In this document: positions 1-64,000 of the stretch, in pieces
Numbering within the stretch: the stretch's first letter is position 1
How the letters are laid out: each line of letters opens with the position of its first letter
Source of the DNA: a virus
Virus record (IMG/VR): IMGVR_UViG_3300032265_003779
Span: 23,591 to 87,590 of that record
Strand: one strand, 5' to 3'
DNA length: 64,000 nt
Made by a program: the position numbers and the translations under genes
The notes under the pieces: model-generated
Told to the model about the DNA's origin: nothing
The model's input: only the letters and a program-made list of their open reading frames with translations
Databases searched by the model: none

Positions 1-243
1 TATGATGGAATAGATGTTAAATACTATTACAATGATGGTTTGGTTTATACTTCATTACAAGAAGTAACTAGTCCATTATACATATTTTTCCCAATTTTAT
101 CAATAAGCGAGGGCATCATAGATATCTGTGTTAAATCTACATCTCCTACACCTACGCCTACACTCACACCTACTCCTACACTCACACCTACTCCTACACT
201 CACACCTACTCCTACACTCACACCTACTCCTACACTCATGTAA
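1..243 (+). CDS. 3' end of a protein with a C-terminal Pro-Thr repeat tail (partial)
   Basis: The reading frame is open from the first base of the window and stops with TAA at 241-243, so only the last 80 residues are visible and the true start lies upstream. After about 48 ordinary residues the protein ends in a TPTPTL hexapeptide repeat. Three other genes here (ending at 7472, 19013 and 28668) also end in Pro-Thr repeats, and at least two of those look like secreted or virion adhesins, so a fibre or surface role is plausible by analogy. Nothing else identifies the function. A TTG at 40 could be an internal start, but the open upstream frame argues against it. Confidence 0.6.
   Translation, partial: YDGIDVKYYYNDGLVYTSLQEVTSPLYIFFPILSISEGIIDICVKSTSPTPTPTLTPTPTLTPTPTLTPTPTLTPTPTLM
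166..237 (+). repeat. Four perfect 18-bp tandem repeats encoding TPTPTL
   Basis: The 18-base unit acacctactcctacactc occurs four times without a mismatch, immediately before the terminal ATG-TAA codons of the gene. A related, less regular stretch lies just upstream. Because the unit is a multiple of three, copy-number change would lengthen or shorten the protein tail without breaking the frame. Confidence 0.95.
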
Positions 244-344
244 GCCCCGGAACTATATGGTACTGGGTGCGAGGTTAACAGCTTGAAAAGCTTTTGAAAA
301 AATGGTATAGATTATTATCAATTGTCTCTTAAAAAGGTAAAAAA

Positions 345-806
345 ATGAATCTTGCAACAGAACTTGTAGAAATTTTAAATAATCATTTAAAGAATGAATG
401 GAAACATCATAATTTTTATCTTCACAATGCAAGCAATGTAGTTGGATTGCATTGTCTTGAATATAAAGAATTTTTCTTAAAACAAGCAGCAAGTGAAATG
501 AATCATGTTTCTGAATTTTCAGATCTTATTGTTGGATTAAGAGGAACTCCAACAAAAGAAAGCAATTTCTTTCCATCATTAAAAGATCCTATAAATATTA
601 TTAAATATGCGATAGAAATGGAAGAAGAAGTAATAAACAACTATGTTTCTTTATGTAAATTAATAGAAAACTCTGCCCCATGGCTTAATAAAGTCGAATC
701 AAAATATAGTGAAAGTGATTTTTATTGGGTTGTTTTATTTTTAGAAGAACAAATACAAGATAGCAGAAAAGATAGAGATTTAATGGTTCAAATGATAGGT
801 GTTTGA
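345..806 (+). CDS. Ferritin-like (bacterioferritin/Dps-type) diiron protein
   Basis: A 153-residue helical protein with the ligand pattern of ferritins: E18, E51 with H54 (E-x-x-H), E94, and a second E-x-x-Q/D near E134/E135-Q138. The spacing of E18, E51, H54 and E94 equals that of the bacterioferritin dinuclear iron site, and the length matches the family (about 155-160). Such proteins oxidise and store iron or protect DNA from peroxide; here that is an inference from the residues. The usual bacterioferritin heme ligand M52 is also present. A weak ribosome site (aaaaagg) precedes the ATG. The next gene follows after 3 bases. It lacks the capsid-targeting tag seen on many neighbours, so it probably acts in the infected cell. 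Confidence 0.8.
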   Translation: MNLATELVEILNNHLKNEWKHHNFYLHNASNVVGLHCLEYKEFFLKQAASEMNHVSEFSDLIVGLRGTPTKESNFFPSLKDPINIIKYAIEMEEEVINNYVSLCKLIENSAPWLNKVESKYSESDFYWVVLFLEEQIQDSRKDRDLMVQMIGV

Positions 807-809
807 AAA

Positions 810-1376
810 ATGAATAAAATTCTTTTGTTGTGTAGTCATTTAGAATCTGATGTGGATACTCTTTCTGAGAATCTAAATTCAGGAAGCAAACTTCAAAAAC
901 TCAATGGAAACTACAACACTATTGATTGTCTTTTTTTAAAAAAAAATAATTTTCAGTATAACAAAAGACCAAAATTTTATTTTGATCAAATTTTATTTAA
1001 TCATGAGTTTTCATGTAAAGAACTTTATAATCATCTAAATTTTATTTATTTAATAGGAGAGCCTAGAAAAACAATAACAAATATTGTTTATAATAATATT
1101 TATGATGAAAAAACAGCATGTAATTATTATTGCTTTAGAATAAGAAGAATGTATGAAATGATAAGAAGATCTAAAAAATATTTAGTATTTTTTAATGATG
1201 TTAACAATACTGAAACATACGAAAATATTCATAACATGTTGGGTATAAAAGATAAATTAAAAATTAAAAAAGAAATAAAAGAAACAAAAGAAATAAGGTT
1301 GGATAGAAATCTTATAGAAGAAGTAGAAAATTTTTACGAAAAATATAGATATAAAATCAAAAACCAACTAACTTGA
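810..1376 (+). CDS. Unknown protein, possibly sulfotransferase-fold
   Basis: 188 residues, starting 3 bases after the ferritin-like gene with aggtg about 10 bases upstream, so probably co-transcribed. The middle reads IYLIGEPRKTI, then a YYCFRIRRMYEMI segment and KKYLVFFND. This order recalls the flirdP...yy..Rl...ylv..ed pattern of sulfotransferase-like proteins, with the N-terminal ILLLCSHLESD in the place of their phosphosulfate loop. The loop itself lacks the expected Gly/Ser-Gly-Thr residues, so catalytic activity is doubtful. The C-terminus is very rich in Lys and Glu. I treat the fold as a guess and the gene as real. Confidence 0.6.
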   Translation: MNKILLLCSHLESDVDTLSENLNSGSKLQKLNGNYNTIDCLFLKKNNFQYNKRPKFYFDQILFNHEFSCKELYNHLNFIYLIGEPRKTITNIVYNNIYDEKTACNYYCFRIRRMYEMIRRSKKYLVFFNDVNNTETYENIHNMLGIKDKLKIKKEIKETKEIRLDRNLIEEVENFYEKYRYKIKNQLT

Positions 1377-1405
1377 TCCCAACCTTGAGGTGGCTCAACT
1401 ATCAC

Positions 1406-3985
1406 TCATTGTGTTTGTTTATCTTTAACTCCCGGTTGACCTTTAAGTTCTAAAACATGAAGTTCATCTTCGGCTCTTGTGCGACCAATATATTTATTAT
1501 TCATTTCTTGCTCTAGATCTTCTTGTCTTGTTGATCTGGGGTGTGGCCACATATCATCTCTCAATATATAAACACGTTGGAACTGCAGACCTTTTGATTT
1601 ATGAACCGTGGAAAGTATTACTGGGTTTAATTCTTTTACCTTCTTTTTATAATCAGCACGATCACGGTCACCCTGAGGACCAGATTTTTCAAGGTCTAAA
1701 CCTCCAAATTTATCACTTAACCATCTTTTCAGACTATCGATATTTCCATCCGGAGACTCTTGCATAAATTGCTCGGAAGCAGAATACAAAGCATCTGTGA
1801 TTTCTTTCAATTCTTTTAATTTTCCTGACATAGCCGCCTTGCCAGAGTGCTTTTCAACTTGTTCTTCATTGTAATTATACATAGCCATTAACAACTCATC
1901 AACACTAGATGAATTATTTAATTTAAATAATTCAATGATCTTTTTGATGTGTTTGTCTAGGTCGTTAGCAATATCTTTACCAAGAATAATAAAAGGTATA
2001 CCATCTTTCATTAAGCGTAAACTAGCATGGACCAAAGGTTCATTTGTTCTTGACAAGAAAGCTGTTTGTTTAACCTCTCCCATATCACGCATTTCACTGT
2101 TTAAAGTTTCGAAAGCTTCTTCGTAGTTTATTTCACCATTTGTTGCCTGTCCTTTGCCAATTTTTCCCGGACCTTCTTTAAATTCTCTGCCTTTGGATAA
2201 ATTGGAGACGTGTCCCATTTTTCGCCCCTCTTCATTTGTCATATCTATGACAGCCTGTCTAGATCGGAAATTCTGTGTGATCTCTTTTTCCACATCTTTT
2301 TCATGAGATTGGTCCTTCAACATACTAGATAATTGATCAAATGCTCCAGAGTCTGCACCCCTGAATCTGTATATTGCTTGATTAGGATCTCCTACAGCAA
2401 CAATTTTAGCTCCATTTTCTGCCAATTTTTTAAGAATTATTTGTTGGGCTACATTAAAATCTTGGACCTCATCAGCAAATACAACTTCATATTTAGGCCA
2501 CTTAAATTCATCTGCATGAATTGCAGAGAACCATAAGTCATCATCAAAGTCTCGTTTTGTTCCCAAAACTTGCTCTACACCTGCGTGGGGTTCTTTATCA
2601 GCAGTGAATTTTTCTTGAGATGCATGAGGCATTACTTCATTTAAGAGCCAGGATGTTGCTTTTATTAATTCTTCTGTGAAGTCTCTTTTTGTAAAATCTT
2701 CTCCCATCAGCTTATTGATATACTCTGCTGCCCAAGGTGAATTTTTTTGAATCCTTTCTTTTATGTTATCGAGATTTGTATTTAAATCATACTTTTTCAT
2801 TATTTCTCTTAAATCACCATCTAATTCTTGTTTATTTCTTGGATCGGCAGCAAAAGACTTGGCCAAACCTAAAAATTTCAATGCTTCTGATTTAAATTCA
2901 ATGTTAATACTTCTTAATATATACCACAAACTTTTTTCTGTTGAACCGAGTCTTTTGGGATCATCTCCATAAACTTCTTCTTGATTTGGGATGTTTAATG
3001 ATTTAATGAGTTTTTTAAATCCTTGTGAGTCTGCGACCATCCTGGACTTCTCTTTAAAACTAAAACTTTGAATTCTATCTGTAGGTTTTAAATGATTTTT
3101 CCCCAGAATTTCTCTGCCTGCGAAACCATTAGTGGTTTCAACCTGTGTTGTTGGTGGAAATTCGTCTTTAGCCTCAGCTCTATTTTTAGAATTAAAAACT
3201 AAATATAACCATTTTTTACCTTTTCCAAATTTCCAAGCTAAGTGTTTCAATACTGTGGTTTTACCACTACCTGCCAAAGCATTAATCACCATATGAGACT
3301 GTTGGGGGCTGGCAAGCATTTTGACAAACTTATCTTCTATTGCTTTTTGCTCTGGTGTAATTCTTTCTTCTGGAATGGTTTGACTTCCGGATTTTTTTGG
3401 GGGTGTGATAGCTTCCAGAACTTCACTGGGCTTTTTTCCTTTTACGAATTGCCCCAACTCATTTTTTTGACTTTTTACTATGTTTTTAATTTCCATAGCA
3501 GGAATTAAACCTCTGGAGACTAACCTTCCTTCTTCTGGGTCAAGAATCACAAACATCCAATTTTGTTCATCTTTTTTCTTCATTGCTAGATCTAGGTCTA
3601 CTGCCGGGATTCCATACTCATTATTAATCATAATAGATTTTGCCCAAATCCATTCATGTAGCACATCCAGCGTGGCTCTAACTGGTGCCGATTTGGTTTG
3701 TAAAGAGGAAGATTGAGTAGATCTTGATGGAATAGAAGATTGGGTGGGTTTTGGTTGAGAAGAAGATTGAGTAGGTTTTGGAGGGGAATTCATTGCAATA
3801 ATTTTTTTATCTACGGGATGATACCAAACCGTATCGCCCTTAGAGAATTTTCCGTATTTATCATCAAAAGGAACCTTCCATTTAAACCAACCTGGTCCTG
3901 GGGATTCATTGCCTTCGTCAAACTTTTCTTCATTAATAAACCATTCTTTAAAACAGATTGACAACCATTTATTAAATTTGTTCAT
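1406..3985 (-). CDS. UvrD/PcrA-like superfamily 1 DNA helicase with N-terminal capsid-targeting-like tag
   Basis: 859 residues. Walker A is ALAGSGKTT at about 236-244; the DExx box reads FADEVQD, followed by VGDPNQAIYRFRGA (motif III), STVHKSKGLQF (motif V) and a motif VI ending in NKYIGRTRAEDELHV. These are the ordered motifs of an ATP-driven 3'-5' SF1A helicase that unwinds DNA in repair or recombination. About 230 residues precede the core. They begin MNKFNKWL and contain FKEWFINE, resembling the T4 capsid-targeting signal with a possible gp21 cut after I-N-E, followed by a Pro/Gln/Ser linker with a repeated KPTQSS. A T4 Dda-like role in early DNA handling is possible. If packaged, it would enter the cell with the genome. 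Confidence 0.9.
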   Translation of the reverse strand: MNKFNKWLSICFKEWFINEEKFDEGNESPGPGWFKWKVPFDDKYGKFSKGDTVWYHPVDKKIIAMNSPPKPTQSSSQPKPTQSSIPSRSTQSSSLQTKSAPVRATLDVLHEWIWAKSIMINNEYGIPAVDLDLAMKKKDEQNWMFVILDPEEGRLVSRGLIPAMEIKNIVKSQKNELGQFVKGKKPSEVLEAITPPKKSGSQTIPEERITPEQKAIEDKFVKMLASPQQSHMVINALAGSGKTTVLKHLAWKFGKGKKWLYLVFNSKNRAEAKDEFPPTTQVETTNGFAGREILGKNHLKPTDRIQSFSFKEKSRMVADSQGFKKLIKSLNIPNQEEVYGDDPKRLGSTEKSLWYILRSINIEFKSEALKFLGLAKSFAADPRNKQELDGDLREIMKKYDLNTNLDNIKERIQKNSPWAAEYINKLMGEDFTKRDFTEELIKATSWLLNEVMPHASQEKFTADKEPHAGVEQVLGTKRDFDDDLWFSAIHADEFKWPKYEVVFADEVQDFNVAQQIILKKLAENGAKIVAVGDPNQAIYRFRGADSGAFDQLSSMLKDQSHEKDVEKEITQNFRSRQAVIDMTNEEGRKMGHVSNLSKGREFKEGPGKIGKGQATNGEINYEEAFETLNSEMRDMGEVKQTAFLSRTNEPLVHASLRLMKDGIPFIILGKDIANDLDKHIKKIIELFKLNNSSSVDELLMAMYNYNEEQVEKHSGKAAMSGKLKELKEITDALYSASEQFMQESPDGNIDSLKRWLSDKFGGLDLEKSGPQGDRDRADYKKKVKELNPVILSTVHKSKGLQFQRVYILRDDMWPHPRSTRQEDLEQEMNNKYIGRTRAEDELHVLELKGQPGVKDKQTQ

Positions 3986-4073
3986 TTCATAATCCTTTTT
4001 AAAACCACGACTTATTTATGACAAATATTTTAAAAAAATAATATATATCTTTACAAATCATAAAGGAAATTAA
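3986..4073. promoter_or_regulatory. Divergent intergenic region with an AT-rich late-type box
   Basis: The 88 bases between the minus-strand helicase and the plus-strand adhesin contain aataatatatatc at about 4038-4050 and a ribosome site (aaagga) just before the ATG at 4074. The TATA-like box resembles those before many other genes of the window. No terminator is visible. Confidence 0.4.
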
Positions 4074-7000
4074 ATGAAAACATATACCAGCGACCTAACT
4101 TCAAAACCAGATTGGCTCGGAACCTATGGTGACCAAACTGGGAAAACCTTGGATACTGATTTTGGTTTTGGTGTTGATGGCATGTATTTCAATGGGAATG
4201 CCGGAGGGGGCAGTGGTGACAATCCAGCAACTGGGTATAGTGTCAGAACTAATTTCAACATCAGTGGATATCAGGTTTGCGAAGTTATTTTTACGGCAGA
4301 CCATAGTGATAGTTGCACAGATCAAGGAATATGTTTTTATAATGATGGGCAATCACCAAATTGGAATTGGGATCCAGATTCCTCCAGAATAGCTTTTTCC
4401 CTGAACTGTCCTATTCCATACATCTATGGAACAAACAAATTTGTAAATAATAGTGGCGAATATTATGGTAATTCCACGGAGCAATCAGGTTCCGAGGTTC
4501 TGGGGAGTGGCATCTACACATTCAAAGTGACTTATAATCCAATTGCCAGAACCGTAACTGCAATTACCTATGAAGGTGAAGACACTTCGGGAACCGTTCT
4601 AGACACTATTGTTTTACATGAAAAATTGATGAATGGTGGTTCTTACAGAATTGGATTTGATGCTGATAACGATGAAGGCACAGCTTACTTCAAAAGCCTC
4701 AAGATAAATGTGTATGAAACAAACGGCATATCAGATAACACAGAACTAAATAACCAACTTAGCAGCCTCAAAACTGGGTACTATCAAGTTACGGATCTTG
4801 TTGAGGGTCCGTTTCTTTTTTCAGATGATGCAGATATAGATGGTGGAGATGGAGATGGAATAGACCCTAATTTCAATGAATTAGGAATTGGCACAACAGT
4901 ATGCATACAAGAAGACGGCAAAATTGTGGTTGGTGGGCTGTCGGGAACACTTGATGGATCAAAATATTTAAGAAGAATAGATGTTAGTGGAAATGAAGAT
5001 GAATCGTTCACTCCTCCATCTTTTGGACTTAACGGAATGGTAAACAGCGTTGTTCAGATGAGTGATGGAAGGTTGGTTGTGGGCGGCAATTTTCTTAATG
5101 TTGAAAGGTTTGATGGACTATCCAACAGCGGATCAATAACCTTTGACACTGATTATCAAGGCGGAACCGGCATCAATGGAAATGGACTCTTCCTACCTCC
5201 GTCTGCAAACATAGTCGAAGTTGGTTGGACCGTAACATTCCGAGATTCTAGCACAAGAACAGTAATTAGTTCTTATTTTAACGAATTAAACTTCTGGACG
5301 GTTGGACTCGACAGCAACATAACATTGAATCCTGCTTTCCCACTAACAATATCACAGCCAAATTGGAAACCAACAATAGACGGCAACATAGTAAATATTA
5401 GTGGAATGGTTTGCTTGAAAACTGATGGTTCTCTGAGCAAGAGAGATGGTGGAGATGTTGGCTTTGAGGACAGGGCAATAAGTGGTGTTCCCTTACAAGT
5501 TTATGCAATAAAATTATTGAACGATGATAGTGTTTTAGTTGGAGGACATTTTACCCACTATGATGGTGTGGAATCTCCTTTTTTGGCAAAAATAGGCAGT
5601 GACGGAGTTATAGATGAGGGTTTTGCAACTAATATTATAAGCCTAAGTTTGGATAATGGTGTGTCAAGTATTGCTATTGATAGCAATGGCAAAATACTAA
5701 TTGGAGGAACTTTCTCGGAAGCAATCAAGAGGCTTAACAGCGATGGATCGGTAGATAGTTCTTTTGAACCGGGAACTGGTTTCACTGGCAATACCTTTCA
5801 ACAGAATGGAGTTTTTTCAATACTTCCATTTGATAATGGACAAATGTTGGTTGGACATTCTAGCAAATACTACAACGGAACATTATGTGGCAATGGTTTG
5901 GTGAGATTGAACGGTGATGGTTCTCTGGATGTATCTTATACAGCAGATCTATATAACAGCCACAGTAATATTGGAACTGTAACATCGATAGTCCAACAAG
6001 AAAATGGAAAAGTAATTGTTGGAGGGTACTTTAACCTTGCAGATGGATTCAGTGCAAATGAAATATTTAGGTTGAATTCTGATGGTTCTAAAGATGAAAG
6101 TTTCAATAGTGTATTTGGATTTACTCCCGCAGGTTATAATTGGGGACCAGCAACAAATGATATTAAATTAGATTCAGTTGGTAATGTTTATGTTGCAGGA
6201 AGCTTCACCGACTACAACCATGCAGCAAGATTTCAGTATGCCAAATTGGACACAAATGGGACATTGCAAGAATGGAGTGTTCTGCCTGCGTTCAAACAAG
6301 TGGGAATAGACGACGGCATGGACGACATGTATGACGGAGCAAATTTTTTAAATACTAATCTGACGCTTCCTTATCTTTACATTAAGTGCTATGGAGGCAA
6401 TAATGTTGTCAGCGGTGGCGAAGGAGCTTGCGGGTGTCCTGAGCCACCAGTTATTTGTGGGCTTAACGCTAACAGTAGCATTCCTTCCACTCACACTCAA
6501 GCATGGGATCAAGGACCAGAGGACGATTTTTATGATGAATCAAGAGGTTCAGACGAAACAGGTAGCGACGATATTGAGTGGCCTGAGCACAGATATCTTC
6601 CCGTGTGTGATAGCCATGTTATGGTCGCAGATGGATATTTCGGAGATGGAAGCAGCTATTTTACAGCTATGTTCCCCGGCATGTTCGTACTTGCTGCAAA
6701 TAATATTGATATTACACAGTTTTCAATAACTGGTAATATCGGCTCAGACGGTGATGGTGCAGATGTTGCAGAAATATTCCCAATCAATGTCGGGGGCAAC
6801 ACATACACCGCATATCTCAAAACTAATTACGGTGCTGGTGATCCCTCGATAAACCACATCATAATCGTAGATGGCGATGGAAATGGAATTGAACAATTTT
6901 ACGATCCAACATCAGAGGGAGATGAACATTGCATCACTGGTATTGAGGGGAAGACAAAACTCTTCTTTCTTTGTTTAGGAAAAGCTAATGGTGTGGCAAT

Positions 7001-7472
7001 GACAAGGTCAGAGGCACAAAATATTGCAACTAAGTTCTTGGAAGTAATAGGATTAGGGAGTTGCTCAGTAAAAACATATGAATTAGACCTTAGCCCAGAC
7101 AATCCAGAAACAATTCACAATTATAACTATTATGGTGAAGGCAATATGGATACAGCTATAATAGTTGATCCCATTACTGGTAAACGTAGATCTCTACAAA
7201 GAACTGGGTATTTTGAAATAACTGACAATTGTGGAAACAGAAAAGTTGTTTCAGCTAGAGATGGGGAGACATTTACCAATTCAACAAATTGGGAAGATGC
7301 AATATCTCAGTCTATAGTTGGTCCAACGCCAACAGCTACACCAACAGCTACACCAACAGCTACACCAACAGCTACACCAACAGCTACACCAACAGCTACA
7401 CCAACAGCTACACCAACAGCTACACCAACAGCTACACCAACAGCTACACCAACACCAACCTCTACACCATAA
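4074..7472 (+). CDS. Large adhesin/fibre-like protein: lectin-like domain, delta-60 type beta-propeller, Pro-Thr tail
   Basis: 1132 residues. Residues 1-215 resemble a concanavalin-type jelly roll (GxYTFKVTYNP, YRIGFDAD). From about 260 to 720 there are repeated blades of the type EDGKIVVGG...LRRID.SG..D.SF, for example DGRLVVGGNF, SNGKILIGGTF, RLNSDGSVDSSF and ENGKVIVGGYFN. This is the delta-60/DUF5122 beta-propeller repeat known from bacterial surface proteins. A Cys-containing region follows, then ten PTAT repeats at the C-terminus. A tail-fibre or capsid-surface receptor-binding role is inferred from this architecture and from the size. The ribosome site aaagga is well placed. The stop codon overlaps the next start (TAATG), so the following internal-type protein is probably translationally coupled. 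Confidence 0.75.
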   Translation: MKTYTSDLTSKPDWLGTYGDQTGKTLDTDFGFGVDGMYFNGNAGGGSGDNPATGYSVRTNFNISGYQVCEVIFTADHSDSCTDQGICFYNDGQSPNWNWDPDSSRIAFSLNCPIPYIYGTNKFVNNSGEYYGNSTEQSGSEVLGSGIYTFKVTYNPIARTVTAITYEGEDTSGTVLDTIVLHEKLMNGGSYRIGFDADNDEGTAYFKSLKINVYETNGISDNTELNNQLSSLKTGYYQVTDLVEGPFLFSDDADIDGGDGDGIDPNFNELGIGTTVCIQEDGKIVVGGLSGTLDGSKYLRRIDVSGNEDESFTPPSFGLNGMVNSVVQMSDGRLVVGGNFLNVERFDGLSNSGSITFDTDYQGGTGINGNGLFLPPSANIVEVGWTVTFRDSSTRTVISSYFNELNFWTVGLDSNITLNPAFPLTISQPNWKPTIDGNIVNISGMVCLKTDGSLSKRDGGDVGFEDRAISGVPLQVYAIKLLNDDSVLVGGHFTHYDGVESPFLAKIGSDGVIDEGFATNIISLSLDNGVSSIAIDSNGKILIGGTFSEAIKRLNSDGSVDSSFEPGTGFTGNTFQQNGVFSILPFDNGQMLVGHSSKYYNGTLCGNGLVRLNGDGSLDVSYTADLYNSHSNIGTVTSIVQQENGKVIVGGYFNLADGFSANEIFRLNSDGSKDESFNSVFGFTPAGYNWGPATNDIKLDSVGNVYVAGSFTDYNHAARFQYAKLDTNGTLQEWSVLPAFKQVGIDDGMDDMYDGANFLNTNLTLPYLYIKCYGGNNVVSGGEGACGCPEPPVICGLNANSSIPSTHTQAWDQGPEDDFYDESRGSDETGSDDIEWPEHRYLPVCDSHVMVADGYFGDGSSYFTAMFPGMFVLAANNIDITQFSITGNIGSDGDGADVAEIFPINVGGNTYTAYLKTNYGAGDPSINHIIIVDGDGNGIEQFYDPTSEGDEHCITGIEGKTKLFFLCLGKANGVAMTRSEAQNIATKFLEVIGLGSCSVKTYELDLSPDNPETIHNYNYYGEGNMDTAIIVDPITGKRRSLQRTGYFEITDNCGNRKVVSARDGETFTNSTNWEDAISQSIVGPTPTATPTATPTATPTATPTATPTATPTATPTATPTATPTATPTPTSTP
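7326..7445 (+). repeat. Ten 12-bp tandem repeats encoding PTAT
   Basis: The unit acaccaacagct is repeated ten times (the first copy has one substitution), then degenerates to PTPTSTP before the stop. The unit keeps the frame, so slippage would change only tail length. Confidence 0.95.
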
Positions 7473-7738
7473 TGAAAAAGTTAAATTTTAAACAATGGTT
7501 TGAAAGTGGAGGAGGATTTATAGGTCAGTCAATGACTGATCCTGTTGATGACCATCCTCCAGCCGGAAGTGAAATAACTACTGATCCTTTCTATAGACCA
7601 GGTGATTCTCCTCCAACAAACAATAACAAAAAAAGAAAATTAAGAAAATTTAAAGTTGCCAAATTTGGATTTGATGCTGATGATGGCGGAGATAAAGTAG
7701 CAATAAGAAAAGAAGTATTACCAAACTACTTTATGTAA
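7472..7738 (+). CDS. Small basic protein with capsid-targeting-like N-terminus
   Basis: 88 residues from the ATG at 7472, which overlaps the TAA of the adhesin gene (TAATG). A longer frame reaching back into the PTAT repeat is an artefact of the repeat. The N-terminus MKKLNFKQWFESGGG matches the tag shared by many proteins of this window, with a possible processing site after W-F-E. The middle is Pro/Asp-rich and the C-terminus contains a KKRKLRKFK basic patch, as would suit a DNA-associated internal head protein. No known family is recognised. Confidence 0.7.
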   Translation: MKKLNFKQWFESGGGFIGQSMTDPVDDHPPAGSEITTDPFYRPGDSPPTNNNKKRKLRKFKVAKFGFDADDGGDKVAIRKEVLPNYFM

Positions 7739-7743
7739 AAAAC

Positions 7744-7769
7744 AACCCACCAGATTTCTCTAGTGGGTT
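7744..7769 (-). terminator. Intrinsic terminator for the C39-like peptidase gene
   Basis: An AACCCAC / GTGGGTT stem with a 12-base loop is followed, on the minus strand, by GTTTTTT. It lies between two converging genes and may also slow plus-strand transcription. Confidence 0.75.
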
Positions 7770-7780
7770 TAAAGATGAGG

Positions 7781-8473
7781 TCATTTCGGAAAAAAGATAT
7801 AGTTTTTATTATAGCTTCCTTGCTCACTATTTCTATCTTTGACTGGAATGTCTTTTAGTGCTGATATCCTATCATTTTTTGCACGAATAATAAACACCCA
7901 ACCACCCCATCTTCTGTTAAATTCATCCATACTCCAGACTCTAATCTTAAGATGTATATCACTGTTATCAATATATTTCACTATTCCTTTTTCTTCATCA
8001 TAGTGAACCATTGTCATAACATGACCTGGAATATCGAAGCCGCAGCCTCTGCCTTCCAAAGTACATCCTTTGATTAAAAGACTTTTATCTTTTTTGTCTG
8101 TGGTCATTTCGTATTCTATTCCGTATTTTTCAAACATCTTTCTTGCAGAGCTTGGACTTGCATAACTCTTATAATTATCATTGCGAGTTAAATTGTAAAG
8201 TCTGTCTTCTCCACAATATCTTGCTAATGTTTCAATACTTGACCAAACACACTGTATTCCAGTCCTATTAGGAACTCTATCCTCCATTGGGATAGGAACC
8301 TGTAGATCGTCTAAATTTTCGTCTACTAACCCTTCAAAACTAGCGGCTGGACTCGTACTAGTATCATAAGGATTAGGATATATATTTTCTGTAAGTTCTG
8401 TTGTTTTAGCAAATAAAACAAAGAATATATAAACAAAAAATATTACCAACAAAAACCATGAAATCCTTTTCAT
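7781..8473 (-). CDS. Membrane-anchored C39/papain-like cysteine peptidase
   Basis: 230 residues. Residues 5-22 form one hydrophobic segment (signal anchor). The rest has the papain-fold layout of C39-like peptidases: Cys in GIQCVWSS (C75), His in PGHVMTMVHYD (H151 or H157) and an acid/amide in YIDNSD (D169-N170). The predicted domain would lie outside the inner membrane. Family members cut peptides at Gly-Gly sites or act on cell-wall and envelope peptides; the substrate here is unknown. Possible roles are lysis or envelope modification, both inferred. The gene ends at its own terminator and is preceded by ggaggg as ribosome site. Confidence 0.65.
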   Translation of the reverse strand: MKRISWFLLVIFFVYIFFVLFAKTTELTENIYPNPYDTSTSPAASFEGLVDENLDDLQVPIPMEDRVPNRTGIQCVWSSIETLARYCGEDRLYNLTRNDNYKSYASPSSARKMFEKYGIEYEMTTDKKDKSLLIKGCTLEGRGCGFDIPGHVMTMVHYDEEKGIVKYIDNSDIHLKIRVWSMDEFNRRWGGWVFIIRAKNDRISALKDIPVKDRNSEQGSYNKNYIFFPK

Positions 8474-8532
8474 AGTCCCTCCTTGTTATCCTTAACTATA
8501 AGTATTTATTATTCCTATTAATAAATTTTTAC

Positions 8533-8546
8533 TATATAAAATTATG
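8533..8546 (+). promoter_or_regulatory. TATA box three bases before ATG (leaderless-type promoter)
   Basis: TATATAAA at 8533-8540 is followed by ATT and then the ATG at 8544. There is no Shine-Dalgarno sequence. The box-to-ATG spacing equals that at 30670, 45551 and 46255. Confidence 0.5.
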
Positions 8547-8669
8547 ACTATAATCTTATATCATGTAGCAATATTTTTATCTTTATTTGTTTTTATATGG
8601 CTTGGTATTTTTTGGATTACAGCCTGTTATGTGTTATTCGAAAATAAAAAAATCAACGATCATCAGTAG
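8544..8669 (+). CDS. 41-residue single-pass membrane protein
   Basis: Begins with MTIILYHVAIFL and consists almost entirely of one hydrophobic segment (about residues 3-31) followed by the polar tail FENKKINDHQ. Size and topology would fit a small holin, spanin partner or superinfection-exclusion peptide, but nothing distinguishes these. The start is supported by a TATA-type box three bases upstream, an arrangement seen at other genes here. The end overlaps the converging gene at 8653 by 17 bases. Confidence 0.5.
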   Translation: MTIILYHVAIFLSLFVFIWLGIFWITACYVLFENKKINDHQ

Positions 8670-8928
8670 CAATATTTTTAAATCTACTTAAAGAAACGTT
8701 GGGATTTTTTAACATATTTTCAAATAAAGCATTTGCTTTTGCGGTATGTATTTTTTTCCAAGCACTTTTTCTTGTTTGAAGAGTGTATTTTTTAAATACT
8801 TTTTGTATAGCCGCAGCCAGATCCATAACAGCATCAACTCTGTTGGAGTCTGACTGTGATAATTTTTTATCATCTTTTTTTGATGACTTTTTGTCTTCGT
8901 TTATAATCCACTCATTAAAACTTTTCAT
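8653..8928 (-). CDS. Small internal-protein candidate with capsid-targeting-like tag
   Basis: 91 residues beginning MKSFNEWIINEDKK, with an I-N-E/D processing site as expected for a gp21-type protease. The remainder is Lys/Ser-rich and helical (AAAIQKVFKKYTLQTRK). The ATG overlaps the TGA of the upstream gene (ATGA, 8925-8928), so the two are translationally coupled, and both carry the tag. No family is recognised. The gene lies just upstream of the divergent head operon. Confidence 0.75.
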   Translation of the reverse strand: MKSFNEWIINEDKKSSKKDDKKLSQSDSNRVDAVMDLAAAIQKVFKKYTLQTRKSAWKKIHTAKANALFENMLKNPNVSLSRFKNIATDDR

Positions 8929-9284
8929 GGAGCTGAAAACTCCGAATCCATACTTGGCTTCTTAATAACATTGTCCATCGAATCGCCAGATTCTGAACCC
9001 GAGACACCGGTATCATCTCCAGAATGCTTTCTGGCAGCAGCTCTTAACTTGTTTACATCTATCTGGTCGTAAAGTGCTTTCATGCTTGGATCTCTGCTAC
9101 TGAGAGTTCTTAGCATTGTCATTAATCGACTCATATCAGAAGAAGCAGCTTGCATAACTAAATTCACCACAGTTGATACTGCTGCCTCTTGGTCGGCATC
9201 ATATGAAGCATTTCCAAAACTTGTTTCTAATTCACCTCTTAATCCTGTGTCCATCGCTTCTAAAAACTTGTGAAAACTCTTCAT
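8925..9284 (-). CDS. Internal-protein candidate with capsid-targeting-like tag
   Basis: 119 residues beginning MKSFHKFLEAMD, with a possible processing site after F-L-E. The body is helical and Met/Asp-rich (MQAASSDMSRLMTMLRTLSS) and ends in a short acidic, Ser-rich tail. First gene of a two-gene unit with 8653-8928. An AT-rich box (ttaatatatac on the minus strand, near 9312-9322) lies upstream. In T4 the prohead core proteins gp67 and gp68 are encoded beside gp21; this gene could be a functional analogue, but I see no direct similarity. Confidence 0.75.
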   Translation of the reverse strand: MKSFHKFLEAMDTGLRGELETSFGNASYDADQEAAVSTVVNLVMQAASSDMSRLMTMLRTLSSRDPSMKALYDQIDVNKLRAAARKHSGDDTGVSGSESGDSMDNVIKKPSMDSEFSAP

Positions 9285-9344
9285 ATTTTTCCTATCTTAA
9301 AGTGGTAAAAGTATATATTAAAAAAACTTAAAAATTTTTTAAGC

Positions 9345-9433
9345 CTTTCTTCATATATATGGTTTAGAGGATTTATTTAAAGAGTTGGAATGAACTCTTT
9401 GAACAATTTGTTCAAAAAGCCCATTAAAGTGGG
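9345..9433 (+). promoter_or_regulatory. Promoter-like box and structured leader of the head operon
   Basis: A TATA-type box (catatatatgg near 9352) is followed by three short inverted repeats: AAAGAGTT/AACTCTTT (9379-9400, 6-base loop), TTTGAACAA/TTGTTCAAA (9398-9416, 1-base centre) and CCCA/TGGG (9420-9433). The first two share three bases, so their full-length forms exclude each other. A clear ribosome site (aggga) and ATG follow at 9480. A role in mRNA stability or control of head-protein synthesis is possible. No T-run follows the stems, so they are not simple terminators. Confidence 0.45.
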
Positions 9434-9479
9434 AGCATTCACAAACGATTAAAAATCAACCTAGGGAGATATAAAAAAT

Positions 9480-11261
9480 ATGAAGCGTAAATTAATCAGC
9501 TATGATGCCTTAAAGAAAATGGAAGAGGCATCCATTTCTAAAATTCAGGAAGAATTGATAAATGCCGAAGAAGTTTTGGCAAATGTTCTGGGTGCCGACC
9601 AGCTTGAACTCGTTTTCTTTAACGAATCAGAGGCTGTTTATAAAACCCTTGATCAAGACTATGTTCGTGCCAATTACAGTGTTGTAAAAGGTGAACTAAA
9701 GCTAGAGAACATCGAAGAGCTTGTAGTAGACGAAGATAGCGAGAAAGGTGAGTCAAAAAAGCTTATCTCCTCGATGATTGATGACCTTGTTGAAAACAAA
9801 GATGAAGAAGCAAGTGCCAAGCTAGATGAGTATCTAGGTCTTGCTGTTGTCCGAAGAAATTTAATTGAAGGATATAAAGCTAAGCTTAGCAATCCTCATG
9901 GAAAACGCAGCAAGCTGTTCCATAAGCACCAAAGAGGAGCACATGTCAGAAAGCGTATTGTTGCCATGATGAAGACTAGGCGTAAGAGAAAAGGAATAAA
10001 GAATTATCTAAAGACCAAAACTGCTCCTATGCGTAAACGACTCAAGGGAATCAGCAATCCAAGAGCAAGAGTTTATGTTGTTAAGACTATGAAAGAATGG
10101 AATAACTTAACAGAGAATGTTCTTGGATATGTTAATTACAAAGAAATGGGTCCACTTTACAAAGAATGCACAATTTCACATGACGATAAAGGTGAAGTAA
10201 ATGCAGTCACAATTCCAACAAAACTAAAGAAGAATGAAGGCAAGATTCTTAGTTTTGACTGGAAGACTATGGACACAGAAGTAAAGGTTTTAAGAAACAA
10301 AGCCAAGAAGCTTAATGAGAACGAAAGATTTATTAGAAGTGTTGTAGAGATCAAGAAGCACAACAATGTTTCAAATAACAGCGGTCTTGAAACTGCTCTT
10401 GAAAATACTGTTGGAGCTTTCCCTGAAGCTCTTTATCTAACTCAAGAAGAAATGGCTGCCACAGTCAAGTCTTGCCTTGAAATGGCTGGATCAAGAAACT
10501 TTGATGATAACACTTGTGATTTTATTGCAGAGGCAATTCTTAGAACAGCTTTTGATGCTTACTCTGAAAGAGTCAACAAGATGGTAGGAATAGCTGGTGT
10601 AAGGCTTGAAAGCACCGACAAATATGTTGAATTCAAAGATGTTGCTAACAAGCTATACAACTATGTTGATGCTTCACAGGAAAAAGATCTAAGCGTGTTC
10701 TCTGATCTTGCCGAAGCTCTTAACAATCTTGCTAAACTTGCTGAAAGTCTTGGTGATGCCGAAGTAGTAACCGAAGCAAAGACTTTACTACAGGAATGCA
10801 TTTACGTTATTAACCAGGAAGTAGAACCAGATGTTCAGTTAGCCGAGTTTGTTGCTAATTATTTAAGAGATATCTACGAGAGTAATTTAAACAGTAAGGA
10901 ATGGGAGCCAATGGATCCAGTGGTATCACCAACAGGTGATCACCCAATGCTTCATGCTCATGCCAAACAAGGTTACTCACCAGCCTCTGATGGTCAGGAT
11001 GACTCAGTAGTAGATTCTGGTAGGGGCTCTGTAAGTGACGGAAAAAATATCAAGAATAATCTTGGTGATGAAATGATGAATAATGGATGGGGTAACATTG
11101 GTGGAGATAGCGTTTATCCTTCACTAAGCAATCCATACTTACTCAAAGACATGGACTTTACCATGAAGGGTGATAAGGGAGTTGACATGGATAGTGATGA
11201 TCTTGGCACAGAACAAGGTAAGGACACTTGGCCAAATCTTCGTAATCCTTTTGCCAAATGA
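9480..11261 (+). CDS. Putative prohead core protein, first gene of the head operon
   Basis: 593 residues, not matched to a named family. Its position directly before protease, scaffold and capsid genes corresponds to that of the T4 gp67/gp68 core genes, though it is much longer. An acidic N-terminal third is followed by a strongly basic segment at about 145-200 (HGKRSKLFHKHQRGAHVRKR, then MKTRRKRKGIKNY), a helical middle, and a Gly/Asp/Asn-rich C-terminus ending in WPNLRNPFAK. The basic patch could bind DNA or the acidic scaffold. Ribosome site aggga lies 11-14 bases before the ATG. The next gene starts 16 bases downstream. Confidence 0.55.
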   Translation: MKRKLISYDALKKMEEASISKIQEELINAEEVLANVLGADQLELVFFNESEAVYKTLDQDYVRANYSVVKGELKLENIEELVVDEDSEKGESKKLISSMIDDLVENKDEEASAKLDEYLGLAVVRRNLIEGYKAKLSNPHGKRSKLFHKHQRGAHVRKRIVAMMKTRRKRKGIKNYLKTKTAPMRKRLKGISNPRARVYVVKTMKEWNNLTENVLGYVNYKEMGPLYKECTISHDDKGEVNAVTIPTKLKKNEGKILSFDWKTMDTEVKVLRNKAKKLNENERFIRSVVEIKKHNNVSNNSGLETALENTVGAFPEALYLTQEEMAATVKSCLEMAGSRNFDDNTCDFIAEAILRTAFDAYSERVNKMVGIAGVRLESTDKYVEFKDVANKLYNYVDASQEKDLSVFSDLAEALNNLAKLAESLGDAEVVTEAKTLLQECIYVINQEVEPDVQLAEFVANYLRDIYESNLNSKEWEPMDPVVSPTGDHPMLHAHAKQGYSPASDGQDDSVVDSGRGSVSDGKNIKNNLGDEMMNNGWGNIGGDSVYPSLSNPYLLKDMDFTMKGDKGVDMDSDDLGTEQGKDTWPNLRNPFAK

Positions 11262-11277
11262 AATAAGGAGATAAAAA

Positions 11278-11976
11278 ATGAGTAAAGAAATACTATTCGT
11301 AGACAGCTGCAGTAACTCTGGTTTTACTCTGAGTCTTAATGAGTCCGTTAGTGATAAAGGACTCACTAAGTTCAAAGGTAAGTTCCAGGAAGCCGAAGCA
11401 ATTAATAAGAATAAAAGAATGTATCCTTTTGGTGTTCTCAGCGAGAATATTAAAAAACTACAGGAGTGTGTTAAAAATAGAGGCTTGATTGGTGAATTAG
11501 ACCATCCAACAGATAGTATTATTCACTTTGAAAAAGCAAGCCATGTTATTACAAAACTTTGGTGGGAAGGAAATGTATTGATGGGTGAAGGAGAAATCCT
11601 TAATACTCCTCATGGAAAAATATTGAAAAGTCTTTTGAACGATGGTGTAAGAATTGGTATTAGCAGTAGAGGTGTTGGTAATGGTAAGGTTGACGAAAAT
11701 GGCATTCTTGTAATTGGAGAAAGTTACAAGCTTATCACTTTTGATGCTGTAGCCGATCCAAGTACTCATGCTGCTTATCAAGAAAAAGTATCGAGCCCAT
11801 CAGCTAAAAAAGAAGGCTCAATGGTTAATATAGAAAATTCTTCTGCGGATGAAGAATTTTCAAGAAAAAATGAAAGCAGAAGCATATATAAGGGTAATAA
11901 GCAAGCCTTAATTGCATGCTTGGGAACACTAATAGAAAATTCAACTAATTCATTAAAGCGAGGTATAGGCTCATGA
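11278..11976 (+). CDS. gp21: Prohead core protease, T4 gp21 type
   Basis: 232 residues. The sequence around GELDHP (H76) and GISSRG (S129/S130) matches the catalytic His and Ser of the T4 prohead protease family (peptidase S80). N-KNKRMYP and VADPSTHAAY are also typical. In T4 this enzyme assembles in the core, is activated by self-cleavage and cuts scaffold, capsid and internal proteins after (L/I)-x-E. Ribosome site aaggag precedes the ATG, and the stop overlaps the scaffold start (ATGA). It is the presumed processing enzyme for the many tagged proteins of this window. Confidence 0.92.
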   Translation: MSKEILFVDSCSNSGFTLSLNESVSDKGLTKFKGKFQEAEAINKNKRMYPFGVLSENIKKLQECVKNRGLIGELDHPTDSIIHFEKASHVITKLWWEGNVLMGEGEILNTPHGKILKSLLNDGVRIGISSRGVGNGKVDENGILVIGESYKLITFDAVADPSTHAAYQEKVSSPSAKKEGSMVNIENSSADEEFSRKNESRSIYKGNKQALIACLGTLIENSTNSLKRGIGS

Positions 11977-12869
11977 ATCAAAAAATCAAAGAGGCACTTG
12001 AAAAACTATTGCCTGAAGATCAGTTAAGTGAAGTAGTTTCAGCCATTGAGGAAATGCTTGCTGAAGCTAAGACTAGTTTGGAAGAGGAGTTTAACTCCAA
12101 GCTTGAGGAAGCTTATTCTGAGCTTTCAAAAGAACTAAAAGATGCTGAGTCAACTGCTGAAACTGGATATGCCGAAGCATATTCAATCATCAGTGAACTA
12201 AGAAACCGTCTTGAAGTTCAAGGTGAAGAGTATGAGGCTGCTCTTGAAGAGGGTTATGAAGAAGCCTATGGAATGCTCAAAGAAGAGAGAAGCAAGAACA
12301 AAGATCTCGAAGTTTCTCTTTACGAAGAGTATGACAGCAAACTCGCTGAAATGAAGGAATACATTGTCGATAAAGTAGATCAGTTCCTACAGTTCAAGGG
12401 TAGCGAAATTTATGAACAGGCTAAACACGATCTAGTCAATGATCCAAGAACCAGTGAATATAAGAGTGCTTTTGATAAGATCGTTGATATTACAAGTGAT
12501 TACTTAAGTGACGAAGATCATGCAGTCGCTTCAACAGGCAAGCTTGAAGAAGCTAAGAAGGCTGTTGATGATCTTAAGGGTCAGATTAAGCTTCTAGAGG
12601 CTAGAAGTATCCGTTTAAGCACAGAGAACACCAAGCTTAATGAAGCTGTTAGAAGTGCTCACAATGTTATTAACGAACAAAAAGAAACTGTTGTTAAGAA
12701 CAAAAAAGAAGACGTATTAAATGAACAGAATGAAAGAGCCGAAAAGAGTAAGAAAGTATCGGGGAGAGGACAACTAGTTGCTGGTGAAGCTATCATTGCG
12801 GAAAATGCTAGCGAAGACAGCAGCTTTAACGATTTACAAGTCTTAGCTGGTGTTAGAAAAACCAATTAA
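11973..12869 (+). CDS. gp22: Prohead scaffold protein, T4 gp22 type
   Basis: 298 residues, mostly charged helix and coiled coil rich in Glu, Lys and Ala. It starts by ATGA overlap with the protease and lies immediately before the capsid gene, the T4 order 21-22-23. Family members form the inner core of the prohead and are degraded by the protease. Sequence similarity is not strong by eye, since scaffolds diverge quickly; the call rests mainly on order, length (T4 gp22 is 269) and composition. Possible protease sites of the x-x-E type are abundant. Confidence 0.8.
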   Translation: MNQKIKEALEKLLPEDQLSEVVSAIEEMLAEAKTSLEEEFNSKLEEAYSELSKELKDAESTAETGYAEAYSIISELRNRLEVQGEEYEAALEEGYEEAYGMLKEERSKNKDLEVSLYEEYDSKLAEMKEYIVDKVDQFLQFKGSEIYEQAKHDLVNDPRTSEYKSAFDKIVDITSDYLSDEDHAVASTGKLEEAKKAVDDLKGQIKLLEARSIRLSTENTKLNEAVRSAHNVINEQKETVVKNKKEDVLNEQNERAEKSKKVSGRGQLVAGEAIIAENASEDSSFNDLQVLAGVRKTN

Positions 12870-12899
12870 GTAATAATAATAAAGGATTTATAAGTAGTT

Positions 12900-12907
12900 T
12901 ATAAATA
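12900..12907 (+). promoter_or_regulatory. T4-type late promoter box of the capsid gene
   Basis: TATAAATA, the exact T4 late promoter octamer, lies 11 bases before the capsid ATG. A similar tttataag occurs near 12888. Transcription from this box would give a leader of only about 5 bases. A gp55-type sigma factor gene lies at 38381. Confidence 0.6.
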
Positions 12908-12918
12908 GAAAGTGAAAT

Positions 12919-14349
12919 ATGAATATTAATGCTAAATTTCTTAACGAGGCAAGGGAGTTAGAATCTCGTTGGAAGAAGACTGGCTTATTAGACGGCATCG
13001 AAGATCGTACTGTCCGTAATAACACAGCCGTTCTCCTCGAAAATCAGAGACTGATCAATGAATCAGCAACCGACACAGGTGACGTTGCTCAATTCAAGAG
13101 AATCAGTATTCCTCTTGTTCGTCGTATTTATCCACAGTTGATTGCTAACAAGATCGTTAGCGTCCAGCCATTGCTCGGACCAACCGGTCTTGTTTATTAC
13201 CTCCGTTTTAGATACGGCAGTGATAAAGGTGCCATTCGTGGTGCTAGTAACAAGGTAGGTTTCCCAGGTGACGATGCTAACAGTTTACAACAGCTTGCTG
13301 ATGGAACTGCTAACCTCGACGTCTTCTATTCTCACCAGTTCGTTCAGAATGAAGTTCACCAGAATCTTTCTGCCAATGTTACAAGTGCTACTCTTGAGCA
13401 CATTCCAGTCATTGCTGGAACAGTAACTGGTACAGTTTATGTTGGTACCCAAGTTGTTAACACATTCGTTGTTCCTGCTGCCGGGAGCACCCTTTCATTA
13501 ACAACTGTTGGTGCACCAAGTGCTTATGTTACCGCTGGCACACTCGCTGTTGCTGATGGAACATTATCACTAACCTGGAGTGGTTCAAGCGGTGGTTCTA
13601 AGGTTGTAATCAGCTATGAATACAACATGGAAAACAACCCTGACATGCCAGAAATTAACTTGACAATTGAGAGTCAGGAAATTGCTGCTAAGACTCGTAA
13701 ACTAAAGGCTGTCTGGAGCTATGAAGCTCAGCAGGATTTACGCTCACAGCACAATCTTGACGCCGAAGCTGAGCTAACTGCCGTTCTTGCTCAGGAAATC
13801 AACCTTGAAATCGATCGTGAAGTTCTTGGTGATCTCCGCAATAACGCCGGTACTGTTTCAGCATGGGACTTCAATACTGCTCTTGGTGATACCATCAAGG
13901 AAAAGTATGAATCACTCTACGTCAAAGTTGTTGAAGTAAGTAACGTAATTCACCGTAAGACACTCCGTGGTGGTGCTAACTTTATTGTTACCTCACCAGA
14001 AGTTGCTTCAGTGTTTGAAACAGCTACTGCGGGTTTCGCCCCAGCTCCTTCAGAAACATTTACAAGCTCACTCGGCATCCAGTATGTCGGTACTGTAAAC
14101 AATCGTTGGAGACTGTATAAGGATCCACTGTTCCCAACTGGACAGCTCCTTATGGGTTATAAGGGTGATTCATACATGGATAGTGGATATTTCTACTGCC
14201 CATATGTGCCACTCACTCAGACACCAGTCGTGTTAGATCCAGAATCCTTCTCCCCAAGAAAAGGACTGTTAACAAGGTATGGGAAGAAGTTGCTTCGCGA
14301 AGGGGCAAAATTTTATGCAAGATTGAATATCGCTAACTTCATCGTCTAG
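12919..14349 (+). CDS. gp23: Major capsid protein, T4 gp23 type
   Basis: 476 residues. The N-terminal region with ENQRLINES and the following RRIYPQLIANKIVSVQPLLG and YYLRFRYGS segments are typical of T4-like capsid proteins. A gp21-type cleavage site is visible: L45-I46-N47-E48 followed by S49, which would remove a 48-residue propeptide. Residues about 155-225 (Gly/Thr/Val-rich) probably form an inserted surface domain. The C-terminus SPRKGLLTRYGKKLLREGAK is also family-like. Codon use is visibly richer in G and C than in neighbours, as for a very highly expressed gene. It ends with TAG before a strong terminator. Confidence 0.95.
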   Translation: MNINAKFLNEARELESRWKKTGLLDGIEDRTVRNNTAVLLENQRLINESATDTGDVAQFKRISIPLVRRIYPQLIANKIVSVQPLLGPTGLVYYLRFRYGSDKGAIRGASNKVGFPGDDANSLQQLADGTANLDVFYSHQFVQNEVHQNLSANVTSATLEHIPVIAGTVTGTVYVGTQVVNTFVVPAAGSTLSLTTVGAPSAYVTAGTLAVADGTLSLTWSGSSGGSKVVISYEYNMENNPDMPEINLTIESQEIAAKTRKLKAVWSYEAQQDLRSQHNLDAEAELTAVLAQEINLEIDREVLGDLRNNAGTVSAWDFNTALGDTIKEKYESLYVKVVEVSNVIHRKTLRGGANFIVTSPEVASVFETATAGFAPAPSETFTSSLGIQYVGTVNNRWRLYKDPLFPTGQLLMGYKGDSYMDSGYFYCPYVPLTQTPVVLDPESFSPRKGLLTRYGKKLLREGAKFYARLNIANFIV

Positions 14350-14375
14350 GCTACTACGTGAAGTTTTCACAAACT

Positions 14376-14407
14376 AAACCTTGGCTGGCAACAGTCAAGG
14401 TTTTTTT
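14376..14407 (+). terminator. Intrinsic terminator of the head operon
   Basis: AAACCTTG / CAAGGTTT stem with a 12-base loop, directly followed by a run of T, 27 bases after the capsid stop. Confidence 0.9.
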
Positions 14408-14448
14408 GTATAATTTGATATGTAAACTCAATAATAAAGGAGATCAAA

Positions 14449-15234
14449 ATGCCAAGTGGTGGAGCAAACAAACTATCTTACGAGAATGTCAAATCAATTG
14501 TTGAATCTCACGGATTTGTTTTTCTTGAAAAAGAGTATATTAATAATAATGAAAAAATGAAAGTAATTTGTGTTTGTGGAAATCAAACAGAGATGAGACT
14601 TAGCAATCTTCAAAAAGGAACAAAATGCAGAAATTGTATGGCTAAATTTAATTCCGAGAATAATAGAACCAAAGATAATGAAATAAAAGAAATATGTGAA
14701 AAAAATAATTGTAAATTTATTGAATCCTGGATACGGCTTAGAAAAACAAGAATTAAATATATTTGTAAATGTGGTAGAGAATCAGAAGCATATTTAACTA
14801 ATTTTAAAAGATATCCTAATTGTAAAAAATGTGGTAATTTAAAAGTATCTGGTGCTAATTGTCATATGTATGATCCAGATAGAGAGGCTGTTAATCTACG
14901 TAAGAGGTTTCGTAAAATGTGTGGTCAACACATCAAAAGATTTATGGAAGCCACAGGACAACGCAAGACACGCCATACACACGAATTGCTCGGCTATACA
15001 CCAAAACAATTACAAGATCATATACTAAGCCACCCAGATTATGAAAATTGTAAAGATAAGGATTGGCATGTAGATCATATAATACCTATACAAGCATTTT
15101 TAGATCATGGAATCTTGGACTTAAAAATCATTAATGCCTTAGAAAATTTAAGACCCATGTTAGGTCCAGAGAATATATCGAAGGCAGATAGTTATGATGA
15201 AGAAGAATTTAAAAGTAAATATTGTAACACATAA
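14449..15234 (+). CDS. HNH endonuclease with zinc-ribbon repeats (probable free-standing homing endonuclease)
   Basis: 261 residues. Two N-terminal CxC...CxxC modules (CVCG/CRNC at about 44-65 and CKCG/CKKC at about 105-128) precede the HNH core WHVDHIIPIQAF...NALENLRPMLGPENISKAD, which provides the His-His-Asn metal site. Such genes are common mobile elements in T4-like phages and cut phage DNA at specific sites. It sits alone between the capsid terminator and the tRNA, with a strong ribosome site (aaaggag). The related zinc-ribbon/HNH arrangement fused to a deaminase at 59474 suggests that endonucleases of this type move within this phage group. Confidence 0.88.
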   Translation: MPSGGANKLSYENVKSIVESHGFVFLEKEYINNNEKMKVICVCGNQTEMRLSNLQKGTKCRNCMAKFNSENNRTKDNEIKEICEKNNCKFIESWIRLRKTRIKYICKCGRESEAYLTNFKRYPNCKKCGNLKVSGANCHMYDPDREAVNLRKRFRKMCGQHIKRFMEATGQRKTRHTHELLGYTPKQLQDHILSHPDYENCKDKDWHVDHIIPIQAFLDHGILDLKIINALENLRPMLGPENISKADSYDEEEFKSKYCNT

Positions 15235-15359
15235 AATTATTTTTTAATATTTAAACAATAATTTTTATTTGTCTTTTCGCACCAGCTCCATGTGAGTCAA
15301 AATATTTTTGGTCATGTTTATAATAAGAAATATAATATCTTTCACTATATATTTCTAGA

Positions 15360-15433
15360 CTGGGTATAGCGAAGTTGGCTATCGCACTTGCTTTGGGAGC
15401 AAGGGATCGGGAGTTCGAGTCTCTCTACCCAGA
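15360..15433 (+). tRNA. tRNA-Pro (anticodon TGG)
   Basis: The acceptor stem ctgggta / tacccag closes a standard cloverleaf, with anticodon stem cttgc/gcaag around the loop tttggga and T-arm gggag-ttcgagt-ctctc. The first pair is C1-G72, the special feature of bacterial tRNA-Pro. No CCA is encoded. It reads CCA and, by wobble, other Pro codons, which fits the many Pro-rich tails in this genome. Confidence 0.93.
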
Positions 15434-15453
15434 TACTTCAAAGAAAGGTTTAT

Positions 15454-15573
15454 ATGAACATATACTCTATATACAATCAAGAATACCGTTATCCTGTCTC
15501 GATAGTTGCTAAAATTTTGGCTGGTGTCGGGGTAGGACTTTTTATTTGGTTTTCTTATCAAGCATGCCTGTGA
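15454..15573 (+). CDS. 39-residue single-pass membrane protein
   Basis: Starts with MNIYSIYNQEYRYP after ribosome site aagaaagg, 21 bases behind the tRNA, followed by one hydrophobic segment (about 15-35: SIVAKILAGVGVGLFIWF). It could be a small holin or an inner-membrane regulator; no family is recognised. A longer frame extending back through the tRNA is spurious. Confidence 0.5.
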   Translation: MNIYSIYNQEYRYPVSIVAKILAGVGVGLFIWFSYQACL

Positions 15574-15614
15574 CTTGAAATTTTCAGAAACTTCTACTAT
15601 AGTAGAGTAGTCCT

Positions 15615-15642
15615 CGGTAGATGACCCGCTACCAAGATTTTT
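15615..15642 (+). terminator. Possible weak terminator
   Basis: A 5-bp GGTAG / CTACC stem is followed after four bases by TTTTTT. It lies between the small membrane gene and the structural-looking gene at 15710. The stem is short, so termination may be partial. Confidence 0.35.
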
Positions 15643-15709
15643 TAGCGAACAAAAAATCAATGCTCTTTGAGGACAAGGGTTTAAACTTTTGGGTTTTTAG
15701 GAGGTTCGT

Positions 15710-16528
15710 ATGGTTTATTCAAATAAGTTTGTAATGTGTATTTTAGTCAATGGTCAAATTGCCAAAGAATTTCCAAATGGCACAACATTGATTCCTTTTG
15801 GCAGTGAATATACAATAAGATTTAGAAATAAAAACTCTAGAAAAGCAGTAGTTAAGTTCTCTATAGATGGAGAAGATGCAGGTGGACAAGGTTATATTAT
15901 TCCTGCTAACGATCATATCGATATAAAACGTTATGCTCACAAAGATGTTGCTTTTAAATTTGTGGATCTAAATAGCCAAGAAGCTATTGATTTCGGAAAA
16001 AATGGAGATAACAAAGATAGAATTAAAGGTGTTATAGAAGCTATATTTTATTTAGAAAAAGAAATTATTAAATGCTACACATATAATAATTCTCCTACTG
16101 TTTATTGGCAAAATGCCTCTCCTAGAAGGACAAAGGGGTTTGGATTTAGTAATCCTACGCACGGAGAAATTACGGCAACTTGTGATAGTTATGAACTCCC
16201 TAGTGGGTGCGTATTGTGTTCAGCAGGTCCGGGAGTTTCCAGCCCAAAGGTTTCTGATGGAGCGACTGTAGAAGGTTCTCAAACAGGACAATATTTTAAT
16301 TATCAACACATAAATCTTGAAAATGATTATGTTGCTGTAAAGACATGTTTACAAGGATATGTCTCAGAAACTAATGATAAGGATTATTGGATTCCTAAAC
16401 GGGCAGAAAAGCTAGAAGAAGAAAATAAAAAGCTTAAGTTAGAAATTACGGAAAAACTTAAGCTAGAAGCTCTTGAAAAAGAAAATAAAAGATTAAAAGA
16501 AGAATTAGAAAAGCTAAAGAACGGTTGA
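15710..16528 (+). CDS. Unknown protein with beta-rich domain and C-terminal coiled coil
   Basis: 272 residues with a strong ribosome site (aggagg). The N-terminal 110 residues (NKFVMCILVNGQIAKEF, SIDGEDAGGQGYIIPAND) look like a compact beta domain. A Gly/Ser-rich middle with PTVYWQN and GFGFSNPTHGEI follows, then a coiled coil from about 228 onward (KLEEENKKLKLEI...). A virion decoration or fibre-attachment role would fit, but no family is recognised. It is a single-gene unit ending at a strong bidirectional terminator. Confidence 0.6.
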   Translation: MVYSNKFVMCILVNGQIAKEFPNGTTLIPFGSEYTIRFRNKNSRKAVVKFSIDGEDAGGQGYIIPANDHIDIKRYAHKDVAFKFVDLNSQEAIDFGKNGDNKDRIKGVIEAIFYLEKEIIKCYTYNNSPTVYWQNASPRRTKGFGFSNPTHGEITATCDSYELPSGCVLCSAGPGVSSPKVSDGATVEGSQTGQYFNYQHINLENDYVAVKTCLQGYVSETNDKDYWIPKRAEKLEEENKKLKLEITEKLKLEALEKENKRLKEELEKLKNG

Positions 16529-16534
16529 AATAAA

Positions 16535-16578
16535 AATCCCCCTGCTAATCTTTATTGGTTAGCAGGGGGATTATTTTT
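16535..16578. terminator. Strong bidirectional terminator
   Basis: A perfect 14-bp stem AATCCCCCTGCTAA / TTAGCAGGGGGATT with a 10-base loop is flanked by A-rich sequence on the left and T-rich on the right. It serves the plus-strand gene at 15710 and the minus-strand operon ending at 16613. Confidence 0.95.
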
Positions 16579-16612
16579 ATAATTTAATTATTCAACTTAT
16601 CTAATAATTCTT

Positions 16613-16933
16613 CTATGCTAATTTACTTTTACTCTGTGAAGCATCTCTTGTAGGAGGAGCATAGTCGTTTTCCGTCGTCGCTGGTTTGGTCGTAGGTGGA
16701 CCAGCCATTTTAACTGTTTCAACTAAAACATAAAGACTGGCGGAAAGATTCCTTAACCATTCCTGATCTTCTTCTGAAAAAAAATGCCAGTATTGGTCAA
16801 GTCCTTCTCTAATCTTTTCTCCTTCATCAGACTCATCCTCACCTTTTTTAATGAGTTGATGAAGACTCACAAGGAGATCAACTGATCGTTTCAAAAAATA
16901 CAAATAATCATCTTTTTCGTTTATTTCACTCAT
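16613..16933 (-). CDS. Unknown acidic protein
   Basis: 106 residues, helical and acidic in the N-terminal two thirds (YLYFLKRSVDLLVSLHQLIK, SEEDQEWLRNL), with a Pro/Thr/Ser-rich end. Last gene of the minus-strand operon; its start overlaps the upstream gene by 8 bases. No family is recognised. Confidence 0.6.
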   Translation of the reverse strand: MSEINEKDDYLYFLKRSVDLLVSLHQLIKKGEDESDEGEKIREGLDQYWHFFSEEDQEWLRNLSASLYVLVETVKMAGPPTTKPATTENDYAPPTRDASQSKSKLA

Positions 16934-17108
16934 AATGACCTCTAGTTACTAGATTTAGACCGAATTGCGAGTCATCTTTATCTTTCCAAGAAAAAATTTC
17001 TTTAGGAATAGAAACAAGAACAGACTCGCCTTCATGATTCGTAATTTCAATTGTGAAATTACGAAATTCATCTGATGATTCTATTACTTTGACAGTGTGT
17101 GTTCTCAT
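16926..17108 (-). CDS. Unknown small protein
   Basis: 60 residues with alternating beta-type segments (HTVKVIESSDEFRNFTIEI). A ribosome site (aaaggt) lies upstream and the gene overlaps the next one, supporting translation. Part of the operon with the deoxyribosyltransferase-like enzymes. Confidence 0.55.
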   Translation of the reverse strand: MRTHTVKVIESSDEFRNFTIEITNHEGESVLVSIPKEIFSWKDKDDSQFGLNLVTRGHYE

Positions 17109-17123
17109 ATAAATACCTTTTTT

Positions 17124-17585
17124 TCATTCATCGAAAAAAGCTTTTACTATCGTTAATGCAGAAAATAAATTGTTTACTCTGTATCCGCACATAGCAAACA
17201 GCATGGAATGAGAATGAATATTACTGACATCATCCTCAATAATTAATACAATAGGAATATGTTTGTGGTATGCCCAAGCAATTTCAAACATACAACCAAT
17301 GCTGACTTTGGTTGCACCTAAAAGATTAACAACAATAATATCTGAATTCACCACATCAGAATGATCTCTGGTTAAGATTGCTGGTCCACCAGATAAAATT
17401 CCAAGCTTTTCATTTCCTGTTGCTGAAATATCTTTGCAATCTTTTAAATAATGTTTGCCTCGCATTGGTGATAAACATTTTATTTTGTCAGATTTAGTAA
17501 TTTCATTTTTAAACCACACTCTCCAATCGTTTGATTCATCATAAGAAAGAGAAGTTATTGGTCCAGCCAAGTAAACTTTATTCAT
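17124..17585 (-). CDS. Nucleoside 2-deoxyribosyltransferase-like protein
   Basis: 153 residues. Begins with VYLAGPITS, the nucleotide-binding start of the family, continues with DHSDVVNSDIIVVNLLG, and then SIGCMFEIAWAYHKHIPIV, in which the Glu of FEIAWAY is the expected catalytic nucleophile. Enzymes of this type swap or hydrolyse the base of deoxynucleosides; in phages they probably serve nucleotide salvage or base modification. It is translationally close to the secreted-protein gene (2-base gap). A second, different member of the superfamily is encoded in the same operon (18215). Confidence 0.85.
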   Translation of the reverse strand: MNKVYLAGPITSLSYDESNDWRVWFKNEITKSDKIKCLSPMRGKHYLKDCKDISATGNEKLGILSGGPAILTRDHSDVVNSDIIVVNLLGATKVSIGCMFEIAWAYHKHIPIVLIIEDDVSNIHSHSMLFAMCGYRVNNLFSALTIVKAFFDE

Positions 17586-17587
17586 AT

Positions 17588-17941
17588 TTAAAACCTTCCT
17601 TTACCGCCGGCAGGCATTGGTGCAAATCCTCGGAAAGACGGATCAAATGATACTTTTTTTGCAGAACGATTTACAGGCATTTTCTTTTCAATTCTTTCGA
17701 CCGCTTCTCGTAGCAGCTTAATTTCATTGGTTAAATTTTTAATTGCATCAATAGGTTCTCGCCTATTTTTTTCTATTACTGCTTGTTGTTTTCTAGCTCT
17801 TTCGGCTTCAGCTTCATACTTGCGAGTGTCTTGATCTTCGACGCTGCCGACCTCACTGTCCCACGGCGGCACTTCTAATGTATGTGCCACAGAAGACAGT
17901 AGAAACACAAACGCTAAAAATCCTATAAAAACTTTTTTCAT
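17588..17941 (-). CDS. Small exported protein with coiled coil
   Basis: 117 residues. A classical signal peptide (MKKVFIGFLAFVFLLSSVAH, cleavage probably near A-H-T) is followed by a charged helical region at about 40-90 (YEAEAERARKQQAVIEKNRR, NEIKLLREAVERIEKKM) and a Gly-rich end. Export to the periplasm is inferred. A spanin-like or envelope role is conceivable but unsupported. Ribosome site aagga is present. Confidence 0.65.
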   Translation of the reverse strand: MKKVFIGFLAFVFLLSSVAHTLEVPPWDSEVGSVEDQDTRKYEAEAERARKQQAVIEKNRREPIDAIKNLTNEIKLLREAVERIEKKMPVNRSAKKVSFDPSFRGFAPMPAGGKGRF

Positions 17942-17942
17942 T

Positions 17943-18218
17943 TTATTTGTCCTTCTTTTTTGCTTTGCGATCTTTTATAACATCTTTCAAAAAATCTCTA
18001 ATTGCACATTGGCGTTTAATATTAATTTCAACATCTTTAAGCCAATCTTTTATATTAGCATCTTCTCTTACGTAAATCTGCTCTGAGCCTTGCTCAACTA
18101 TGATTAAACCACCATCATCTTCATCATAAATACACGCTTTTAATTTAATTTTATCCTTTTTATCTGTGTATTCGTTGTATGGAAAATCACGAGGCTTTTT
18201 AATATTTTTAATATTCAT
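17943..18218 (-). CDS. Unknown small basic protein
   Basis: 91 residues from the ATG at 18218, which forms an ATGA overlap with the gene upstream; an in-frame start 24 bases further up is less likely. Sequence: MNIKNIKKPRDFPYNE, then a beta-type segment (ACIYDEDDGGLIIVEQGSEQ) and a Lys-rich tail. No family is recognised. Confidence 0.6.
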   Translation of the reverse strand: MNIKNIKKPRDFPYNEYTDKKDKIKLKACIYDEDDGGLIIVEQGSEQIYVREDANIKDWLKDVEINIKRQCAIRDFLKDVIKDRKAKKKDK

Positions 18219-18586
18219 TTGAACTCCGTATTTTCTGCCCATTGATATAGATCTTTTTTGTTGAAAAAGACTGGCTTGTTCAACTTTTTAAACTCTTCAA
18301 CTTCTCCATCTGCTCCTGAGCTATCGTATTGGGAGTAGTTTAGTTTTTCATTAACAACGCCCAATCTCAAACATGCATCATATCTGTTTAAAAGAGCCAA
18401 ATCATATGCTATCCAGTCTTTGTAAGGTCTTGGAAAAATTGTATGTTGAAAATGCGACCAAAGAGGAACTACGGGAATTACTATTTTCTCATCCATCAAT
18501 TCATCAAAAACCTTACATTGAAAGTGGACATTAACACTAACGTCACCTTTTGTATATGGAGAAGCAATATAAACTACTGGTTTCAT
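18215..18586 (-). CDS. DUF4406/deoxyribosyltransferase-superfamily protein
   Basis: 123 residues from the ATG at 18586 (a GTG 15 bases upstream is an alternative). Begins VVYIASPYTKGD, continues with LALLNRYDACLRLG and ends with SSGADGEVEEFKKLNKPVF, in which the Glu of GADGEVEEF sits where the superfamily nucleophile lies. Related proteins are nucleoside 2-deoxyribosyltransferases or nucleoside hydrolases. First gene of the minus-strand operon reaching down to 16613. Together with 17124 it suggests a two-enzyme step on deoxynucleosides. Confidence 0.75.
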   Translation of the reverse strand: MKPVVYIASPYTKGDVSVNVHFQCKVFDELMDEKIVIPVVPLWSHFQHTIFPRPYKDWIAYDLALLNRYDACLRLGVVNEKLNYSQYDSSGADGEVEEFKKLNKPVFFNKKDLYQWAENTEFK

Positions 18587-18695
18587 GCTATTATGATACA
18601 CAAATTCTACAGTATAATCAAGAGTTAAAAATAAAAAAATTTAATTTTTTTTATTATTAAAGTAATATATATGTTATAAAGAAGGAGACTTTCAT

Positions 18696-19013
18696 ATGGC
18701 AGACTACATTGTTAAATTAAATCCGGATGTTGTTAATATGGGCACTGAAGGAGGAATGGATAGCTCTTTAGTAGACGGCAAGTCTATTCAAAGAACACTT
18801 CATGGTTTAATGGTAGTAAATGGCGAAGATCGCAAAATGGTTGGAAAATTAGCAGACGGCGAATCATTTAATGATGTTGTAGAAAAAGAAGATCTTACAG
18901 ATATGGTTACGCCAACTCCTACACCTACACCAACAAAGACTCCTACACCTACACCAACAAAGACTCCTACACCTACACCAACAAAGACTCCTACACCTAC
19001 ACCAACAGCGTGA
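18696..19013 (+). CDS. Small protein with Pro-Thr-Lys repeat tail
   Basis: 105 residues. A 70-residue N-terminal domain (ADYIVKLNPDVVNMG, QRTLHGLMVVNGEDRKMVG) is followed by four TPTPTPTK units. The ribosome site (aaggag) is strong and a TATA-type box (aatatatatg, 18664-18673) lies upstream. The tail resembles those of the adhesin-like genes at 4074 and 26992, so a surface role is possible. The TGA overlaps a short 21-codon frame (TGATG at 19011-19015). Confidence 0.65.
   Translation: MADYIVKLNPDVVNMGTEGGMDSSLVDGKSIQRTLHGLMVVNGEDRKMVGKLADGESFNDVVEKEDLTDMVTPTPTPTPTKTPTPTPTKTPTPTPTKTPTPTPTA
18915..19010 (+). repeat. Four 24-bp tandem repeats encoding TPTPTPTK
   Basis: The unit actcctacacctacaccaacaaag occurs at 18915, 18939 and 18963, and once more at 18987 with the last codons changed to aca-gcg, just before the stop. 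The unit length differs from those of the other Pro-Thr tails. Confidence 0.95.
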
Positions 19014-19025
19014 TGAAGATTAGCT

Positions 19026-19268
19026 CTAACGGGGCGAAATTTCGTTACTTGTTCTGTGGATTGTTGGATAAGTGTTAGGCGGAATTTCGTCACAAACTAA
19101 AATTTCATCACCATTTTCAGATTTAGTTCCAAACATAAAAGAATCTTTACCTAAAACTCTAAACTCTACATTGTCTAGTTTCAGGATAACTTTGTCGGTA
19201 TCTTTGTCGGTAAAAACTATGCTATCCCTGTATGAATAAACTATCTGTGAAGATTTCTTAGGCGTCAA
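19026..19268 (-). CDS. Doubtful small protein with TTG start
   Basis: 80 codons with protein-like composition (DSIVFTDKDTDKVILKLDN, EFRVLGKDSFMFGTKSENGD), but the only start is TTG at 19268, without a ribosome site. Its last part contains two copies of a repeated 16-bp element. It may be a remnant of a gene rather than an active one. Confidence 0.3.
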   Translation of the reverse strand: MTPKKSSQIVYSYRDSIVFTDKDTDKVILKLDNVEFRVLGKDSFMFGTKSENGDEILVCDEIPPNTYPTIHRTSNEISPR

Positions 19269-19387
19269 AAAAAATGGTATAAACTAAAGGTCAACAAGGC
19301 GGTGATCACGCAGCATGTAAGTATCCAGGGTCTTTCTTTATCGCTGAATCTCGTAACTTCTGGTCTTTTGTCGCTGAATCTCGTAAC
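19033..19387 (+). repeat. Four copies of a 16-bp element, two inside a 26-bp direct repeat
   Basis: GGCGAAATTTCGTTAC (19033-19048), GGCGGAATTTCGTCAC (19078-19093) and CGCTGAATCTCGTAAC (19342-19357 and 19372-19387) share the pattern SGCKRAATYTCGTNAC. The last two lie in a perfect 26-base direct repeat with period 30 (19341-19366 and 19371-19396). Function unknown; a recombination scar or protein-binding site is possible. Confidence 0.6.
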
Positions 19388-19423
19388 TTCTGGTCTGTAG
19401 ATTTTATGGAAAAAATAAAATAG
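19283..19423 (+). pseudogene. Open frame without start codon (probable gene remnant)
   Basis: After a stop at 19280-19282 the frame reads 46 codons, TKGQQGGDHAACKYPGSFF, then the duplicated decapeptide AESRNFWSFV / AESRNFWSVD, and ends with TAG. No initiation codon fits, and no ribosome site is seen. It looks like the decayed end of a gene that underwent a 30-bp duplication. This 157-base stretch has no intact gene. Confidence 0.3.
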
Positions 19424-19425
19424 AT

Positions 19426-19752
19426 TCATACTGGCTCCACACAATTTCTGTCAATGCAAACAATATTTGGGGCATCAACGACTTGAAAAATTCCATCACT
19501 ATTTCTTTTAGCAAGTTTTTCTGACTGGAAAAAGAAATTGGCTAGTAGACCAGCCGTAAACACTTTTTCGTCCCAATCATCAAACTGAATTATCCCCTCG
19601 GGAATAATTTCTTCGACAATATCAGGGAGAACTTGAATTTGCATTTCATGAGGCATTTCGGTAAAACCACTACACTCCAGAACATTCGGCTTAGCATGAG
19701 GAACATACCAAACTAAGTCCTTGATACGATCTTTAAGCAGTTTAAATTTCAT
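19426..19752 (-). CDS. Unknown protein
   Basis: 108 residues (KFKLLKDRIKDLVWYVPHAK, DDWDEKVFTAGLLANFFFQS) with ribosome site agaaag. It lies 10 bases after the gene at 19763 and is probably co-transcribed with it. No family is recognised. Confidence 0.6.
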   Translation of the reverse strand: MKFKLLKDRIKDLVWYVPHAKPNVLECSGFTEMPHEMQIQVLPDIVEEIIPEGIIQFDDWDEKVFTAGLLANFFFQSEKLAKRNSDGIFQVVDAPNIVCIDRNCVEPV

Positions 19753-19762
19753 TTTCTACTTT

Positions 19763-20164
19763 CTAAAGTAGTGTAACATCTTTTGTAAATTTATTAAATT
19801 TTAAAGTAATTTTTCTTACAAGAGGTTTACTTTCATCATAATTAAACGAGCATTCATCTGCTATTACCTCTAATGTGGCAAAGTTAACCTCACGTAAAAC
19901 ATTACCAACTGCGTCGTAGGACTTAAATTTTAATAAGTCCATAGAATGATCCATAAAAATCCAATTCTCTAATTGTTTGTCTGTTAGTGTGTCTTTATGT
20001 TCATTAAAAATTTCATAAAAACCTATTATTATATTTTTTTTAATTAAATCAAATTTAAATTCACAAATTGTATTTTTAAAATTATTATATTTTGACAAAC
20101 TAGACTCTAAAGTGAATCTGTAGTTCATTGAAATAGTTGCTTGTTTTTCAGGTGTAGAATCCAT
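19763..20164 (-). CDS. Unknown protein, possible distant tail-tube-like fold
   Basis: 133 residues. The C-terminal half, FKSYDAVGNVLREVNFATLE and then FNYDESKPLVRKITLKFNKF, follows the order seen in the tube proteins at 49868 and 50548 (YDGVGN...W.L......Y..SDIV.I.L.LRY). The resemblance is weak and would need a profile comparison. Ribosome site aaagag is present. The upstream neighbour is the sedolisin gene. Confidence 0.5.
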   Translation of the reverse strand: MDSTPEKQATISMNYRFTLESSLSKYNNFKNTICEFKFDLIKKNIIIGFYEIFNEHKDTLTDKQLENWIFMDHSMDLLKFKSYDAVGNVLREVNFATLEVIADECSFNYDESKPLVRKITLKFNKFTKDVTLL

Positions 20165-20230
20165 ATTTTTATCTCTTTTTTAATAAGGTTTTTCCAAGTA
20201 TACAGAAATACTAGGAAAAGTCAACTGTTT

Positions 20231-21295
20231 TCACCTTATTAAATTGTTGAATAATATATTTTTTATTGTGCCAAGACCAGTGCAGGCGTCCCAACCGGAT
20301 TTTGCTGTGAATCCGCCATTATTACCAGAAACAATATCATTAAAATTAGACAAACTTAAAGAATAAAGCTTTGGATTAATGAATCCTAAACTTCTACGAG
20401 CAGCTTGATTGCATCTAGCTATATAAGCAGCCCAAATAGGAGATACAGCACTTGTTCCTCCAAAAATATATAATCCACCATCAACTATAACCTTGATTCC
20501 GGTAGCAGGATCAGCAACACCAGAAACGTCTGGAACGCCTCTTTTGTTTCCAGTTGGAATAGCTGAATTTTGCCATACAGGTTTTGAAAACAAAGCACTA
20601 TCTCCCCCACCAGTAGCTCCGTAGCCGTTATTCCAAACCGTTTCTGATAACCAAGTAGCTCCAGAAGAAGAAAGTGTAGTTCCTCCACAAGCTAAAACAT
20701 ATGGACTACTTGCTGGAAAATCTACATGATTACCAATTTCTCCATCGGTACTTCCAGAATCCCCAGATGCTACAGTCACTGTAATGTTTGCAGAAACAGC
20801 TCTTTGAAAAGCACTATTCATTCCTGATATTCCTGATAATGTCCATTGATCTTCTGGTGCTCCCCAAGATATACTAATTATATTAACTCTGTCTGTAACA
20901 GCTCTGTTAATAGCATTTATAAAACCCTGCTCGCTATTAGGAGCTATATAAACAATTGGTGTTATACCATTTGCCAAGCCTATTGTGGTGCACAAATCAA
21001 GCATTACCTCACCATCGTCTGAATAAGCATTGGTTGGGCGATTTCTTGCTCCATCCACGGAAACAAATTGAACAGTAGGAGATCTTAAACCCAATCTTGA
21101 AAAATAAAGATTTAAATCTGGTTGTTTGAAACCACCACCTAATTCTATAAAAGCAACTTTTTGCCCAGTGCCATTATAGGAAGTTGGAAATCCATAAATT
21201 GGAGCCAATTGATTTGGATAATACCATTGTGTAACAATGTTGCTGTTAGCTAATATGGAGCTATTTTCCAGGCGACGATAATAAGGTTTGAACAC
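20231..21295 (-). CDS. Sedolisin (peptidase family S53), kumamolisin-like, without propeptide
   Basis: 354 residues. All catalytic residues of family S53 are visible: E96 and D100 in DDGEVMLD, D179 in ASGDSGS (oxyanion), and S282 in FGGTSAVSP. The calcium site near the C-terminus is also present (FNDIVSGNNGGF and GWDACTGLG). The N-terminus (WYYPNQLAPIYGFP, GQKVAFIELGGG) aligns with the start of the mature enzyme of kumamolisins. The family's usual N-terminal prodomain and any signal peptide are missing. Start is GTG with a strong ribosome site (aaggagg) 5 bases away. S53 enzymes are endopeptidases usually active at acid pH. A virion-borne or lysis role is inferred. Confidence 0.9.
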   Translation of the reverse strand: MFKPYYRRLENSSILANSNIVTQWYYPNQLAPIYGFPTSYNGTGQKVAFIELGGGFKQPDLNLYFSRLGLRSPTVQFVSVDGARNRPTNAYSDDGEVMLDLCTTIGLANGITPIVYIAPNSEQGFINAINRAVTDRVNIISISWGAPEDQWTLSGISGMNSAFQRAVSANITVTVASGDSGSTDGEIGNHVDFPASSPYVLACGGTTLSSSGATWLSETVWNNGYGATGGGDSALFSKPVWQNSAIPTGNKRGVPDVSGVADPATGIKVIVDGGLYIFGGTSAVSPIWAAYIARCNQAARRSLGFINPKLYSLSLSNFNDIVSGNNGGFTAKSGWDACTGLGTIKNILFNNLIR

Positions 21296-21340
21296 CTTAA
21301 CCTCCTTGTTAAAGTTACTTCTCTATAGTATATATTATTC

Positions 21341-23311
21341 TTAATAATTAATTCTTAAGCTCGACCTGTGATATTTGCTTAGCAAAGCAAGTTTTCTTTT
21401 GCCAAGAATCTTAGTTATTTTTTCCTCAGCCTTATGAATATTTAATTGTTTATATTTTCTAATAAGATTATAAACATCATCTCCATCCATATTTTCATGC
21501 TTGGCTGCAACTCCTTCTAAAAATCCTTTGATTTGTTCTGTGGTAAGATCTACTCCTTGCCATCTTATAAAATTTCCTGTCTGCTCTGATTCCATCTTGC
21601 TGTATAAAAATCCTTGTTTTAAATTAAGTTGGCTTACTATTTCTGATCCTAGCATAGACGCCATCTCTTTCCCAGGAGTGTATGGAACTTTAACAGGCTT
21701 AGACTCAGGCTTCTGGAAATCCCATACCGTCCTGTCCCAGATAGTTGAAGTTGACTTTTGATTGAGTTGGCACATTAGCAAGTCTGTTATATCTGAATTT
21801 CTTAATTTATTTTCAAGAATACCGGATGTTCTAAAGGTGTTGATAGTTTTTTGTTTATCTTTACTTAGCAATAATACTTTAACAAAGTAGTCTGAGGGCA
21901 AATTAATCTCGGATCCTGCTTTTGCTAATATTTTAAGTATATCAAAACTATAGTCAAATTTTTCAATAATCTTTATTAGCTCTTGTGGCGATAGTATTTT
22001 GGCTACCTTTGATGACGATTTGCTATAGATAGTATCTAAATTTTCAAGGTTAGCCGCTTTAATTATATTTGACCATGTATTGCTGTCAAGCATGTGTTGA
22101 TCGTAACTTCCTTTGTAGACTACATCAAGAATCTTTTTAATTACTTTTTGAACAAAGCTTTCTTCGTTCTTTTCAATTATTTCTTCTATAATCGAAGATA
22201 GCCTAAGGCGTCCTGCACCCATGTCCCAAATCTTTACCGCAGCGTTTAAAAACAATTCAATATTATCTATACTTTTTTCATCTGCTGCTCGCATTAAACT
22301 CTTTTCAATAGTTGATAGAGTTACTCTTTTAAGATTTCCAGACTTTATTTTTTCTATAAGATCTTCATAGCTAGAGACAGATACTACCGGAAGGTTATAG
22401 CAGCTTATTGGAGAATTGTGAGCCATTAAGAAGTCATACTCATCACCCAATACTTCTTCTGGTGGCAAGTTTCTTACGTCATGAAATTGATGGTTTAATG
22501 CATCATCACAGCTTACAAATTGATATTTAACTTTATCTTTTACGTGAAAAATATATATGTCGTTTTTGGCGTAATTTCTGTGATATGTTCCTGTAGGGTC
22601 TGCTGTGCAGAAGTTTCCACCTTTGCCATACTTACAGAGAACCATATGTCTTTCACCAATTAATTTTTCTTTTTGTTTTTCATCCTCTTTATAGAAAGAA
22701 AGCTTAGGACACCGGTATAAAGTATAATCGCCTTCTTTTGCTACCGTTTGAATTAATCTTGAATCTTCACTTAATGTTTGACCAGACTTTTTAAGGCGTT
22801 CTTGTTCACGTTTGCTAATTTCCTGACTTCTTTCGATAGCAGCGTCTGTGTAAAATTTAGATTCACTGCCTATGACCAGCCAGCCTTTAGCTCCAATTTC
22901 AGATTTAGGCAACTCTCCGCTACTTATTCTTCTTTTGGTTTCATCTATAGCAGCTCTTAAATCTTCGTCGTGCCAAGCATCATTATAAGAAACAATAAAA
23001 CCCATACTAAAAGCAAACCAATTATAGTTTTCAACATTTTTTTCTTTTAAAACATTTATTATTGATCTCGCCTTGGCTATTCCAGCGAGTCTTTCAAGCC
23101 TGGGTCCTTCGTCAGAACGCAGGTGAGGTATTCCTATAAGGAATTTTAAATCAATATTGCTATAAACACCCCCTAAAAAATCTTTTAATGAGTTTAACAC
23201 TCCATTTTCTCTTGGGTTGTTTTTTGCGTATTTCTCTAGATTATCACACCAAAGACCCCAATTTTGTTCTGCGTTTTCGTTTAATATTAATAACCAATGC
23301 TTAAAATTCAT
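21341..23311 (-). CDS. Large tagged protein, paralogue of 23723-25654
   Basis: 656 residues beginning MNFKHWLLILNENAEQNWG: the capsid-targeting-like tag with an L-N-E/N site. Residues about 100-180 (NVENYNWFAFSMGF, ELPKSEIGAKGWLVIGSESK) and 220-290 (LCKYGKGGNFCTADPTGTYH, YQFVSCDDALNHQF) are closely shared with the neighbour at 23723. The KYGKGxxxCTAxPxGTYH...YQF...NHQF block recurs in phage proteins of unknown function (my recollection, not checked). The C-terminal half is helical and repeat-like. No ribosome site; a TATA-type box (tatataaa on the minus strand) ends 5 bases before the ATG. Function unknown; packaging in the head is inferred from the tag. Confidence 0.75.
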   Translation of the reverse strand: MNFKHWLLILNENAEQNWGLWCDNLEKYAKNNPRENGVLNSLKDFLGGVYSNIDLKFLIGIPHLRSDEGPRLERLAGIAKARSIINVLKEKNVENYNWFAFSMGFIVSYNDAWHDEDLRAAIDETKRRISSGELPKSEIGAKGWLVIGSESKFYTDAAIERSQEISKREQERLKKSGQTLSEDSRLIQTVAKEGDYTLYRCPKLSFYKEDEKQKEKLIGERHMVLCKYGKGGNFCTADPTGTYHRNYAKNDIYIFHVKDKVKYQFVSCDDALNHQFHDVRNLPPEEVLGDEYDFLMAHNSPISCYNLPVVSVSSYEDLIEKIKSGNLKRVTLSTIEKSLMRAADEKSIDNIELFLNAAVKIWDMGAGRLRLSSIIEEIIEKNEESFVQKVIKKILDVVYKGSYDQHMLDSNTWSNIIKAANLENLDTIYSKSSSKVAKILSPQELIKIIEKFDYSFDILKILAKAGSEINLPSDYFVKVLLLSKDKQKTINTFRTSGILENKLRNSDITDLLMCQLNQKSTSTIWDRTVWDFQKPESKPVKVPYTPGKEMASMLGSEIVSQLNLKQGFLYSKMESEQTGNFIRWQGVDLTTEQIKGFLEGVAAKHENMDGDDVYNLIRKYKQLNIHKAEEKITKILGKRKLALLSKYHRSSLRINY

Positions 23312-23378
23312 TATAATTTATATATAACTTTAATATATAAATTATAATGGTGGCGGGGACTTGTTTTAAAGGAAAATT
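23312..23378. promoter_or_regulatory. Divergent promoter region with two TATA-type boxes
   Basis: Two near-mirror boxes occur in 25 bases: ttatatataac (minus-strand TATATAAA, 5 bases from the ATG of the 656-residue gene) and ttaatatataaatt (plus strand). The minus gene lacks a ribosome site, while the plus gene has aaagga 5-6 bases before its ATG. Confidence 0.5.
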
Positions 23379-23585
23379 ATGAAGAGTTTCAATCAATGGT
23401 TAGAATCTAAACTTCCAGAAATTAATTGTGAATGTGATTGCAAACCTTGTAGAGAAAGTGATTGCAAAAATTGCAATTGCAAAAATTGTAAGTGCAAAGG
23501 ATGCAAATGCAAAGAAACAGATGAAGACAAAGAAGGAATGTTTAGAAGAGTGAAAACAGTACCTTTAAAATCAACAGAAAAATGA
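23379..23585 (+). CDS. Metallothionein-like Cys-rich protein with capsid-targeting-like tag
   Basis: 68 residues. The tag MKSFNQWLESKLPE is followed by a segment at about 18-46 with 11 Cys in C-x-C and C-x-x-C spacing (CECDCKPCRESDC, CNCKNCKCKGCKC), then a polar tail. The Cys pattern resembles metallothioneins, which bind Zn, Cu or Cd through thiolates; binding here is inferred. There is no His and almost no hydrophobic residue in the Cys block. It lies alone between the two minus-strand paralogues. Packaging of a metal-binding peptide into a phage head would be unusual. Confidence 0.7.
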   Translation: MKSFNQWLESKLPEINCECDCKPCRESDCKNCNCKNCKCKGCKCKETDEDKEGMFRRVKTVPLKSTEK

Positions 23586-23726
23586 TTATTTGATTTCAAT
23601 AACTATTTTGTTTTTATCTTTGGTTACTTTAAAACCTTTTGGTGTTAAGTTTTTGTAATAATCTAAATACATTTCTATTTTAGACTTTTTACCTTCTTTT
23701 TCTTCTACATATTTTTTAAATTTCAT
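23586..23726 (-). CDS. 46-residue basic protein coupled to the 643-residue gene
   Basis: Starts at 23726 with ATGA overlap on the stop of the upstream gene and ends one base from the end of the converging Cys-rich gene. The sequence starts with MKFKKYVEEKEGKKSKIEM and has a central YLDYYKNLTPKGFKV, ending in beta-type KIVIEIK. The start MKFKKYVEE is a weak match to the internal-protein tag. No family is recognised. Overlap and tight packing support it as a gene. Confidence 0.55.
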   Translation of the reverse strand: MKFKKYVEEKEGKKSKIEMYLDYYKNLTPKGFKVTKDKNKIVIEIK

Positions 23727-25654
23727 TTTAATCCTTCAGAAGAAAGATTTATTTTTTTGTGATATTGTTCAATAAGATCAAAGAATTTTTCTTTTTGCGT
23801 ACCACCAATGTATGAATATAAATATTTTGCAATAGATAAAATCTCTGGTTTCTTGATTTTAGTAATCCTATCACTACCTATTAATTCAAAAATTGATTCT
23901 AAATAGTTTTCTGGGATGTCCTTAGTAGCTTTAGTGAATGCACCGCCGAACATACCAGAATACCACTTTAATATAACTACTACAGCACTAGTGCTTATGT
24001 CTTTACTTAAAAGCCATTTTAAAAATTTAATTTGATAATTAAAATTATTTAACATCATTTGCTTTAATATAAATTCAACTAATTTTCCGGTTATTTTAGC
24101 TGTTCTGTTATTTAGTATCATTTCTAAAACATCAAATCCATTTTGAGTTACTACTGATGATATGCCATATTCATCTAAATTATTAAGAACTTCTGGTCCT
24201 AAAAGGACTATTGTTTTTTCTCGTTCTTTACTATGATCTTTTGGTCCGAATTCGTTAATAATCTTCTCGATAGCACCAGAATTTAAATTTGATTTTTTGA
24301 TAACATCTATGTTATCTTTTAATATTTGATATATATTGCCAGGATCGCTTGAAAGAATATTCTTAATAACAAAGCTTGAAATATTGCTAACCCCAACCTC
24401 CTTAAAAGAGTTTGACATTTTTTCAGCAAACTCATCTATTACTTTTTGTGCACCAAGTTTTTTAATAAAAGATTGTAATAATTTATCTTGGTCGTAAGAT
24501 AAGAATGCACTGTCAAACCAACTTGGATCTTTATATTTTATCAGATTTCTTAAAACTTCTATTGACTGATTTTTATCCATTCTTTCTAAGAATGAGTTAA
24601 TATTTTTAGCACCTATATTTTTATAAATATCAGAAGTATCTTCTGAATTCATCAATTCATCAAAACTATAGCTTCTGCTTAAATTGTAACATTTTATCTT
24701 AGATTTTAAATTTTTATTTAAAATATCATAAACATCACCTTCTAATTCTTTAACTGGTGTGTTGTCTACATCCATGAATTGGTGGTTACGATCATCATTG
24801 CAATCTACGAACTGATAAGCCGGTTTATCATCTATATGAATTGTGTATATGTTGTTTTTAGAATAATATGGATGATAAGTTCCTTGAGGATTTGCTGTAC
24901 ACCAAACTGTTCCTTTTCCATATTTACATAATATCATTTGCCGATCTTTTAATGTTTTATCGTCTGGGTTTACTTTGTCTAACGGAGCTCCTACTAGAGC
25001 ATTTTGTCTTATACTATCAAGAGATGGTCCTTTTTCTATCGCTGGAATAAAATATACTTTAATATTTTTTTCACTTTCAATTAACTTTACATATCTTTCA
25101 TCATCTCCTAGGGTTTCTCCTTTTTTCTTCATCTTTAACTTAGTTCTATTGCTTATTTCTTGTTGAGCAACTATATAAGCGTCCACATACTGTTGTGCCT
25201 CTGCTCCTATTGTCATCCAGCCTTTAGTTCCAATTTCAGTTTTAGGCAATTCACCATTGTCTACTCTTTGCTTGGTTACGTCTATGGCTAACTCAAGATC
25301 TTCTTGATGAATTTCAAGTCTTTTAAATATTGAAAATCCTAAACTAAAAGCAAACCAATTGTAATTTTCAACATTTTTTTCTTTTAAAACATTTATTATA
25401 ATATCTTTGGTTTGTTGGTTTATTATGCTATGTAAACTTTCTTTATCAGCATCACTTAAGGTTTTAGGATCAACTCCTATCACAGACTCACGTTCAAATT
25501 CCGTTTGGTGGTACGCTGGGAGGATAATCCAAGAATAAGGTTTAAGCAATCTTTTTTCATTTCCTTTAGCATATTGAAAAGCCAATTCAAGCCATTTATT
25601 AAAGTTTTCTTCTATGTTTTCATTTAAAAATAACCAATGTTTAAAAAATGTCAT
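23723..25654 (-). CDS. Large tagged protein, paralogue of 21341-23311
   Basis: 643 residues beginning MTFFKHWLFLNENIEENFN, with the same L-N-E/N site as its paralogue. Shared blocks: NVENYNWFAFSLGF, ELPKTEIGTKGWMTIGAEAQ, LCKYGKGTVWCTANPQGTYH, YQFVDCNDDRNHQFMDVDN. The C-terminal 350 residues are helical and differ more strongly. No ribosome site precedes the ATG; gataaataattatt lies directly upstream. Duplication followed by divergence of the C-terminal half is the simplest reading. Function unknown; packaging is inferred from the tag. Confidence 0.75.
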   Translation of the reverse strand: MTFFKHWLFLNENIEENFNKWLELAFQYAKGNEKRLLKPYSWIILPAYHQTEFERESVIGVDPKTLSDADKESLHSIINQQTKDIIINVLKEKNVENYNWFAFSLGFSIFKRLEIHQEDLELAIDVTKQRVDNGELPKTEIGTKGWMTIGAEAQQYVDAYIVAQQEISNRTKLKMKKKGETLGDDERYVKLIESEKNIKVYFIPAIEKGPSLDSIRQNALVGAPLDKVNPDDKTLKDRQMILCKYGKGTVWCTANPQGTYHPYYSKNNIYTIHIDDKPAYQFVDCNDDRNHQFMDVDNTPVKELEGDVYDILNKNLKSKIKCYNLSRSYSFDELMNSEDTSDIYKNIGAKNINSFLERMDKNQSIEVLRNLIKYKDPSWFDSAFLSYDQDKLLQSFIKKLGAQKVIDEFAEKMSNSFKEVGVSNISSFVIKNILSSDPGNIYQILKDNIDVIKKSNLNSGAIEKIINEFGPKDHSKEREKTIVLLGPEVLNNLDEYGISSVVTQNGFDVLEMILNNRTAKITGKLVEFILKQMMLNNFNYQIKFLKWLLSKDISTSAVVVILKWYSGMFGGAFTKATKDIPENYLESIFELIGSDRITKIKKPEILSIAKYLYSYIGGTQKEKFFDLIEQYHKKINLSSEGLK

Positions 25655-25673
25655 AATAATTATTTATCCGTGT

Positions 25674-26342
25674 TTAATTAAACCTACTGTGTTTTTCTTT
25701 AAAAGCTATTGCTGAATTTTTGAAACCTGCTAGGGCGTCCATTCCTCCGTTAACTCCACCTTTTTCTCCGCTTATCCTTCCTGTCCAGTCCATTATTATT
25801 AGGTGTATTAAAATTTTAACTTTTCTTTCATTTTTATAATTTCCATCTTTGTCTAAAATTAAATTACCCAATCTTCTGGATAGTTGTCCGTCTCTTAAAT
25901 TCATATGATTATCTATACAGAAATAAAGATCGCTTAGCTCATCTGGGGCTAAATTATTTAGCATGTTTTTTGCAACTGGGTGTAGCTTATCGATCATAGG
26001 AAGATAGTGAGTAGATCTTTGATGATCTATTGCTTGTATTTTTCCTTCTCCTCCAGCCGACCAATGTTTTCCGCCAATAGTGGTAGCACTAGCTTTGCCA
26101 ATATCGTGAAGCCAAGCTGCCATTTTTAATATTTTTTCTTCTTTTTCATCTAAATGAAAGTTTATATTTTTAAATGGAAATTTATTAGATTCTTTAGATA
26201 ATAAATTTTTAGCAGTATCTAAAGATTTTCTTACCATTCTTGTGTGGTTGAGAACATTACCTTCTGCATGGTGATCTGGATTTTGAGGAACTGGTTCTAG
26301 AAGATCTTTAAAACTTGTTTCTAACCATAATTTAAATTCCAT
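25674..26342 (-). CDS. HD-domain phosphohydrolase with capsid-targeting-like tag
   Basis: 222 residues from the ATG at 26342, which has ribosome site agaggtg; a GTG two codons earlier is less likely. The tag is MEFKLWLETSF. The HD signature is H33 (NHTRMV), H79-D80 (AAWLHDIGKA) and a later Asp (CIDNHMNLRD). PDHHAEGNVLNHTRM resembles HD domains linked to tRNA nucleotidyltransferases and other nucleotide phosphohydrolases. It would cleave phosphoester bonds of nucleotides or RNA; the substrate is unknown. It lies 19 bases before the 643-residue paralogue on the same strand. Confidence 0.85.
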   Translation of the reverse strand: MEFKLWLETSFKDLLEPVPQNPDHHAEGNVLNHTRMVRKSLDTAKNLLSKESNKFPFKNINFHLDEKEEKILKMAAWLHDIGKASATTIGGKHWSAGGEGKIQAIDHQRSTHYLPMIDKLHPVAKNMLNNLAPDELSDLYFCIDNHMNLRDGQLSRRLGNLILDKDGNYKNERKVKILIHLIIMDWTGRISGEKGGVNGGMDALAGFKNSAIAFKEKHSRFN

Positions 26343-26408
26343 AAACACCTCTTTAATTTATATTGTATTTAGTCCTATATTTGAAAAATTAACACTAATT
26401 TAATTATT

Positions 26409-26981
26409 ATGAAGCTGCCATATCGTGTGACTGTTACGCCTCCAAAAACATCTGATCAGAGGGGAAATTTAATAACTCCTCCTTCTTTCAATTTAGAGTT
26501 TATTCAAATAAACTATGTAGATAGCCCAAGCAATAAAACTGTTAATGCTAATATTTTCCCTTTTCCTTTGCCTTTAAAGTTATGGCATGGAGAAGAATAT
26601 GATTCCATAGGAGATTGGACTCAAAAACAAGCTGAAAATAGAGTTTTTGAAGTTTTAGGTAATGATATACAAAAAAGTTTAAATGATCTTTATCCGGCTA
26701 CATTGGAGGACGATCCTAATGGTCCAGGAAGCATATTGAGCAAAATGTTAAGTAAGGTTGGAATAAAAGCTACACCTAATTGTAGTTGCAAACAACGTGC
26801 AATAACAATGAATAAAAACGGAGTGGAATGGTGTGAAAACAATATGGATACTATTCTTGGATGGCTCAAAGAAGAATCTGATAAAAGAAACCTTCCTTTC
26901 GTTGAAATTGTCGCAAAAATGCTTGTTTATAGGGCTATAAATAAATCAAAAAAATTAAACAAGAGTATAGATAAAGCATAG
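26409..26981 (+). CDS. Unknown protein with CxC motif near the C-terminus
   Basis: 190 residues. The N-terminal half contains a Pro-rich beta part (VTVTPPKTSDQRG, FPLPLKLWHGEEY). The C-terminal part is GSILSKMLSKVGIKATPNC, CSCKQRAITMNKNGVEWCEN, an arrangement (C.C..RA..MN..G..WC) that looks like a small metal-binding or disulphide helical module. It precedes the fibre-like gene by 10 bases and may serve it. No ribosome site; ttaatttaattatt precedes the ATG. Confidence 0.6.
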   Translation: MKLPYRVTVTPPKTSDQRGNLITPPSFNLEFIQINYVDSPSNKTVNANIFPFPLPLKLWHGEEYDSIGDWTQKQAENRVFEVLGNDIQKSLNDLYPATLEDDPNGPGSILSKMLSKVGIKATPNCSCKQRAITMNKNGVEWCENNMDTILGWLKEESDKRNLPFVEIVAKMLVYRAINKSKKLNKSIDKA

Positions 26982-26991
26982 GAGAAAACGG

Positions 26992-28668
26992 ATGTCAGAT
27001 GGTCCAGCAACATATTTTAAATACGATCTTTGTTTAGGATCTATTACAGGTTTAATATCTATTTCGTATGATACAAATCCAGGGAATGTTAATCCTTTGG
27101 CTGTGCCGATTAATTTTAAGATAACTTGGAATGGATTGCAGTTTGAAAGTGGGTTTAGAGGATCTTCTAGTTTTGATACAAATCTTCTTGATGCTGGCTA
27201 TACAGCCACGACAGGAGGATCTACTGGAACTTTAGAGTTTAATAAAAACTCTGAAACTCCCTCGTGTGGATTATTAGAAGTTTTCTCTCCATTAAGTAAT
27301 TCTAAAGCTGATTTTAATGTAGTTTGTGGTGTAACCCCTGTACCACCACAAACGCCTGGACCTACACCAACTCCTCCTGCTGTAACACCAACAGCAGCGT
27401 GTGTTATGGGTTGTGCGGATGCTCCGCCACCGACAATAGCTCCTGATGGTCCATTTAACATGAGTTTGTGTTGTCCTGGGGCTGGGGCAGGTGGTGACGT
27501 TCACTTTTATTGGAATGGAAACAGTGCTGTTAGTGGTGGCAGTGGTATGTGGAATAATTTTGCTGTAGCTGATGACAATCATACTTGGATCGGGGACCAT
27601 TGGGTTATAGAGTGGTGTGAAATTAAACAAAACGGAAATGTTAATGCAATATTTAGCCGTAGAACTCAGCCATGTTTGTTTCCAGGAACAACAGTATGCT
27701 CTTCTGTAAAAACTATAGGGAGTCTAAGCTCTTCTGGACTTTCTTTTAGGTGGAAGAGAAAGAAAGTTCCAGTATCAAATTGTGGTTGTACTAAAGATGA
27801 GTATTGGTATACAAGAAGCTGTTCTATAAGACCAACAAGAATTTTTGAAAATCAAAAATTTGGTGGGATACAGTGGGATTTTATGAAATGGATATCAGGA
27901 TATAAAAACTCTAATCTACAAAACGGAATAACTGGACCTTTTGGCTATTTCTCAAGCTTCTCAAGAAACGGCAAATTTAGAATTTTTAAAGATGATACTC
28001 CAACTGCTCAGGATGTAATGAACTTTTATAATCAGTTGGATGCAGACATATTTTCGGCAAACAATATTATTAATGATCTAATTGATATGGCAGCACAAAT
28101 AGATGAGTATAAACAAAATGAAACATTGGATCTAACACAAGCTGTTTCATACAGAAATTCCAACATGCCAAAACCATTAGATCTAGGGAGCTCTGATCCC
28201 TGCTGTAAAGCAGGAGACATAAATTGGCTAGATTCACCATGTGGAATAGATGAAGCAGGTTGGTGGTCAAAATCTGATTGTACTTGTGAATATTCTGAAT
28301 CTGATCCTGGCTATGGTTTGGGTGGTCCTTTTGAAACACAGGCAGAGTGTTTTAATGTTGGATCTTGTGGATCTAGTTTTGATTGTATAGATGGAACTTG
28401 TGTCGAAGTAGCATATGGAGATGGTCCGTTCTCGACATATCAAGATTGTTTAGATTATGGGTGTGAAATTCTTCCAACAGCAACAGCTCCAACACCAACG
28501 GCAACAATGCCAACACCAACAGCAACGGCTCCAACACCAACGGCAACAATGCCAACACCAACAGCAACGATGCCAACACCAACAGCAACGGCTCCAACAC
28601 CAACAGCAACGGCTCCAACACCAACAGGAACGCGTGTAACGCCTGGACCAACCGCTCCCGCTCCTTGA
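26992..28668 (+). CDS. Cys-rich fibre/adhesin-like protein with Pro-Thr-Ala tail
   Basis: 558 residues. An N-terminal beta domain (1-115) is followed by a Pro-rich hinge (TPGPTPTPPAVTPTAA). A middle domain follows with CCPGAGAGGDVHFYW and WIGDHWVIEWCEI. Two Cys-containing modules of the form GPF.TQAECFNVGSCG / GPFSTYQDCLDYGCE come next, and finally seven PTPTAT(A/M)-type repeats. Extracellular Cys modules and Pro-Thr linkers suggest an exposed virion protein. Ribosome site aggag is clear. Receptor binding is inferred only. Confidence 0.65.
   Translation: MSDGPATYFKYDLCLGSITGLISISYDTNPGNVNPLAVPINFKITWNGLQFESGFRGSSSFDTNLLDAGYTATTGGSTGTLEFNKNSETPSCGLLEVFSPLSNSKADFNVVCGVTPVPPQTPGPTPTPPAVTPTAACVMGCADAPPPTIAPDGPFNMSLCCPGAGAGGDVHFYWNGNSAVSGGSGMWNNFAVADDNHTWIGDHWVIEWCEIKQNGNVNAIFSRRTQPCLFPGTTVCSSVKTIGSLSSSGLSFRWKRKKVPVSNCGCTKDEYWYTRSCSIRPTRIFENQKFGGIQWDFMKWISGYKNSNLQNGITGPFGYFSSFSRNGKFRIFKDDTPTAQDVMNFYNQLDADIFSANNIINDLIDMAAQIDEYKQNETLDLTQAVSYRNSNMPKPLDLGSSDPCCKAGDINWLDSPCGIDEAGWWSKSDCTCEYSESDPGYGLGGPFETQAECFNVGSCGSSFDCIDGTCVEVAYGDGPFSTYQDCLDYGCEILPTATAPTPTATMPTPTATAPTPTATMPTPTATMPTPTATAPTPTATAPTPTGTRVTPGPTAPAP
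28474..28632 (+). repeat. 21-bp tandem repeats encoding PTPTATA / PTPTATM
   Basis: About seven units of the type ccaacaccaacagcaacg plus gct or atg alternate between Ala and Met variants. This is the fourth Pro-Thr tail with its own unit length (18, 12, 24 and 21 bp). Confidence 0.93.
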
Positions 28669-28674
28669 TTCTTT

Positions 28675-29418
28675 TCAGCTTTCTAAGTAGTCTATTAGGT
28701 CTTCACAATTTTCAAGAGATTTATATTTTTTCTGTTCTATGGTCATATTCTTTATTGCATTTGATAAAGCTTCTTTGTTTAAATCTTTTTCTTCTATTAA
28801 GTATTGCCTTAATATAAAGAGGCAAAAGCCATGATCAGGGAAACCGACAGTTACTTGCCTTTCTATTTTAACATTAACTTCTAGGCATTTTTTATCAAAT
28901 TTTTTATAAGGTAGTCTTGGATGAAAATTATATCTTTTTTCATGTATTACGCTCCAAACAAATCTTTCAAATATTCCTCCATAAACCATGGCTTCAACCA
29001 TCTTTTTACTATTTTTTAAATTCATAGGAACAGGCTGATGTATTTCATCAAAACTTTTACCTATTTTTTCTTCTGGGAACCAGTGACTTGAAAAGCAAAC
29101 ATGAGCACTACTTAAATAATCTTTATCTCCATCTATTCTATGGATCAAAAAGTCTTCATTTAATTCTTTTACTATATCTTTATAATTACTGGATTGGATT
29201 TTTCCGGGATAATTTTCAATTATAAAATTTTTGGAAATTTCATAAAACTCTGCTGGATTATTATATTCAAAAAAACATTTTTGATTTTCGAGGGCTTCTT
29301 TTTTTTCTTTTTGAATTAAAATACTATCATGGTTGTCTTCTTCAAAAACTTCATTTAATTGAAGTTTTCTCAGATTAGGAAGAGTGTTGTAGCCATTTCT
29401 ATAAGCGTGGTATGCCAT
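28675..29418 (-). CDS. DUF3445 / heme-dependent oxidative N-demethylase-like protein
   Basis: 247 residues from the ATG at 29418 (an in-frame TTG at 29436 is possible). The block SSAHVCFSSHWFPEEKIGKS, FDEIHQPVPMN, IFERFVWSVIHEKRYNFHP and ERQVTVGFPDHGFCLFILRQ matches the core of the DUF3445 family, whose characterised members bind heme and oxidatively demethylate amines. Function here is inferred from the family. It overlaps or abuts the gene at 29433. No ribosome site is evident. I know of no phage role; the gene may be captured from a host. Confidence 0.72.
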   Translation of the reverse strand: MAYHAYRNGYNTLPNLRKLQLNEVFEEDNHDSILIQKEKKEALENQKCFFEYNNPAEFYEISKNFIIENYPGKIQSSNYKDIVKELNEDFLIHRIDGDKDYLSSAHVCFSSHWFPEEKIGKSFDEIHQPVPMNLKNSKKMVEAMVYGGIFERFVWSVIHEKRYNFHPRLPYKKFDKKCLEVNVKIERQVTVGFPDHGFCLFILRQYLIEEKDLNKEALSNAIKNMTIEQKKYKSLENCEDLIDYLES

Positions 29419-29432
29419 ACTTACAGTATAAT

Positions 29433-29915
29433 TCAACTATTCTTATTTTTCAACCATTCTGAGAATTTTTTAATTTCACTATCCTTTTTCCAACTTATTC
29501 TTTTACTACTTTTTTTTCTTTTTTTGCCTTTTGGATTACAGGCAGATAAATTTGGTCTACAGGCAGGATATTTTCTTTCTGCACCTTTGCCTGTTTTTTT
29601 TCTTCCGCAAGGCACTAAATTTCCTTTTTTGCTGGCTTTGCAGTCTATCCATCCTTTTCCATGATTTCTATCAAACCAACCTTTCAAACCTCTTTCTTTT
29701 TCTAGTTTAAATATATTTTCTTGAACTTTAAACTCTCCCTCTATCTCCAATTGTTCTTTTTTTGTTTTATTTCCCCAATTTTTTGCTCCTACTTTGCGAC
29801 ACCTAACCAATGATCCTGAACCGTAGGCCGAAGGCCAAATACGATACCTCGACTTTACTTTATAATAACACGCATCTTTCTCTTCTCTTAATTCAAGCCA
29901 TTTATTAAATTTCAT
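29433..29915 (-). CDS. Tagged protein with DUF5872/DUF6321-like Cys motifs
   Basis: 160 residues from the ATG at 29915. The tag is MKFNKWLELREEKD with an L-R-E/E site. Then YYKVKSRYRIWPSAYGSGSL, VRCRKVGAKNWG (the WPSAYxSGxLVxCR pattern I recall from viral DUF5872 proteins) and GWIDCKASKKGNLVPCGRKK, YPACRPNLSAC. The last motif resembles a small Cys-rich module seen beside DUF5872. The protein is very basic, as for a nucleic-acid partner. It shares a palindromic divergent promoter with 29937. Confidence 0.7.
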   Translation of the reverse strand: MKFNKWLELREEKDACYYKVKSRYRIWPSAYGSGSLVRCRKVGAKNWGNKTKKEQLEIEGEFKVQENIFKLEKERGLKGWFDRNHGKGWIDCKASKKGNLVPCGRKKTGKGAERKYPACRPNLSACNPKGKKRKKSSKRISWKKDSEIKKFSEWLKNKNS

Positions 29916-29939
29916 AATACTTATATATATTGTATTATG
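29913..29939. promoter_or_regulatory. Palindromic bidirectional promoter between two ATGs
   Basis: CATAATAC-ttatatatatt-GTATTATG: the outer 8 bases are exact inverted repeats and contain the start codons of the genes on both strands (29915 minus, 29937 plus). TATA-type boxes lie 4-5 bases before each ATG and neither gene has a ribosome site. Confidence 0.55.
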
Positions 29940-30653
29940 AAAAATTTCATACAATTCCTGCTAGAAGAGAAAACAAAAAACACTGAATTTAAAACAATTT
30001 TTGATTCTTTAGAAAAGAAGAAACAAATATTGTTTTTAACAACAAGCAATAGGTGGAAGCCAGAAGAAAAACCAAAGACTACTCAAATAGCATACTTTAT
30101 CAAAGATAATCTTAAAAATAAAAATTTAAAAATAATAGAAACCCCATCTTTAAACATACATCCTTGCGAAGGAAATATAAGTAGTAAAAAAGGGAATGGT
30201 TGTGGCTTAAAAGAATCTTTATTGAAAGATAAAAATAAAAATCCCAGTGGACTCCATAGGTGTTGGTGCAGCTTAAACAATAAAGATGATGAGCTTTGGA
30301 AAATATCAAAAGAACTATTTACTAGTGATTGTGTAATATTTTTTGGTTCTGTTCGTTGGGGAAGCATGAATAGTTATTATCAAAAACTTATAGAGCGATT
30401 AAGTTGGATTGAAAACAGACATACAACTTTCGGTGAAAATAATGTGGTTAAAAATATTAGTGCTGGTCTTGTTATTATGGGGCACAATTGGAATGTTGAT
30501 CAAGTAATGGAAACACAAAAACAAGTTTTAAAATTTTATGGATTTAAAATTGAAGAAAACTTATGCTGGAATCGCCAGTGGACAAAAGATTCAAAAGAAG
30601 AAACGTCAAAAGGGTATAAAAAAGATAATGAGGAGTTCAAAGAGATTATTTGA
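29937..30653 (+). CDS. Flavodoxin-fold NAD(P)H-dependent FMN reductase-like protein with tag
   Basis: 238 residues. The tag MKNFIQFLLEEKTK has an L-L-E/E site. The flavodoxin fold starts at about 31 (ILFLTTSNRW, KTTQIAYFIKDNL) and includes FTSDCVIFFGSVRWGSMNSY and KLIERLSWIENRHTTFGE, the layout of FMN-binding reductases. A Cys-rich insert lies between (HPCEGNIS, GNGCG, HRCWCS), which could bind metal. Cofactor binding and activity are inferred. If packaged, it would be a redox enzyme delivered at infection. A TATA-type box ends 5 bases before the ATG. Confidence 0.75.
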   Translation: MKNFIQFLLEEKTKNTEFKTIFDSLEKKKQILFLTTSNRWKPEEKPKTTQIAYFIKDNLKNKNLKIIETPSLNIHPCEGNISSKKGNGCGLKESLLKDKNKNPSGLHRCWCSLNNKDDELWKISKELFTSDCVIFFGSVRWGSMNSYYQKLIERLSWIENRHTTFGENNVVKNISAGLVIMGHNWNVDQVMETQKQVLKFYGFKIEENLCWNRQWTKDSKEETSKGYKKDNEEFKEII

Positions 30654-30656
30654 AAG

Positions 30657-30672
30657 CATATATAATATTATG
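30657..30672 (+). promoter_or_regulatory. CATATATAATATTATG promoter-start element
   Basis: Identical over all 16 bases to 46242-46257. The box TATATAAT ends 3 bases before the ATG of the zincin-like gene, there is no ribosome site, and the element lies after the stop of the preceding gene. Confidence 0.6.
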
Positions 30673-31260
30673 AGATTTAAACTTTGGCTGGAGACTGTGG
30701 CAGGGACACTAGGAACAGAATTGGTAGACGAATCACAAATAGATTCTGTCTATGATAAGGCTAAAATTTCAGTCAAACTTGTTCAACTATATGCCAGAGA
30801 AAATAGACTAAAATTATTAAATAACATATCAACTGTAGCTAATTTAAGCTCGGGAGCATATGGGCTTTATAACTCTGCTATGAATAAAAAGGTCATAAAT
30901 CAAAATGCTATTCAGAAAATAAGATTTAAGTTTGGAGATGATATTTTTAAAAATAATAAAATTAATAGCATTCCAGAAGTTGTTATTAGGAAATATATAC
31001 CAGAAATACAAGATGTAGAAGTACAGCCTAGTGATGTTATTTACGTTAATGTAAATAGAATAATTAAAGAGCTTGGAGATACACCACAAGCGATATTAGA
31101 AATTGCATCTACAATAGTGCACGAAGCAACTCATGAAAAAGAACGTGAGGAAAAAGGTTCTACAAGTGAAACATTACCTGTCATGGAGGAAAAGAAGTTT
31201 TTAAATTGGTTTAAAATAAATAAAATTAGACTTGTTCAAAAATTTCCACAATTATCATGA
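30670..31260 (+). CDS. Zincin-like metallopeptidase candidate with capsid-targeting-like tag
   Basis: 196 residues from the ATG at 30670; a frame reaching further upstream overlaps the previous gene and is not preferred. The tag is MRFKLWLETVAG. The zinc-binding motif H151-E-A-T-H155 lies in ASTIVHEATHEKEREEKGST, and several Glu (E167, E173, E174) could be the third ligand. A hydrophobic helix precedes the motif, as in zincins. Peptidase activity is inferred. The stop overlaps the next start (ATGA). Confidence 0.65.
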   Translation: MRFKLWLETVAGTLGTELVDESQIDSVYDKAKISVKLVQLYARENRLKLLNNISTVANLSSGAYGLYNSAMNKKVINQNAIQKIRFKFGDDIFKNNKINSIPEVVIRKYIPEIQDVEVQPSDVIYVNVNRIIKELGDTPQAILEIASTIVHEATHEKEREEKGSTSETLPVMEEKKFLNWFKINKIRLVQKFPQLS

Positions 31261-31874
31261 ATACTACAGAAGCATTCAAACAATATCAAAAAAATAAATT
31301 TTATAACTCTATAAAGAAACAAACTACAGAGCTTGGCTTTGACCCAAAATATTTACCACAAGAAAAAGATAGAACCAACTTTGGCTATAAGTTAGACTGG
31401 GAGAATAAAACTAAAGAAGTAGAATATTTATTAAGCAAAAATGGATTAGAAGTATATTTGGTAAATTCGAAAAACGACCCAATTTTAACTCCTAATCCGC
31501 ACACACCAGAAAGACCAGTAGGCTCACAGAGTAAACCTGGAATCTCTTACGAAAAAACATATAGAACAAAAAGAATAAAAAAGTCTAGAACTGATTTTGC
31601 ATTATACAATAATATTAAAAACTATTATGAGTCTAATAATAGATTTTTTGATTTTACAAAAAAAAGAGTTGTTAAAAATTCTCCTGTTTATGATGTAATA
31701 GAATCTGTTCTTGATCTTAGGATTGATATTTTATCCTCTAAAGAGTGTATTATAAATGGAGGATCTCCATCTATAAATAATTTTTCATATATGTTATTTG
31801 GAGGAAACTCATCTTCTGATGATCCCATAACGGTAGAAGAATGGTGTGCAACAAATCAACCTAATTATTACTAA
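31257..31874 (+). CDS. Unknown protein
   Basis: 205 residues, Lys/Asn/Tyr-rich, starting by ATGA overlap with the zincin-like gene. Recognisable segments are YKLDWENKTKEVEYLLSKNG, a Pro-rich LTPNPHTPERPVG and a polar C-terminus (NNFSYMLFGGNSSSDD). No tag and no family match. A virion or assembly role is possible given its neighbours. Confidence 0.55.
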   Translation: MNTTEAFKQYQKNKFYNSIKKQTTELGFDPKYLPQEKDRTNFGYKLDWENKTKEVEYLLSKNGLEVYLVNSKNDPILTPNPHTPERPVGSQSKPGISYEKTYRTKRIKKSRTDFALYNNIKNYYESNNRFFDFTKKRVVKNSPVYDVIESVLDLRIDILSSKECIINGGSPSINNFSYMLFGGNSSSDDPITVEEWCATNQPNYY

Positions 31875-31883
31875 CTTATATTT

Positions 31884-32936
31884 ATGAGCACTATAATCCC
31901 AAATATATCGAAACCTTATTTATTAGATGAATTTTTAGCATCATTTGATTTTACTGTTTGCTTATTTACAAATAATATTGTTGGAAATGAAAACCCGATA
32001 AATTTTGATCAACCTGTTTTTCATGGATATGTTGATAAAAAGCTATCTCCAGAAAAATGGAGCGTATCAGAATTAAATGAAAATTATGCAACATGCACCT
32101 ATATTGAACCAATAATGTTTTTCAATAATGGTAATGAAAATTCAGAACAAATATATGGATATTATGTAAAAAATAATCTTGAAGATATTTTGTGGTATGA
32201 TAAATTTGAAAACTCTAAAGTTATAGACTCTAAAAAAGCAATAATAGTAAAACTTGCGGTTAATTTAAATAAACCTCTTGGAGGATTATCACTTGTTTCT
32301 TTGGTTTTGAAAAGTTCTGATAGCTCTATACCTATAACTCTTTCATCTGTATCTATAGGAACAGAAACTTGGGGTGATGTATCATCTGGGGGCTACCTAG
32401 TGGATGTTACTGGTCGGAGTTTTAATTCTGCTAACAGTATGTTTAATTTATTATTAAGATCCGATATAGTTCCCAGTTCTGATAACCCCTATAATTTTAC
32501 ATATGAAATACAAAGTTATGGGTTTAATAATTTGAGCACAAGCTCTTCGATAGTTAATTCTGGCGTTACTGTTATTGAAAAAACTTTATATCCCACCAAT
32601 CCTCCTACAACAACTCCTCCAGCAACACTTCCCCCAAATGGACAAACAATAACTTTACATGGTCCATCAGAAACAAAAGTAGGATTAACTCTCAACACAG
32701 CAATAGAAGATTCAAATTTTGTTTTTACATATTTAGAAAATTCTCTTGTTTCTTTTCCTGATGTGATGCTTATTTACATTAATAATGTTTTAGTAGCTCA
32801 AGTAGATTGTTTTACTTTATATATGGGACAAAATTTTACATTAAATTATCAAGGATATACCTTAAGTGGAGTTTTTCATTCAGACGTTCATTTTCAAGTA
32901 GCCCCGCCTGGTCCGAATTTTCCCGTGCCTGGCTGA
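31884..32936 (+). CDS. Virion-protein candidate, shares its N-terminal module with 45114-45521
   Basis: 350 residues. The first 135 residues parallel the small protein at 45114: IIPNISKPYLLDEFLASFD, VCLFTNN, FHGYVDK, then IYGYYVKNNLEDILWYDKFE. The other has PTISNRLFLEL, KLFKNDY, FGGYHEI and IYGYYVTVEIDSVEYLYWLE. A Ser/Thr beta domain follows, then a Pro-Thr hinge (NPPTTTPPATLPPN) and a C-terminal beta domain. A fibre or baseplate appendage role is inferred. No ribosome site; ttatattt lies directly before the ATG. Confidence 0.55.
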   Translation: MSTIIPNISKPYLLDEFLASFDFTVCLFTNNIVGNENPINFDQPVFHGYVDKKLSPEKWSVSELNENYATCTYIEPIMFFNNGNENSEQIYGYYVKNNLEDILWYDKFENSKVIDSKKAIIVKLAVNLNKPLGGLSLVSLVLKSSDSSIPITLSSVSIGTETWGDVSSGGYLVDVTGRSFNSANSMFNLLLRSDIVPSSDNPYNFTYEIQSYGFNNLSTSSSIVNSGVTVIEKTLYPTNPPTTTPPATLPPNGQTITLHGPSETKVGLTLNTAIEDSNFVFTYLENSLVSFPDVMLIYINNVLVAQVDCFTLYMGQNFTLNYQGYTLSGVFHSDVHFQVAPPGPNFPVPG

Positions 32937-32939
32937 GTG

Positions 32940-34166
32940 CTACTTTATATCTTTTTTATATTTTTTAAGCCAACCAGAAGACCTGCTATATGGCCATATC
33001 ACTAAGTGGTGTGGATGATGATCAGAACTAAATGAAACATGTTTTGTATTAACCTTCTTATTCATATAATCTGAACTACTTGATAAATTAAAATCATCTC
33101 TAAAAAGAAGATTGTTATTCATATCTTCGATTCCAAAAAACCAAAAATCACAATCATCTTTCGATTCTATTTCATTAATATCCCAAGATACAACTAAATT
33201 ATAATTATTATTATAATTTAATTTCCATTCATTCTCTGTCATAATTCTGGGATCTACACCAGTTTTTGCATTTATTCCTACTTTTTTGTTCTTAAAATCA
33301 ATTCCCGTATAAAGTTCATAATCATGAAAACTTCTTATTTTTCCTATATCAAAACCACTCAAATCCTCATCATTATCTTCTTGTTGCAAAAGTTTTCTTA
33401 GTCTCTTTTTTGCTCTACTATCTAACGAGCACCAAGAATTATCTTTTGTGTGGTCATCCCAATGTTTTTTATTGCCAGATCTAGTGTATTCGTGCCAAAT
33501 AATTGAAAAATGAGGATGAAACAAATCATATCCATTTGTATAAGATCTTATGCTTAAGCTGACTTCTTCTCCGTGAAAATAAAGATTTGGATCATATCGG
33601 CACTCTTCGACCCACTTGCCATCAACAAAAACAAAATGACCAGAAACAAATCTTGCTGGAATCGGACTTTCTAAAGATTTAAAATTTTCTATAAAATGAG
33701 GCTTTAGCATTAAGTTTCCATCATTTGAAAAATCTTCATATCCTACAATTTTTAAAGGATTGTTATCTAGTTTTTGATCGTTGCTAACGTCTAACACAGA
33801 GCAGTAGCCTGTTAGCATAGGTTTTTTTGAATCCAGTTCTTTTATCATCTTTGTAAGATGATCATCCCAATTTGGTAAAAATCTATGGTGAGAATCTAAT
33901 TGAAGATAATATTTTTCTCCATTATATAAATCTTGTACTTTATTTCTTGCCCAACACGCTCCTCTACTTTCAGTAAAGTTTACGTCTAGTATCTTAAATC
34001 TTTTATCGTTTTTAATTTCATCTATAGACTCTTCATCGTCATGTTGCCAGCAAATTCCAAAAACTAAATTTTTTGGAAAATGAGCTTTATTTAAACAGTC
34101 CTTAATAGTAGGAATTAATTGTTTGTCTCTATATGATGCTATACTAACGAATATTTCTTCTGACAT
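32940..34166 (-). CDS. GlcNAc-transferase-like glycosyltransferase (GT60-type)
   Basis: 408 residues. The start EEIFVSIASYRDKQLIPTIK, then FGICWQHDD, ESRGACWARNKVQDLY and QLDSHHRFLPNWDDHL are the typical signature of the GlcNAc-transferase family that includes the Skp1 hydroxyproline enzyme. DSHH is the metal/sugar-nucleotide motif. VSGHFVFVDG and SLSIRSYTNGYDLFHP continue the domain. The last 110 residues are an extra domain. Phage glycosyltransferases modify virion proteins, DNA or host surface glycans; which applies here is unknown. The Pro/Thr-rich tails in this genome are conceivable targets (speculative). Confidence 0.85.
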   Translation of the reverse strand: MSEEIFVSIASYRDKQLIPTIKDCLNKAHFPKNLVFGICWQHDDEESIDEIKNDKRFKILDVNFTESRGACWARNKVQDLYNGEKYYLQLDSHHRFLPNWDDHLTKMIKELDSKKPMLTGYCSVLDVSNDQKLDNNPLKIVGYEDFSNDGNLMLKPHFIENFKSLESPIPARFVSGHFVFVDGKWVEECRYDPNLYFHGEEVSLSIRSYTNGYDLFHPHFSIIWHEYTRSGNKKHWDDHTKDNSWCSLDSRAKKRLRKLLQQEDNDEDLSGFDIGKIRSFHDYELYTGIDFKNKKVGINAKTGVDPRIMTENEWKLNYNNNYNLVVSWDINEIESKDDCDFWFFGIEDMNNNLLFRDDFNLSSSSDYMNKKVNTKHVSFSSDHHPHHLVIWPYSRSSGWLKKYKKDIK

Positions 34167-34172
34167 GTTTGA

Positions 34173-34916
34173 TTAATATATTTGTATTTGATTTTTATCT
34201 GATACGAAGGTATTTTCTGCATATGTTAATTCAAACCATATGTCATATAATCCTACATCTAGATCTGTGGTGTCCAAAAAGTAGTATCCGAATCTCTTTT
34301 CTCTCAAAGAAACGTCTTCACCATCTACAATGACGTTCAAATCACTTTCTTCTGCTAAACAATTGCTACAGTTTTTTGATAAATAAACCTTAAGACCAGA
34401 CGTTATTGCTATATTATCATAGTACCTTTGTAGTTCTTCGCTCTTAGGAACATTGGGAACAACCTCTACAATTATATATCTTTTACTTCCTTTGGTTACT
34501 TTATTTGGTTTAAAATAAAAACTAAAGTCATAAATGTTGGGAGATGTTGATGTAAACCATAAATTTGGTATAACTTCAAAATAATTTTCAACTGTTGACT
34601 CTGTGCATGGTTCAGATTCTTCAAACTTTACATACCAAGCATCTACATATTTACCTATAGTATACAGAGGGCTTTCAAGATTTACTGTTGCTAGATATTC
34701 TCCTTCTGCGTTGTTAACAACATCTTCGCCAGCTACAGTCTCTACTAATCTTTTTCCGGTAGGATTATCTTCGGTCTTTTCATAAGGATCTAAAAAATAT
34801 ATTTCAACTTTCTCAACTTTATAGAAATTAGATTTAAAATTTGAATTAAATGCAAATAATCTTAAGTTTAAATCATCTCCACAATTTGGATTTTGAAATC
34901 TTTCTTTTGTTGGCAT
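34173..34916 (-). CDS. Unknown beta-rich, probably structural protein
   Basis: 247 residues with repeated beta-type stretches (KVEKVEIYFLDPYEKTED, GEYLATVNLESPLYTIGKYV, SGLKVYLSKNCSNC, VGLYDIWFELTYAENTFVS), suggestive of Ig-like domains. Ribosome site aaagga lies 8-9 bases before the ATG. It follows the gp26-like and gp51-like genes on the same strand. A virion or baseplate component is inferred from this context. Confidence 0.55.
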   Translation of the reverse strand: MPTKERFQNPNCGDDLNLRLFAFNSNFKSNFYKVEKVEIYFLDPYEKTEDNPTGKRLVETVAGEDVVNNAEGEYLATVNLESPLYTIGKYVDAWYVKFEESEPCTESTVENYFEVIPNLWFTSTSPNIYDFSFYFKPNKVTKGSKRYIIVEVVPNVPKSEELQRYYDNIAITSGLKVYLSKNCSNCLAEESDLNVIVDGEDVSLREKRFGYYFLDTTDLDVGLYDIWFELTYAENTFVSDKNQIQIY

Positions 34917-34919
34917 TAA

Positions 34920-35099
34920 TTATTTCCTTTTTATTTTTCTTCTTTCTGACTCCATGTGCTGATTTTCTTTTTCTTTTTGTTCAATAAATTTATTAATTAA
35001 CCATTTTCTTAAGATTATAGGTAGTTTTAATGTCTCGGTCTGTGGCTGTCTCATGTGGTATAAAAAGAAGAATATTTCTTCTGCCAGGTTTTCCCACAA
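34920..35099 (-). CDS. Small gp51-like baseplate hub assembly protein candidate (TTG start)
   Basis: 59 residues, read from TTG at 35099, two bases after the stop of the gp26-like gene. Begins MWENLAEEIFFFLYHMRQPQ, continues with LKLPIILRKWLINKF and ends with a charged helix. Small proteins with this pattern follow gp26 in T4-like phages and are described as hub assembly factors. The lack of an ATG and of a ribosome site suggests termination-reinitiation or frameshifting. An ATG 18 codons in would give a shorter form. Confidence 0.5.
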   Translation of the reverse strand: MWENLAEEIFFFLYHMRQPQTETLKLPIILRKWLINKFIEQKEKENQHMESERRKIKRK

Positions 35100-35101
35100 T
35101 T

Positions 35102-36145
35102 TTATGCTTGAGTTTTCTCCCTCCTCTGACGCGGGAAGAAAAAATTTGCTTCAAGTGGCAAATCTAGTTCGAATTCCTGTAAGCAACTTGGACAAATAGA
35201 ATCAACCTTAGTATCTACACCAAAAGGAGGATCATTAATAAGATTTCTAATATAAGAAACATCAGAGATTGGCAAATTTTTTACAAGTGTTTGTAGATCT
35301 CTTTTATCAGTAATGCCTTGAACTTCTTCTAGCAACAAAGATGTTCTGTATGTTAGGGTATCATCTGTAGCGTTGTCTCCGAAATTTTTAATTCTTTTAT
35401 CTCTGTGGTCCTGAATATCCGTTTCATCTCTTCCTTTGGAAAGCCTATATCTAAATTTATATCCAGATGTTGGCAGAACACCTTCAAGCTGAGGTCCATA
35501 ATTATCAGGGCATTTTTCAACTATCAGTGAATTTAAATCTATTTCAGTAGAAAATTTTCTTTCACATTCAGGGCACTTAATTTCAACATCGTAAGAGTTA
35601 GAATAGGATATTATTCTTAAGTAAATTAAAAGATAGGTTCTATCCACTGTTAACAGATCTTCTGGTCTGAATTTTTCTTTAATACACCTAGAGAATATCA
35701 TGTTTAAGGCTTGTCCTTTTCTGACAAACCTTGGTGTTGCTAAGATCTGTTCTTCTTCACCAGTCATTGGCTTTATATTCAATATTCCATCTGAAGGTCC
35801 ATTGTTTCCATCATAAAAAACTCCTCTTGATGGCAAGATAATCTCTTCATAAACAGATGTAGAACTCTTTAAGTCTTCAAGAAGACTTTTTAAATCTCCG
35901 CTTACAACCTCTTTTTTTTGCTCTGGGACAAAGCTAGTTTTTCCTGTTATTTGTTGCAGTATTTCAGGAGGAACATTTCCTTTTATTTGAAATGGTAAAT
36001 TTTCTGAACTGCCTGGGACCGGCTGGGCTCTATCTGGCTGTTCGTTTGATTCAGAATTAATACCTTCTGCCATTCTTCTTCTAGCCTCTAGCTGTTCGTT
36101 TTTATTTTCATCACCTCTTCTGGGGCGGAAAACTTCTTCAGACAT
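35102..36145 (-). CDS. gp26: Baseplate hub protein, T4 gp26 type
   Basis: 347 residues. LPSRGVFYDGNNGPSDGIL, IKPMTGEEEQILATPRFVRK, LTVDRTYLLIYLRIISYSN match the T4-type baseplate hub family. Two CPxC pairs (CPECERKF and CPSCLQEF) probably bind zinc. The N-terminal 100 residues are polar and probably disordered. T4 gp26 is 208 residues, so this version carries N- and C-terminal extensions. Ribosome site aaagg is clear. Confidence 0.8.
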   Translation of the reverse strand: MSEEVFRPRRGDENKNEQLEARRRMAEGINSESNEQPDRAQPVPGSSENLPFQIKGNVPPEILQQITGKTSFVPEQKKEVVSGDLKSLLEDLKSSTSVYEEIILPSRGVFYDGNNGPSDGILNIKPMTGEEEQILATPRFVRKGQALNMIFSRCIKEKFRPEDLLTVDRTYLLIYLRIISYSNSYDVEIKCPECERKFSTEIDLNSLIVEKCPDNYGPQLEGVLPTSGYKFRYRLSKGRDETDIQDHRDKRIKNFGDNATDDTLTYRTSLLLEEVQGITDKRDLQTLVKNLPISDVSYIRNLINDPPFGVDTKVDSICPSCLQEFELDLPLEANFFFPRQRREKTQA

Positions 36146-36218
36146 ATTTACCTTTCTTTAAAGAAATCGCTAAGTTTAGTAGAGTTAAAATTTAAAAAAA
36201 TTTTCTATATTGGTTTAT

Positions 36219-36575
36219 ATGGAGATAAATTTTTACAATATTAGAGAGAAGATATTTTCTAATTCTGAGGTTCAAAAAAAATTACCTTTTTTTAGAGGAG
36301 TTTTTGATCAATGGAATCTTGCAAACTCTGTCGGCGGTATGGGATCAAGATTACAATTACTTGAAATGGAATTGTTGAAAAACTTAAACTCTGAACATCT
36401 CTCTTCTCTTAGTGATTTTTTCTCAACCGAAGTTACAGTTAGAAAAATTGATAATAATTTATGTAAAAACTATAAATTAGAGCATTATGACGAGTTGCCA
36501 GAAGAAATTAAAGAGTATAGAGAATTTTGTGTTTCTGCGAATAAGGACGGCATTCACTTAACATTGTGGAGATAA
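36219..36575 (+). CDS. Unknown small protein
   Basis: 118 residues from the ATG at 36219 (a TTG three codons earlier is less likely). Contains MEINFYNIREKIFSNSEVQK and MGSRLQLLEMELLKNLNSEH. No ribosome site; ctatattggtttat precedes. First gene of a three-gene plus-strand run. No family is recognised. Confidence 0.55.
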   Translation: MEINFYNIREKIFSNSEVQKKLPFFRGVFDQWNLANSVGGMGSRLQLLEMELLKNLNSEHLSSLSDFFSTEVTVRKIDNNLCKNYKLEHYDELPEEIKEYREFCVSANKDGIHLTLWR

Positions 36576-36581
36576 TTTTAT

Positions 36582-36887
36582 ATGAATCAAACAGTATTGT
36601 TTATACTAGCTTCTATTGGCATGACTCACATACTAATAGATGGATCTATATTTAGCTCGTTGAGATATTGGATAAAAAATAACCTACCGGAAAAGATTGC
36701 AAAATTATTTGAATGTTATATGTGTTTGGGTTTTTGGTGCGGAATGATTGTTGGATCAGGAATTGTTTCACAAAATCCAATCCAAATTTTTGCATGTGGT
36801 TGTGCAGGTAGTTTGCTTTCACAACTAACAGCAGTAATTCTAAATTTATTAGAAGCGGCGATTATCAAATTAACTTCTACGGAGTGA
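36582..36887 (+). CDS. Membrane protein, DUF1360-like
   Basis: 101 residues with two or three membrane segments (VLFILASIGMTHILI, CLGFWCGMIVGSGIV, GSLLSQLTAVILNLLEAAI). The FECYMCLGFWCG motif with a preceding R-W-rich loop resembles the DUF1360 phage/bacterial membrane family. The C-x-x-C-x6-C spacing could bind metal. Ribosome site ggaga is present. Function unknown. Confidence 0.6.
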   Translation: MNQTVLFILASIGMTHILIDGSIFSSLRYWIKNNLPEKIAKLFECYMCLGFWCGMIVGSGIVSQNPIQIFACGCAGSLLSQLTAVILNLLEAAIIKLTSTE

Positions 36888-36890
36888 AAA

Positions 36891-37268
36891 ATGAAACAAC
36901 CAATAAGTTTGACTGATGTAAAACAAGCGTTAAAAGATGATAGGTTTAAAGATAATCTTCCAGAAATTTTTTCAGAAGATATTAAAAAATTTAATGGTAA
37001 TCCAGGATGTGGATGTAATGTAAATTTTTATAAAAGACTTCTAAAAGAAGCAAAACCTCAATTACAAGCATACTTTCCAGATAAAGATGTAATAGATGTT
37101 GATGAACAAATTAAAAAATTATCTCAGAATAATTTTTATGTAATAAATTGCTCTGCAGATGAGCTTGAAGGAAAATTACAGGCTTTACCACCTGGAAGAA
37201 AACAATTAGCTATTGCTAGATATGAAAATCTCGTGACAGTCGTTGTTAATGAACTAGATTTTGTCTAG
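36891..37268 (+). CDS. Unknown protein with GCGC motif
   Basis: 125 residues. FNGNPGCGCNVNFYKRLLKE is the notable part, followed by helical segments and a C-terminal beta strand (YENLVTVVVNELDFV). Ribosome site ggag, 3 bases after the previous stop region. It converges with the glycosyltransferase gene, overlapping by 15 bases. No family is recognised. Confidence 0.55.
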   Translation: MKQPISLTDVKQALKDDRFKDNLPEIFSEDIKKFNGNPGCGCNVNFYKRLLKEAKPQLQAYFPDKDVIDVDEQIKKLSQNNFYVINCSADELEGKLQALPPGRKQLAIARYENLVTVVVNELDFV

Positions 37269-38195
37269 TGATTCCTTGCAATTAATTTTCATTTTTTCCG
37301 GATAGTCTTTATATTTTATGATGTCTATTGGCAATTCGTCATCGTTAACTCTTAATTTTCCAAGCATTATGGCATTTTCATAAAAATAAAAAGCTTTTTT
37401 ATATTTTTTTAGTTCAAAATTAATATCTCCCAATAAACACCAAAACTCAGCCATTGTTGGATTTTTCTCTAAACAAAATATAATGTTACTAACCGAATTA
37501 CTAAAATCTTTTTTAATATAAAAGTATATTAAAGCAGAATAATATTTAATCATCAAATAGCTTGGTAAGTCTGTATTCTTCTCAAAGAATAAATATCTTT
37601 TTGATGCTTTTAAAAACTCCTCATATTTTTTATTTTTAATAAAAAAACATGACTCATAATAAAGAGGATAGGATTTTAATTTTTCATTTTCTTTCCATTT
37701 CATTAAAATTTCAAATTCATCTTCTATTTCAACATCTAATATTTGTTTTAAAACTATGCTTGTTTTTATAGATTCGTGATATATGTTTTCATAAATTGGA
37801 TTTTCAAAACTTATATTTAAATTTTTATCAAATAGTCTTATATTTTTAGATAATATACTGTTTTGTAAAAGTAAAACACTATACACGGATTGTTTTTCGC
37901 TAATTAATTTATCTATTTCATTTTTACCATTAATTATTTTTTCGTTAGGCTCTATGAAAAAAATCCAATCATTTTTTGAATATTTAATTAAATTGTTTTT
38001 ATTGTCCTTTTTGTTTTTAGAAACTTGTGGTAGTATTTTATATTTATATCTACGGATTATCTCTAATGTATTGTCATTTGATCCCATATCTGTAAAGATA
38101 ATGTCTGAACATATATCTTTAATAGAATTTATGCACTCATCAAGAGTATCTTGATTATTTTTTGTAACAACACAAATTGATAAATTTTTAATCAT
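37254..38195 (-). CDS. Family 2 glycosyltransferase with C-terminal TPR-like repeats
   Basis: 313 residues. The N-terminal domain has SICVVTKNNQDTLDECINSI, TDMGSNDNTLEIIR (D-x-G-S-x-D variant) and NDWIFFIEPNEKI, where the usual DxD is replaced by EPNE. The C-terminal 120 residues contain TPR-like helices (AEFWCLLGDINFELKKYKKA, FYFYENAIML). Related GT2-TPR proteins act on proteins or surface glycans. The changed acidic motif leaves activity uncertain. Start overlaps the small upstream gene by 8 bases. Confidence 0.75.
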   Translation of the reverse strand: MIKNLSICVVTKNNQDTLDECINSIKDICSDIIFTDMGSNDNTLEIIRRYKYKILPQVSKNKKDNKNNLIKYSKNDWIFFIEPNEKIINGKNEIDKLISEKQSVYSVLLLQNSILSKNIRLFDKNLNISFENPIYENIYHESIKTSIVLKQILDVEIEDEFEILMKWKENEKLKSYPLYYESCFFIKNKKYEEFLKASKRYLFFEKNTDLPSYLMIKYYSALIYFYIKKDFSNSVSNIIFCLEKNPTMAEFWCLLGDINFELKKYKKAFYFYENAIMLGKLRVNDDELPIDIIKYKDYPEKMKINCKESLDKI

Positions 38196-38343
38196 TTTCT
38201 AAAGTTTTTATCAAAAGTTCTATGACTTTGGCGAAATTTTCTTTATTTTTACTTTTATAATACTGTATTAGATCTTTGTAGTACTTAATACATCTAGGAT
38301 CTTCGATTATTTTATAGAATATATTATAATAATTTTGGTCCAT
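38188..38343 (-). CDS. 51-residue unknown protein coupled to the glycosyltransferase
   Basis: MDQNYYNIFYKIIEDPRC, then CIKYYKDLIQYYKSKNKENF and a helical end. The gene overlaps the glycosyltransferase start by 8 bases, and its own ATG is preceded by ttctattaaatt rather than a ribosome site. It lies head-to-head with the sigma factor gene, 37 bases apart, with a palindrome GAATATATTC between them. No family is recognised. Confidence 0.55.
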   Translation of the reverse strand: MDQNYYNIFYKIIEDPRCIKYYKDLIQYYKSKNKENFAKVIELLIKTLEND

Positions 38344-38380
38344 AATTTAATAGAATATATTCTTTCTAAAAAGGAGAAGA

Positions 38381-38884
38381 ATGGCATCTGAATATTTGAA
38401 CAATAAGAATTTAGAACGAGTTATTATATCTTTTCAAAAGATTAAAAGACATAAAAAAATGCATGAATATTTAATAAAGAATATAAATGAGCAAAGTCCA
38501 AAAGAAAAAGAGCCAGAATCTTGGACATACATCAAAGAACAGAGTAAAAAAAACATACTTGATTACGAAGATACTCAAAAAGACTTGGCAAAAGCATTTT
38601 ATACATTATCAGAAAATATTGTTAGATATGCAAAATTTAATTTAATAGATCCAGATGATAGTGTTCAAGAAGGAGTTTTAATTTGTTTTGAAAAATTAGA
38701 TAGATTTGATCCAAGATTTGGAAAAGCTTTTAACTACATGACTACTTGTATATTAAATCATTTTAAACAATTGTATAGATCTGCAAGAAATTATACAGAA
38801 CTTAAGAAAAAGTATCAGGAACATGTATCTAAAGAGATTCAGAGTGAAATAAATTATTCAAAAAATAATAAATTTAAAGATTAG
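38381..38884 (+). CDS. gp55: Late-transcription sigma factor, T4 gp55 type
   Basis: 167 residues. DPDDSVQEGVLICFEKLDRF, DPRFGKAFNYMTTCILNHFK and QLYRSARNYTELKKKY correspond to sigma-70 region 2 as found in T4 gp55 and relatives. In T4 this small sigma directs host RNA polymerase to late promoters that consist only of a -10-type TATAAATA box, with help from the sliding clamp. The ribosome site (aaggaga) is strong. It is the natural reader of the TATA-type boxes described in this window. Confidence 0.9.
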   Translation: MASEYLNNKNLERVIISFQKIKRHKKMHEYLIKNINEQSPKEKEPESWTYIKEQSKKNILDYEDTQKDLAKAFYTLSENIVRYAKFNLIDPDDSVQEGVLICFEKLDRFDPRFGKAFNYMTTCILNHFKQLYRSARNYTELKKKYQEHVSKEIQSEINYSKNNKFKD

Positions 38885-39345
38885 GTTTTTGGACCTCGTT
38901 TTAAACTGACTGGCTTTAATTTATCTTGATATCTATCTGGTTGGTCCTTTAAGTCCTGTAGCAGCTTATAAGCCTCTTTGCTTATTTCGCTTGCTGTTTT
39001 GCCGCTACAGCTTTCTGTTTTTATTACAGAAACAGCTTTATTGCTTTTATTATAAAAACCTCTGGATATTACGAAACATTTATTTTTAAAATCCCAACTT
39101 ACAATAGCAACCCATTCTCCATCATCCCAATTTCTAGTGGCTATTATCAGCCTATAAGGCTGTTCTGAGTATACATGTTTTGTGTGAAAACCATAATTTT
39201 TCATTGCAGCACTAACAAAGCCCAACGCTATCTTAGAGTATGCATCTAAGACTTCGTTGGGTTCTGTTCTGTAGTTTATAGATATGCTATATCTGGATAA
39301 ATCTACACTTTCTTCTAGTTTCCAATCATTAAATGATTTCATCAT
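38881..39345 (-). CDS. Unknown protein with capsid-targeting-like tag
   Basis: 154 residues. The tag is MMKSFNDWKLEESVD with a K-L-E/E site. The start overlaps the upstream stop (TAATG), and a second ATG follows directly. The body has a beta-rich core (PYRLIIATRNWDDGEWVAIV, SWDFKNKCFVISRGFYN) and a Lys-rich tail. No family is recognised; packaging in the head is inferred. Confidence 0.7.
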   Translation of the reverse strand: MMKSFNDWKLEESVDLSRYSISINYRTEPNEVLDAYSKIALGFVSAAMKNYGFHTKHVYSEQPYRLIIATRNWDDGEWVAIVSWDFKNKCFVISRGFYNKSNKAVSVIKTESCSGKTASEISKEAYKLLQDLKDQPDRYQDKLKPVSLKRGPKT

Positions 39346-40211
39346 TATCCTAATATAATTTGTGGCAAATCACCAAACCTAGTTATTAATCTTTCTTCCC
39401 AATCTTTTTTATCTTGTATTCCTTCTTGCAATATTTGCTGTCCGTCTAATTGAACTCCACCGTTTGGTCCGGGTGGATTGGTTATTTTTGACCTTATTCT
39501 TCCTAACATTATTTTTGCAAAAGACAAAGCACCTTCTTGCATGGCTTGTGTAACTTCCTTGAAATCTGGTCTTTTTTGTAGGTAATGAACAGCAACAAGA
39601 TGGGTTTTATAAGGAACTGGGTATAATTTTATACTTCCGTATCCTCCTATCCATTCCCATCCTCCTTGTTGGCTTGACATTCTATTATATGTATCTTCGT
39701 ATTGCTTATACAACATCCATTCATTCATTTTGCCCCAAACTGGCGTTTGTGGGTTTATGCCTCCAGCAATACTGCCATAGGCTCCTGCTCCCATATATTC
39801 AAGAGGTATTACTCCTCCTAAATCGGATGCACTAAACGCGTATTGGGCTGTTTGTTTGTATGCTACCTCTCTTATCATCCCTATGTCGCAAGGCATCTCA
39901 TATATTGTTTGACCAGGAACAGTATTAAAAACATACCATTGGTAGTATTCTCTTGGTGCATAATCTTCAAATATTTGTAAAGCAAAATCAATAGCCCCAT
40001 CTAATTGCTGCTCGTCTAGCTCTATTGATACTACTGGGGCTCCCAACATTAGGAGAACATAGTCTTTTATCTGATCTCTAACTTTTTCTCGGTTTTTTCT
40101 TGGTGCTATTTTGCACAAAGGTTCAGTAGGTCCAAGCAACTGTCCGCATGGTGTGCCACTTTGACAATTTGCATTTTGTGATGGTCTCGGTATTTCTAAA
40201 ATATTAGCCAT
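39345..40211 (-). CDS. Neck / head-completion protein candidate (gp13-like)
   Basis: 288 residues. VRDQIKDYVLLMLGAPVVSI, ELDEQQLDGAIDFALQIFED and YVFNTVPGQTIYEMP resemble head-tail connector proteins of T4-like phages. IRSKITNPPGPNGGVQLDG follows near the end. In T4 the neck is gp13 plus gp14, and a gp14-like gene lies at 45551. The gp13 call is based on pattern and context, not on a strong motif. On the minus strand tatataatat lies two bases before the ATG and no ribosome site is seen. Confidence 0.55.
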   Translation of the reverse strand: MANILEIPRPSQNANCQSGTPCGQLLGPTEPLCKIAPRKNREKVRDQIKDYVLLMLGAPVVSIELDEQQLDGAIDFALQIFEDYAPREYYQWYVFNTVPGQTIYEMPCDIGMIREVAYKQTAQYAFSASDLGGVIPLEYMGAGAYGSIAGGINPQTPVWGKMNEWMLYKQYEDTYNRMSSQQGGWEWIGGYGSIKLYPVPYKTHLVAVHYLQKRPDFKEVTQAMQEGALSFAKIMLGRIRSKITNPPGPNGGVQLDGQQILQEGIQDKKDWEERLITRFGDLPQIILG

Positions 40212-40246
40212 ATATTATATATATAAAATACAAGGATAAATTCAAA
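40212..40246. promoter_or_regulatory. Divergent promoter region
   Basis: atattatatatataaaatac supplies a TATA-type box in both directions. The minus gene (ATG at 40211) has its box 2 bases away and no ribosome site; the plus gene (40247) has an aagga ribosome site further on. Confidence 0.5.
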
Positions 40247-43200
40247 ATGTATAACTTCAAAGAATTTTTTAATAAAAACTGCACTTTTAAAATGTTGTTA
40301 GAGGCATATCGTGGATGGCATTCAGAAAAACCAATTCTTTATGATTACGAAGATTTAGATTTCTTATATCAAATAGATCAAAAATATTGGGAAGATGCAT
40401 TAAAAGCAAGATATATGAAAACATGGGAGCTTCTTAAAAACAGAGAAAATATAAGAAATAAAATAATCAAAGAAATGATAGATGCTTCTAAGGCGAGTGG
40501 TTTTTTGAAAGTAGTAAAAACTCCTGCTAAAAATGTTATGGGCTTTAAAAAGTCTACAAAGTTCAATGTTGATGAAAACAATGTTAATGAATTTAAAGAA
40601 TTTTTGTTAAAAATAAGCAATAGGTATGACTCTTACGGAAAAGAAGTTGGCTCTGTGAATGAGAAAGAGGCTTCTGAAAGAAAACGTTGGATTGATGATT
40701 TTTTTGAAAGATATGATATAGAAACTATCACGCCTGGTGGTAGCAAAGATAATTACAAAACTATAAGGAACTTGATATTTGATATTATCAAAAGAATAGT
40801 AATATATGTAAAAGGCGGAGATGAAGAAAAGTATCTTGCAGGTGGTAGTATTAATATAAAATTCTATATTAATAGATTAATACAAAAATTAGAAACTACA
40901 GAGGGTGAGGCACATTATCTAAAAACAAAACTTGTGAATTTGAGTAAAATTTACAAGAAAGATATGTATTTTGAACCACAAGGAAAATATGGATTTGACC
41001 TATCGCTTCCTCGTAGAAAAACAATAATAACAAATAATGAAGAAGGAAAACCAGAAAAAGAAACCACATATGGTTTTGACAGCAGCGGATTTTATTTTCC
41101 TAAAAGCACTGGGATAAGAGACTCGTTATCTAGACTTATGTCTTTAAATTATCAAAGACATCTTCCAAACGAGACTGGCTCTGGGGATCTGCCGTCTGAT
41201 AGTCCTGAGAAAATGCATGATGTAACGTATAAAATAGTAAGATCTAAGATGGGAAAAGTAAAAAGATATAAAGATACTTTTATTTTTGATGTATTTCAAA
41301 AAAAGTTTGCCAATCAAATAGCAAAATTTGTATCAAATAATTCTGATATTAACTGGTATGATGATAAAGTAAAAGAGATGCTTGAAGGAAGTTTGGACTC
41401 AGAAAAAGAGATGGAAGAAATTAATAGTGGAGTATGGTTAGTTAAAAGTATTTTAAATAACCCTAATGCTGGAGTAGAAAAAGCTAACGAGATATCCAAG
41501 CAACTTAAAAAAATATTTCATGGAACAGTTTATGGTGCTGATAAAAAACTGTATGATAGAGAAGTAATTGATTATACAAAAAAAGAAGATAATAAAATAG
41601 GTCCAGCAACACTTAGAAACATTACCAAATTTGAAAATATAAAAAAAATAAGAAAATTAAAAGATATGTTTTCTGAGTATTTCGCCACATTAAGAGCTAC
41701 AGATACTCTAGAAAAAATAAAATTGTCTGGTCCAAAAATATTATCTACCATGGAAACTGGAGATGCTGAAAAAGATGCTGAAATTATAAGAAAAGAACTT
41801 ACTTTGCTGGATTCTAGGGACAAAGATGAGCTAAAAACCATTCTTGGAGAAGAAGATTGGAAAAAATTTATAAAAACTGGAAGATTACCCTATAAAATAG
41901 ATAAAGATACAAAAGAAATTTTAGTAGGAGGAGAACATCCTCCTATAGTGCTTCCACACGTAACTGTTAAGGATGAGAATGGAGTCCACTCCTTTCCTCT
42001 ACTAAATCCCGGATCTTTTGTAATGCCACTAAAAATGTTGACTTCTGAGGAACTAGAGGATATAGATCGAACAAAGAGAGAAATCCAAGATAACATCAAC
42101 TCTTATAGTGAGTTGAAGAACATAAATTTAGATGATGATGAAGAGTTGGAATCTTTGTTGAATTCAATAGAAAAACAACCTAAATATAAAAATCTTGATA
42201 ATAAAGATTTTAAACAAAAATTAAATAAATTAATAAAAATAATAAAGAGTCAAAAAGAAGCAGAAAATAGAAAAATAACAACTTCTAGAAGTAGTAGTGT
42301 TTTGGGAGAAAAAGGAGAAGCCACGCCTATTATTCAGTATCACAAAGCTGACCGATATGCCAGAGAAAGAGGATCAATAGTTCCAGGGCATAGACCAAGA
42401 TCAGCCATGTCTATGCCTAGCTCTCCTCAAGAAATAAAAACAATGATAGGATATTATAAAATATTTTCATCAACTCAAAGGGAAAATCAACCAACAACTA
42501 TCGTTAATCCGAGAGGAGGAACGCTGATAGATGGCGGCACTTGGAAAACAATAAATAAAATATTTGAAAAAAATCCAGAAAAAAAACCAGATAAAGAAAC
42601 AGTAAATCCCATGAGATTTTATGTATATGATATCTTTAATAAAGCTGAAAGGGATTTGGAAGGCAACAAACAGTTAGAATCCGTTAATTTAAATAATTTT
42701 ATATTAATAAAAGAATTTAAAATCAATGAAGCGAAAGAAGCATATTATGAAATAGAAAAATCAAAAGATGATAGTGGCGGGGCACGAGATCAAATAGAAG
42801 GATGGGATGATATTGTAGAAGGAATGAAGTTATTTCTACTGAGAAAAATGTATGGTGGAAATGAATTAGATTCAGGCGTTAAAGAAAAATATTTAAAGCC
42901 TCGAAAGTTTCAAGATATACATGATGAAATTGCTGCTGAATTTGTTAAGGAGGCATCAAGCCCAACACTGTGGTCGCCGGAAGCCAGAAGAATTGCTGCT
43001 GCTGGAATTATTGGAAAGATAGCACAAAAAGAAACAGGATTCAGAGATGTTAAAGATGATGATGATGATGATGAGATAAAACAAGTGGCTAGAAAAAGAA
43101 GAACGGGACAAGGTGCTGAAAAAACTGAAAAATCTAGCTCTAGATTGGATATTAGTCCTTTAAATTCTAGTAGTTCTGGGGGCAAGGATGTATTAAAACT

Positions 43201-44266
43201 AATCTTCATAGATATGAAGAACCCATTTATAAGACGTGCGCAAGATGGATCTAAAGTTGCATTGTTGAGATTTGGATGGAGAGCAAATCCTTCAGAAGCA
43301 ATAGAGCAAGAAGATAGTATTGAAAATCATATTTATAAATATTCTAAATTATTAGAATCTGCAAATACTCTTTTGTCAGGATCAGATAAAACAAACAAGA
43401 TTGTTTTTGATAAAATTATAGATAATATTGAAAATGAAAAAAATAATCTACTTTCATTTTGGGACGATTTTTATAATCTAGCTCTAAATAAGTTTAATGA
43501 TTCAACCAAAGATAAATCTACCGATAGCTATAAAACAATTCTAGATTATTTTAGTGAATCCGATGAAATAACTCGTAAAAAAGTATCTAGTCTATATGAC
43601 AGCGTAACACAAAAGATGTTAGCAAAAGAAGATGTAATTGTAACTTCTATATCTTTTGATACAAACGAATCTATTAATAATATAGTGTCAACAAAAATAG
43701 AAGATTTAAAAATAATATTCAATCAAATAAACGATATTATAAAAGAAGATCCAGAAGTAAAAATTACTTCAACACCTTTTACTGCAAAGGGCAGAGGTCC
43801 TGGGGTGAGTAAAGATGAGACTGATGATGAGTACAAAGAAAGAAGAAGACTTTGGTTTCAAAAAATTGGTTATATAGCACCTATAGTTCCTGTTAAGATG
43901 AATGCAATGGAGAAGCCAATAGTTTATTGGGCTAGATTAGTAAAAGAATTATTTGTGTATCTTAATCATCACACGAATAAAAATCACATAGAAAGTGATA
44001 TTGATACTCGTCTAACGATTCAAAAATTTATTGCAATAAAACTGGGTGGTATATCTAGATTATCTAGAGATCTTAAGTATCCTGTACATTCATTCTTTGA
44101 CAGAATAGATAAAAATATAAAAGAACTTAGTGAAATTTTCAATAAAAATAAGGATAAATTAAGTCTTTCTATAGGAGAAAAAGAGTCTATAATAAAAACT
44201 ATAGGAATGTTTTCTGGGTCTATACCTAATTTGAAAGGCACATTGTTTAAGAGTCTACAGAAGTGA
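40247..44266 (+). CDS. 1339-residue unknown protein with capsid-targeting-like N-terminus
   Basis: Begins MYNFKEFFNKNCTFKMLLEA, with a possible processing site after L-L-E. The protein is highly charged (Lys, Glu, Asp), mostly helical, with a poly-Asp stretch near 940 (KDDDDDDEI) and low-complexity Ser segments. There are no obvious enzyme motifs. Size and tag suggest a large head-internal protein, comparable in concept with T4 Alt or the inner-body proteins of jumbo phages, but without visible similarity. Ribosome site aagga is present. The next gene starts 4 bases after the stop. Confidence 0.7.
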   Translation: MYNFKEFFNKNCTFKMLLEAYRGWHSEKPILYDYEDLDFLYQIDQKYWEDALKARYMKTWELLKNRENIRNKIIKEMIDASKASGFLKVVKTPAKNVMGFKKSTKFNVDENNVNEFKEFLLKISNRYDSYGKEVGSVNEKEASERKRWIDDFFERYDIETITPGGSKDNYKTIRNLIFDIIKRIVIYVKGGDEEKYLAGGSINIKFYINRLIQKLETTEGEAHYLKTKLVNLSKIYKKDMYFEPQGKYGFDLSLPRRKTIITNNEEGKPEKETTYGFDSSGFYFPKSTGIRDSLSRLMSLNYQRHLPNETGSGDLPSDSPEKMHDVTYKIVRSKMGKVKRYKDTFIFDVFQKKFANQIAKFVSNNSDINWYDDKVKEMLEGSLDSEKEMEEINSGVWLVKSILNNPNAGVEKANEISKQLKKIFHGTVYGADKKLYDREVIDYTKKEDNKIGPATLRNITKFENIKKIRKLKDMFSEYFATLRATDTLEKIKLSGPKILSTMETGDAEKDAEIIRKELTLLDSRDKDELKTILGEEDWKKFIKTGRLPYKIDKDTKEILVGGEHPPIVLPHVTVKDENGVHSFPLLNPGSFVMPLKMLTSEELEDIDRTKREIQDNINSYSELKNINLDDDEELESLLNSIEKQPKYKNLDNKDFKQKLNKLIKIIKSQKEAENRKITTSRSSSVLGEKGEATPIIQYHKADRYARERGSIVPGHRPRSAMSMPSSPQEIKTMIGYYKIFSSTQRENQPTTIVNPRGGTLIDGGTWKTINKIFEKNPEKKPDKETVNPMRFYVYDIFNKAERDLEGNKQLESVNLNNFILIKEFKINEAKEAYYEIEKSKDDSGGARDQIEGWDDIVEGMKLFLLRKMYGGNELDSGVKEKYLKPRKFQDIHDEIAAEFVKEASSPTLWSPEARRIAAAGIIGKIAQKETGFRDVKDDDDDDEIKQVARKRRTGQGAEKTEKSSSRLDISPLNSSSSGGKDVLKLIFIDMKNPFIRRAQDGSKVALLRFGWRANPSEAIEQEDSIENHIYKYSKLLESANTLLSGSDKTNKIVFDKIIDNIENEKNNLLSFWDDFYNLALNKFNDSTKDKSTDSYKTILDYFSESDEITRKKVSSLYDSVTQKMLAKEDVIVTSISFDTNESINNIVSTKIEDLKIIFNQINDIIKEDPEVKITSTPFTAKGRGPGVSKDETDDEYKERRRLWFQKIGYIAPIVPVKMNAMEKPIVYWARLVKELFVYLNHHTNKNHIESDIDTRLTIQKFIAIKLGGISRLSRDLKYPVHSFFDRIDKNIKELSEIFNKNKDKLSLSIGEKESIIKTIGMFSGSIPNLKGTLFKSLQK

Positions 44267-44270
44267 ATTT

Positions 44271-44540
44271 ATGGATTTTTTACAAAATCACAGAAACCAT
44301 TATATTAAAAAAAATATATTTGAAATATTAAAAGAGAGATTTAGTAGAAATGAAAATCTACTTGATCGGATGCTTCATTATATAATAATAACAGAAAAAG
44401 ATATTAAAGATTTAAATCAATTTGTAGCCGATATTTATGAAGTTGCATATCTTAGGTGTGTAGAAGATCATAAAAAAAAGTTTGAAGAATTGGGGTATCA
44501 AGTTAAAGTAACAGCAGATCATTCAAAGGACGGAGTATAG
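44271..44540 (+). CDS. Unknown small helical protein
   Basis: 89 residues, MDFLQNHRNHYIKKNIFEIL and ADIYEVAYLRCVEDHKKKFE. It starts 4 bases after the 1339-residue gene and is probably co-translated with it. It overlaps the converging gene at 44519 by 22 bases. No family is recognised. Confidence 0.55.
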   Translation: MDFLQNHRNHYIKKNIFEILKERFSRNENLLDRMLHYIIITEKDIKDLNQFVADIYEVAYLRCVEDHKKKFEELGYQVKVTADHSKDGV

Positions 44541-45073
44541 TCAGAAGTTGATCCTAGGTAATAGTAGCCCGAAGGAGCAGATGAAACTTCTATTATTTTC
44601 CACCATCTTTTATCTTTGTTTCTAGGATAAAGAATAGATTTTTCAGTCAATTGATCTTTACACCAAATTTTTATATATAGATCATCTTTGTCTAAGATTA
44701 TTATCTCTATTGTAAACTTTTCCAAATATTCCGTTCTTCTAAAAGACTCATCATATAAATCATCTTTTTTTTCAGTAGTTTTTGCCGGCAGACAGAAGCA
44801 AGGAATTGGATTATATTTTTTGATATTTTCACTTTTGATTATTTTTTCTGCGAGTTGTTTAATAACTTTTTGCTCTTGCTCTTTTTCTTCTTGTTTTTCC
44901 TCAGGTTTGACTTCTTGATCTTTAATTACATTGATAAATGTTTCATCTTTAACAACTTCTGGTAGCCAGTCAAAATTATACTTTTTATAATCTTTCCATA
45001 AATATTGATTATTCATTAAAGGGTTTGGTCCTGATATTTTGTAAAAACTGCCATCTTTCTTTTTTATTACCAT
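44519..45073 (-). CDS. Unknown protein with gp14-like N-terminal module
   Basis: 184 residues from the ATG at 45073. The start VIKKKDGSFYKISGPNPL parallels the start IKKSDGTPFCVSGSYQLF of the gp14-like protein at 45551. Residues 50-80 are a Glu/Gln/Lys helix. The C-terminal part is beta-rich (EIIILDKDDLYIKIWCKD, RWWKIIEVSSAPSGYYYLGS). A virion-associated role is inferred. No ribosome site; tatatattgatt precedes the ATG. Confidence 0.5.
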   Translation of the reverse strand: MVIKKKDGSFYKISGPNPLMNNQYLWKDYKKYNFDWLPEVVKDETFINVIKDQEVKPEEKQEEKEQEQKVIKQLAEKIIKSENIKKYNPIPCFCLPAKTTEKKDDLYDESFRRTEYLEKFTIEIIILDKDDLYIKIWCKDQLTEKSILYPRNKDKRWWKIIEVSSAPSGYYYLGSTSDYTPSFE

Positions 45074-45113
45074 AATCAATATATATTAGTGTAAATTATA
45101 TTGAAAGAGAAAT

Positions 45114-45521
45114 ATGGCAATTGTAATACCGACAATATCAAATAGATTGTTTTTAGAACTTATTTTTAGAAAAAAGATAGCTTCTGCTACCCAAAAATTA
45201 AAACTTTTTAAAAATGATTACATTCCAACAAAAAACTCTATTTTAACTCATTTAGAAGAAGCCGATTTTGGTGGATATCACGAAATCACTTTATCAAACT
45301 CAGACTGGATAGTGGATACTTTGTCTGGGGTGACATCTGCAAGTTGTCCCGAACAAGTGTTCGTGATAGAAGAACTTGCTGTAATTTATGGTTATTATGT
45401 TACCGTAGAAATAGATTCAGTAGAATACTTATATTGGCTTGAAAGATTTTCTGATGGTCCTTATGAACTTCCCCCTGATGGTGGCAGTGTTGCTATAACG
45501 GCAAATCTTGGAGTATTTTAA
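45114..45521 (+). CDS. Virion-protein candidate, related to the N-terminus of 31884-32936
   Basis: 135 residues. IVIPTISNRLFLELIFRKKI, EADFGGYHEITLSNSDW and IYGYYVTVEIDSVEYLYWLE correspond in order to segments of the larger protein at 31884. It may be a single-domain version of a fibre or baseplate module. Ribosome site agagaa is weak, and a TATA-type box lies near 45080. Confidence 0.6.
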   Translation: MAIVIPTISNRLFLELIFRKKIASATQKLKLFKNDYIPTKNSILTHLEEADFGGYHEITLSNSDWIVDTLSGVTSASCPEQVFVIEELAVIYGYYVTVEIDSVEYLYWLERFSDGPYELPPDGGSVAITANLGVF

Positions 45522-45539
45522 AAGATTAAAAAAGATTAA

Positions 45540-45553
45540 TATATAATAGTATG
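45540..45553 (+). promoter_or_regulatory. TATATAAT box three bases before ATG
   Basis: TATATAAT (45540-45547) plus AGT and then ATG; one base differs from the identical pair at 30657 and 46242. No ribosome site. Confidence 0.55.
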
Positions 45554-46084
45554 ATAAAAAAATCTGATGGAACTCCTTTTTGTGTGTCAGGAAGCTATCA
45601 ATTATTTGATCCCTCAGATCCTCAATTCACTCTTTATGATAGTTGGGATCAAGAGGCAATTCAAAGAGGTGGAATTCCAATATTTTATTATGAAGTTTTT
45701 ATTCAATCGGCTACAGTTGATCCACTTTATCTTGAAGACAGAGGCAAGATATTTTCCCAAACACCGGTACAACTTTGGGGATATTATGAGCCAGCGGCTA
45801 GTCAGAACTACGTAAATCAGTTTGGAATAGATGCTCCAGATGAGCAAATTTTTGAAATGAATTACAAGGCAGTCTTGAAGGCAATTGGACACGCTCCCAA
45901 AATAGGGTCCAGATTGTATACTCCTCACTTACAAGAAAATTGGGTTATTATTCAAAGAAATCTTGCAGAATTTAAACAGTGGGGAGTTCTTCATATTCAA
46001 TTAGTATCACAGAAGTTTCAAGAAAGTGTTACTACAAACGAAGGAAAAATTCCTCAACCAAAACAAGATTTTAAGATTATTTAA
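45551..46084 (+). CDS. Neck protein candidate, T4 gp14-like
   Basis: 177 residues. The sequence YDSWDQEAIQRGGIPIFYYE, then DPLYLEDRGKIF, FGIDAPDEQIFEMNYKAVLK and PKIGSRLYTPHLQENWVI follows the order of T4 gp14 (E.I...G....YY, D.i..ED, FG....DE....N, P..GD.iy.P). It lies directly before the gp15-like, sheath and tube genes, as expected from T4 order 13-14-15-18-19. It is shorter than T4 gp14 (256). Confidence 0.65.
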   Translation: MIKKSDGTPFCVSGSYQLFDPSDPQFTLYDSWDQEAIQRGGIPIFYYEVFIQSATVDPLYLEDRGKIFSQTPVQLWGYYEPAASQNYVNQFGIDAPDEQIFEMNYKAVLKAIGHAPKIGSRLYTPHLQENWVIIQRNLAEFKQWGVLHIQLVSQKFQESVTTNEGKIPQPKQDFKII

Positions 46085-46244
46085 TCTTATTTTTAATAAG
46101 AACAAAAGGAAATTTTGGTTTTTTAAATAAAGTGGGCTCAAATATTACCACTTCCACTTTTCTTTTACATGTGTTTTTTTCTATTTTTATTAATTTCATA
46201 TTGTATTTATCCATTTTTCTCCACTTTAATTTAAGGTTACTCAT
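46077..46244 (-). CDS. Possible 55-residue basic protein
   Basis: MSNLKLKWRKMDKYNMKL, then IKIEKNTCKRKVEVVIFEP and a basic end. It occupies the gap between the gp14-like and gp15-like genes on the opposite strand. Its ATG faces the gp15-like ATG across 10 bases, within the palindromic element at 46242. Low complexity and lack of similarity keep confidence modest. Confidence 0.4.
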   Translation of the reverse strand: MSNLKLKWRKMDKYNMKLIKIEKNTCKRKVEVVIFEPTLFKKPKFPFVLIKNKIK

Positions 46245-46257
46245 ATATAATATTATG
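46242..46257. promoter_or_regulatory. CATATATAATATTATG, bidirectional promoter-start element
   Basis: The 16 bases contain the ATG of the gp15-like gene (46255) at one end and that of a possible minus-strand gene (46244) at the other, with TATATAAT between. Identical to 30657-30672. Confidence 0.6.
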
Positions 46258-47202
46258 GAAAATCATCCTGAAAAAAGCCTTGTAGATTGTAATTCAAAAG
46301 GATTTAATTTTCAAGAAAATAAAACAACGCCAGAAGGTTGTAGCCCGTCGCCTGATAGTCTTGATTTTTTAGAGGATAGTTTTAGAAACGAAAAAACTAA
46401 TCTTGGGAAAGGTAATCTTGGCGACCCTATGCAAACGGGTCACATTTTAAATGATGGAACAAACTTTAACACAATATACAGATATAGTAAAGCTTTAAGA
46501 GGAACAGATGAAGCTGTTATGGATCTATTCAAAGATATAGTTGTTCTAGATGAAGACGGTAAGGCACATAGAGTTCCTATAATTTGGGGATCACAAGAAA
46601 AAGCAGTAGCTGCTATAGTTCAAGATAATGTAAGAAAAGATAACTCATTAGTTGTTGACAGAATTAGACTTCCTATATTAGCAATTAACAGCCAAGACTA
46701 TCAATTTAATCAAGGCAGATATGTTTATCACAAAGCTTTAGATTATGCAAGAGATTTAAGATCGGATAAAAAACCAGGAAGAACAATCAAAGAAAAGCAT
46801 GAAAGAGACACCATACTCGGTATGGCAAAAGGAATACCAATAGATATAAGTTATTCTCTATACGCTTGGACCATGTATATAGAAGATATGAACCAAATAT
46901 TAGAGCAAATAATTTTAAAATTTAGCCCTTTTGCATATATAAAGGTTAGAGGTGTTGTTTGGGAAATTCAAGTAAAGTTAGATTCAATTGCTAACAACCT
47001 TGAAATAGAACCGGGCAACCAAGCGATCAGAGTTGTTAAGTTTCAATTCAACTTAACTGCCGAGTCATTTATACCTCAGCCAATTGTAAGAAAAAAATCA
47101 ATTCTAACAACAAGAATAGAATTGACAGAAGGATTAAAAGAAGAAGATATAAAAGAGATAATAAACAGAATAGAAGAAACGGTTAAGGAGAATAAGTGTT
47201 AG
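46255..47202 (+). CDS. Tail completion / sheath stabiliser protein, T4 gp15-like
   Basis: 315 residues from the ATG at 46255; the open frame upstream is intergenic. After a polar N-terminus, the order YRYSKALRGTDEAVMDLFKD, HRVPIIWGSQEKAVAAI, VVDRIRLPILAINSQDYQFN and MAKGIPIDISYSLYAWTMYI, EDMNQILEQIILKFSPFAYI follows T4 gp15 (rVPi.yg...k; lPrm.f.i...yd; PyDi.fnLyi.t.n.dda.qI.EqILP.F.P). In T4, gp15 caps the tail tube and sheath and joins the neck. Position before the sheath gene agrees. Confidence 0.72.
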   Translation: MENHPEKSLVDCNSKGFNFQENKTTPEGCSPSPDSLDFLEDSFRNEKTNLGKGNLGDPMQTGHILNDGTNFNTIYRYSKALRGTDEAVMDLFKDIVVLDEDGKAHRVPIIWGSQEKAVAAIVQDNVRKDNSLVVDRIRLPILAINSQDYQFNQGRYVYHKALDYARDLRSDKKPGRTIKEKHERDTILGMAKGIPIDISYSLYAWTMYIEDMNQILEQIILKFSPFAYIKVRGVVWEIQVKLDSIANNLEIEPGNQAIRVVKFQFNLTAESFIPQPIVRKKSILTTRIELTEGLKEEDIKEIINRIEETVKENKC

Positions 47203-47408
47203 AAATAACAAATAGAAAAAAATTTCCCATGCAACTAGTTGTTAAGGCACGGAAGGCACCCGGTTCGTTTACAGTTTTAAACATACCCGGAATTGGTTCA
47301 GGAAAAAATATTTTCTTGCTCGAAGAAGAGAGGTCAACTGACTATATACTTAGGGCAGAGAAACAAGGATTTATCACTACAAAAATTTTAGATATAAAGG
47401 GAGCATAA
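47196..47408 (+). CDS. Small protein before the tail sheath gene (GTG start)
   Basis: 70 residues from GTG at 47196, overlapping the gp15-like gene by 7 bases; ribosome site aaggag supports this start. Sequence: MLEITNRKKFPMQLVVKARK, APGSFTVLNIPGIGSGKNIF, a beta-type domain. Translationally linked to the sheath gene (2-base gap). Function unknown; an assembly or tail protein is likely from its place. Confidence 0.65.
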   Translation: MLEITNRKKFPMQLVVKARKAPGSFTVLNIPGIGSGKNIFLLEEERSTDYILRAEKQGFITTKILDIKGA

Positions 47409-47410
47409 AA

Positions 47411-49834
47411 ATGGCAATTTTACGGGGATTTCCACCTTCCAACACAATCAGTCCTAGTGTAAGAATAGCTGAAAAAGATTTAAGTTATGTTGCATCTACA
47501 CCTTCGACTCACAGAGGAGCTCTTGTGGGTTTTGCTAGCAAAGGTCCTATAAACACCCCCACACTAGTTACTAGTGTTAGACAATTGCATACTATTTTCG
47601 GATATCCTCATCCAGATGTTAGTGATCCATTTTTAATTTACGCTGCTCAGCAGTATCTTAACGTTTCTAATCAACTTTATGTGGTTAGAGTGGCAGAAGA
47701 TAATGCAGTTAGTGATGAAAGAGCTGAAACTGCATATATAGATATTCCAAGTGCTGGAAGTGTTGTTGAAATAGTATCTGGAGTTAACGAAAGTTATGTT
47801 TTTGATAACGATGGTTTCTTTAGATGGAAGTTAAACGGCATGCTTGCATCTAAAACACTCGTAGTTCCTGCTCACACTTATACAGCAAATGAACTTGCGA
47901 TGACTTTAAACGAGCAACTAGACACTGTTATCGATGGAATTATCTTCTTTGCAAGTAATGATGGACCAGATAATTATATTTCTGTGAAAACAGTATGGGC
48001 ATACGGTCCAGACGCAAGCCTTGAATTAATATCTGTAAAAGATTCCATATATGGCGGAGCATCTTCAATCACAGGTTTAGGCACTGGTATGACCCAGGCA
48101 GTAACCGTAGCCTCAAATGTAAAGTATGGCTCAGGTTCTGAAGAAACTTTTGATTTTACAGGACTATCTGGATTGACAATGCAACTAATAGTAGACGGAT
48201 CTGGTGTTGCATCTATAGACGGAGTTGTTCAGGTTCTAGATCTATCGTCATTTGACAATACTTCAGCAGTAACTCTAGCCAATATAATTTCAAATCTTAA
48301 TAATCAAAAAATATCAGATGAAGGCGGAACAGGTGATCTTCCGGGTGGTTGGACAGCCGAAAGTGCTAATATTGGCGGAAAAAACTACCTTTCAATAAGA
48401 ACAAACAGCTATGGTAGAGATGCTCGACTAAGAGTTAAATCGGATGGAATGGCTGCACTTGAAGTATTTGCAATAGACACAAGAACAAAAGTTGGTGAAA
48501 GTCCTGTTAAATCTAGTGCTCTTGATATAGACGGAAATCCTGCTGCTACGGATGCAGATGTTGGAGGGATTATAGTTGGATTAGACAACACCAATATGTC
48601 CCAAATGACTTTTAGAGTTTATGCTGACAGTCCTGGCATCGAGGGCAATAAAACTCAGGTTAAAGTAATAAATAATGCCGAAGAAAACAATTTCTCTTTA
48701 CAAGTTTATAATAATGGAGTTCAAGTAGAGTCTTGGGGAGGTTTAACAAAAGATCCTGCAAGTAGATTCTATGTAGAATCTTATATAGCTCAAGTTTCTG
48801 ACTTTATCAGAGTAAGTGATATGACAGACGTAGACTCTCCTCCTCTAGATTCTTTAACTTATTCTCCATTAAATGGAGTTTATAGTCTTAGCGGAGGATC
48901 AGATGGAATACCTTCTGACCCTGATAGGCAGGATGAACTTATAATTGGAAATGATATGGGATATACCGGAATTTATTCTTTAAGCGAACCAGAACAAGTC
49001 GATATAGATTTAATTGCTGTTCCTGGTCATGGTAGCACTCGTGTTGTTCAAGCTCTGATAGACCTTTGTCAATATGTCAGAACAGATTGTATGGCTATAA
49101 TAGATCCTCCTTTTGGACTCACGGTTAAAGAAATAGTTCAATGGCAAAATGGTGTTCATCCACTAAATCCTGATAGATTTGATAGTGATTTTGCAGCACT
49201 ATATTGGCCTTGGTTAAAGATTAGAGACACATTCAACAAAATTGATGTTTGGGTTCCACCAAGTGGATCAGTTCTTGCAACAATAGCAAACAGTGACAAC
49301 ATATCAGCCCCTTGGTTTGCTCCTGCAGGTACAACCAGAGGCATTGTATCTAATGTGCTTGATGTTTATGCCAGACCTACGCTTGAAGAACGAGATCAGA
49401 TGTATGGAAATAGAAATTGTGTAAATCCCATTATTCAGTTTGTAGACACACAAGGATTCTTAATATTTGGTCAAAAGACACTTCAAAGAAGACCTACTGC
49501 TTTGGACCGAATCGGTGTAAGAAGAATGATGCTTTATGTAGAGAAGAGAATTAAAGTTGCTAGTAGAGATTTGTTGTTTGAGCCTAATGATGAAGTATTC
49601 AGAAATAGATTTATCTCTGTTGCCAAGGGAATATTACAAGAGGTTCAGGTCGGCAGAGGAATTACAGACTTTGTAATAAAAGCTGACGCTGAATTGAATA
49701 CCCCAGACGTTATCGATAGAAATGAATTTAGAGCAAGAATAGGAATACAGCCTACCCATGCAGCAGAATTTATATTTATTGAATTTAGCATTCACCGAAC
49801 TGGAAGCTTTTCAGAAAATGCCGATACACTTTGA
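47411..49834 (+). CDS. gp18: Tail sheath protein, T4 gp18 type
   Basis: 807 residues. The N-terminus SPSVRIAEKDLSYVASTPST, with RGALVGFASKGPINTP and TIFGYPHPDVSDPFLIYAAQ, and the C-terminus (GIVSNVLDVYARPTLEERDQ, NPIIQFVDTQGFLIFGQKTL, GVRRMMLYVEKRIKVASRDL) are diagnostic of T4-like sheath proteins. Subunits form the contractile sheath around the tube. Residues about 130-470 are a longer surface insertion than in T4 (659 residues total). Ribosome site aaggga is strong. Confidence 0.95.
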   Translation: MAILRGFPPSNTISPSVRIAEKDLSYVASTPSTHRGALVGFASKGPINTPTLVTSVRQLHTIFGYPHPDVSDPFLIYAAQQYLNVSNQLYVVRVAEDNAVSDERAETAYIDIPSAGSVVEIVSGVNESYVFDNDGFFRWKLNGMLASKTLVVPAHTYTANELAMTLNEQLDTVIDGIIFFASNDGPDNYISVKTVWAYGPDASLELISVKDSIYGGASSITGLGTGMTQAVTVASNVKYGSGSEETFDFTGLSGLTMQLIVDGSGVASIDGVVQVLDLSSFDNTSAVTLANIISNLNNQKISDEGGTGDLPGGWTAESANIGGKNYLSIRTNSYGRDARLRVKSDGMAALEVFAIDTRTKVGESPVKSSALDIDGNPAATDADVGGIIVGLDNTNMSQMTFRVYADSPGIEGNKTQVKVINNAEENNFSLQVYNNGVQVESWGGLTKDPASRFYVESYIAQVSDFIRVSDMTDVDSPPLDSLTYSPLNGVYSLSGGSDGIPSDPDRQDELIIGNDMGYTGIYSLSEPEQVDIDLIAVPGHGSTRVVQALIDLCQYVRTDCMAIIDPPFGLTVKEIVQWQNGVHPLNPDRFDSDFAALYWPWLKIRDTFNKIDVWVPPSGSVLATIANSDNISAPWFAPAGTTRGIVSNVLDVYARPTLEERDQMYGNRNCVNPIIQFVDTQGFLIFGQKTLQRRPTALDRIGVRRMMLYVEKRIKVASRDLLFEPNDEVFRNRFISVAKGILQEVQVGRGITDFVIKADAELNTPDVIDRNEFRARIGIQPTHAAEFIFIEFSIHRTGSFSENADTL

Positions 49835-49867
49835 TAATAAATAATACTTATAAGGAGAATTTAAAAA

Positions 49868-50470
49868 ATGATACCAGGAGCAAATACAGGATCCGGGCAA
49901 ATGGGTTTAGGATCACATGCTAATAGCAACTCGTTTTATAAAAGAAAATATAGATGGACCTTTTCTTTGCAAACCCCATGTGGAGATGTTCCAGAAAATT
50001 TAGTTAAGATATCAAGTAGACCTCAACTAAACATAGAAGAAACTCAAATAGACTTTATGCATGGAAGAATGTGGATTCCAGGTAAAGGCAACTGGGAAAC
50101 AATGACGGTAAATTACTATGATATGGTTTCTGGCTCTGAGGATATATCAAGACTATATTCTTGGTTAAGAACAGTTTATGAGTTTGATAATCCAACTCTT
50201 TTAAGACAATCTTCTATTAGGGGTGGAAATGGAAGCAATGGATGGGGAGCAAATGCTGTTTTAACTCTATATGATGGGGTGGGTAATATAGCTGAAACTT
50301 GGGGTCTGGGTATGGTTTTTCCAACCAGTGTCAACTTTGGAGACTTAGCCTACGACAGTAGTGATATTGTTGAAATTGAATTAACACTAAGATATTCAAC
50401 TGCTACGTATACTCCAGGATCATGCATGAGACCAATAGGAGATTGTGCAATTGCTGGTTGTAATGGTTGA
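49868..50470 (+). CDS. gp19: Tail tube protein, T4 gp19 type
   Basis: 200 residues. YKRKYRWTFSLQTPCGDVPE, then KISSRPQLNIEETQIDFMHG, KGNWETMTVNYYDMV, YDGVGNIAETWGLG and PTSVNFGDLAYDSSDIVEIE are typical gp19 features. Follows the sheath gene as in T4, with a strong aaggag. It ends at an intrinsic terminator, so sheath and tube form the end of this operon. The C-terminus has two Cys-containing turns (GSCMRPIGDCAIAGCNG). Confidence 0.92.
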   Translation: MIPGANTGSGQMGLGSHANSNSFYKRKYRWTFSLQTPCGDVPENLVKISSRPQLNIEETQIDFMHGRMWIPGKGNWETMTVNYYDMVSGSEDISRLYSWLRTVYEFDNPTLLRQSSIRGGNGSNGWGANAVLTLYDGVGNIAETWGLGMVFPTSVNFGDLAYDSSDIVEIELTLRYSTATYTPGSCMRPIGDCAIAGCNG

Positions 50471-50490
50471 ATTATAAAAATCTAATTTAA

Positions 50491-50524
50491 AAACACAGAA
50501 TCGAAAGGTTCTGTGTTTTTTTTT
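50491..50524 (+). terminator. Intrinsic terminator after tail tube
   Basis: AAACACAGAA / TTCTGTGTTT perfect stem with an 8-base loop and a following run of T. Confidence 0.93.
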
Positions 50525-50547
50525 ATATTTATTTACTAAATAAATGT

Positions 50548-51180
50548 ATGGCAGAAAATACAATGGGTTTTAACTATGGTGGGGCTCAACTAACAGATCC
50601 AAAAGTTTATTTTAAAAGAAAATATAGATGGAGGTTTTTTATTCCCGAAGTGTGCGGGAGAGCGGAAAAAACAGGCTCTCCTTTATTGCCGCCAGGTAAA
50701 GCAGGAAGACCAAGCTTATCTTTTAAAGAAATAGACGCACAGCATGTTACAGAAACAGTATATTTTCCAGGAAAACCTGAATGGAAACCGATAAGTTTAA
50801 CTTTATATGATATAAGCAACCGAGGCGATGGCGTGTCTCTAAAAAATCCGGTAATTGAGTGGATTAAAAAACTTTATGAAGTAAGCGATCAAAGTGTAAA
50901 TTGGAAAACCAGCAGTGGTTTCAAGCAAAATTGTAGTGTGGAGGCGTATGACGGAGTAGGAAATATCGTTGAAGAATGGAAGCTAGAGAATGTGTGGCCC
51001 ATATCTATTGATTTTGGAGAATTAGACTACAGCCAAAGTGACATAATGACAATAGATTTACAATTAAGATATGATAGAGCTTATATTATTGAACACACAG
51101 AACAATTCGAAAAGCAGTCTACTAAATATCTTGATCGCAGTTCAGGCAATAATTATAGTTTTAGAAAAACCATAGCATAA
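50548..51180 (+). CDS. Second tail-tube-like protein (gp19 paralogue or gp54-like initiator)
   Basis: 210 residues. It shares FKRKYRWRFFIPEVCG, PGKPEWKPISLTLYDI, VEAYDGVGNIVEEWKLENVW and SIDFGELDYSQSDIMTIDLQ with the first tube protein. In T4, gp54 is a gp19 relative that starts the tube at the baseplate, and other phages have two tube proteins. Which applies here is open. Separate expression is suggested by the terminator between the two genes and a TATA-type box (tttatatttattt) without a ribosome site. Confidence 0.8.
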   Translation: MAENTMGFNYGGAQLTDPKVYFKRKYRWRFFIPEVCGRAEKTGSPLLPPGKAGRPSLSFKEIDAQHVTETVYFPGKPEWKPISLTLYDISNRGDGVSLKNPVIEWIKKLYEVSDQSVNWKTSSGFKQNCSVEAYDGVGNIVEEWKLENVWPISIDFGELDYSQSDIMTIDLQLRYDRAYIIEHTEQFEKQSTKYLDRSSGNNYSFRKTIA

Positions 51181-51245
51181 TTTACTTTGATTTAAATAAA
51201 ACAATTTGTTATAATTAAAATTACACAAACAAAAGGAACTTATTA

Positions 51246-51479
51246 ATGAAATCTAGTTTTTTAGAAATAATAGAGAGACAAGAATTGCTTCAAAAACTAA
51301 TAGACAAAGGATTTGGAAGCATAATAGATGCCTTATTATTAAATGAAAATAAAGTTTATACTAAAAAAGGAAGATTAAATAAGTCCGGTGCTTGTAGATT
51401 ATTAAATTGCAAGCCTAAAGAATTGGAGGAAACCATGCAGAAATGCAGAGAAATACTTAGAAAAGAGATGGAAGGTTAA
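51246..51479 (+). CDS. Unknown small protein with helix-turn-helix-like end
   Basis: 77 residues: KSSFLEIIERQELLQKLIDK, GFGSIIDALLLNEN, then RLNKSGACRLLNCKPKELEE, which resembles a helix-turn-helix. Ribosome site aagga is present. It follows the second tube gene. A regulator or assembly factor is possible. No family is recognised. Confidence 0.6.
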   Translation: MKSSFLEIIERQELLQKLIDKGFGSIIDALLLNENKVYTKKGRLNKSGACRLLNCKPKELEETMQKCREILRKEMEG

Positions 51480-51482
51480 TAA

Positions 51483-52022
51483 CTACTTTTGAGCAACCAA
51501 AAAATTATCATTTTCTTCATCTGAATATAAAATATAATTTGAATTATTAGAAACCAATTCATTGTTCTTGTTAATAACATCAAAATTTTGTTTTGAAGAT
51601 TGATTATATCCTTTGACTTTATATTTATTTGCAAGTTTAACCCATAAAGATTTAGCTTCTGGTGTTTGCATTTTATCGCTATAAAGTTTTGTTTTAGATA
51701 AAACATAGTCATACATAATTGATGCCAAACCTTTTCCTCTGGCTTGTGGTTTCACACCTAGAGTGCTAATTTTATATCCATCTTCAAATTTTTCTAATCC
51801 CACATATCCCGTTGCATTATTTTTGTCATAAACTATAACTTTAACGCCATCTGGACCTTCTGACCATTGAAAATCAAAATTTAAAAATTTTTCTCTATTT
51901 AAATTAATTTTGTCGGCTTCGGATTTTGCCCAATCAATAAATTGATCGTAATTTATCGAAGATTGTAAGAGTGACGAATTATTTTTTATTTCTTTTAATA
52001 TTAAATATTGCTTAAAATTCAT
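51483..52022 (-). CDS. GNAT-family acetyltransferase with capsid-targeting-like tag
   Basis: 179 residues. The tag MNFKQYLILKEIKNN has an L-K-E/I site. The GNAT core is visible: GVKVIVYDKNNATGYVGLEK, YKISTLGVKPQARGKGLASI and MYDYVLSKTKLYSDKMQ, where V-x-P-x-x-R-G-K-G-L-A is the acetyl-CoA loop. T4 delivers ADP-ribosyltransferase Alt from the head to modify host proteins; a packaged acetyltransferase would be a comparable tool (inference). It starts 2 bases after the tagged gene upstream. Confidence 0.8.
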   Translation of the reverse strand: MNFKQYLILKEIKNNSSLLQSSINYDQFIDWAKSEADKINLNREKFLNFDFQWSEGPDGVKVIVYDKNNATGYVGLEKFEDGYKISTLGVKPQARGKGLASIMYDYVLSKTKLYSDKMQTPEAKSLWVKLANKYKVKGYNQSSKQNFDVINKNNELVSNNSNYILYSDEENDNFLVAQK

Positions 52023-52024
52023 AA

Positions 52025-52579
52025 TTAAACTTCTTTAATATTCCAAGTTCCACCTTCTCCGGGGTCTGGGATGAATTCTTTGTTCTTTTTATAAGATGGC
52101 TTTCCTTTTAATTTAGTTATATCCCAAGGAGATTTTTCTCCAACAGTAAACTTGGGGGGCTTATCTCCCTTAATGTGCTTTATACTCCATATTCCTCCTT
52201 CTCCTTGATCTGGGGTGAATTCTTTATTCTTTTTATATGTGGGAGCACCTTTAATATGCTTTATGTTCCACATTCCTCCCTCTCCATTGTTAGCAGCCAT
52301 TCCATGCTTATCAGGAGCTTTAGGAGTATCTTTTGGACCTTCTAGCTTGCTTATATCCCATAACCCTTTATCGCCAGAGTTTAAGTATTGATTCTGAAGT
52401 TTATGATTTTTAAAGTTATAGATTCTATCATCTAGTGATAAGTAAAAAATAGCATCAGCACTTCTTGTGATATACCATTGTGGTGGATAAAGACCTATTC
52501 CACCATAACCTAATGGATAGAGTCCTGTTTTAGATCCTGGGTTGGATCCCTCATTTAATAACCACTCTTTAAAGTTCAT
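52025..52579 (-). CDS. Tagged protein with five W-x-I-x-K repeats
   Basis: 184 residues. The tag MNFKEWLLNEGSNPGSK has an L-N-E/G site, the best match to the T4 consensus. The rest has repeats WDISKLEG, WNIKHIKG, WSIKHIKG, WDITKLKG and WNIKEV, linked by GEGG and YKKNKEF(T/I)PD segments of 24-35 residues. Repeated Trp/Lys motifs suggest a binding function, perhaps for DNA or capsid. A tatataat box lies two bases before the ATG; no ribosome site. Confidence 0.75.
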   Translation of the reverse strand: MNFKEWLLNEGSNPGSKTGLYPLGYGGIGLYPPQWYITRSADAIFYLSLDDRIYNFKNHKLQNQYLNSGDKGLWDISKLEGPKDTPKAPDKHGMAANNGEGGMWNIKHIKGAPTYKKNKEFTPDQGEGGIWSIKHIKGDKPPKFTVGEKSPWDITKLKGKPSYKKNKEFIPDPGEGGTWNIKEV

Positions 52580-52594
52580 ACATTATATATTAAT

Positions 52595-52789
52595 TTATTT
52601 TCGTTTTTTGTGTTTTTTGTGTCTAGGATATTGTCTTCTTACAACATCTGATCCTATTGGACGTAAAAACGGTGCTATATCTTTTGAAGTTGTGGCTCCA
52701 GGGCTGCCTGAAATTGAAGCAGAAGTTGTTGCCGCTGGTGCGGCGGCAGGTGCGGCAACATCTTCTAGCCATTTCTTAAAACTTATCAT
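52595..52789 (-). CDS. Small tagged protein with Ala/Pro linker and basic tail
   Basis: 64 residues. The tag MISFKKWLEDVAAP is followed by an Ala/Pro/Thr/Ser-rich linker, then FLRPIGSDVVRRQYPRHKKH and more Lys. Starts by ATGA overlap with the gene upstream. The basic tail would suit DNA binding inside the head, like the small basic internal proteins of T4. No family is recognised. Confidence 0.7.
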   Translation of the reverse strand: MISFKKWLEDVAAPAAAPAATTSASISGSPGATTSKDIAPFLRPIGSDVVRRQYPRHKKHKKRK

Positions 52790-53715
52790 TTACTTTTTTT
52801 ACCATGTTTCTTTTTGCAAACTAAGTATTCTTTTAATGAAAGTTTATATTTTGATGTTTCTTTATTTTTCTTTAAGTGATCTTTGCAGTCTTTAAAAGAA
52901 GCATTTGGCTTTTTTCCAAAACAATCCTTCATGCATTTTTCAGCCATTGACTTCATATCATCACTTGAATCGGTTGAGTCATCAGAGTCTGAGTCATTTT
53001 CTTCATCAGAATCTTCTTTTTTAGACTTTTTAGATTCAGATAATTCCTCATAAGTAGTAAAATTGTCAGATATTCTACCATTTGGAGCAAATCCAACTTC
53101 TCCTGGGGCTGGTTCGTCTCCCAAGCCACTAAAATGTTTGGCTGTTGGGTTTCCCATTTGCCCAATTATGCTTCCCATCCAATCTTTTTCAGCAGAAACT
53201 TCAATAGAGTCTGTTGATTCATTTTTCTTTTTCTTTTTATTTTTTGAAATTTCTTTCTTCTTTCTTAATATCTCAAAATCTTTTCCAGTTATTTTACCAT
53301 CACCATCAGCATCTAGTTTTTTCTGTCCGCCCTTTAAAAATTTAGGCTTTTCGTCCTCATCTTCATCTTCGTCTTCGTCTTCAATATCTTTATCTTCTTT
53401 TTTAGCCTTAGCTTTTTCTAAATCTACGTCATCTTCGTCAGAAAACATTGCTTTGCATGATTTGCAAGCTTTACAACCCTTGCTACAGCCACATTCTTTT
53501 TTTGAATTTGGTTCATCTGCTTTGCTGGCTGGGGGTACTGTTTCTCCGTCACCTGTAACGTCTACTTTAACTTTTTTCTTTCTTCTTCCTTCTTCAAAGT
53601 CTATTCCTTCAACACCGTTTGAAGAAATACCTAAAGATTGTGGTTGAGATAAACCTAAAGAAAAAGAACTAAAAACTGACTCATTTAATGATTTCCACTC
53701 TTTATAGCTAAGCAT
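52786..53715 (-). CDS. Tagged protein with EF-hand-like loop and Cys cluster
   Basis: 309 residues. The tag MLSYKEWKSLNESVF has an L-N-E/S site identical to the end of the capsid propeptide site (N-E-S). KKECGCSKGCKACKSCKAMF contains five Cys. A long acidic stretch (DEDEDEDEDE) is followed by DADGDGKITGKDFEIL, a canonical calcium-binding EF-hand loop (D1, D3, D5, G6, I8, D12). The C-terminus is acidic-Ser-rich and then basic. Calcium or other metal binding is inferred. First gene of a four-gene tagged operon; ribosome site agaggt. Confidence 0.75.
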   Translation of the reverse strand: MLSYKEWKSLNESVFSSFSLGLSQPQSLGISSNGVEGIDFEEGRRKKKVKVDVTGDGETVPPASKADEPNSKKECGCSKGCKACKSCKAMFSDEDDVDLEKAKAKKEDKDIEDEDEDEDEDEKPKFLKGGQKKLDADGDGKITGKDFEILRKKKEISKNKKKKKNESTDSIEVSAEKDWMGSIIGQMGNPTAKHFSGLGDEPAPGEVGFAPNGRISDNFTTYEELSESKKSKKEDSDEENDSDSDDSTDSSDDMKSMAEKCMKDCFGKKPNASFKDCKDHLKKNKETSKYKLSLKEYLVCKKKHGKKSK

Positions 53716-53762
53716 ATTAAACCTCTTTTAAAAGTTAAAGTTTGATATTATATATATCATTA

Positions 53763-54362
53763 ATGATTAAAAAAATTTGCTTATTATCAATAATATTTTT
53801 GTTATTTTATTTAACAAAAAATACAAAAAATGAAATAGAAATACCAAAAAATCAAATTATAATTAATTCTAAAGATCAAGAAGAATTATCAATAAGCTGT
53901 GAAGTAAGTTTAGGATTTTTAAAAAAAACACTTGATGGGACTATGTTTTTAGAAGATGATGCATTTAGAATACTTCTTTATTCTTATTCAGAAAAAAAAA
54001 TTGACATAGGATGTAATAAAAAATACTTCTGGTATTGGTCTAAAAAAGAAGAAGAGAATACTCTTTTTTATTCTGACGTGGATGATATGGATTTGGTTTT
54101 AAAAGAATGTTATAGCCCAACTTGGATGTTAAGCGTTTTTAAAAATATAGATAAAATAGGAGAAGTTTACAGCTTAAATAAAGCTAATAAATTAATATCT
54201 ACAGCTAAAATTTTACCTAATAATATTATAAAGTTTTATATTATTGAAGAAAAACTAACAATAATGTTTAAAATAAAAAACGCTTCCAAAAAAAATTTTG
54301 ATGAAAGCGTTTTTAAAATGCCTAATTATAGAATATTAAACAAGATGACTCCTGGAAATTGA
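53763..54362 (+). CDS. Exported LolA-like protein candidate
   Basis: 199 residues from the ATG at 53763. MIKKICLLSIIFLLFYL is a signal peptide or anchor. The segment FRILLYSYSEKKIDIGCNKK, YFWYWSKKEEEN, FYSDVDD and SPTWMLSVF follows the pattern of LolA-like lipoprotein-carrier proteins (f.l......DIGsN...fWfWs......ly.....f.P.wl), best known to me from planctomycete-type sequences. Function is inferred weakly. It would be unusual in a phage and may hint at a host with an outer membrane. TATA-type box 4 bases before the ATG. Confidence 0.55.
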   Translation: MIKKICLLSIIFLLFYLTKNTKNEIEIPKNQIIINSKDQEELSISCEVSLGFLKKTLDGTMFLEDDAFRILLYSYSEKKIDIGCNKKYFWYWSKKEEENTLFYSDVDDMDLVLKECYSPTWMLSVFKNIDKIGEVYSLNKANKLISTAKILPNNIIKFYIIEEKLTIMFKIKNASKKNFDESVFKMPNYRILNKMTPGN

Positions 54363-54364
54363 AA

Positions 54365-54574
54365 TTATTTACCTCCCAGAGATTTTTTAATAGCATCTTG
54401 TCTTTGTTGATTAACTGCTTGACGATTGACAGATAACCCAGAAATACTTGGAGTTTTTCTAGGTGTTACATTAGCTTGTTGTGTTCTTGGAGGCACATTA
54501 GCCCTAATCACACCTGGGGTGTTAGCAGTTGTGCGTGTTGGTCTATTTGCATTTTTTCCACATCCGCATCCCAT
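54365..54574 (-). CDS. Small protein with MGCGCGK start
   Basis: 69 residues: MGCGCGKNANRPTRTTANTP, then Pro/Arg/Thr-rich, ending in QQRQDAIKKSLGGK. The Cys pair at the very start could bind metal. Ribosome site aaaggag is strong, and tatataatata lies further upstream. It converges with the LolA-like gene. Function unknown. Confidence 0.6.
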   Translation of the reverse strand: MGCGCGKNANRPTRTTANTPGVIRANVPPRTQQANVTPRKTPSISGLSVNRQAVNQQRQDAIKKSLGGK

Positions 54575-54631
54575 ATTTAACTCCTTTAATAAAAGAAAAC
54601 AACCTATATTATATATGGGTATGTAAATAAA

Positions 54632-54660
54632 AAAACCCTCCTGAAAATCAGGAGGGTTTT
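54632..54660. terminator. Intrinsic terminator
   Basis: AAAACCCTCCTGA / TCAGGAGGGTTTT perfect 13-bp stem with a 3-base loop. On the minus strand it is followed by a T-rich run and lies 29 bases after the stop of 54689-54982. Confidence 0.93.
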
Positions 54661-54688
54661 AAAACTAACTATTGTTTTAGTTTTAGTA

Positions 54689-54982
54689 TCAACTCTTGCA
54701 AAGTGTTAAAGGCTTCTTTTTAATCATTTTTGGTGGAACAGACTTACTTGCACGCTTAACCATGGATGTTCCATCCTCTGTTATTTTTACGTTCGTATAT
54801 CCTAGCTTCTTGGCTATATTCTTGGCAGCCGTGATCAGGGCAGATCTTGTTGTGAAAAACGTGCTACCGTCAGCCTTTCTCTCCAACTTTGTTGGACGAA
54901 GACCCTCAACGCCCACAGTTGCCTCAAAATAACTAACATTGCTACTCTTCTTGTTTGTAACCTGAACATTAAGATTAGTCAT
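54689..54982 (-). CDS. Unknown basic protein
   Basis: 97 residues: VSYFEATVGVEGLRPTKLER, then FFTTRSALITAAKNIAKKLG, YTNVKITEDG and a Lys-rich end. The beta-beta-helix order could be a small nucleic-acid-binding domain, but this is a guess. Single-gene unit with a ribosome site (aaagga) and its own strong terminator, suggesting considerable expression. About 210 AT-rich bases without a gene lie upstream. Confidence 0.6.
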   Translation of the reverse strand: MTNLNVQVTNKKSSNVSYFEATVGVEGLRPTKLERKADGSTFFTTRSALITAAKNIAKKLGYTNVKITEDGTSMVKRASKSVPPKMIKKKPLTLCKS

Positions 54983-55192
54983 GACAAATCCTTTGTTTTG
55001 AGTTTTTATTTTTTAAAAAGCATTAAAAATATACACTTATTTTATTGCTTTTTACTTTTATTACTCGTTTGATAAGTTGTATTATATCAATAAAATTTGT
55101 TCATTCAACAAAATTCTAAATTATTTTTACATATTTTTTAATATATAAGAATAGATATTTTGCACACCTGCAAATAAAGAGGTAACAAAACT

Positions 55193-55387
55193 ATGAAGAG
55201 TTTTATTGATTATTGCTCAAACAACAAAAAAGAACTACCTGTTTTTGTTATTGATGAAAAAACAAAAAGAGGTGGAATAGCAACATGGGCTTATCCTGAT
55301 GCTTACGTAAGAACACAATATCCAGATTCTTACTTCTTGCCAATTGCTGCCGATGCTCTATTTAAGCTAAAGGGCGGAAAAAAGTAA
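55193..55387 (+). CDS. Unknown small protein, single-gene unit
   Basis: 64 residues: MKSFIDYCSNNKKELPVFV, GGIATWAYPDAYVRTQYPDS, ending in KLKGGKK. The start MKSFIDYC is similar to the tag but lacks the following x-x-E site, so I do not count it. Ribosome site aagaggt; strong terminator downstream. Confidence 0.6.
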   Translation: MKSFIDYCSNNKKELPVFVIDEKTKRGGIATWAYPDAYVRTQYPDSYFLPIAADALFKLKGGKK

Positions 55388-55392
55388 TTTAT

Positions 55393-55436
55393 AAAAAAAT
55401 ACAGCCTTGCTTTAAAAACAAGGCTGTATTTTTTTT
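55393..55436. terminator. Bidirectional intrinsic terminator
   Basis: AATACAGCCTTG / CAAGGCTGTATT stem with a 9-base loop, flanked by runs of A and T. It lies between the small gene at 55193 and the converging recombinase gene. Confidence 0.95.
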
Positions 55437-55453
55437 ATAAAATCATAAAGGTT

Positions 55454-56677
55454 TTAGCTGTTTATTTCGGCATCAATTAGATCATCATCGTCTTCTGATG
55501 ATTCTACTTCCACAACATCACCAGATATTTCAAAATTAATTGCTTCCATATATGGAGCAAAATAATTTTCAACCTGTTCTCTGCTTTCTGCATTAATTAA
55601 TGCTGGATGATTGAGGAGAATTTCTAGCGGCATTTCATTTCTATCTAGACTAGCTTTGAATTTATTATCCTCTTTATCTTCTCCTAAATACTTTTCTTTA
55701 ATAATAAAATTGCCTGCTCCTTTAGCTTCCAACCTGTCATCTTCCATAAGACAGCTAAGAAGACCGCTAAGAGGATTTATTCCTTTTTCAAAAAGAAGCT
55801 GAATACCTTCTGATTCAACAAAAGGTCTATGTGTCTTGTTTTTAACATTCTTTAATTTAATGTTAACTCCAAGAATCTTGCTTTTCTTTGCAGTTATCTT
55901 CTTCTCTATTTTCTTTTGAGTCTGAGGTCTGATTCTACAACTAGCATAGAATGGAAGAGCATTTCCTCCTCCGGCAGTCGTTTCTGGATTGCCGAACATT
56001 ATTCCTATTTTTTCTCTCGTTTGATTTAGAATTATTACCGTAGCTCCGGTCTTTTCCATAACGCTATTAAGCTTTCTTAATTCACGAGAGCATATCTTGG
56101 CTCTTTCGCCAGGTTGCTCATTGCCACCTACAATTCTTTTATATGTGGCTTTGTCATAACCTTCTGGCAGATCAACTTCTCTTAATTCTCTTGCACTTGG
56201 AGAAACTCCAATGCTATCATAGACTATAACAATTGGTCTGTCTGGGTCTTTCTTTCTAATTTTTTCTATAAGAGAATACATCTTAGAAAAAACCTCCTCA
56301 AGAGACTGAGGGGTATATCTCAATACCCTGTTTAGGTCACAATGACTTGCTTTTTTAATAAACTCTTTGTTTGCACTATTTTCACAATCAAGAAGAACTG
56401 GTATTCCGCCCATCTTTTGACAACCATAAAGAATATTGTTGCCAAATAAACTTTTAGCAGAACTTGATGGTCCATAAATTTCTGTTAACTTTCCACCAGG
56501 TATTCCTCCATCAATAAATTTACCACTACAAATATAATTTAATGCTAAGCTTCCTGTGTCTACAAAGTAGTTTACGCTGTCTATTTTGTCTAATACATCA
56601 CCACCAGTTTCTTCGGCTATTTCCTTAAAAAGATCGTCCAGAGAGTCGTTTGATACTGATATTTTTTTTCTTGCCAT
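55454..56677 (-). CDS. uvsX: RecA-family recombinase, T4 UvsX type
   Basis: 407 residues. Walker A GPSSSAKS (69-76), DSIGVSPSARELREV in the Walker B region, VIILNQTREKIGIMFGNPET and TAGGGNALPFYASCRIR are RecA/UvsX features. It forms filaments on single-stranded DNA for strand exchange and recombination-dependent replication. The usual E/G of GPESSGKT are S and A here, but the catalytic Lys and Ser remain. The acidic C-terminus may interact with gp32 or mediator. It follows gp32 across a terminator, so expression may be separate. Confidence 0.93.
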   Translation of the reverse strand: MARKKISVSNDSLDDLFKEIAEETGGDVLDKIDSVNYFVDTGSLALNYICSGKFIDGGIPGGKLTEIYGPSSSAKSLFGNNILYGCQKMGGIPVLLDCENSANKEFIKKASHCDLNRVLRYTPQSLEEVFSKMYSLIEKIRKKDPDRPIVIVYDSIGVSPSARELREVDLPEGYDKATYKRIVGGNEQPGERAKICSRELRKLNSVMEKTGATVIILNQTREKIGIMFGNPETTAGGGNALPFYASCRIRPQTQKKIEKKITAKKSKILGVNIKLKNVKNKTHRPFVESEGIQLLFEKGINPLSGLLSCLMEDDRLEAKGAGNFIIKEKYLGEDKEDNKFKASLDRNEMPLEILLNHPALINAESREQVENYFAPYMEAINFEISGDVVEVESSEDDDDLIDAEINS

Positions 56678-56700
56678 TTTAATTTTTTCCTTTTTTGTTT

Positions 56701-56742
56701 AAAAAAACCCTGCAGCCCAACTTTTAATTGAGCTGCAGGGTT
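56701..56742 (-). terminator. Intrinsic terminator after gp32 gene
   Basis: AACCCTGCAGC / GCTGCAGGGTT perfect stem, followed on the minus strand by TTTTTTT, 25 bases after the gp32-type stop codon. Confidence 0.93.
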
Positions 56743-56766
56743 ATCACGGGGCATCACCACACAAAA

Positions 56767-57759
56767 TTATAGATCGTCAATTTCCTTCAAAAATTCATCA
56801 TCAGCCATAATTTCTTCTTCTTCAACAACTGCTGAAGAGGATACGGAGTCCAATCCTAGATCTTTGGGAGCAGACTTTTGAACAGGCTTAGATGTCGATG
56901 TTGTTGTTTTAGATGGAGATGAAAACTCACTTGAGTCATATCCATCATCATCGTGGCTCATCTCTTGAATGATTCCAAGATGAACCTTAAGAGCATGCTT
57001 AAGTTCTTCTTCGCTCTTAACAACTCTGATTGCTTGCAGATCATTCAAATTGTCGAGCCAACCATTGATCTCTTCAGGGTCACCCAGAGGCGATGATTCA
57101 ATAAACTTTGAAAGATCGTAGTTAGGATACTCACCATTCAATTTCTTGACTACTCTAAAATCTCTACCATTCTTGGGATTAGTTACATCTCCAAGAGGTT
57201 CTTCTCCAGCAGCTTTATCGCCAACAATTGCTCTTACAATCATCGAGTGAATAGTCTTACCACAACTAAAAATCTTTGGACCAACGTTTTTAATTATCTC
57301 GCCAGTCTTAGGATCTTTTTCTTGACGAACTAGGGCGTTGTAGTAGTATCTTTCAATACCTTTTAATTCTCTATACTGAGCTTGAAGCTCCTGTCTTTCT
57401 TTCTCTGGGGCTTTTTCACTCTTTGCCCAAAGATCTCGTAGATACTTGTCTATTATCGTATTTTCTCCCACCCACTTTGGGCGACCTTTCTCATCTTTAA
57501 CCAGTTCTTTTGGGCTAAAAAACACTCGCTTGTTACCACTGCCGTCCTTCAGCATGTGGTATTTAACAGCACAAAACAATGGCTGTCCCTTACGGCGTGG
57601 GAGAAGTCTGATTGTCAGGAATGAATTTCCTTCACCAGTACCTTGCCCGCTGGGCATACGAACATAGTTTGTAGAATTTTCCTGTCCTGTGTTCTTTGAA
57701 TTAACTCTAGCACTCTCAAGTTCAAGTTCACTAATATCCAAGGCTTCATAATTTGCCAT
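56767..57759 (-). CDS. gp32: Single-stranded DNA-binding protein, T4 gp32 type
   Basis: 330 residues. NSFLTIRLLPRRKGQPLFCA, VKYHMLKDG, IERYYYNALVRQEKDPKTGE, TNPKNGRDFRVVKKLNGEYP and NYDLSKFIESSPLGD match the core of gp32-like proteins. The C-terminal 60 residues are Ser-rich and then acidic (EEEEIMADDEFLKEIDDL), the typical protein-interaction tail. The zinc-binding Cys set of T4 gp32 is not evident. Strong ribosome site (gaggag). Confidence 0.9.
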   Translation of the reverse strand: MANYEALDISELELESARVNSKNTGQENSTNYVRMPSGQGTGEGNSFLTIRLLPRRKGQPLFCAVKYHMLKDGSGNKRVFFSPKELVKDEKGRPKWVGENTIIDKYLRDLWAKSEKAPEKERQELQAQYRELKGIERYYYNALVRQEKDPKTGEIIKNVGPKIFSCGKTIHSMIVRAIVGDKAAGEEPLGDVTNPKNGRDFRVVKKLNGEYPNYDLSKFIESSPLGDPEEINGWLDNLNDLQAIRVVKSEEELKHALKVHLGIIQEMSHDDDGYDSSEFSSPSKTTTSTSKPVQKSAPKDLGLDSVSSSAVVEEEEIMADDEFLKEIDDL

Positions 57760-57811
57760 TTTTAAACTCCTCGTTTGATTGGTAACACCCTAATGCTTAG
57801 ATTATACAAAA

Positions 57812-58180
57812 CTATTTTTCTGAATCAACATCTTTTTCTGATTTTTCAAAATTTTCTTCTTTTTTGCTTGATTCTAAAGCATCAAGCCTTTTCTGCTCCT
57901 CGGCTAAATATTCCTGCTCAAGAGCTTCGACAATTTTCATATTATGTTCTAGTTTTTTCTTAATGTTTTCATTCTTAATTCTTTCGCGTTCTGGGTCTAT
58001 GTTTTTAATAAATGGTTGTTTTTTTCCATTTTTTAATTCATATTCAGTATCAAACCTTAATTGATCTTGTCTTTCTTTTTTAAGAGTTTCTCTTAATTCT
58101 TTTCTTCTTGCTAAAACTCTAATTTTTGCAATATTTTTTCTTTTTTGCTTTTTTCTATCTTTTTGTTTTTTGCTTGTCAT
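57812..58180 (-). CDS. Highly charged coiled-coil protein
   Basis: 122 residues from the ATG at 58180 (ribosome site aaggtg); an in-frame start 16 codons earlier overlaps the upstream gene and is less likely. Starts MTSKKQKDRKKQKRKN, basic at the N-terminus and acidic at the C-terminus (EEQKRLDALESSKKEENFEK). It sits next to gp32 in the replication block, where T4 has gp33 and gp59, but shows no similarity I can see. Confidence 0.6.
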   Translation of the reverse strand: MTSKKQKDRKKQKRKNIAKIRVLARRKELRETLKKERQDQLRFDTEYELKNGKKQPFIKNIDPERERIKNENIKKKLEHNMKIVEALEQEYLAEEQKRLDALESSKKEENFEKSEKDVDSEK

Positions 58181-58185
58181 TTTTA

Positions 58186-58857
58186 TCACCTTATTGAAGG
58201 AATGTCTGTGTTTACGGTACCTTTCCAATTTAAACCATCATCGCTTAGTCCAAAATCGTTTGTATCTTCTTCCAACTGAGCTTTTGGAACAAAATACTCA
58301 TCTGAAACATTTTTTTCTTTTCCATTATCATCTATTACAAGATAAATTTCTGTTGCTGGGAGTACGGGATGTTGTTGAATTTTAAATATATCATAAGACT
58401 TATTTTGAGTTAATTTAGTTCCAGATTTCAACAATTTTATATGTTGTTGTGGTTCTGGGACATATGCCATTCTTTTGATAGATCTACGCACAGAGTCAGG
58501 TTGAACTACATTGGTGTAAGTAAAGGCTTCTTCTTCTGTGTTGTTGTTGATCACATGGGTTTCAGTATTCTCTGCTTTTACTTCAAAAGTATCATCTAAT
58601 CCAAATTTTTTATTTTTAATTACTATACCGCTTTTTGATTCTTTGAAATTTATCTTTTTCTTTGTTATTTCAAATATTTCAACATTTTCTACAAGAATAT
58701 CTCTTCTTGCCAATTGTCTTAAAATAACACTCGCCAGATTTTCGATTGGGGTATCTTCGTAAGGATCTCCAACTCTTTTCTTAAAAGTTCCAGATTCATT
58801 GTATTCGCCCGTTTCTTTATCTTTTTCTTTATGGTAAAAAGTTATTTCGTATCCCAT
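58186..58857 (-). CDS. Unknown protein of the replication block
   Basis: 223 residues: MGYEITFYHKEKDKETGEYN, DPYEDTPIENLASVILRQLA, RRDILVENVEIFEITKKKIN, FKESKSGIVIKNKKFG. The beta-rich N-terminal domain is well formed, and a polar C-terminal part ends in LSDDGLNWKG. The start overlaps the upstream stop (TAATG). A DNA-metabolism role is inferred from its neighbours only. Confidence 0.6.
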   Translation of the reverse strand: MGYEITFYHKEKDKETGEYNESGTFKKRVGDPYEDTPIENLASVILRQLARRDILVENVEIFEITKKKINFKESKSGIVIKNKKFGLDDTFEVKAENTETHVINNNTEEEAFTYTNVVQPDSVRRSIKRMAYVPEPQQHIKLLKSGTKLTQNKSYDIFKIQQHPVLPATEIYLVIDDNGKEKNVSDEYFVPKAQLEEDTNDFGLSDDGLNWKGTVNTDIPSIR

Positions 58858-59459
58858 TATTTTTTTACAACTCCTGTTATGTTTCTTGTTTCAAACACTT
58901 TATATTCTTTTTTATATCCATTTGCAATATTAAAAAATATTTCTTTGCTTTTATTATTTTTTATGTGATCAAAAACCATATATCCATTCTTGTTTAAATT
59001 TAAATAGATAAAATCGCAAAGAGCAAAAAGTTTATCATAATTATCTTTTATGCTTATTATAGCAACATCAAATTTTTTATTTTCTATGTTTTCTAAAAAC
59101 GTTTTATCAAGAAAGTCTCCATAATATGTTTCTATCTTTTTTTTATAATTTTTTTTAATATTTGAAAGATATAAACTTTTATCCCAATTTATTTCTGTTT
59201 TTGATTGAAATCCAAAGTAATACTCTACAGTTTTACAAGATTTTAAAAAACAACTACTTATAAAACCTAAATCGACACCGACTTCTAATAATGAATTAGG
59301 TTTTAAATATTTTCCAAGATGGTAATAAAAAGGTATATACAAACTATCGTTGTAGGCATGACTTTTCTTGCTAGCTTCGTCAATAAATTTAAAATTACTT
59401 GTTAATACTTTGGTTGTAATTAAAGATTTTTTTAAATCGTTTTCTAGTGTGTCTAACAT
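58857..59459 (-). CDS. Class I SAM-dependent methyltransferase-like protein
   Basis: 200 residues. SLLEVGVDLGFISSCFLKSC is motif I of the Rossmann-like fold, FDVAIISIKDNYDKLFALCD corresponds to motif IV, and NKNGYMVFDHIKNN to the strand that follows. The layout resembles the Methyltransf_24 family, whose members methylate small molecules or sugars. Substrate unknown. Coupled to the downstream gene by TAATG. Confidence 0.7.
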   Translation of the reverse strand: MLDTLENDLKKSLITTKVLTSNFKFIDEASKKSHAYNDSLYIPFYYHLGKYLKPNSLLEVGVDLGFISSCFLKSCKTVEYYFGFQSKTEINWDKSLYLSNIKKNYKKKIETYYGDFLDKTFLENIENKKFDVAIISIKDNYDKLFALCDFIYLNLNKNGYMVFDHIKNNKSKEIFFNIANGYKKEYKVFETRNITGVVKK

Positions 59460-59473
59460 TTTATTTTACAAAT

Positions 59474-60742
59474 TTAATTAATTATCGCTCTTTTTAACCA
59501 AAAATTTTCCAGGCTTACTTCACTAATCTTAATTTTTGACATTTTTATAATATCTTCTCTCATCTTACTGGTTTCTTCATTTTCTGTAATAGAACCCATT
59601 CTTTTGGCGTATATTATATCTGTGATCCCAAAATTAATAATTCTTTGTAGACAATTAACACAAGGAATTCCTGTTATATAAATTTTAGCTCCACCTATTG
59701 TTAGAGGATTTTCTCTGCTATTCAGCATAGCATTTTCTTCAGCATGAATCATCCAGGGTCGTTTTTTTTCCCTTATATTATAAGGAATTTTACTTTTATC
59801 TGAGTTTCTAATTGTGTTGTTATAACCAGTTCCAATAATGTGATTTTGATTAGTGACTATTACTGCTCCATGCCTAATATTAGGATCATCTGATCTGAGT
59901 GAGACGTCGAATGCTATATTTAAAAAATATTCATCAAAGGTTGGACGATCAATTTTACCAACAGAGTATTGATTCAAAAAACAAGCTCTACAATATTCCA
60001 AAAATTGTTCATCATTTAAAGCCATTCTCATAATATTTATTTTTTTATGAACCCACCTAACATTTCCTTCTATATATCCAATTGAATTATCTATCCGATC
60101 TAGAGAGGCGTTTGTGAAATCTTTTCTTGTTGAGGTGTCCGATCTGTGAGGGGTGAACTGAAGTGGTATATCGGAGAGAGCACATTTTTTGTTTTGTTTA
60201 ATAAATAAATCCCATAAATATTCGGGAGTTACAGTAAACAAAAAATTTCTTTTAATAGCATTTTGTTTTGTATTATTAATATGACTTAGTGGTATTTCAC
60301 CACATCTTCGTCTAAGTGGATCTAATTTATTATTTGTATGATTTTTCTTATTGCCACATGTTATTTTATTTCCTGACGTCAAAGAGTTTGTGGGAACATC
60401 GCAGATTTCTCCACATTCGCATTTACAAACCCAAATAACACCTCTGGTTTTTGTAAATTTATCACTTTTATTGACGACAGTTAAATACCCAAATTTACAA
60501 CCAGTCAAATCATTAAAATTATATTTTTTTGATTTTAAGAATTTACAACCACAAGATCTTGTGCCTTTTCCCTTATTTCTCAAATTGGTAGCCATCACAA
60601 ATACTTCTTTACCACAAGAACACCTACATCTCCATGTGGATTTAGATATACGTTTTTTCTTTCCAATAAATTTGCTTTGTACTTTTTCAAGAACAAGCAA
60701 TTCTCCAAAAGTTTGACCTTTTAAGTCTGCTGCTTTAGGCAT
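59474..60742 (-). CDS. Fusion of zinc-ribbon/HNH endonuclease and dCMP deaminase
   Basis: 422 residues in one frame. Residues 1-135 hold two CxC/CGC zinc-ribbon units (WRCRCSCG...SCGC; WVCKCECG...CG). Residues about 185-252 are an HNH-type module (KKCALSDIPLQF, ASLDRIDNSIGYIEGNVRWV). From about 266 a complete dCMP deaminase follows: RPTFDEYFLNIAFDVSLRSD, HGAVIV, H333-A-E335 (catalytic) and P360-C361-x-x-C364 (zinc). The deaminase makes dUMP for dTTP synthesis. Deaminases normally begin with Met just before RP(S/T)-DEYF, so the endonuclease seems to have fused at this point. Intein splice residues are not visible. Confidence 0.85.
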   Translation of the reverse strand: MPKAADLKGQTFGELLVLEKVQSKFIGKKKRISKSTWRCRCSCGKEVFVMATNLRNKGKGTRSCGCKFLKSKKYNFNDLTGCKFGYLTVVNKSDKFTKTRGVIWVCKCECGEICDVPTNSLTSGNKITCGNKKNHTNNKLDPLRRRCGEIPLSHINNTKQNAIKRNFLFTVTPEYLWDLFIKQNKKCALSDIPLQFTPHRSDTSTRKDFTNASLDRIDNSIGYIEGNVRWVHKKINIMRMALNDEQFLEYCRACFLNQYSVGKIDRPTFDEYFLNIAFDVSLRSDDPNIRHGAVIVTNQNHIIGTGYNNTIRNSDKSKIPYNIREKKRPWMIHAEENAMLNSRENPLTIGGAKIYITGIPCVNCLQRIINFGITDIIYAKRMGSITENEETSKMREDIIKMSKIKISEVSLENFWLKRAIIN

Positions 60743-60793
60743 TTTTATTTTTACCTAAAATGGTGGTGGAGGCAAAAGTCCATTTAATATTAC

Positions 60794-61375
60794 TCATACT
60801 GTCTTTACTCTGTATTTTTTCCATATCTCTAAATCAAACTCGCTTACAGTTTTTCCAGAATTTTTAGCCAATTCAATGAATATTTTTTCAATCTCTATAT
60901 ATTGTTTTTTGTTAGGAGTAGATTTTGGAACTTTATATCCCAATTCTCCCAGGTATCTTAAAACATGTCTGTCTAATCCTGCCAGATTTTGGTCTTTTCT
61001 TGTGTGTATCAAAAAACACCTTACACTTTTAGGTCCAAGTCCCCAAACACTTTCTAGCTCTTCTATAGTGCATTTTGATAAATCAAAATTTTTACTTATC
61101 AAATCTTTTATAGATTTGCTTTTATTATTAAAACAACCTACACCGAATCTTTTTAATTCTTGAGGTAAGTCTTCTATGTTTCTAACAATATCAAAAGGGC
61201 TTTCTAAATTTGTTTTTTTACTATACTCTTGAAGAATATTGTCTAAACACCTTGAGGCTGTATGTCCATTTTTGCCTGCTGCAAATATCCAAAATAAAAT
61301 ATGGAGTTCCAATCCACTTTTATCTAGATTAAAATCTGTACAGTTGTCTGGGTCTATCTTGTAATTCACTTTCAT
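60794..61375 (-). CDS. HhH-GPD family DNA glycosylase-like protein
   Basis: 193 residues. The helix-hairpin-helix SVWGLGPKSVRCFLIHTRK is followed by NLAGLDRHVLRYLGELGYKV, in which the Asp of LDRHVL occupies the place of the GPD catalytic Asp. Such enzymes remove damaged bases and may cut the strand. The usual Fe-S Cys cluster is absent. It starts by ATGA overlap with the UvsY-like gene and lies in the replication block. Confidence 0.7.
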   Translation of the reverse strand: MKVNYKIDPDNCTDFNLDKSGLELHILFWIFAAGKNGHTASRCLDNILQEYSKKTNLESPFDIVRNIEDLPQELKRFGVGCFNNKSKSIKDLISKNFDLSKCTIEELESVWGLGPKSVRCFLIHTRKDQNLAGLDRHVLRYLGELGYKVPKSTPNKKQYIEIEKIFIELAKNSGKTVSEFDLEIWKKYRVKTV

Positions 61376-61857
61376 GCCTCTGATACAAAACGGTCTATGT
61401 CTGAGAGTTTATAAACATCTTTGTTAAGCTTATCTATTTCTTTTCTTAAAGTATATCCACGATTTTGAGCGTTATCATGATTTCTATCCCATGCTTTTAA
61501 GTGAGCTTTTATTTGACCAACAACTTCGATTAATTCTACAACTTTTTTCTTTGCAGAAATAACATCTGGATTTGCATTAGCTTTTGCTTTTGCATATTGT
61601 TCTGTTCCGCCATCATCTTTGGCTTCTATATACTTTTGACTAAAAATGGCTTCTGCATCTATTTCGGCATCAAGTCTTTCTTTTTGGGCATATTCTAATT
61701 GCTTACCAAAATAATCTACCCATCCATATTCTTTTTCCATGTATTCATTCAGAGTATTGTCTGAGAATTCCATGTTCTTTGCATCAAGAGTTATCTCTTT
61801 ACCATTAACATTAACTTTAACAGTCTCAATTGGAGCATTCATAGATTTTACTTTCAT
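61372..61857 (-). CDS. UvsY-like recombination mediator candidate
   Basis: 161 residues, mostly helical. YGWVDYFGKQLEYAQKERLD, the central EAKDDGGTEQYAKAKANANP, DVISAKKKVVELIEVVGQIK and AHLKAWDRNHDNAQNRGYTL run in parallel with T4 UvsY (W...L.......A..ARLDYY..., S..K......DKDV..., ...R). UvsY loads UvsX onto gp32-covered DNA, and both partners are encoded nearby. The similarity is one of pattern and size only. ATGA overlap with the helicase gene. Confidence 0.5.
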   Translation of the reverse strand: MKVKSMNAPIETVKVNVNGKEITLDAKNMEFSDNTLNEYMEKEYGWVDYFGKQLEYAQKERLDAEIDAEAIFSQKYIEAKDDGGTEQYAKAKANANPDVISAKKKVVELIEVVGQIKAHLKAWDRNHDNAQNRGYTLRKEIDKLNKDVYKLSDIDRFVSEA

Positions 61858-63410
61858 TCAAATGTGTCAACATTAGATTCGTCTGTCGGATCAAAAAGAA
61901 TTTTACTTTTTCCTTTTTTACCTTTACTGTTTGAATCTTTTGTAATGGAGTCTTTGTTGTCCATTATTGTATCAGCTTTCTTTTGATTTACAAGATTCAT
62001 TTTTTGTTTATAAGATTCTTGGCTTATTTCATTTATGTCCAAAGTTCCAAATTCATAATCAAAATTAACCCATAATGGAAAACGACTTTTTCCATTTCTG
62101 TGTTTGATTATAAATAATCTGGCTACTCCTGCATCCTTTTCAATTGGTTGTTGATTGATGCTCCAAAAACAATCTAATGGTTTAAATTGGTCGAAACTTG
62201 TGCCTATATTACTTTCATCAATATATTGTCCTTGTTCAAGCTTGCTTGCACTTGAGTTTGGTTGAACACATGTTATTGTGCAGTGTTTTTGCTCTATTCC
62301 AAATGCTCTTAAATCTCTTAAAATTCTATATGCACTTTCGTATTTTTGTAAACTCGGATCATCCTTCATTTCACCAACATAATCAACAACAAGTAAATCA
62401 GGTTTGAATCCCCTCATTACTAATTGAGCATAATATGCTTTAATTCCATTGACGTCCATTGTTCCACCAGGAAATTGTTTAATTATAAGCATGTTGGAGT
62501 CTAGTTTATCTTCTTTGAAAGCTTCTACATGATTTATAATTCTTTGTTTGCTACTCATTAAATCATTAATATCGCATTTAATCCATTGACTTGTAAATCT
62601 CTGGCTTATTCCTAGTTCATCCATCTCCATTGTTATGTAAAGAACCTTTTTTCCTCTTTTTACATTCTCAACAGAGGCTCGACACATGGCAAGTGATTTA
62701 CCAGTGCCCGGAAGGGCTATCCAAGCTCCAATATTTCCTATTTGCAGTCCGCCGCCAGTTAAAGCGTTGTCTATGCCATCAAAACCGGTGGTGAATGTAT
62801 CCACGCCTTCATATGTCTTTTTCATCCTTTCAAACATTTCTTCAATATTTTTGAAATATTCAAACCCAGGCTCATAGTTTCTATCTATGAGCATTGTTTG
62901 TCTCATTTGATCATAAATATAATTCCAAGTAGCCTCATCTTCTGGGGCTTTGGTCATTTTATCTAAGCACTTATGAAATGCGATTTTAACAGATTGAACC
63001 TTAGCAAAATAAGTTATTTTATCTATTAAAGCTTCTCTTGTGTCTATTCCTGGGATATAGAAATCATAAACCTTTTCAATTTCAGCAAGAGATGCTATTT
63101 GAATTTCTGGAGTTCTATCTTTATATTCTTTAAAAATTTCTTCTTTTAAAAACCATTTTTCAGGTAATGTTTTATATCTGTCAAAATATGAATAAAGAAA
63201 ATTAACTATTTGAACGTGTATTTCTTTTGAAAAATAATTTGGTTTTACTTTATCCAAGGATTGAATTAAAAAATATCTATCAGTTAGAAGCATTCCAACC
63301 AATCTAGTTTGGAAACTGTCGTCCCAACTAAACTTTGATATTTGACTATTGTCCTCTTCAGAAATAATTTGTGCTAGACGGTGCTCTTCTTCTTTTGTTA
63401 GTTCTGTCAT
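61854..63410 (-). CDS. gp41: Replicative DNA helicase, T4 gp41 / DnaB type
   Basis: 518 residues from the ATG at 63410; an in-frame GTG 28 codons upstream overlaps the previous gene and is less likely. Walker A ALPGTGKS (232-239), then VLYITMEMDELGISQRFTSQ, DLLVVDYVGEM (Walker B) and IKHRNGKSRFPLWVNFDYEF near the end are DnaB-type. The N-terminal domain (TRLVGMLLTDRYFLIQ) matches the helical hairpin family. It unwinds DNA 5'-3' at the fork with primase. It ends by ATGA overlap with the UvsY-like gene. Confidence 0.92.
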   Translation of the reverse strand: MTELTKEEEHRLAQIISEEDNSQISKFSWDDSFQTRLVGMLLTDRYFLIQSLDKVKPNYFSKEIHVQIVNFLYSYFDRYKTLPEKWFLKEEIFKEYKDRTPEIQIASLAEIEKVYDFYIPGIDTREALIDKITYFAKVQSVKIAFHKCLDKMTKAPEDEATWNYIYDQMRQTMLIDRNYEPGFEYFKNIEEMFERMKKTYEGVDTFTTGFDGIDNALTGGGLQIGNIGAWIALPGTGKSLAMCRASVENVKRGKKVLYITMEMDELGISQRFTSQWIKCDINDLMSSKQRIINHVEAFKEDKLDSNMLIIKQFPGGTMDVNGIKAYYAQLVMRGFKPDLLVVDYVGEMKDDPSLQKYESAYRILRDLRAFGIEQKHCTITCVQPNSSASKLEQGQYIDESNIGTSFDQFKPLDCFWSINQQPIEKDAGVARLFIIKHRNGKSRFPLWVNFDYEFGTLDINEISQESYKQKMNLVNQKKADTIMDNKDSITKDSNSKGKKGKSKILFDPTDESNVDTFE

Positions 63411-63465
63411 CTTTTGCTTTATTTTTAAGGTGTTTGTAACATTGTATAGCACAGAAGAATTTTTA

Positions 63466-64000
63466 TCAACCGGTAACCAAATAATCGTATTCACTCAAGC
63501 TGCATTGCCCGGATCTTATGTTTTTTTCTTTAGTTATTTTTTTACCCATAGATTTTTGACCATTCCAAACAATTGCTTTGCAGTATGTGGAAAACTTGCA
63601 ATCAATTTTTAAAATATCATTTTTATTAGGTTTGTTTTCTTTTGGAATATAATTTTCTATTATTTTTTCTAGTATGAATTCTTGATAATCTCCAAATTTT
63701 TGTCTGTTTGCACCATGTTTAGTTTTGTTCTCCCATAGGTTATCCAAACTTTCAACAATCTTACTGATGAATAAATTTTTAACATAAATTTTACTTAATT
63801 TAATACATTTTTCTATGTAGACTTGCCTTTTATAGTATGAACCAGCTCTTATAATTGACATTTGTAATTCTTGGTTAATATCTTCAATGTCCTCTGCTAC
63901 ATTGTTTCTAGAATTCTTTTTCTTTAATTGATGTGCAGCATAATAACATAATTTTCCAAATTTTTTATTTAACTCAAAATACTCTTTGTCAGTTATTGGG
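63466..64000 (-). CDS. Unknown protein, possibly sigma-like (5' part outside the window)
   Basis: The frame is open to the right edge, so the gene begins beyond 64000; 177 residues are visible. KKFGKLCYYAAHQLKKK, EDIEDINQELQMSIIRAG and SYYKRQVYIEKCIKLSKIYV recall the sigma-70 region 2 pattern (ED..QE....iirA..Y), and a polar Lys-rich end follows. An ATG at 63861 would give a shorter 131-residue form, but the open upstream frame continues the same motif. A transcription role is tentative. Confidence 0.5.
   Translation of the reverse strand, partial: PITDKEYFELNKKFGKLCYYAAHQLKKKNSRNNVAEDIEDINQELQMSIIRAGSYYKRQVYIEKCIKLSKIYVKNLFISKIVESLDNLWENKTKHGANRQKFGDYQEFILEKIIENYIPKENKPNKNDILKIDCKFSTYCKAIVWNGQKSMGKKITKEKNIRSGQCSLSEYDYLVTG

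Follow-up and report, generated by a model that had tools for sequence, protein, structure and literature searches.

Gene 56 of bacteriophage T4 encodes dCTPase. The GIY-YIG endonuclease SegF, encoded at the soc/56 locus of this phage and listed with gene 56 as its target, was reported to cause intronless homing and to exclude the recipient's gene 56 marker (Belle et al. 2002, as cited in PMC2988022). More generally, free-standing endonucleases of T4 are promoted to the progeny by cutting alleles that lack them, sometimes with replacement of neighboring genes (PMC2988022). Free-standing phage HNH nucleases include the Mob-type enzymes MobA and MobE of T4 and the I-HmuI-like enzymes of Skunavirus, for some of which homing or marker exclusion was measured, and which are not described as fused to a metabolic enzyme (PMC2988022, PMC12724721). 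Homing endonucleases of the F-CphI type, possessing an endonuclease VII motif, are described as endonucleases on their own (PMC6083498).

Here, we analyzed a 64,000-nucleotide stretch (the window) of an 87.6-kb viral record, IMGVR_UViG_3300032265_003779, which contains T4-like replication and tail-sheath genes; a UvsX-like recombinase, a DnaB-like helicase, and a single-strand DNA-binding protein (SSB) were identified by profile and the sheath by tblastn. A gene in this window resembles segF in that a T4-like phage carries an endonuclease gene in close linkage with a gene of nucleotide metabolism and in that the recipient's neighboring allele is replaced. However, SegF is encoded by a separate GIY-YIG gene overlapping its upstream gene by 11 bp, whereas the endonuclease in the window is of the HNH type and is fused in frame to its cargo, a dCMP deaminase. 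Its DNA-binding part also differs from those of MobA, MobE, and the I-HmuI-like enzymes. As far as could be checked, the components and the apparent mode of spread are of known kinds, and the covalent union with the cargo, the replacement of a resident gene in several backbones, and the preservation of decay stages appear to be new. No report of an HNH-deaminase fusion was found in the open-access papers searched.

An HNH endonuclease and a dCMP deaminase in one reading frame

The fused gene (59474..60742, minus strand) runs uninterrupted from an ATG at 60742 to a stop codon at 59474 and encodes 422 amino acids, arranged from the N to the C terminus as two zinc ribbons (residues 1 to 140), an HNH domain, a short linker, and a dCMP deaminase. 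All features given below for the window without a strand lie on the minus strand. The first ribbon (aa 6-69; 60536..60727), with the pattern CxCxCG...SCGC, is presumed to bind DNA; the second (aa 76-138; 60329..60517) was recognized by its conserved cysteines and by a match to phrog_374 from aa 71 onward. The HNH domain (aa 144-258; 59969..60313) was delimited by a family alignment, by a structural model with pLDDT values mostly between 80 and 95, and by matches of the N-terminal part to the HNH endonuclease family phrog_374 (E=2e-29) and to phrog_3322 (E=3e-21); a Pfam search detected no HNH model in the fused protein. Its core motif, SLDRID...GYIEGNVRWVHKKIN (aa 213-236; 60035..60106), contains S213, R216, and N236, which are present in 26 to 27 of 28 HNH relatives and lost together only in the contig L003, and C108, C110, and C129 of ribbon 2 are common to 23 to 26 of the 28. 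The motif GYIEGNV belonged to our search pattern, so that its invariance is no evidence; the other positions checked were outside the pattern. With a conserved HNH-type core, zinc ribbons, and all near-invariant residues checked, the window protein has the features of this nuclease class. In structure databases, no significant PDB sequence match was obtained for the nuclease part, a PDB profile search based on the HNH alignment yielded no meaningful match, and the more probable Foldseek matches included PacI (probability, 0.89) and the Gme HNH nickase (0.72), both weak, with E>0.1.

The zinc-ribbon HNH endonucleases of phrog_374 and phrog_3322 are free-standing proteins widespread in phages and, by profile and alignment, include the N-terminal 260 residues of the window protein. 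These relatives stop at the HNH tail, whereas the window frame continues into the deaminase. Of 55 related HNH proteins from viral contigs, most extend no more than a few dozen residues past the HNH core, and the free-standing L180 protein (54% identical) terminates with ...NIMRMNMSDEELLEWCRLIIGYNKK at the very point where the deaminase of the window begins. Elsewhere in the family, a member is fused in frame to a cytidylyltransferase-like/NMN adenylyltransferase-like protein (L113:1853-2812, plus strand; PF01467, E=4.9e-7), and in another the HNH domain is duplicated in tandem inside one open reading frame (L135:3557-4714, plus strand).

The deaminase domain (aa 266-422; 59477..59947) matches PF00383 at aa 269 to 379 (E=2.5e-19) and the dCMP deaminase family phrog_174 (E=2e-32). 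Its top Foldseek matches are the dCMP deaminases of human (DCTD; 2w4l), Streptococcus mutans, T4 (Cd; 1vq2), and phage S-TIM5 (4p9c). Besides this fold, it has the zinc-binding H[AC]E ... PCxxC core of dCMP deaminases: the zinc and catalytic motif HAE (aa 333-335; 59738..59746) and, in the zinc motif PCVNC (aa 360-364; 59651..59665), residues P360, C361, and C364 are invariant in the alignment. The fused protein thus carries a dCMP deaminase, predicted to convert dCMP to dUMP. The solved T4, S-TIM5, and human enzymes share its fold and zinc motifs but, unlike the fused protein, lack an N-terminal nuclease. In the AlphaFold model, two well-predicted regions lie on either side of the joint (aa 259-265; 59948..59968): the HNH tail helix ends at residue 257, and the first deaminase helix begins at residue 269, whereas residues 259 to 264 are of low confidence. 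An intein or intron was rejected as an explanation, since the deaminase is complete on one side only, the fusion is one-sided, and Rfam revealed no intron in the window. Searches found no second deaminase in the 87.6-kb record, itself a fragment, no named phage record covering the fused protein (P0001) at 80% or more, and no relatives among bacterial genome candidates.

A preliminary description of this DNA had proposed an in-frame HNH endonuclease-dCMP deaminase fusion, with an N-terminal part resembling a free-standing phage HNH gene and a deaminase devoid of its own initiator methionine. It had named two ways in which this picture might fail, a sequencing error and the production of two separate proteins. 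The open frame and the profile matches of both parts confirm the fusion, and the mostly free-standing HNH family, with L180 ending at the joint, bears out the resemblance. A sequencing or assembly error is excluded by an independent full-length homolog, L002, from another IMG/VR contig and another metagenome (82% amino acid identity), by a decayed copy in eight further contigs (the L003 clade, which consists of eight near-identical contigs), and by uniform purifying selection through the joint. Between the window and L002, dN/dS was 0.10 for ribbon 1, 0.11 for ribbon 2, 0.07 for the HNH domain, 0.14 for the joint, and 0.09 for the deaminase; strong purifying selection acts on every segment of the frame, the joint among them, and equally on the nuclease and deaminase parts.

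That an internal start or proteolysis frees a separate deaminase, making the fusion only apparent, seems very improbable. The nearest ATGs upstream of the deaminase, M238 and M240, are indeed located 26 to 28 codons ahead of it in both the window and L002, and the Shine-Dalgarno strength of the gene's own start is only modest (-3.8). However, the deaminase has no initiator methionine of its own, both codons lie inside the conserved HNH tail, and neither is preceded by Shine-Dalgarno complementarity (+1.6 kcal/mol), a sequence likewise missing before some other genes of this phage. Moreover, M238 is an HNH-family position (INxMK) in the family alignment and not a conserved start. Thus, an internal start near residue 240, which the preliminary description had suggested looking for, is not indicated, and the constraint on the joint itself also argues against two products. 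The gene probably encodes a single protein, with a putative homing-type HNH endonuclease attached directly to the N terminus of a dCMP deaminase.

The deaminase slot in related phages

A scan with the helicase retrieved 42 loci from the same phage group, more than 30 of which show a slot with the gene order helicase, small gene, (glycosylase-like HhH), (acetyltransferase), deaminase, methyltransferase-like, small gene, SSB, and UvsX. In the window, the backbone markers of this survey are the DnaB-like helicase (61854..63494), the SSB (56767..57759), and the UvsX-like recombinase (55454..56677). The slot is bordered upstream by an 8-oxoguanine glycosylase-like HhH protein (Ogg-HhH, phrog_11575; 60794..61375) and downstream by a methyltransferase-like protein with a Pfam match below the cut-off (58857..59459). 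Nearly all slots outside the L003 clade, on more than 30 contigs, contain an unfused deaminase of another type, and every fused copy occupies the same slot. Unfused deaminases in relatives, another check suggested in the preliminary description, were thus found in close relatives and at the same genomic position.

The nearest relatives of the window, L186 and L187, have helicase, SSB, and UvsX proteins with 95%, 96%, and 99% amino acid identity to those of the window, and their slot deaminase is unfused and 41% identical to that of the window. By blastn and MAFFT breakpoints, homology between the window and L186 is lost at 60794, where the glycosylase-like gene has its stop codon, and returns at 59462, 3 nt ahead of the methyltransferase start; the intervening 1,331 bp (59463..60793) are nonhomologous, and the flanks are 87 to 89% identical DNA. 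In comparisons of L002 with L230, L189, and L190, the breaks (1395-1399 and 2680) lie exactly around the fused gene, with flanks of 83 to 89% identity (86 to 89% with L230 and L189). L194, a member of the L003 clade, and L201 share flanks of 80 to 83%; here, homology breaks at 10845 and at 9867, a position within the upstream gene and about 50 nt from its end. Judged from these homology breaks, the fused gene takes the place of the resident deaminase in three different backbones, with breaks at or near gene boundaries.

According to their backbone genes, L002 groups with L189, L190, and L230, and the window groups with L186, yet the window and L002 share the fused gene. Third-position identity between the two was 0.644 in the fused gene and 0.518 in five backbone genes (Fisher p=6.5e-6), and dS of the fused gene was 1.03. 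The resident deaminases of L186 and L230 (nucleotide identity, 0.72; dS, 1.74) have diverged like the backbone, and these two loci form one 6.5-kb match at 72%, aligning straight through the slot. For this reason, the unfused L186/L230-type deaminase likely represents the ancestral slot content. As expected of a homing element, the fused gene is polymorphically present or absent at a fixed site among relatives, and its phylogeny is incongruent with the host genome, considering that the sequences are few and dS is near saturation, so that ages and timing are only rough. Different from such elements, the nuclease is not a separate gene of its own but is fused in frame to the deaminase. Together, these patterns indicate that the fused gene may move as one piece, replacing the ordinary deaminase in other phages.

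In the deaminase tree, the window, L002, L003, and the unfused L192 protein formed one clade (100/100), adjoining L011, L013, and L015. The related deaminases of L011, L013, and L015 are also unfused to an HNH nuclease, and those of L013 and L015 adjoin ribonucleotide reductase genes; the L013 protein (3719-4510, plus strand) possesses a different N-terminal extension of about 100 aa. A deaminase of Tunturi_5 was rejected as a candidate HNH fusion, as its extension is C-terminal and not of the HNH type. In L192, the slot is occupied by a window-type deaminase with no HNH part, and L191 contains yet another deaminase and no endonuclease; the slot can therefore turn over without a detectable nuclease, which argues against a necessary role of the nuclease. 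A crude motif search recognized no endonuclease in 15 other slots.

Nuclease decay and other nuclease-deaminase pairs

The L003 lineage has lost ribbon 1 and one half of ribbon 2; leucine stands in place of the cysteine at position 129, and S213, R216, and N236 are replaced by F, M, and S, respectively. Compared to the window, dN was 0.43 in the HNH part and 0.13 in the deaminase (about 3.4 times), and the deaminase retains its motifs. The nuclease of this lineage has, as read from these substitutions, decayed, and the fused deaminase persists. The deaminase appears to be independent of an active nuclease, because it is conserved in L003 despite the loss of ribbons and of three near-invariant HNH residues.

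An endonuclease-deaminase architecture was also detected in a second, unrelated phage. In L067:3473-4423 (plus strand), a single frame combines an endonuclease VII domain (PF02945, E=1.7e-21) with a dCMP deaminase (PF00383, E=9e-27). L067 and L068 belong to one viral population (99.98% identity), and their nuclease and deaminase sequences both differ from those of the window fusion; coverage of the L067 fusion at 80% or more was found in no named phage. These sequences show that the predicted architecture arose at least twice. The nuclease part of this fusion shares its catalytic motif class with F-CphI, which, unlike the L067 protein, is not joined to a deaminase. Our fold search also returned BFVD A0A6J5KVY7 (339 aa, aligned over 324 columns), possibly a further HNH-deaminase fusion. 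The 337-aa deaminase of Salmonella phage rivia (378 aligned columns) was rejected as such; it appears to result from an SSB-deaminase read-through via a short deletion.

The preliminary description had also considered a bifunctional enzyme in which deamination is coupled to DNA cutting, for example through a nuclease gated by nucleotide binding or through local nucleotide supply at the cut. A single open reading frame, a short linker, purifying selection on both parts, and the occurrence of the L067/L068 fusion in an unrelated phage would fit such a coupling. However, nuclease residues and zinc ribbons have disappeared in L003 without loss of the deaminase, related deaminases exist unfused (L011, L013, L015, and L192), and the L067 fusion represents one viral population. 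A coupled enzyme is thus not indicated, and we regard it as scarcely likely.

A different nuclease was found beside a deaminase in the same slot. L190:5764-6684 (plus strand) is a 306-aa GIY-YIG-type gene (P0004; phrog_20046) with a 4-nt overlap with the deaminase gene. Its product has no Pfam GIY-YIG match itself, and the assignment was made via its homologs in L237 (E=1e-4, passing the Pfam cut-off) and L236 (E=0.002, below the cut-off). L189 and L190 have the same deaminase (98.4% nucleotide identity; dS, 0.07) within flanks with dS of 0.7 to 1.5, and L189 possesses a 70-aa nuclease remnant (4340-4552, plus strand), in which residues 1 to 34 and 271 to 306 are kept with 100% identity and the middle is deleted in frame. 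It seems that a nuclease-deaminase pair was transferred recently and that its nuclease decayed afterwards. In Rhizobium phages, such as RHph_TM3_3_9 (L236:1380-2535, plus strand), a deaminase gene has a 14-nt overlap with a homolog of the L190 nuclease gene; in RHph_TM3_3_9, the pair is next to a helicase gene. The idea that dCMP deaminase genes generally attract homing endonucleases was dropped, since a survey of 66 neighbor open reading frames at 47 distinct deaminase loci gave no sign of it, with no HNH or GIY-YIG among the 25 most frequent families; seven matches to phrog_452, annotated as endonuclease, were obtained in the same survey.

Possible mode of spread

We consider it reasonably probable that the fused gene encodes a homing-type HNH endonuclease joined in frame to a divergent deaminase and spreading by replacement of its competitors' deaminase. 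In this model, the endonuclease and its divergent deaminase would travel together. When a fused and an ordinary phage infect the same cell, the presumed nuclease would nick or cut the ordinary phage's DNA in the deaminase region and thereby trigger the replacement: with the fused donor as the repair template, the ordinary gene would be exchanged. This would be intronless homing, or marker exclusion, by a driver to which the cargo is fused. Since the donor's deaminase has no sequence relationship to the target allele, its own DNA would be spared. Since the deaminase would keep supplying dUMP for dTTP synthesis, loss of the element would cost the phage a useful gene, and upon nuclease decay, as in L003, the deaminase would hold the remnant in place. 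The preliminary description had suggested a mobile endonuclease locked to an essential gene; for a gene that is useful and perhaps essential, this reading gains support from an otherwise free-standing HNH family, from replacement in three backbones, and from a distribution in conflict with the backbone. More tentatively, the fused gene can be viewed as a self-linked gene-replacement cassette that may compete with other endonuclease-linked deaminases, such as the GIY-YIG type of L190, for one slot, in which the core enzyme would be repeatedly exchanged and the unit retained for its useful cargo.

The exchanges might alternatively be passive, with ordinary recombination between conserved neighbor genes swapping the deaminases and the HNH part hitchhiking without a driving role. 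Breakpoints at or near gene borders and the slot turnover in L191 and L192 agree with such displacement, which we nevertheless judge unlikely, since swapped deaminases of this slot have endonucleases of two different classes as neighbors or fusion partners, and one such endonuclease accompanies the latest transfer, that in L189/L190. Quite unlikely, too, is vertical inheritance, by which the fused gene would be ancestral to the window, L002, and L003, domesticated rather than mobile, and the relatives would have swapped in ordinary deaminases. The age of the fused genes of the window and L002 (dS about 1.0), the equal constraint on both of their parts, and the common slot of all fused copies are in favor of such inheritance. 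However, divergence is lower in the fused gene than in the backbone, and L186 and L230, members of different backbone groups, share a related resident deaminase with backbone-like divergence, aligned through the slot.

If the fused gene spreads by replacing resident deaminases, as we favor, it would illustrate a route to persistence: free-standing homing endonucleases are expected to disappear once fixed, and in-frame fusion to a useful enzyme may prevent this. The stages of such a cycle can be seen at this locus, in the ordinary slot of L186 and L230, the intact fusion of the window and L002, and the decayed element of L003 with its cargo kept, as well as in a rival nuclease-cargo pair, intact in L190 and freshly deleted in L189. 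The locus also shows that a gene of nucleotide metabolism can be replaced again and again while its place in the genome stays the same, which has to be considered when phage gene trees are read and when marker exclusion during mixed infection is to be predicted.

Apart from the deaminase slot, the window contains a second, free-standing endonuclease-like gene (14449-15234, plus strand; phrog_681/559), situated between a gene probably encoding the major capsid protein (12919-14349) and a tRNA-Pro gene. In addition, fourteen mostly unlike open reading frames of the window share the N-terminal motif M-x(1-4)-F-x-x-[WFY]-[LI]...E, which occurred zero to one times in five shuffled windows. They are located at 1406-3985, 8653-8928, 8925-9284, 21341-23311, 23723-25654, 25674-26342, 29433-29915, 38881-39345, 51483-52022, 52025-52579, 52595-52789, and 52786-53715 on the minus strand and at 23379-23585 and 29937-30653 on the plus strand. 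We take this motif to be reminiscent of the T4 capsid targeting sequence, and the fourteen products are possibly a set of co-packaged internal capsid proteins.
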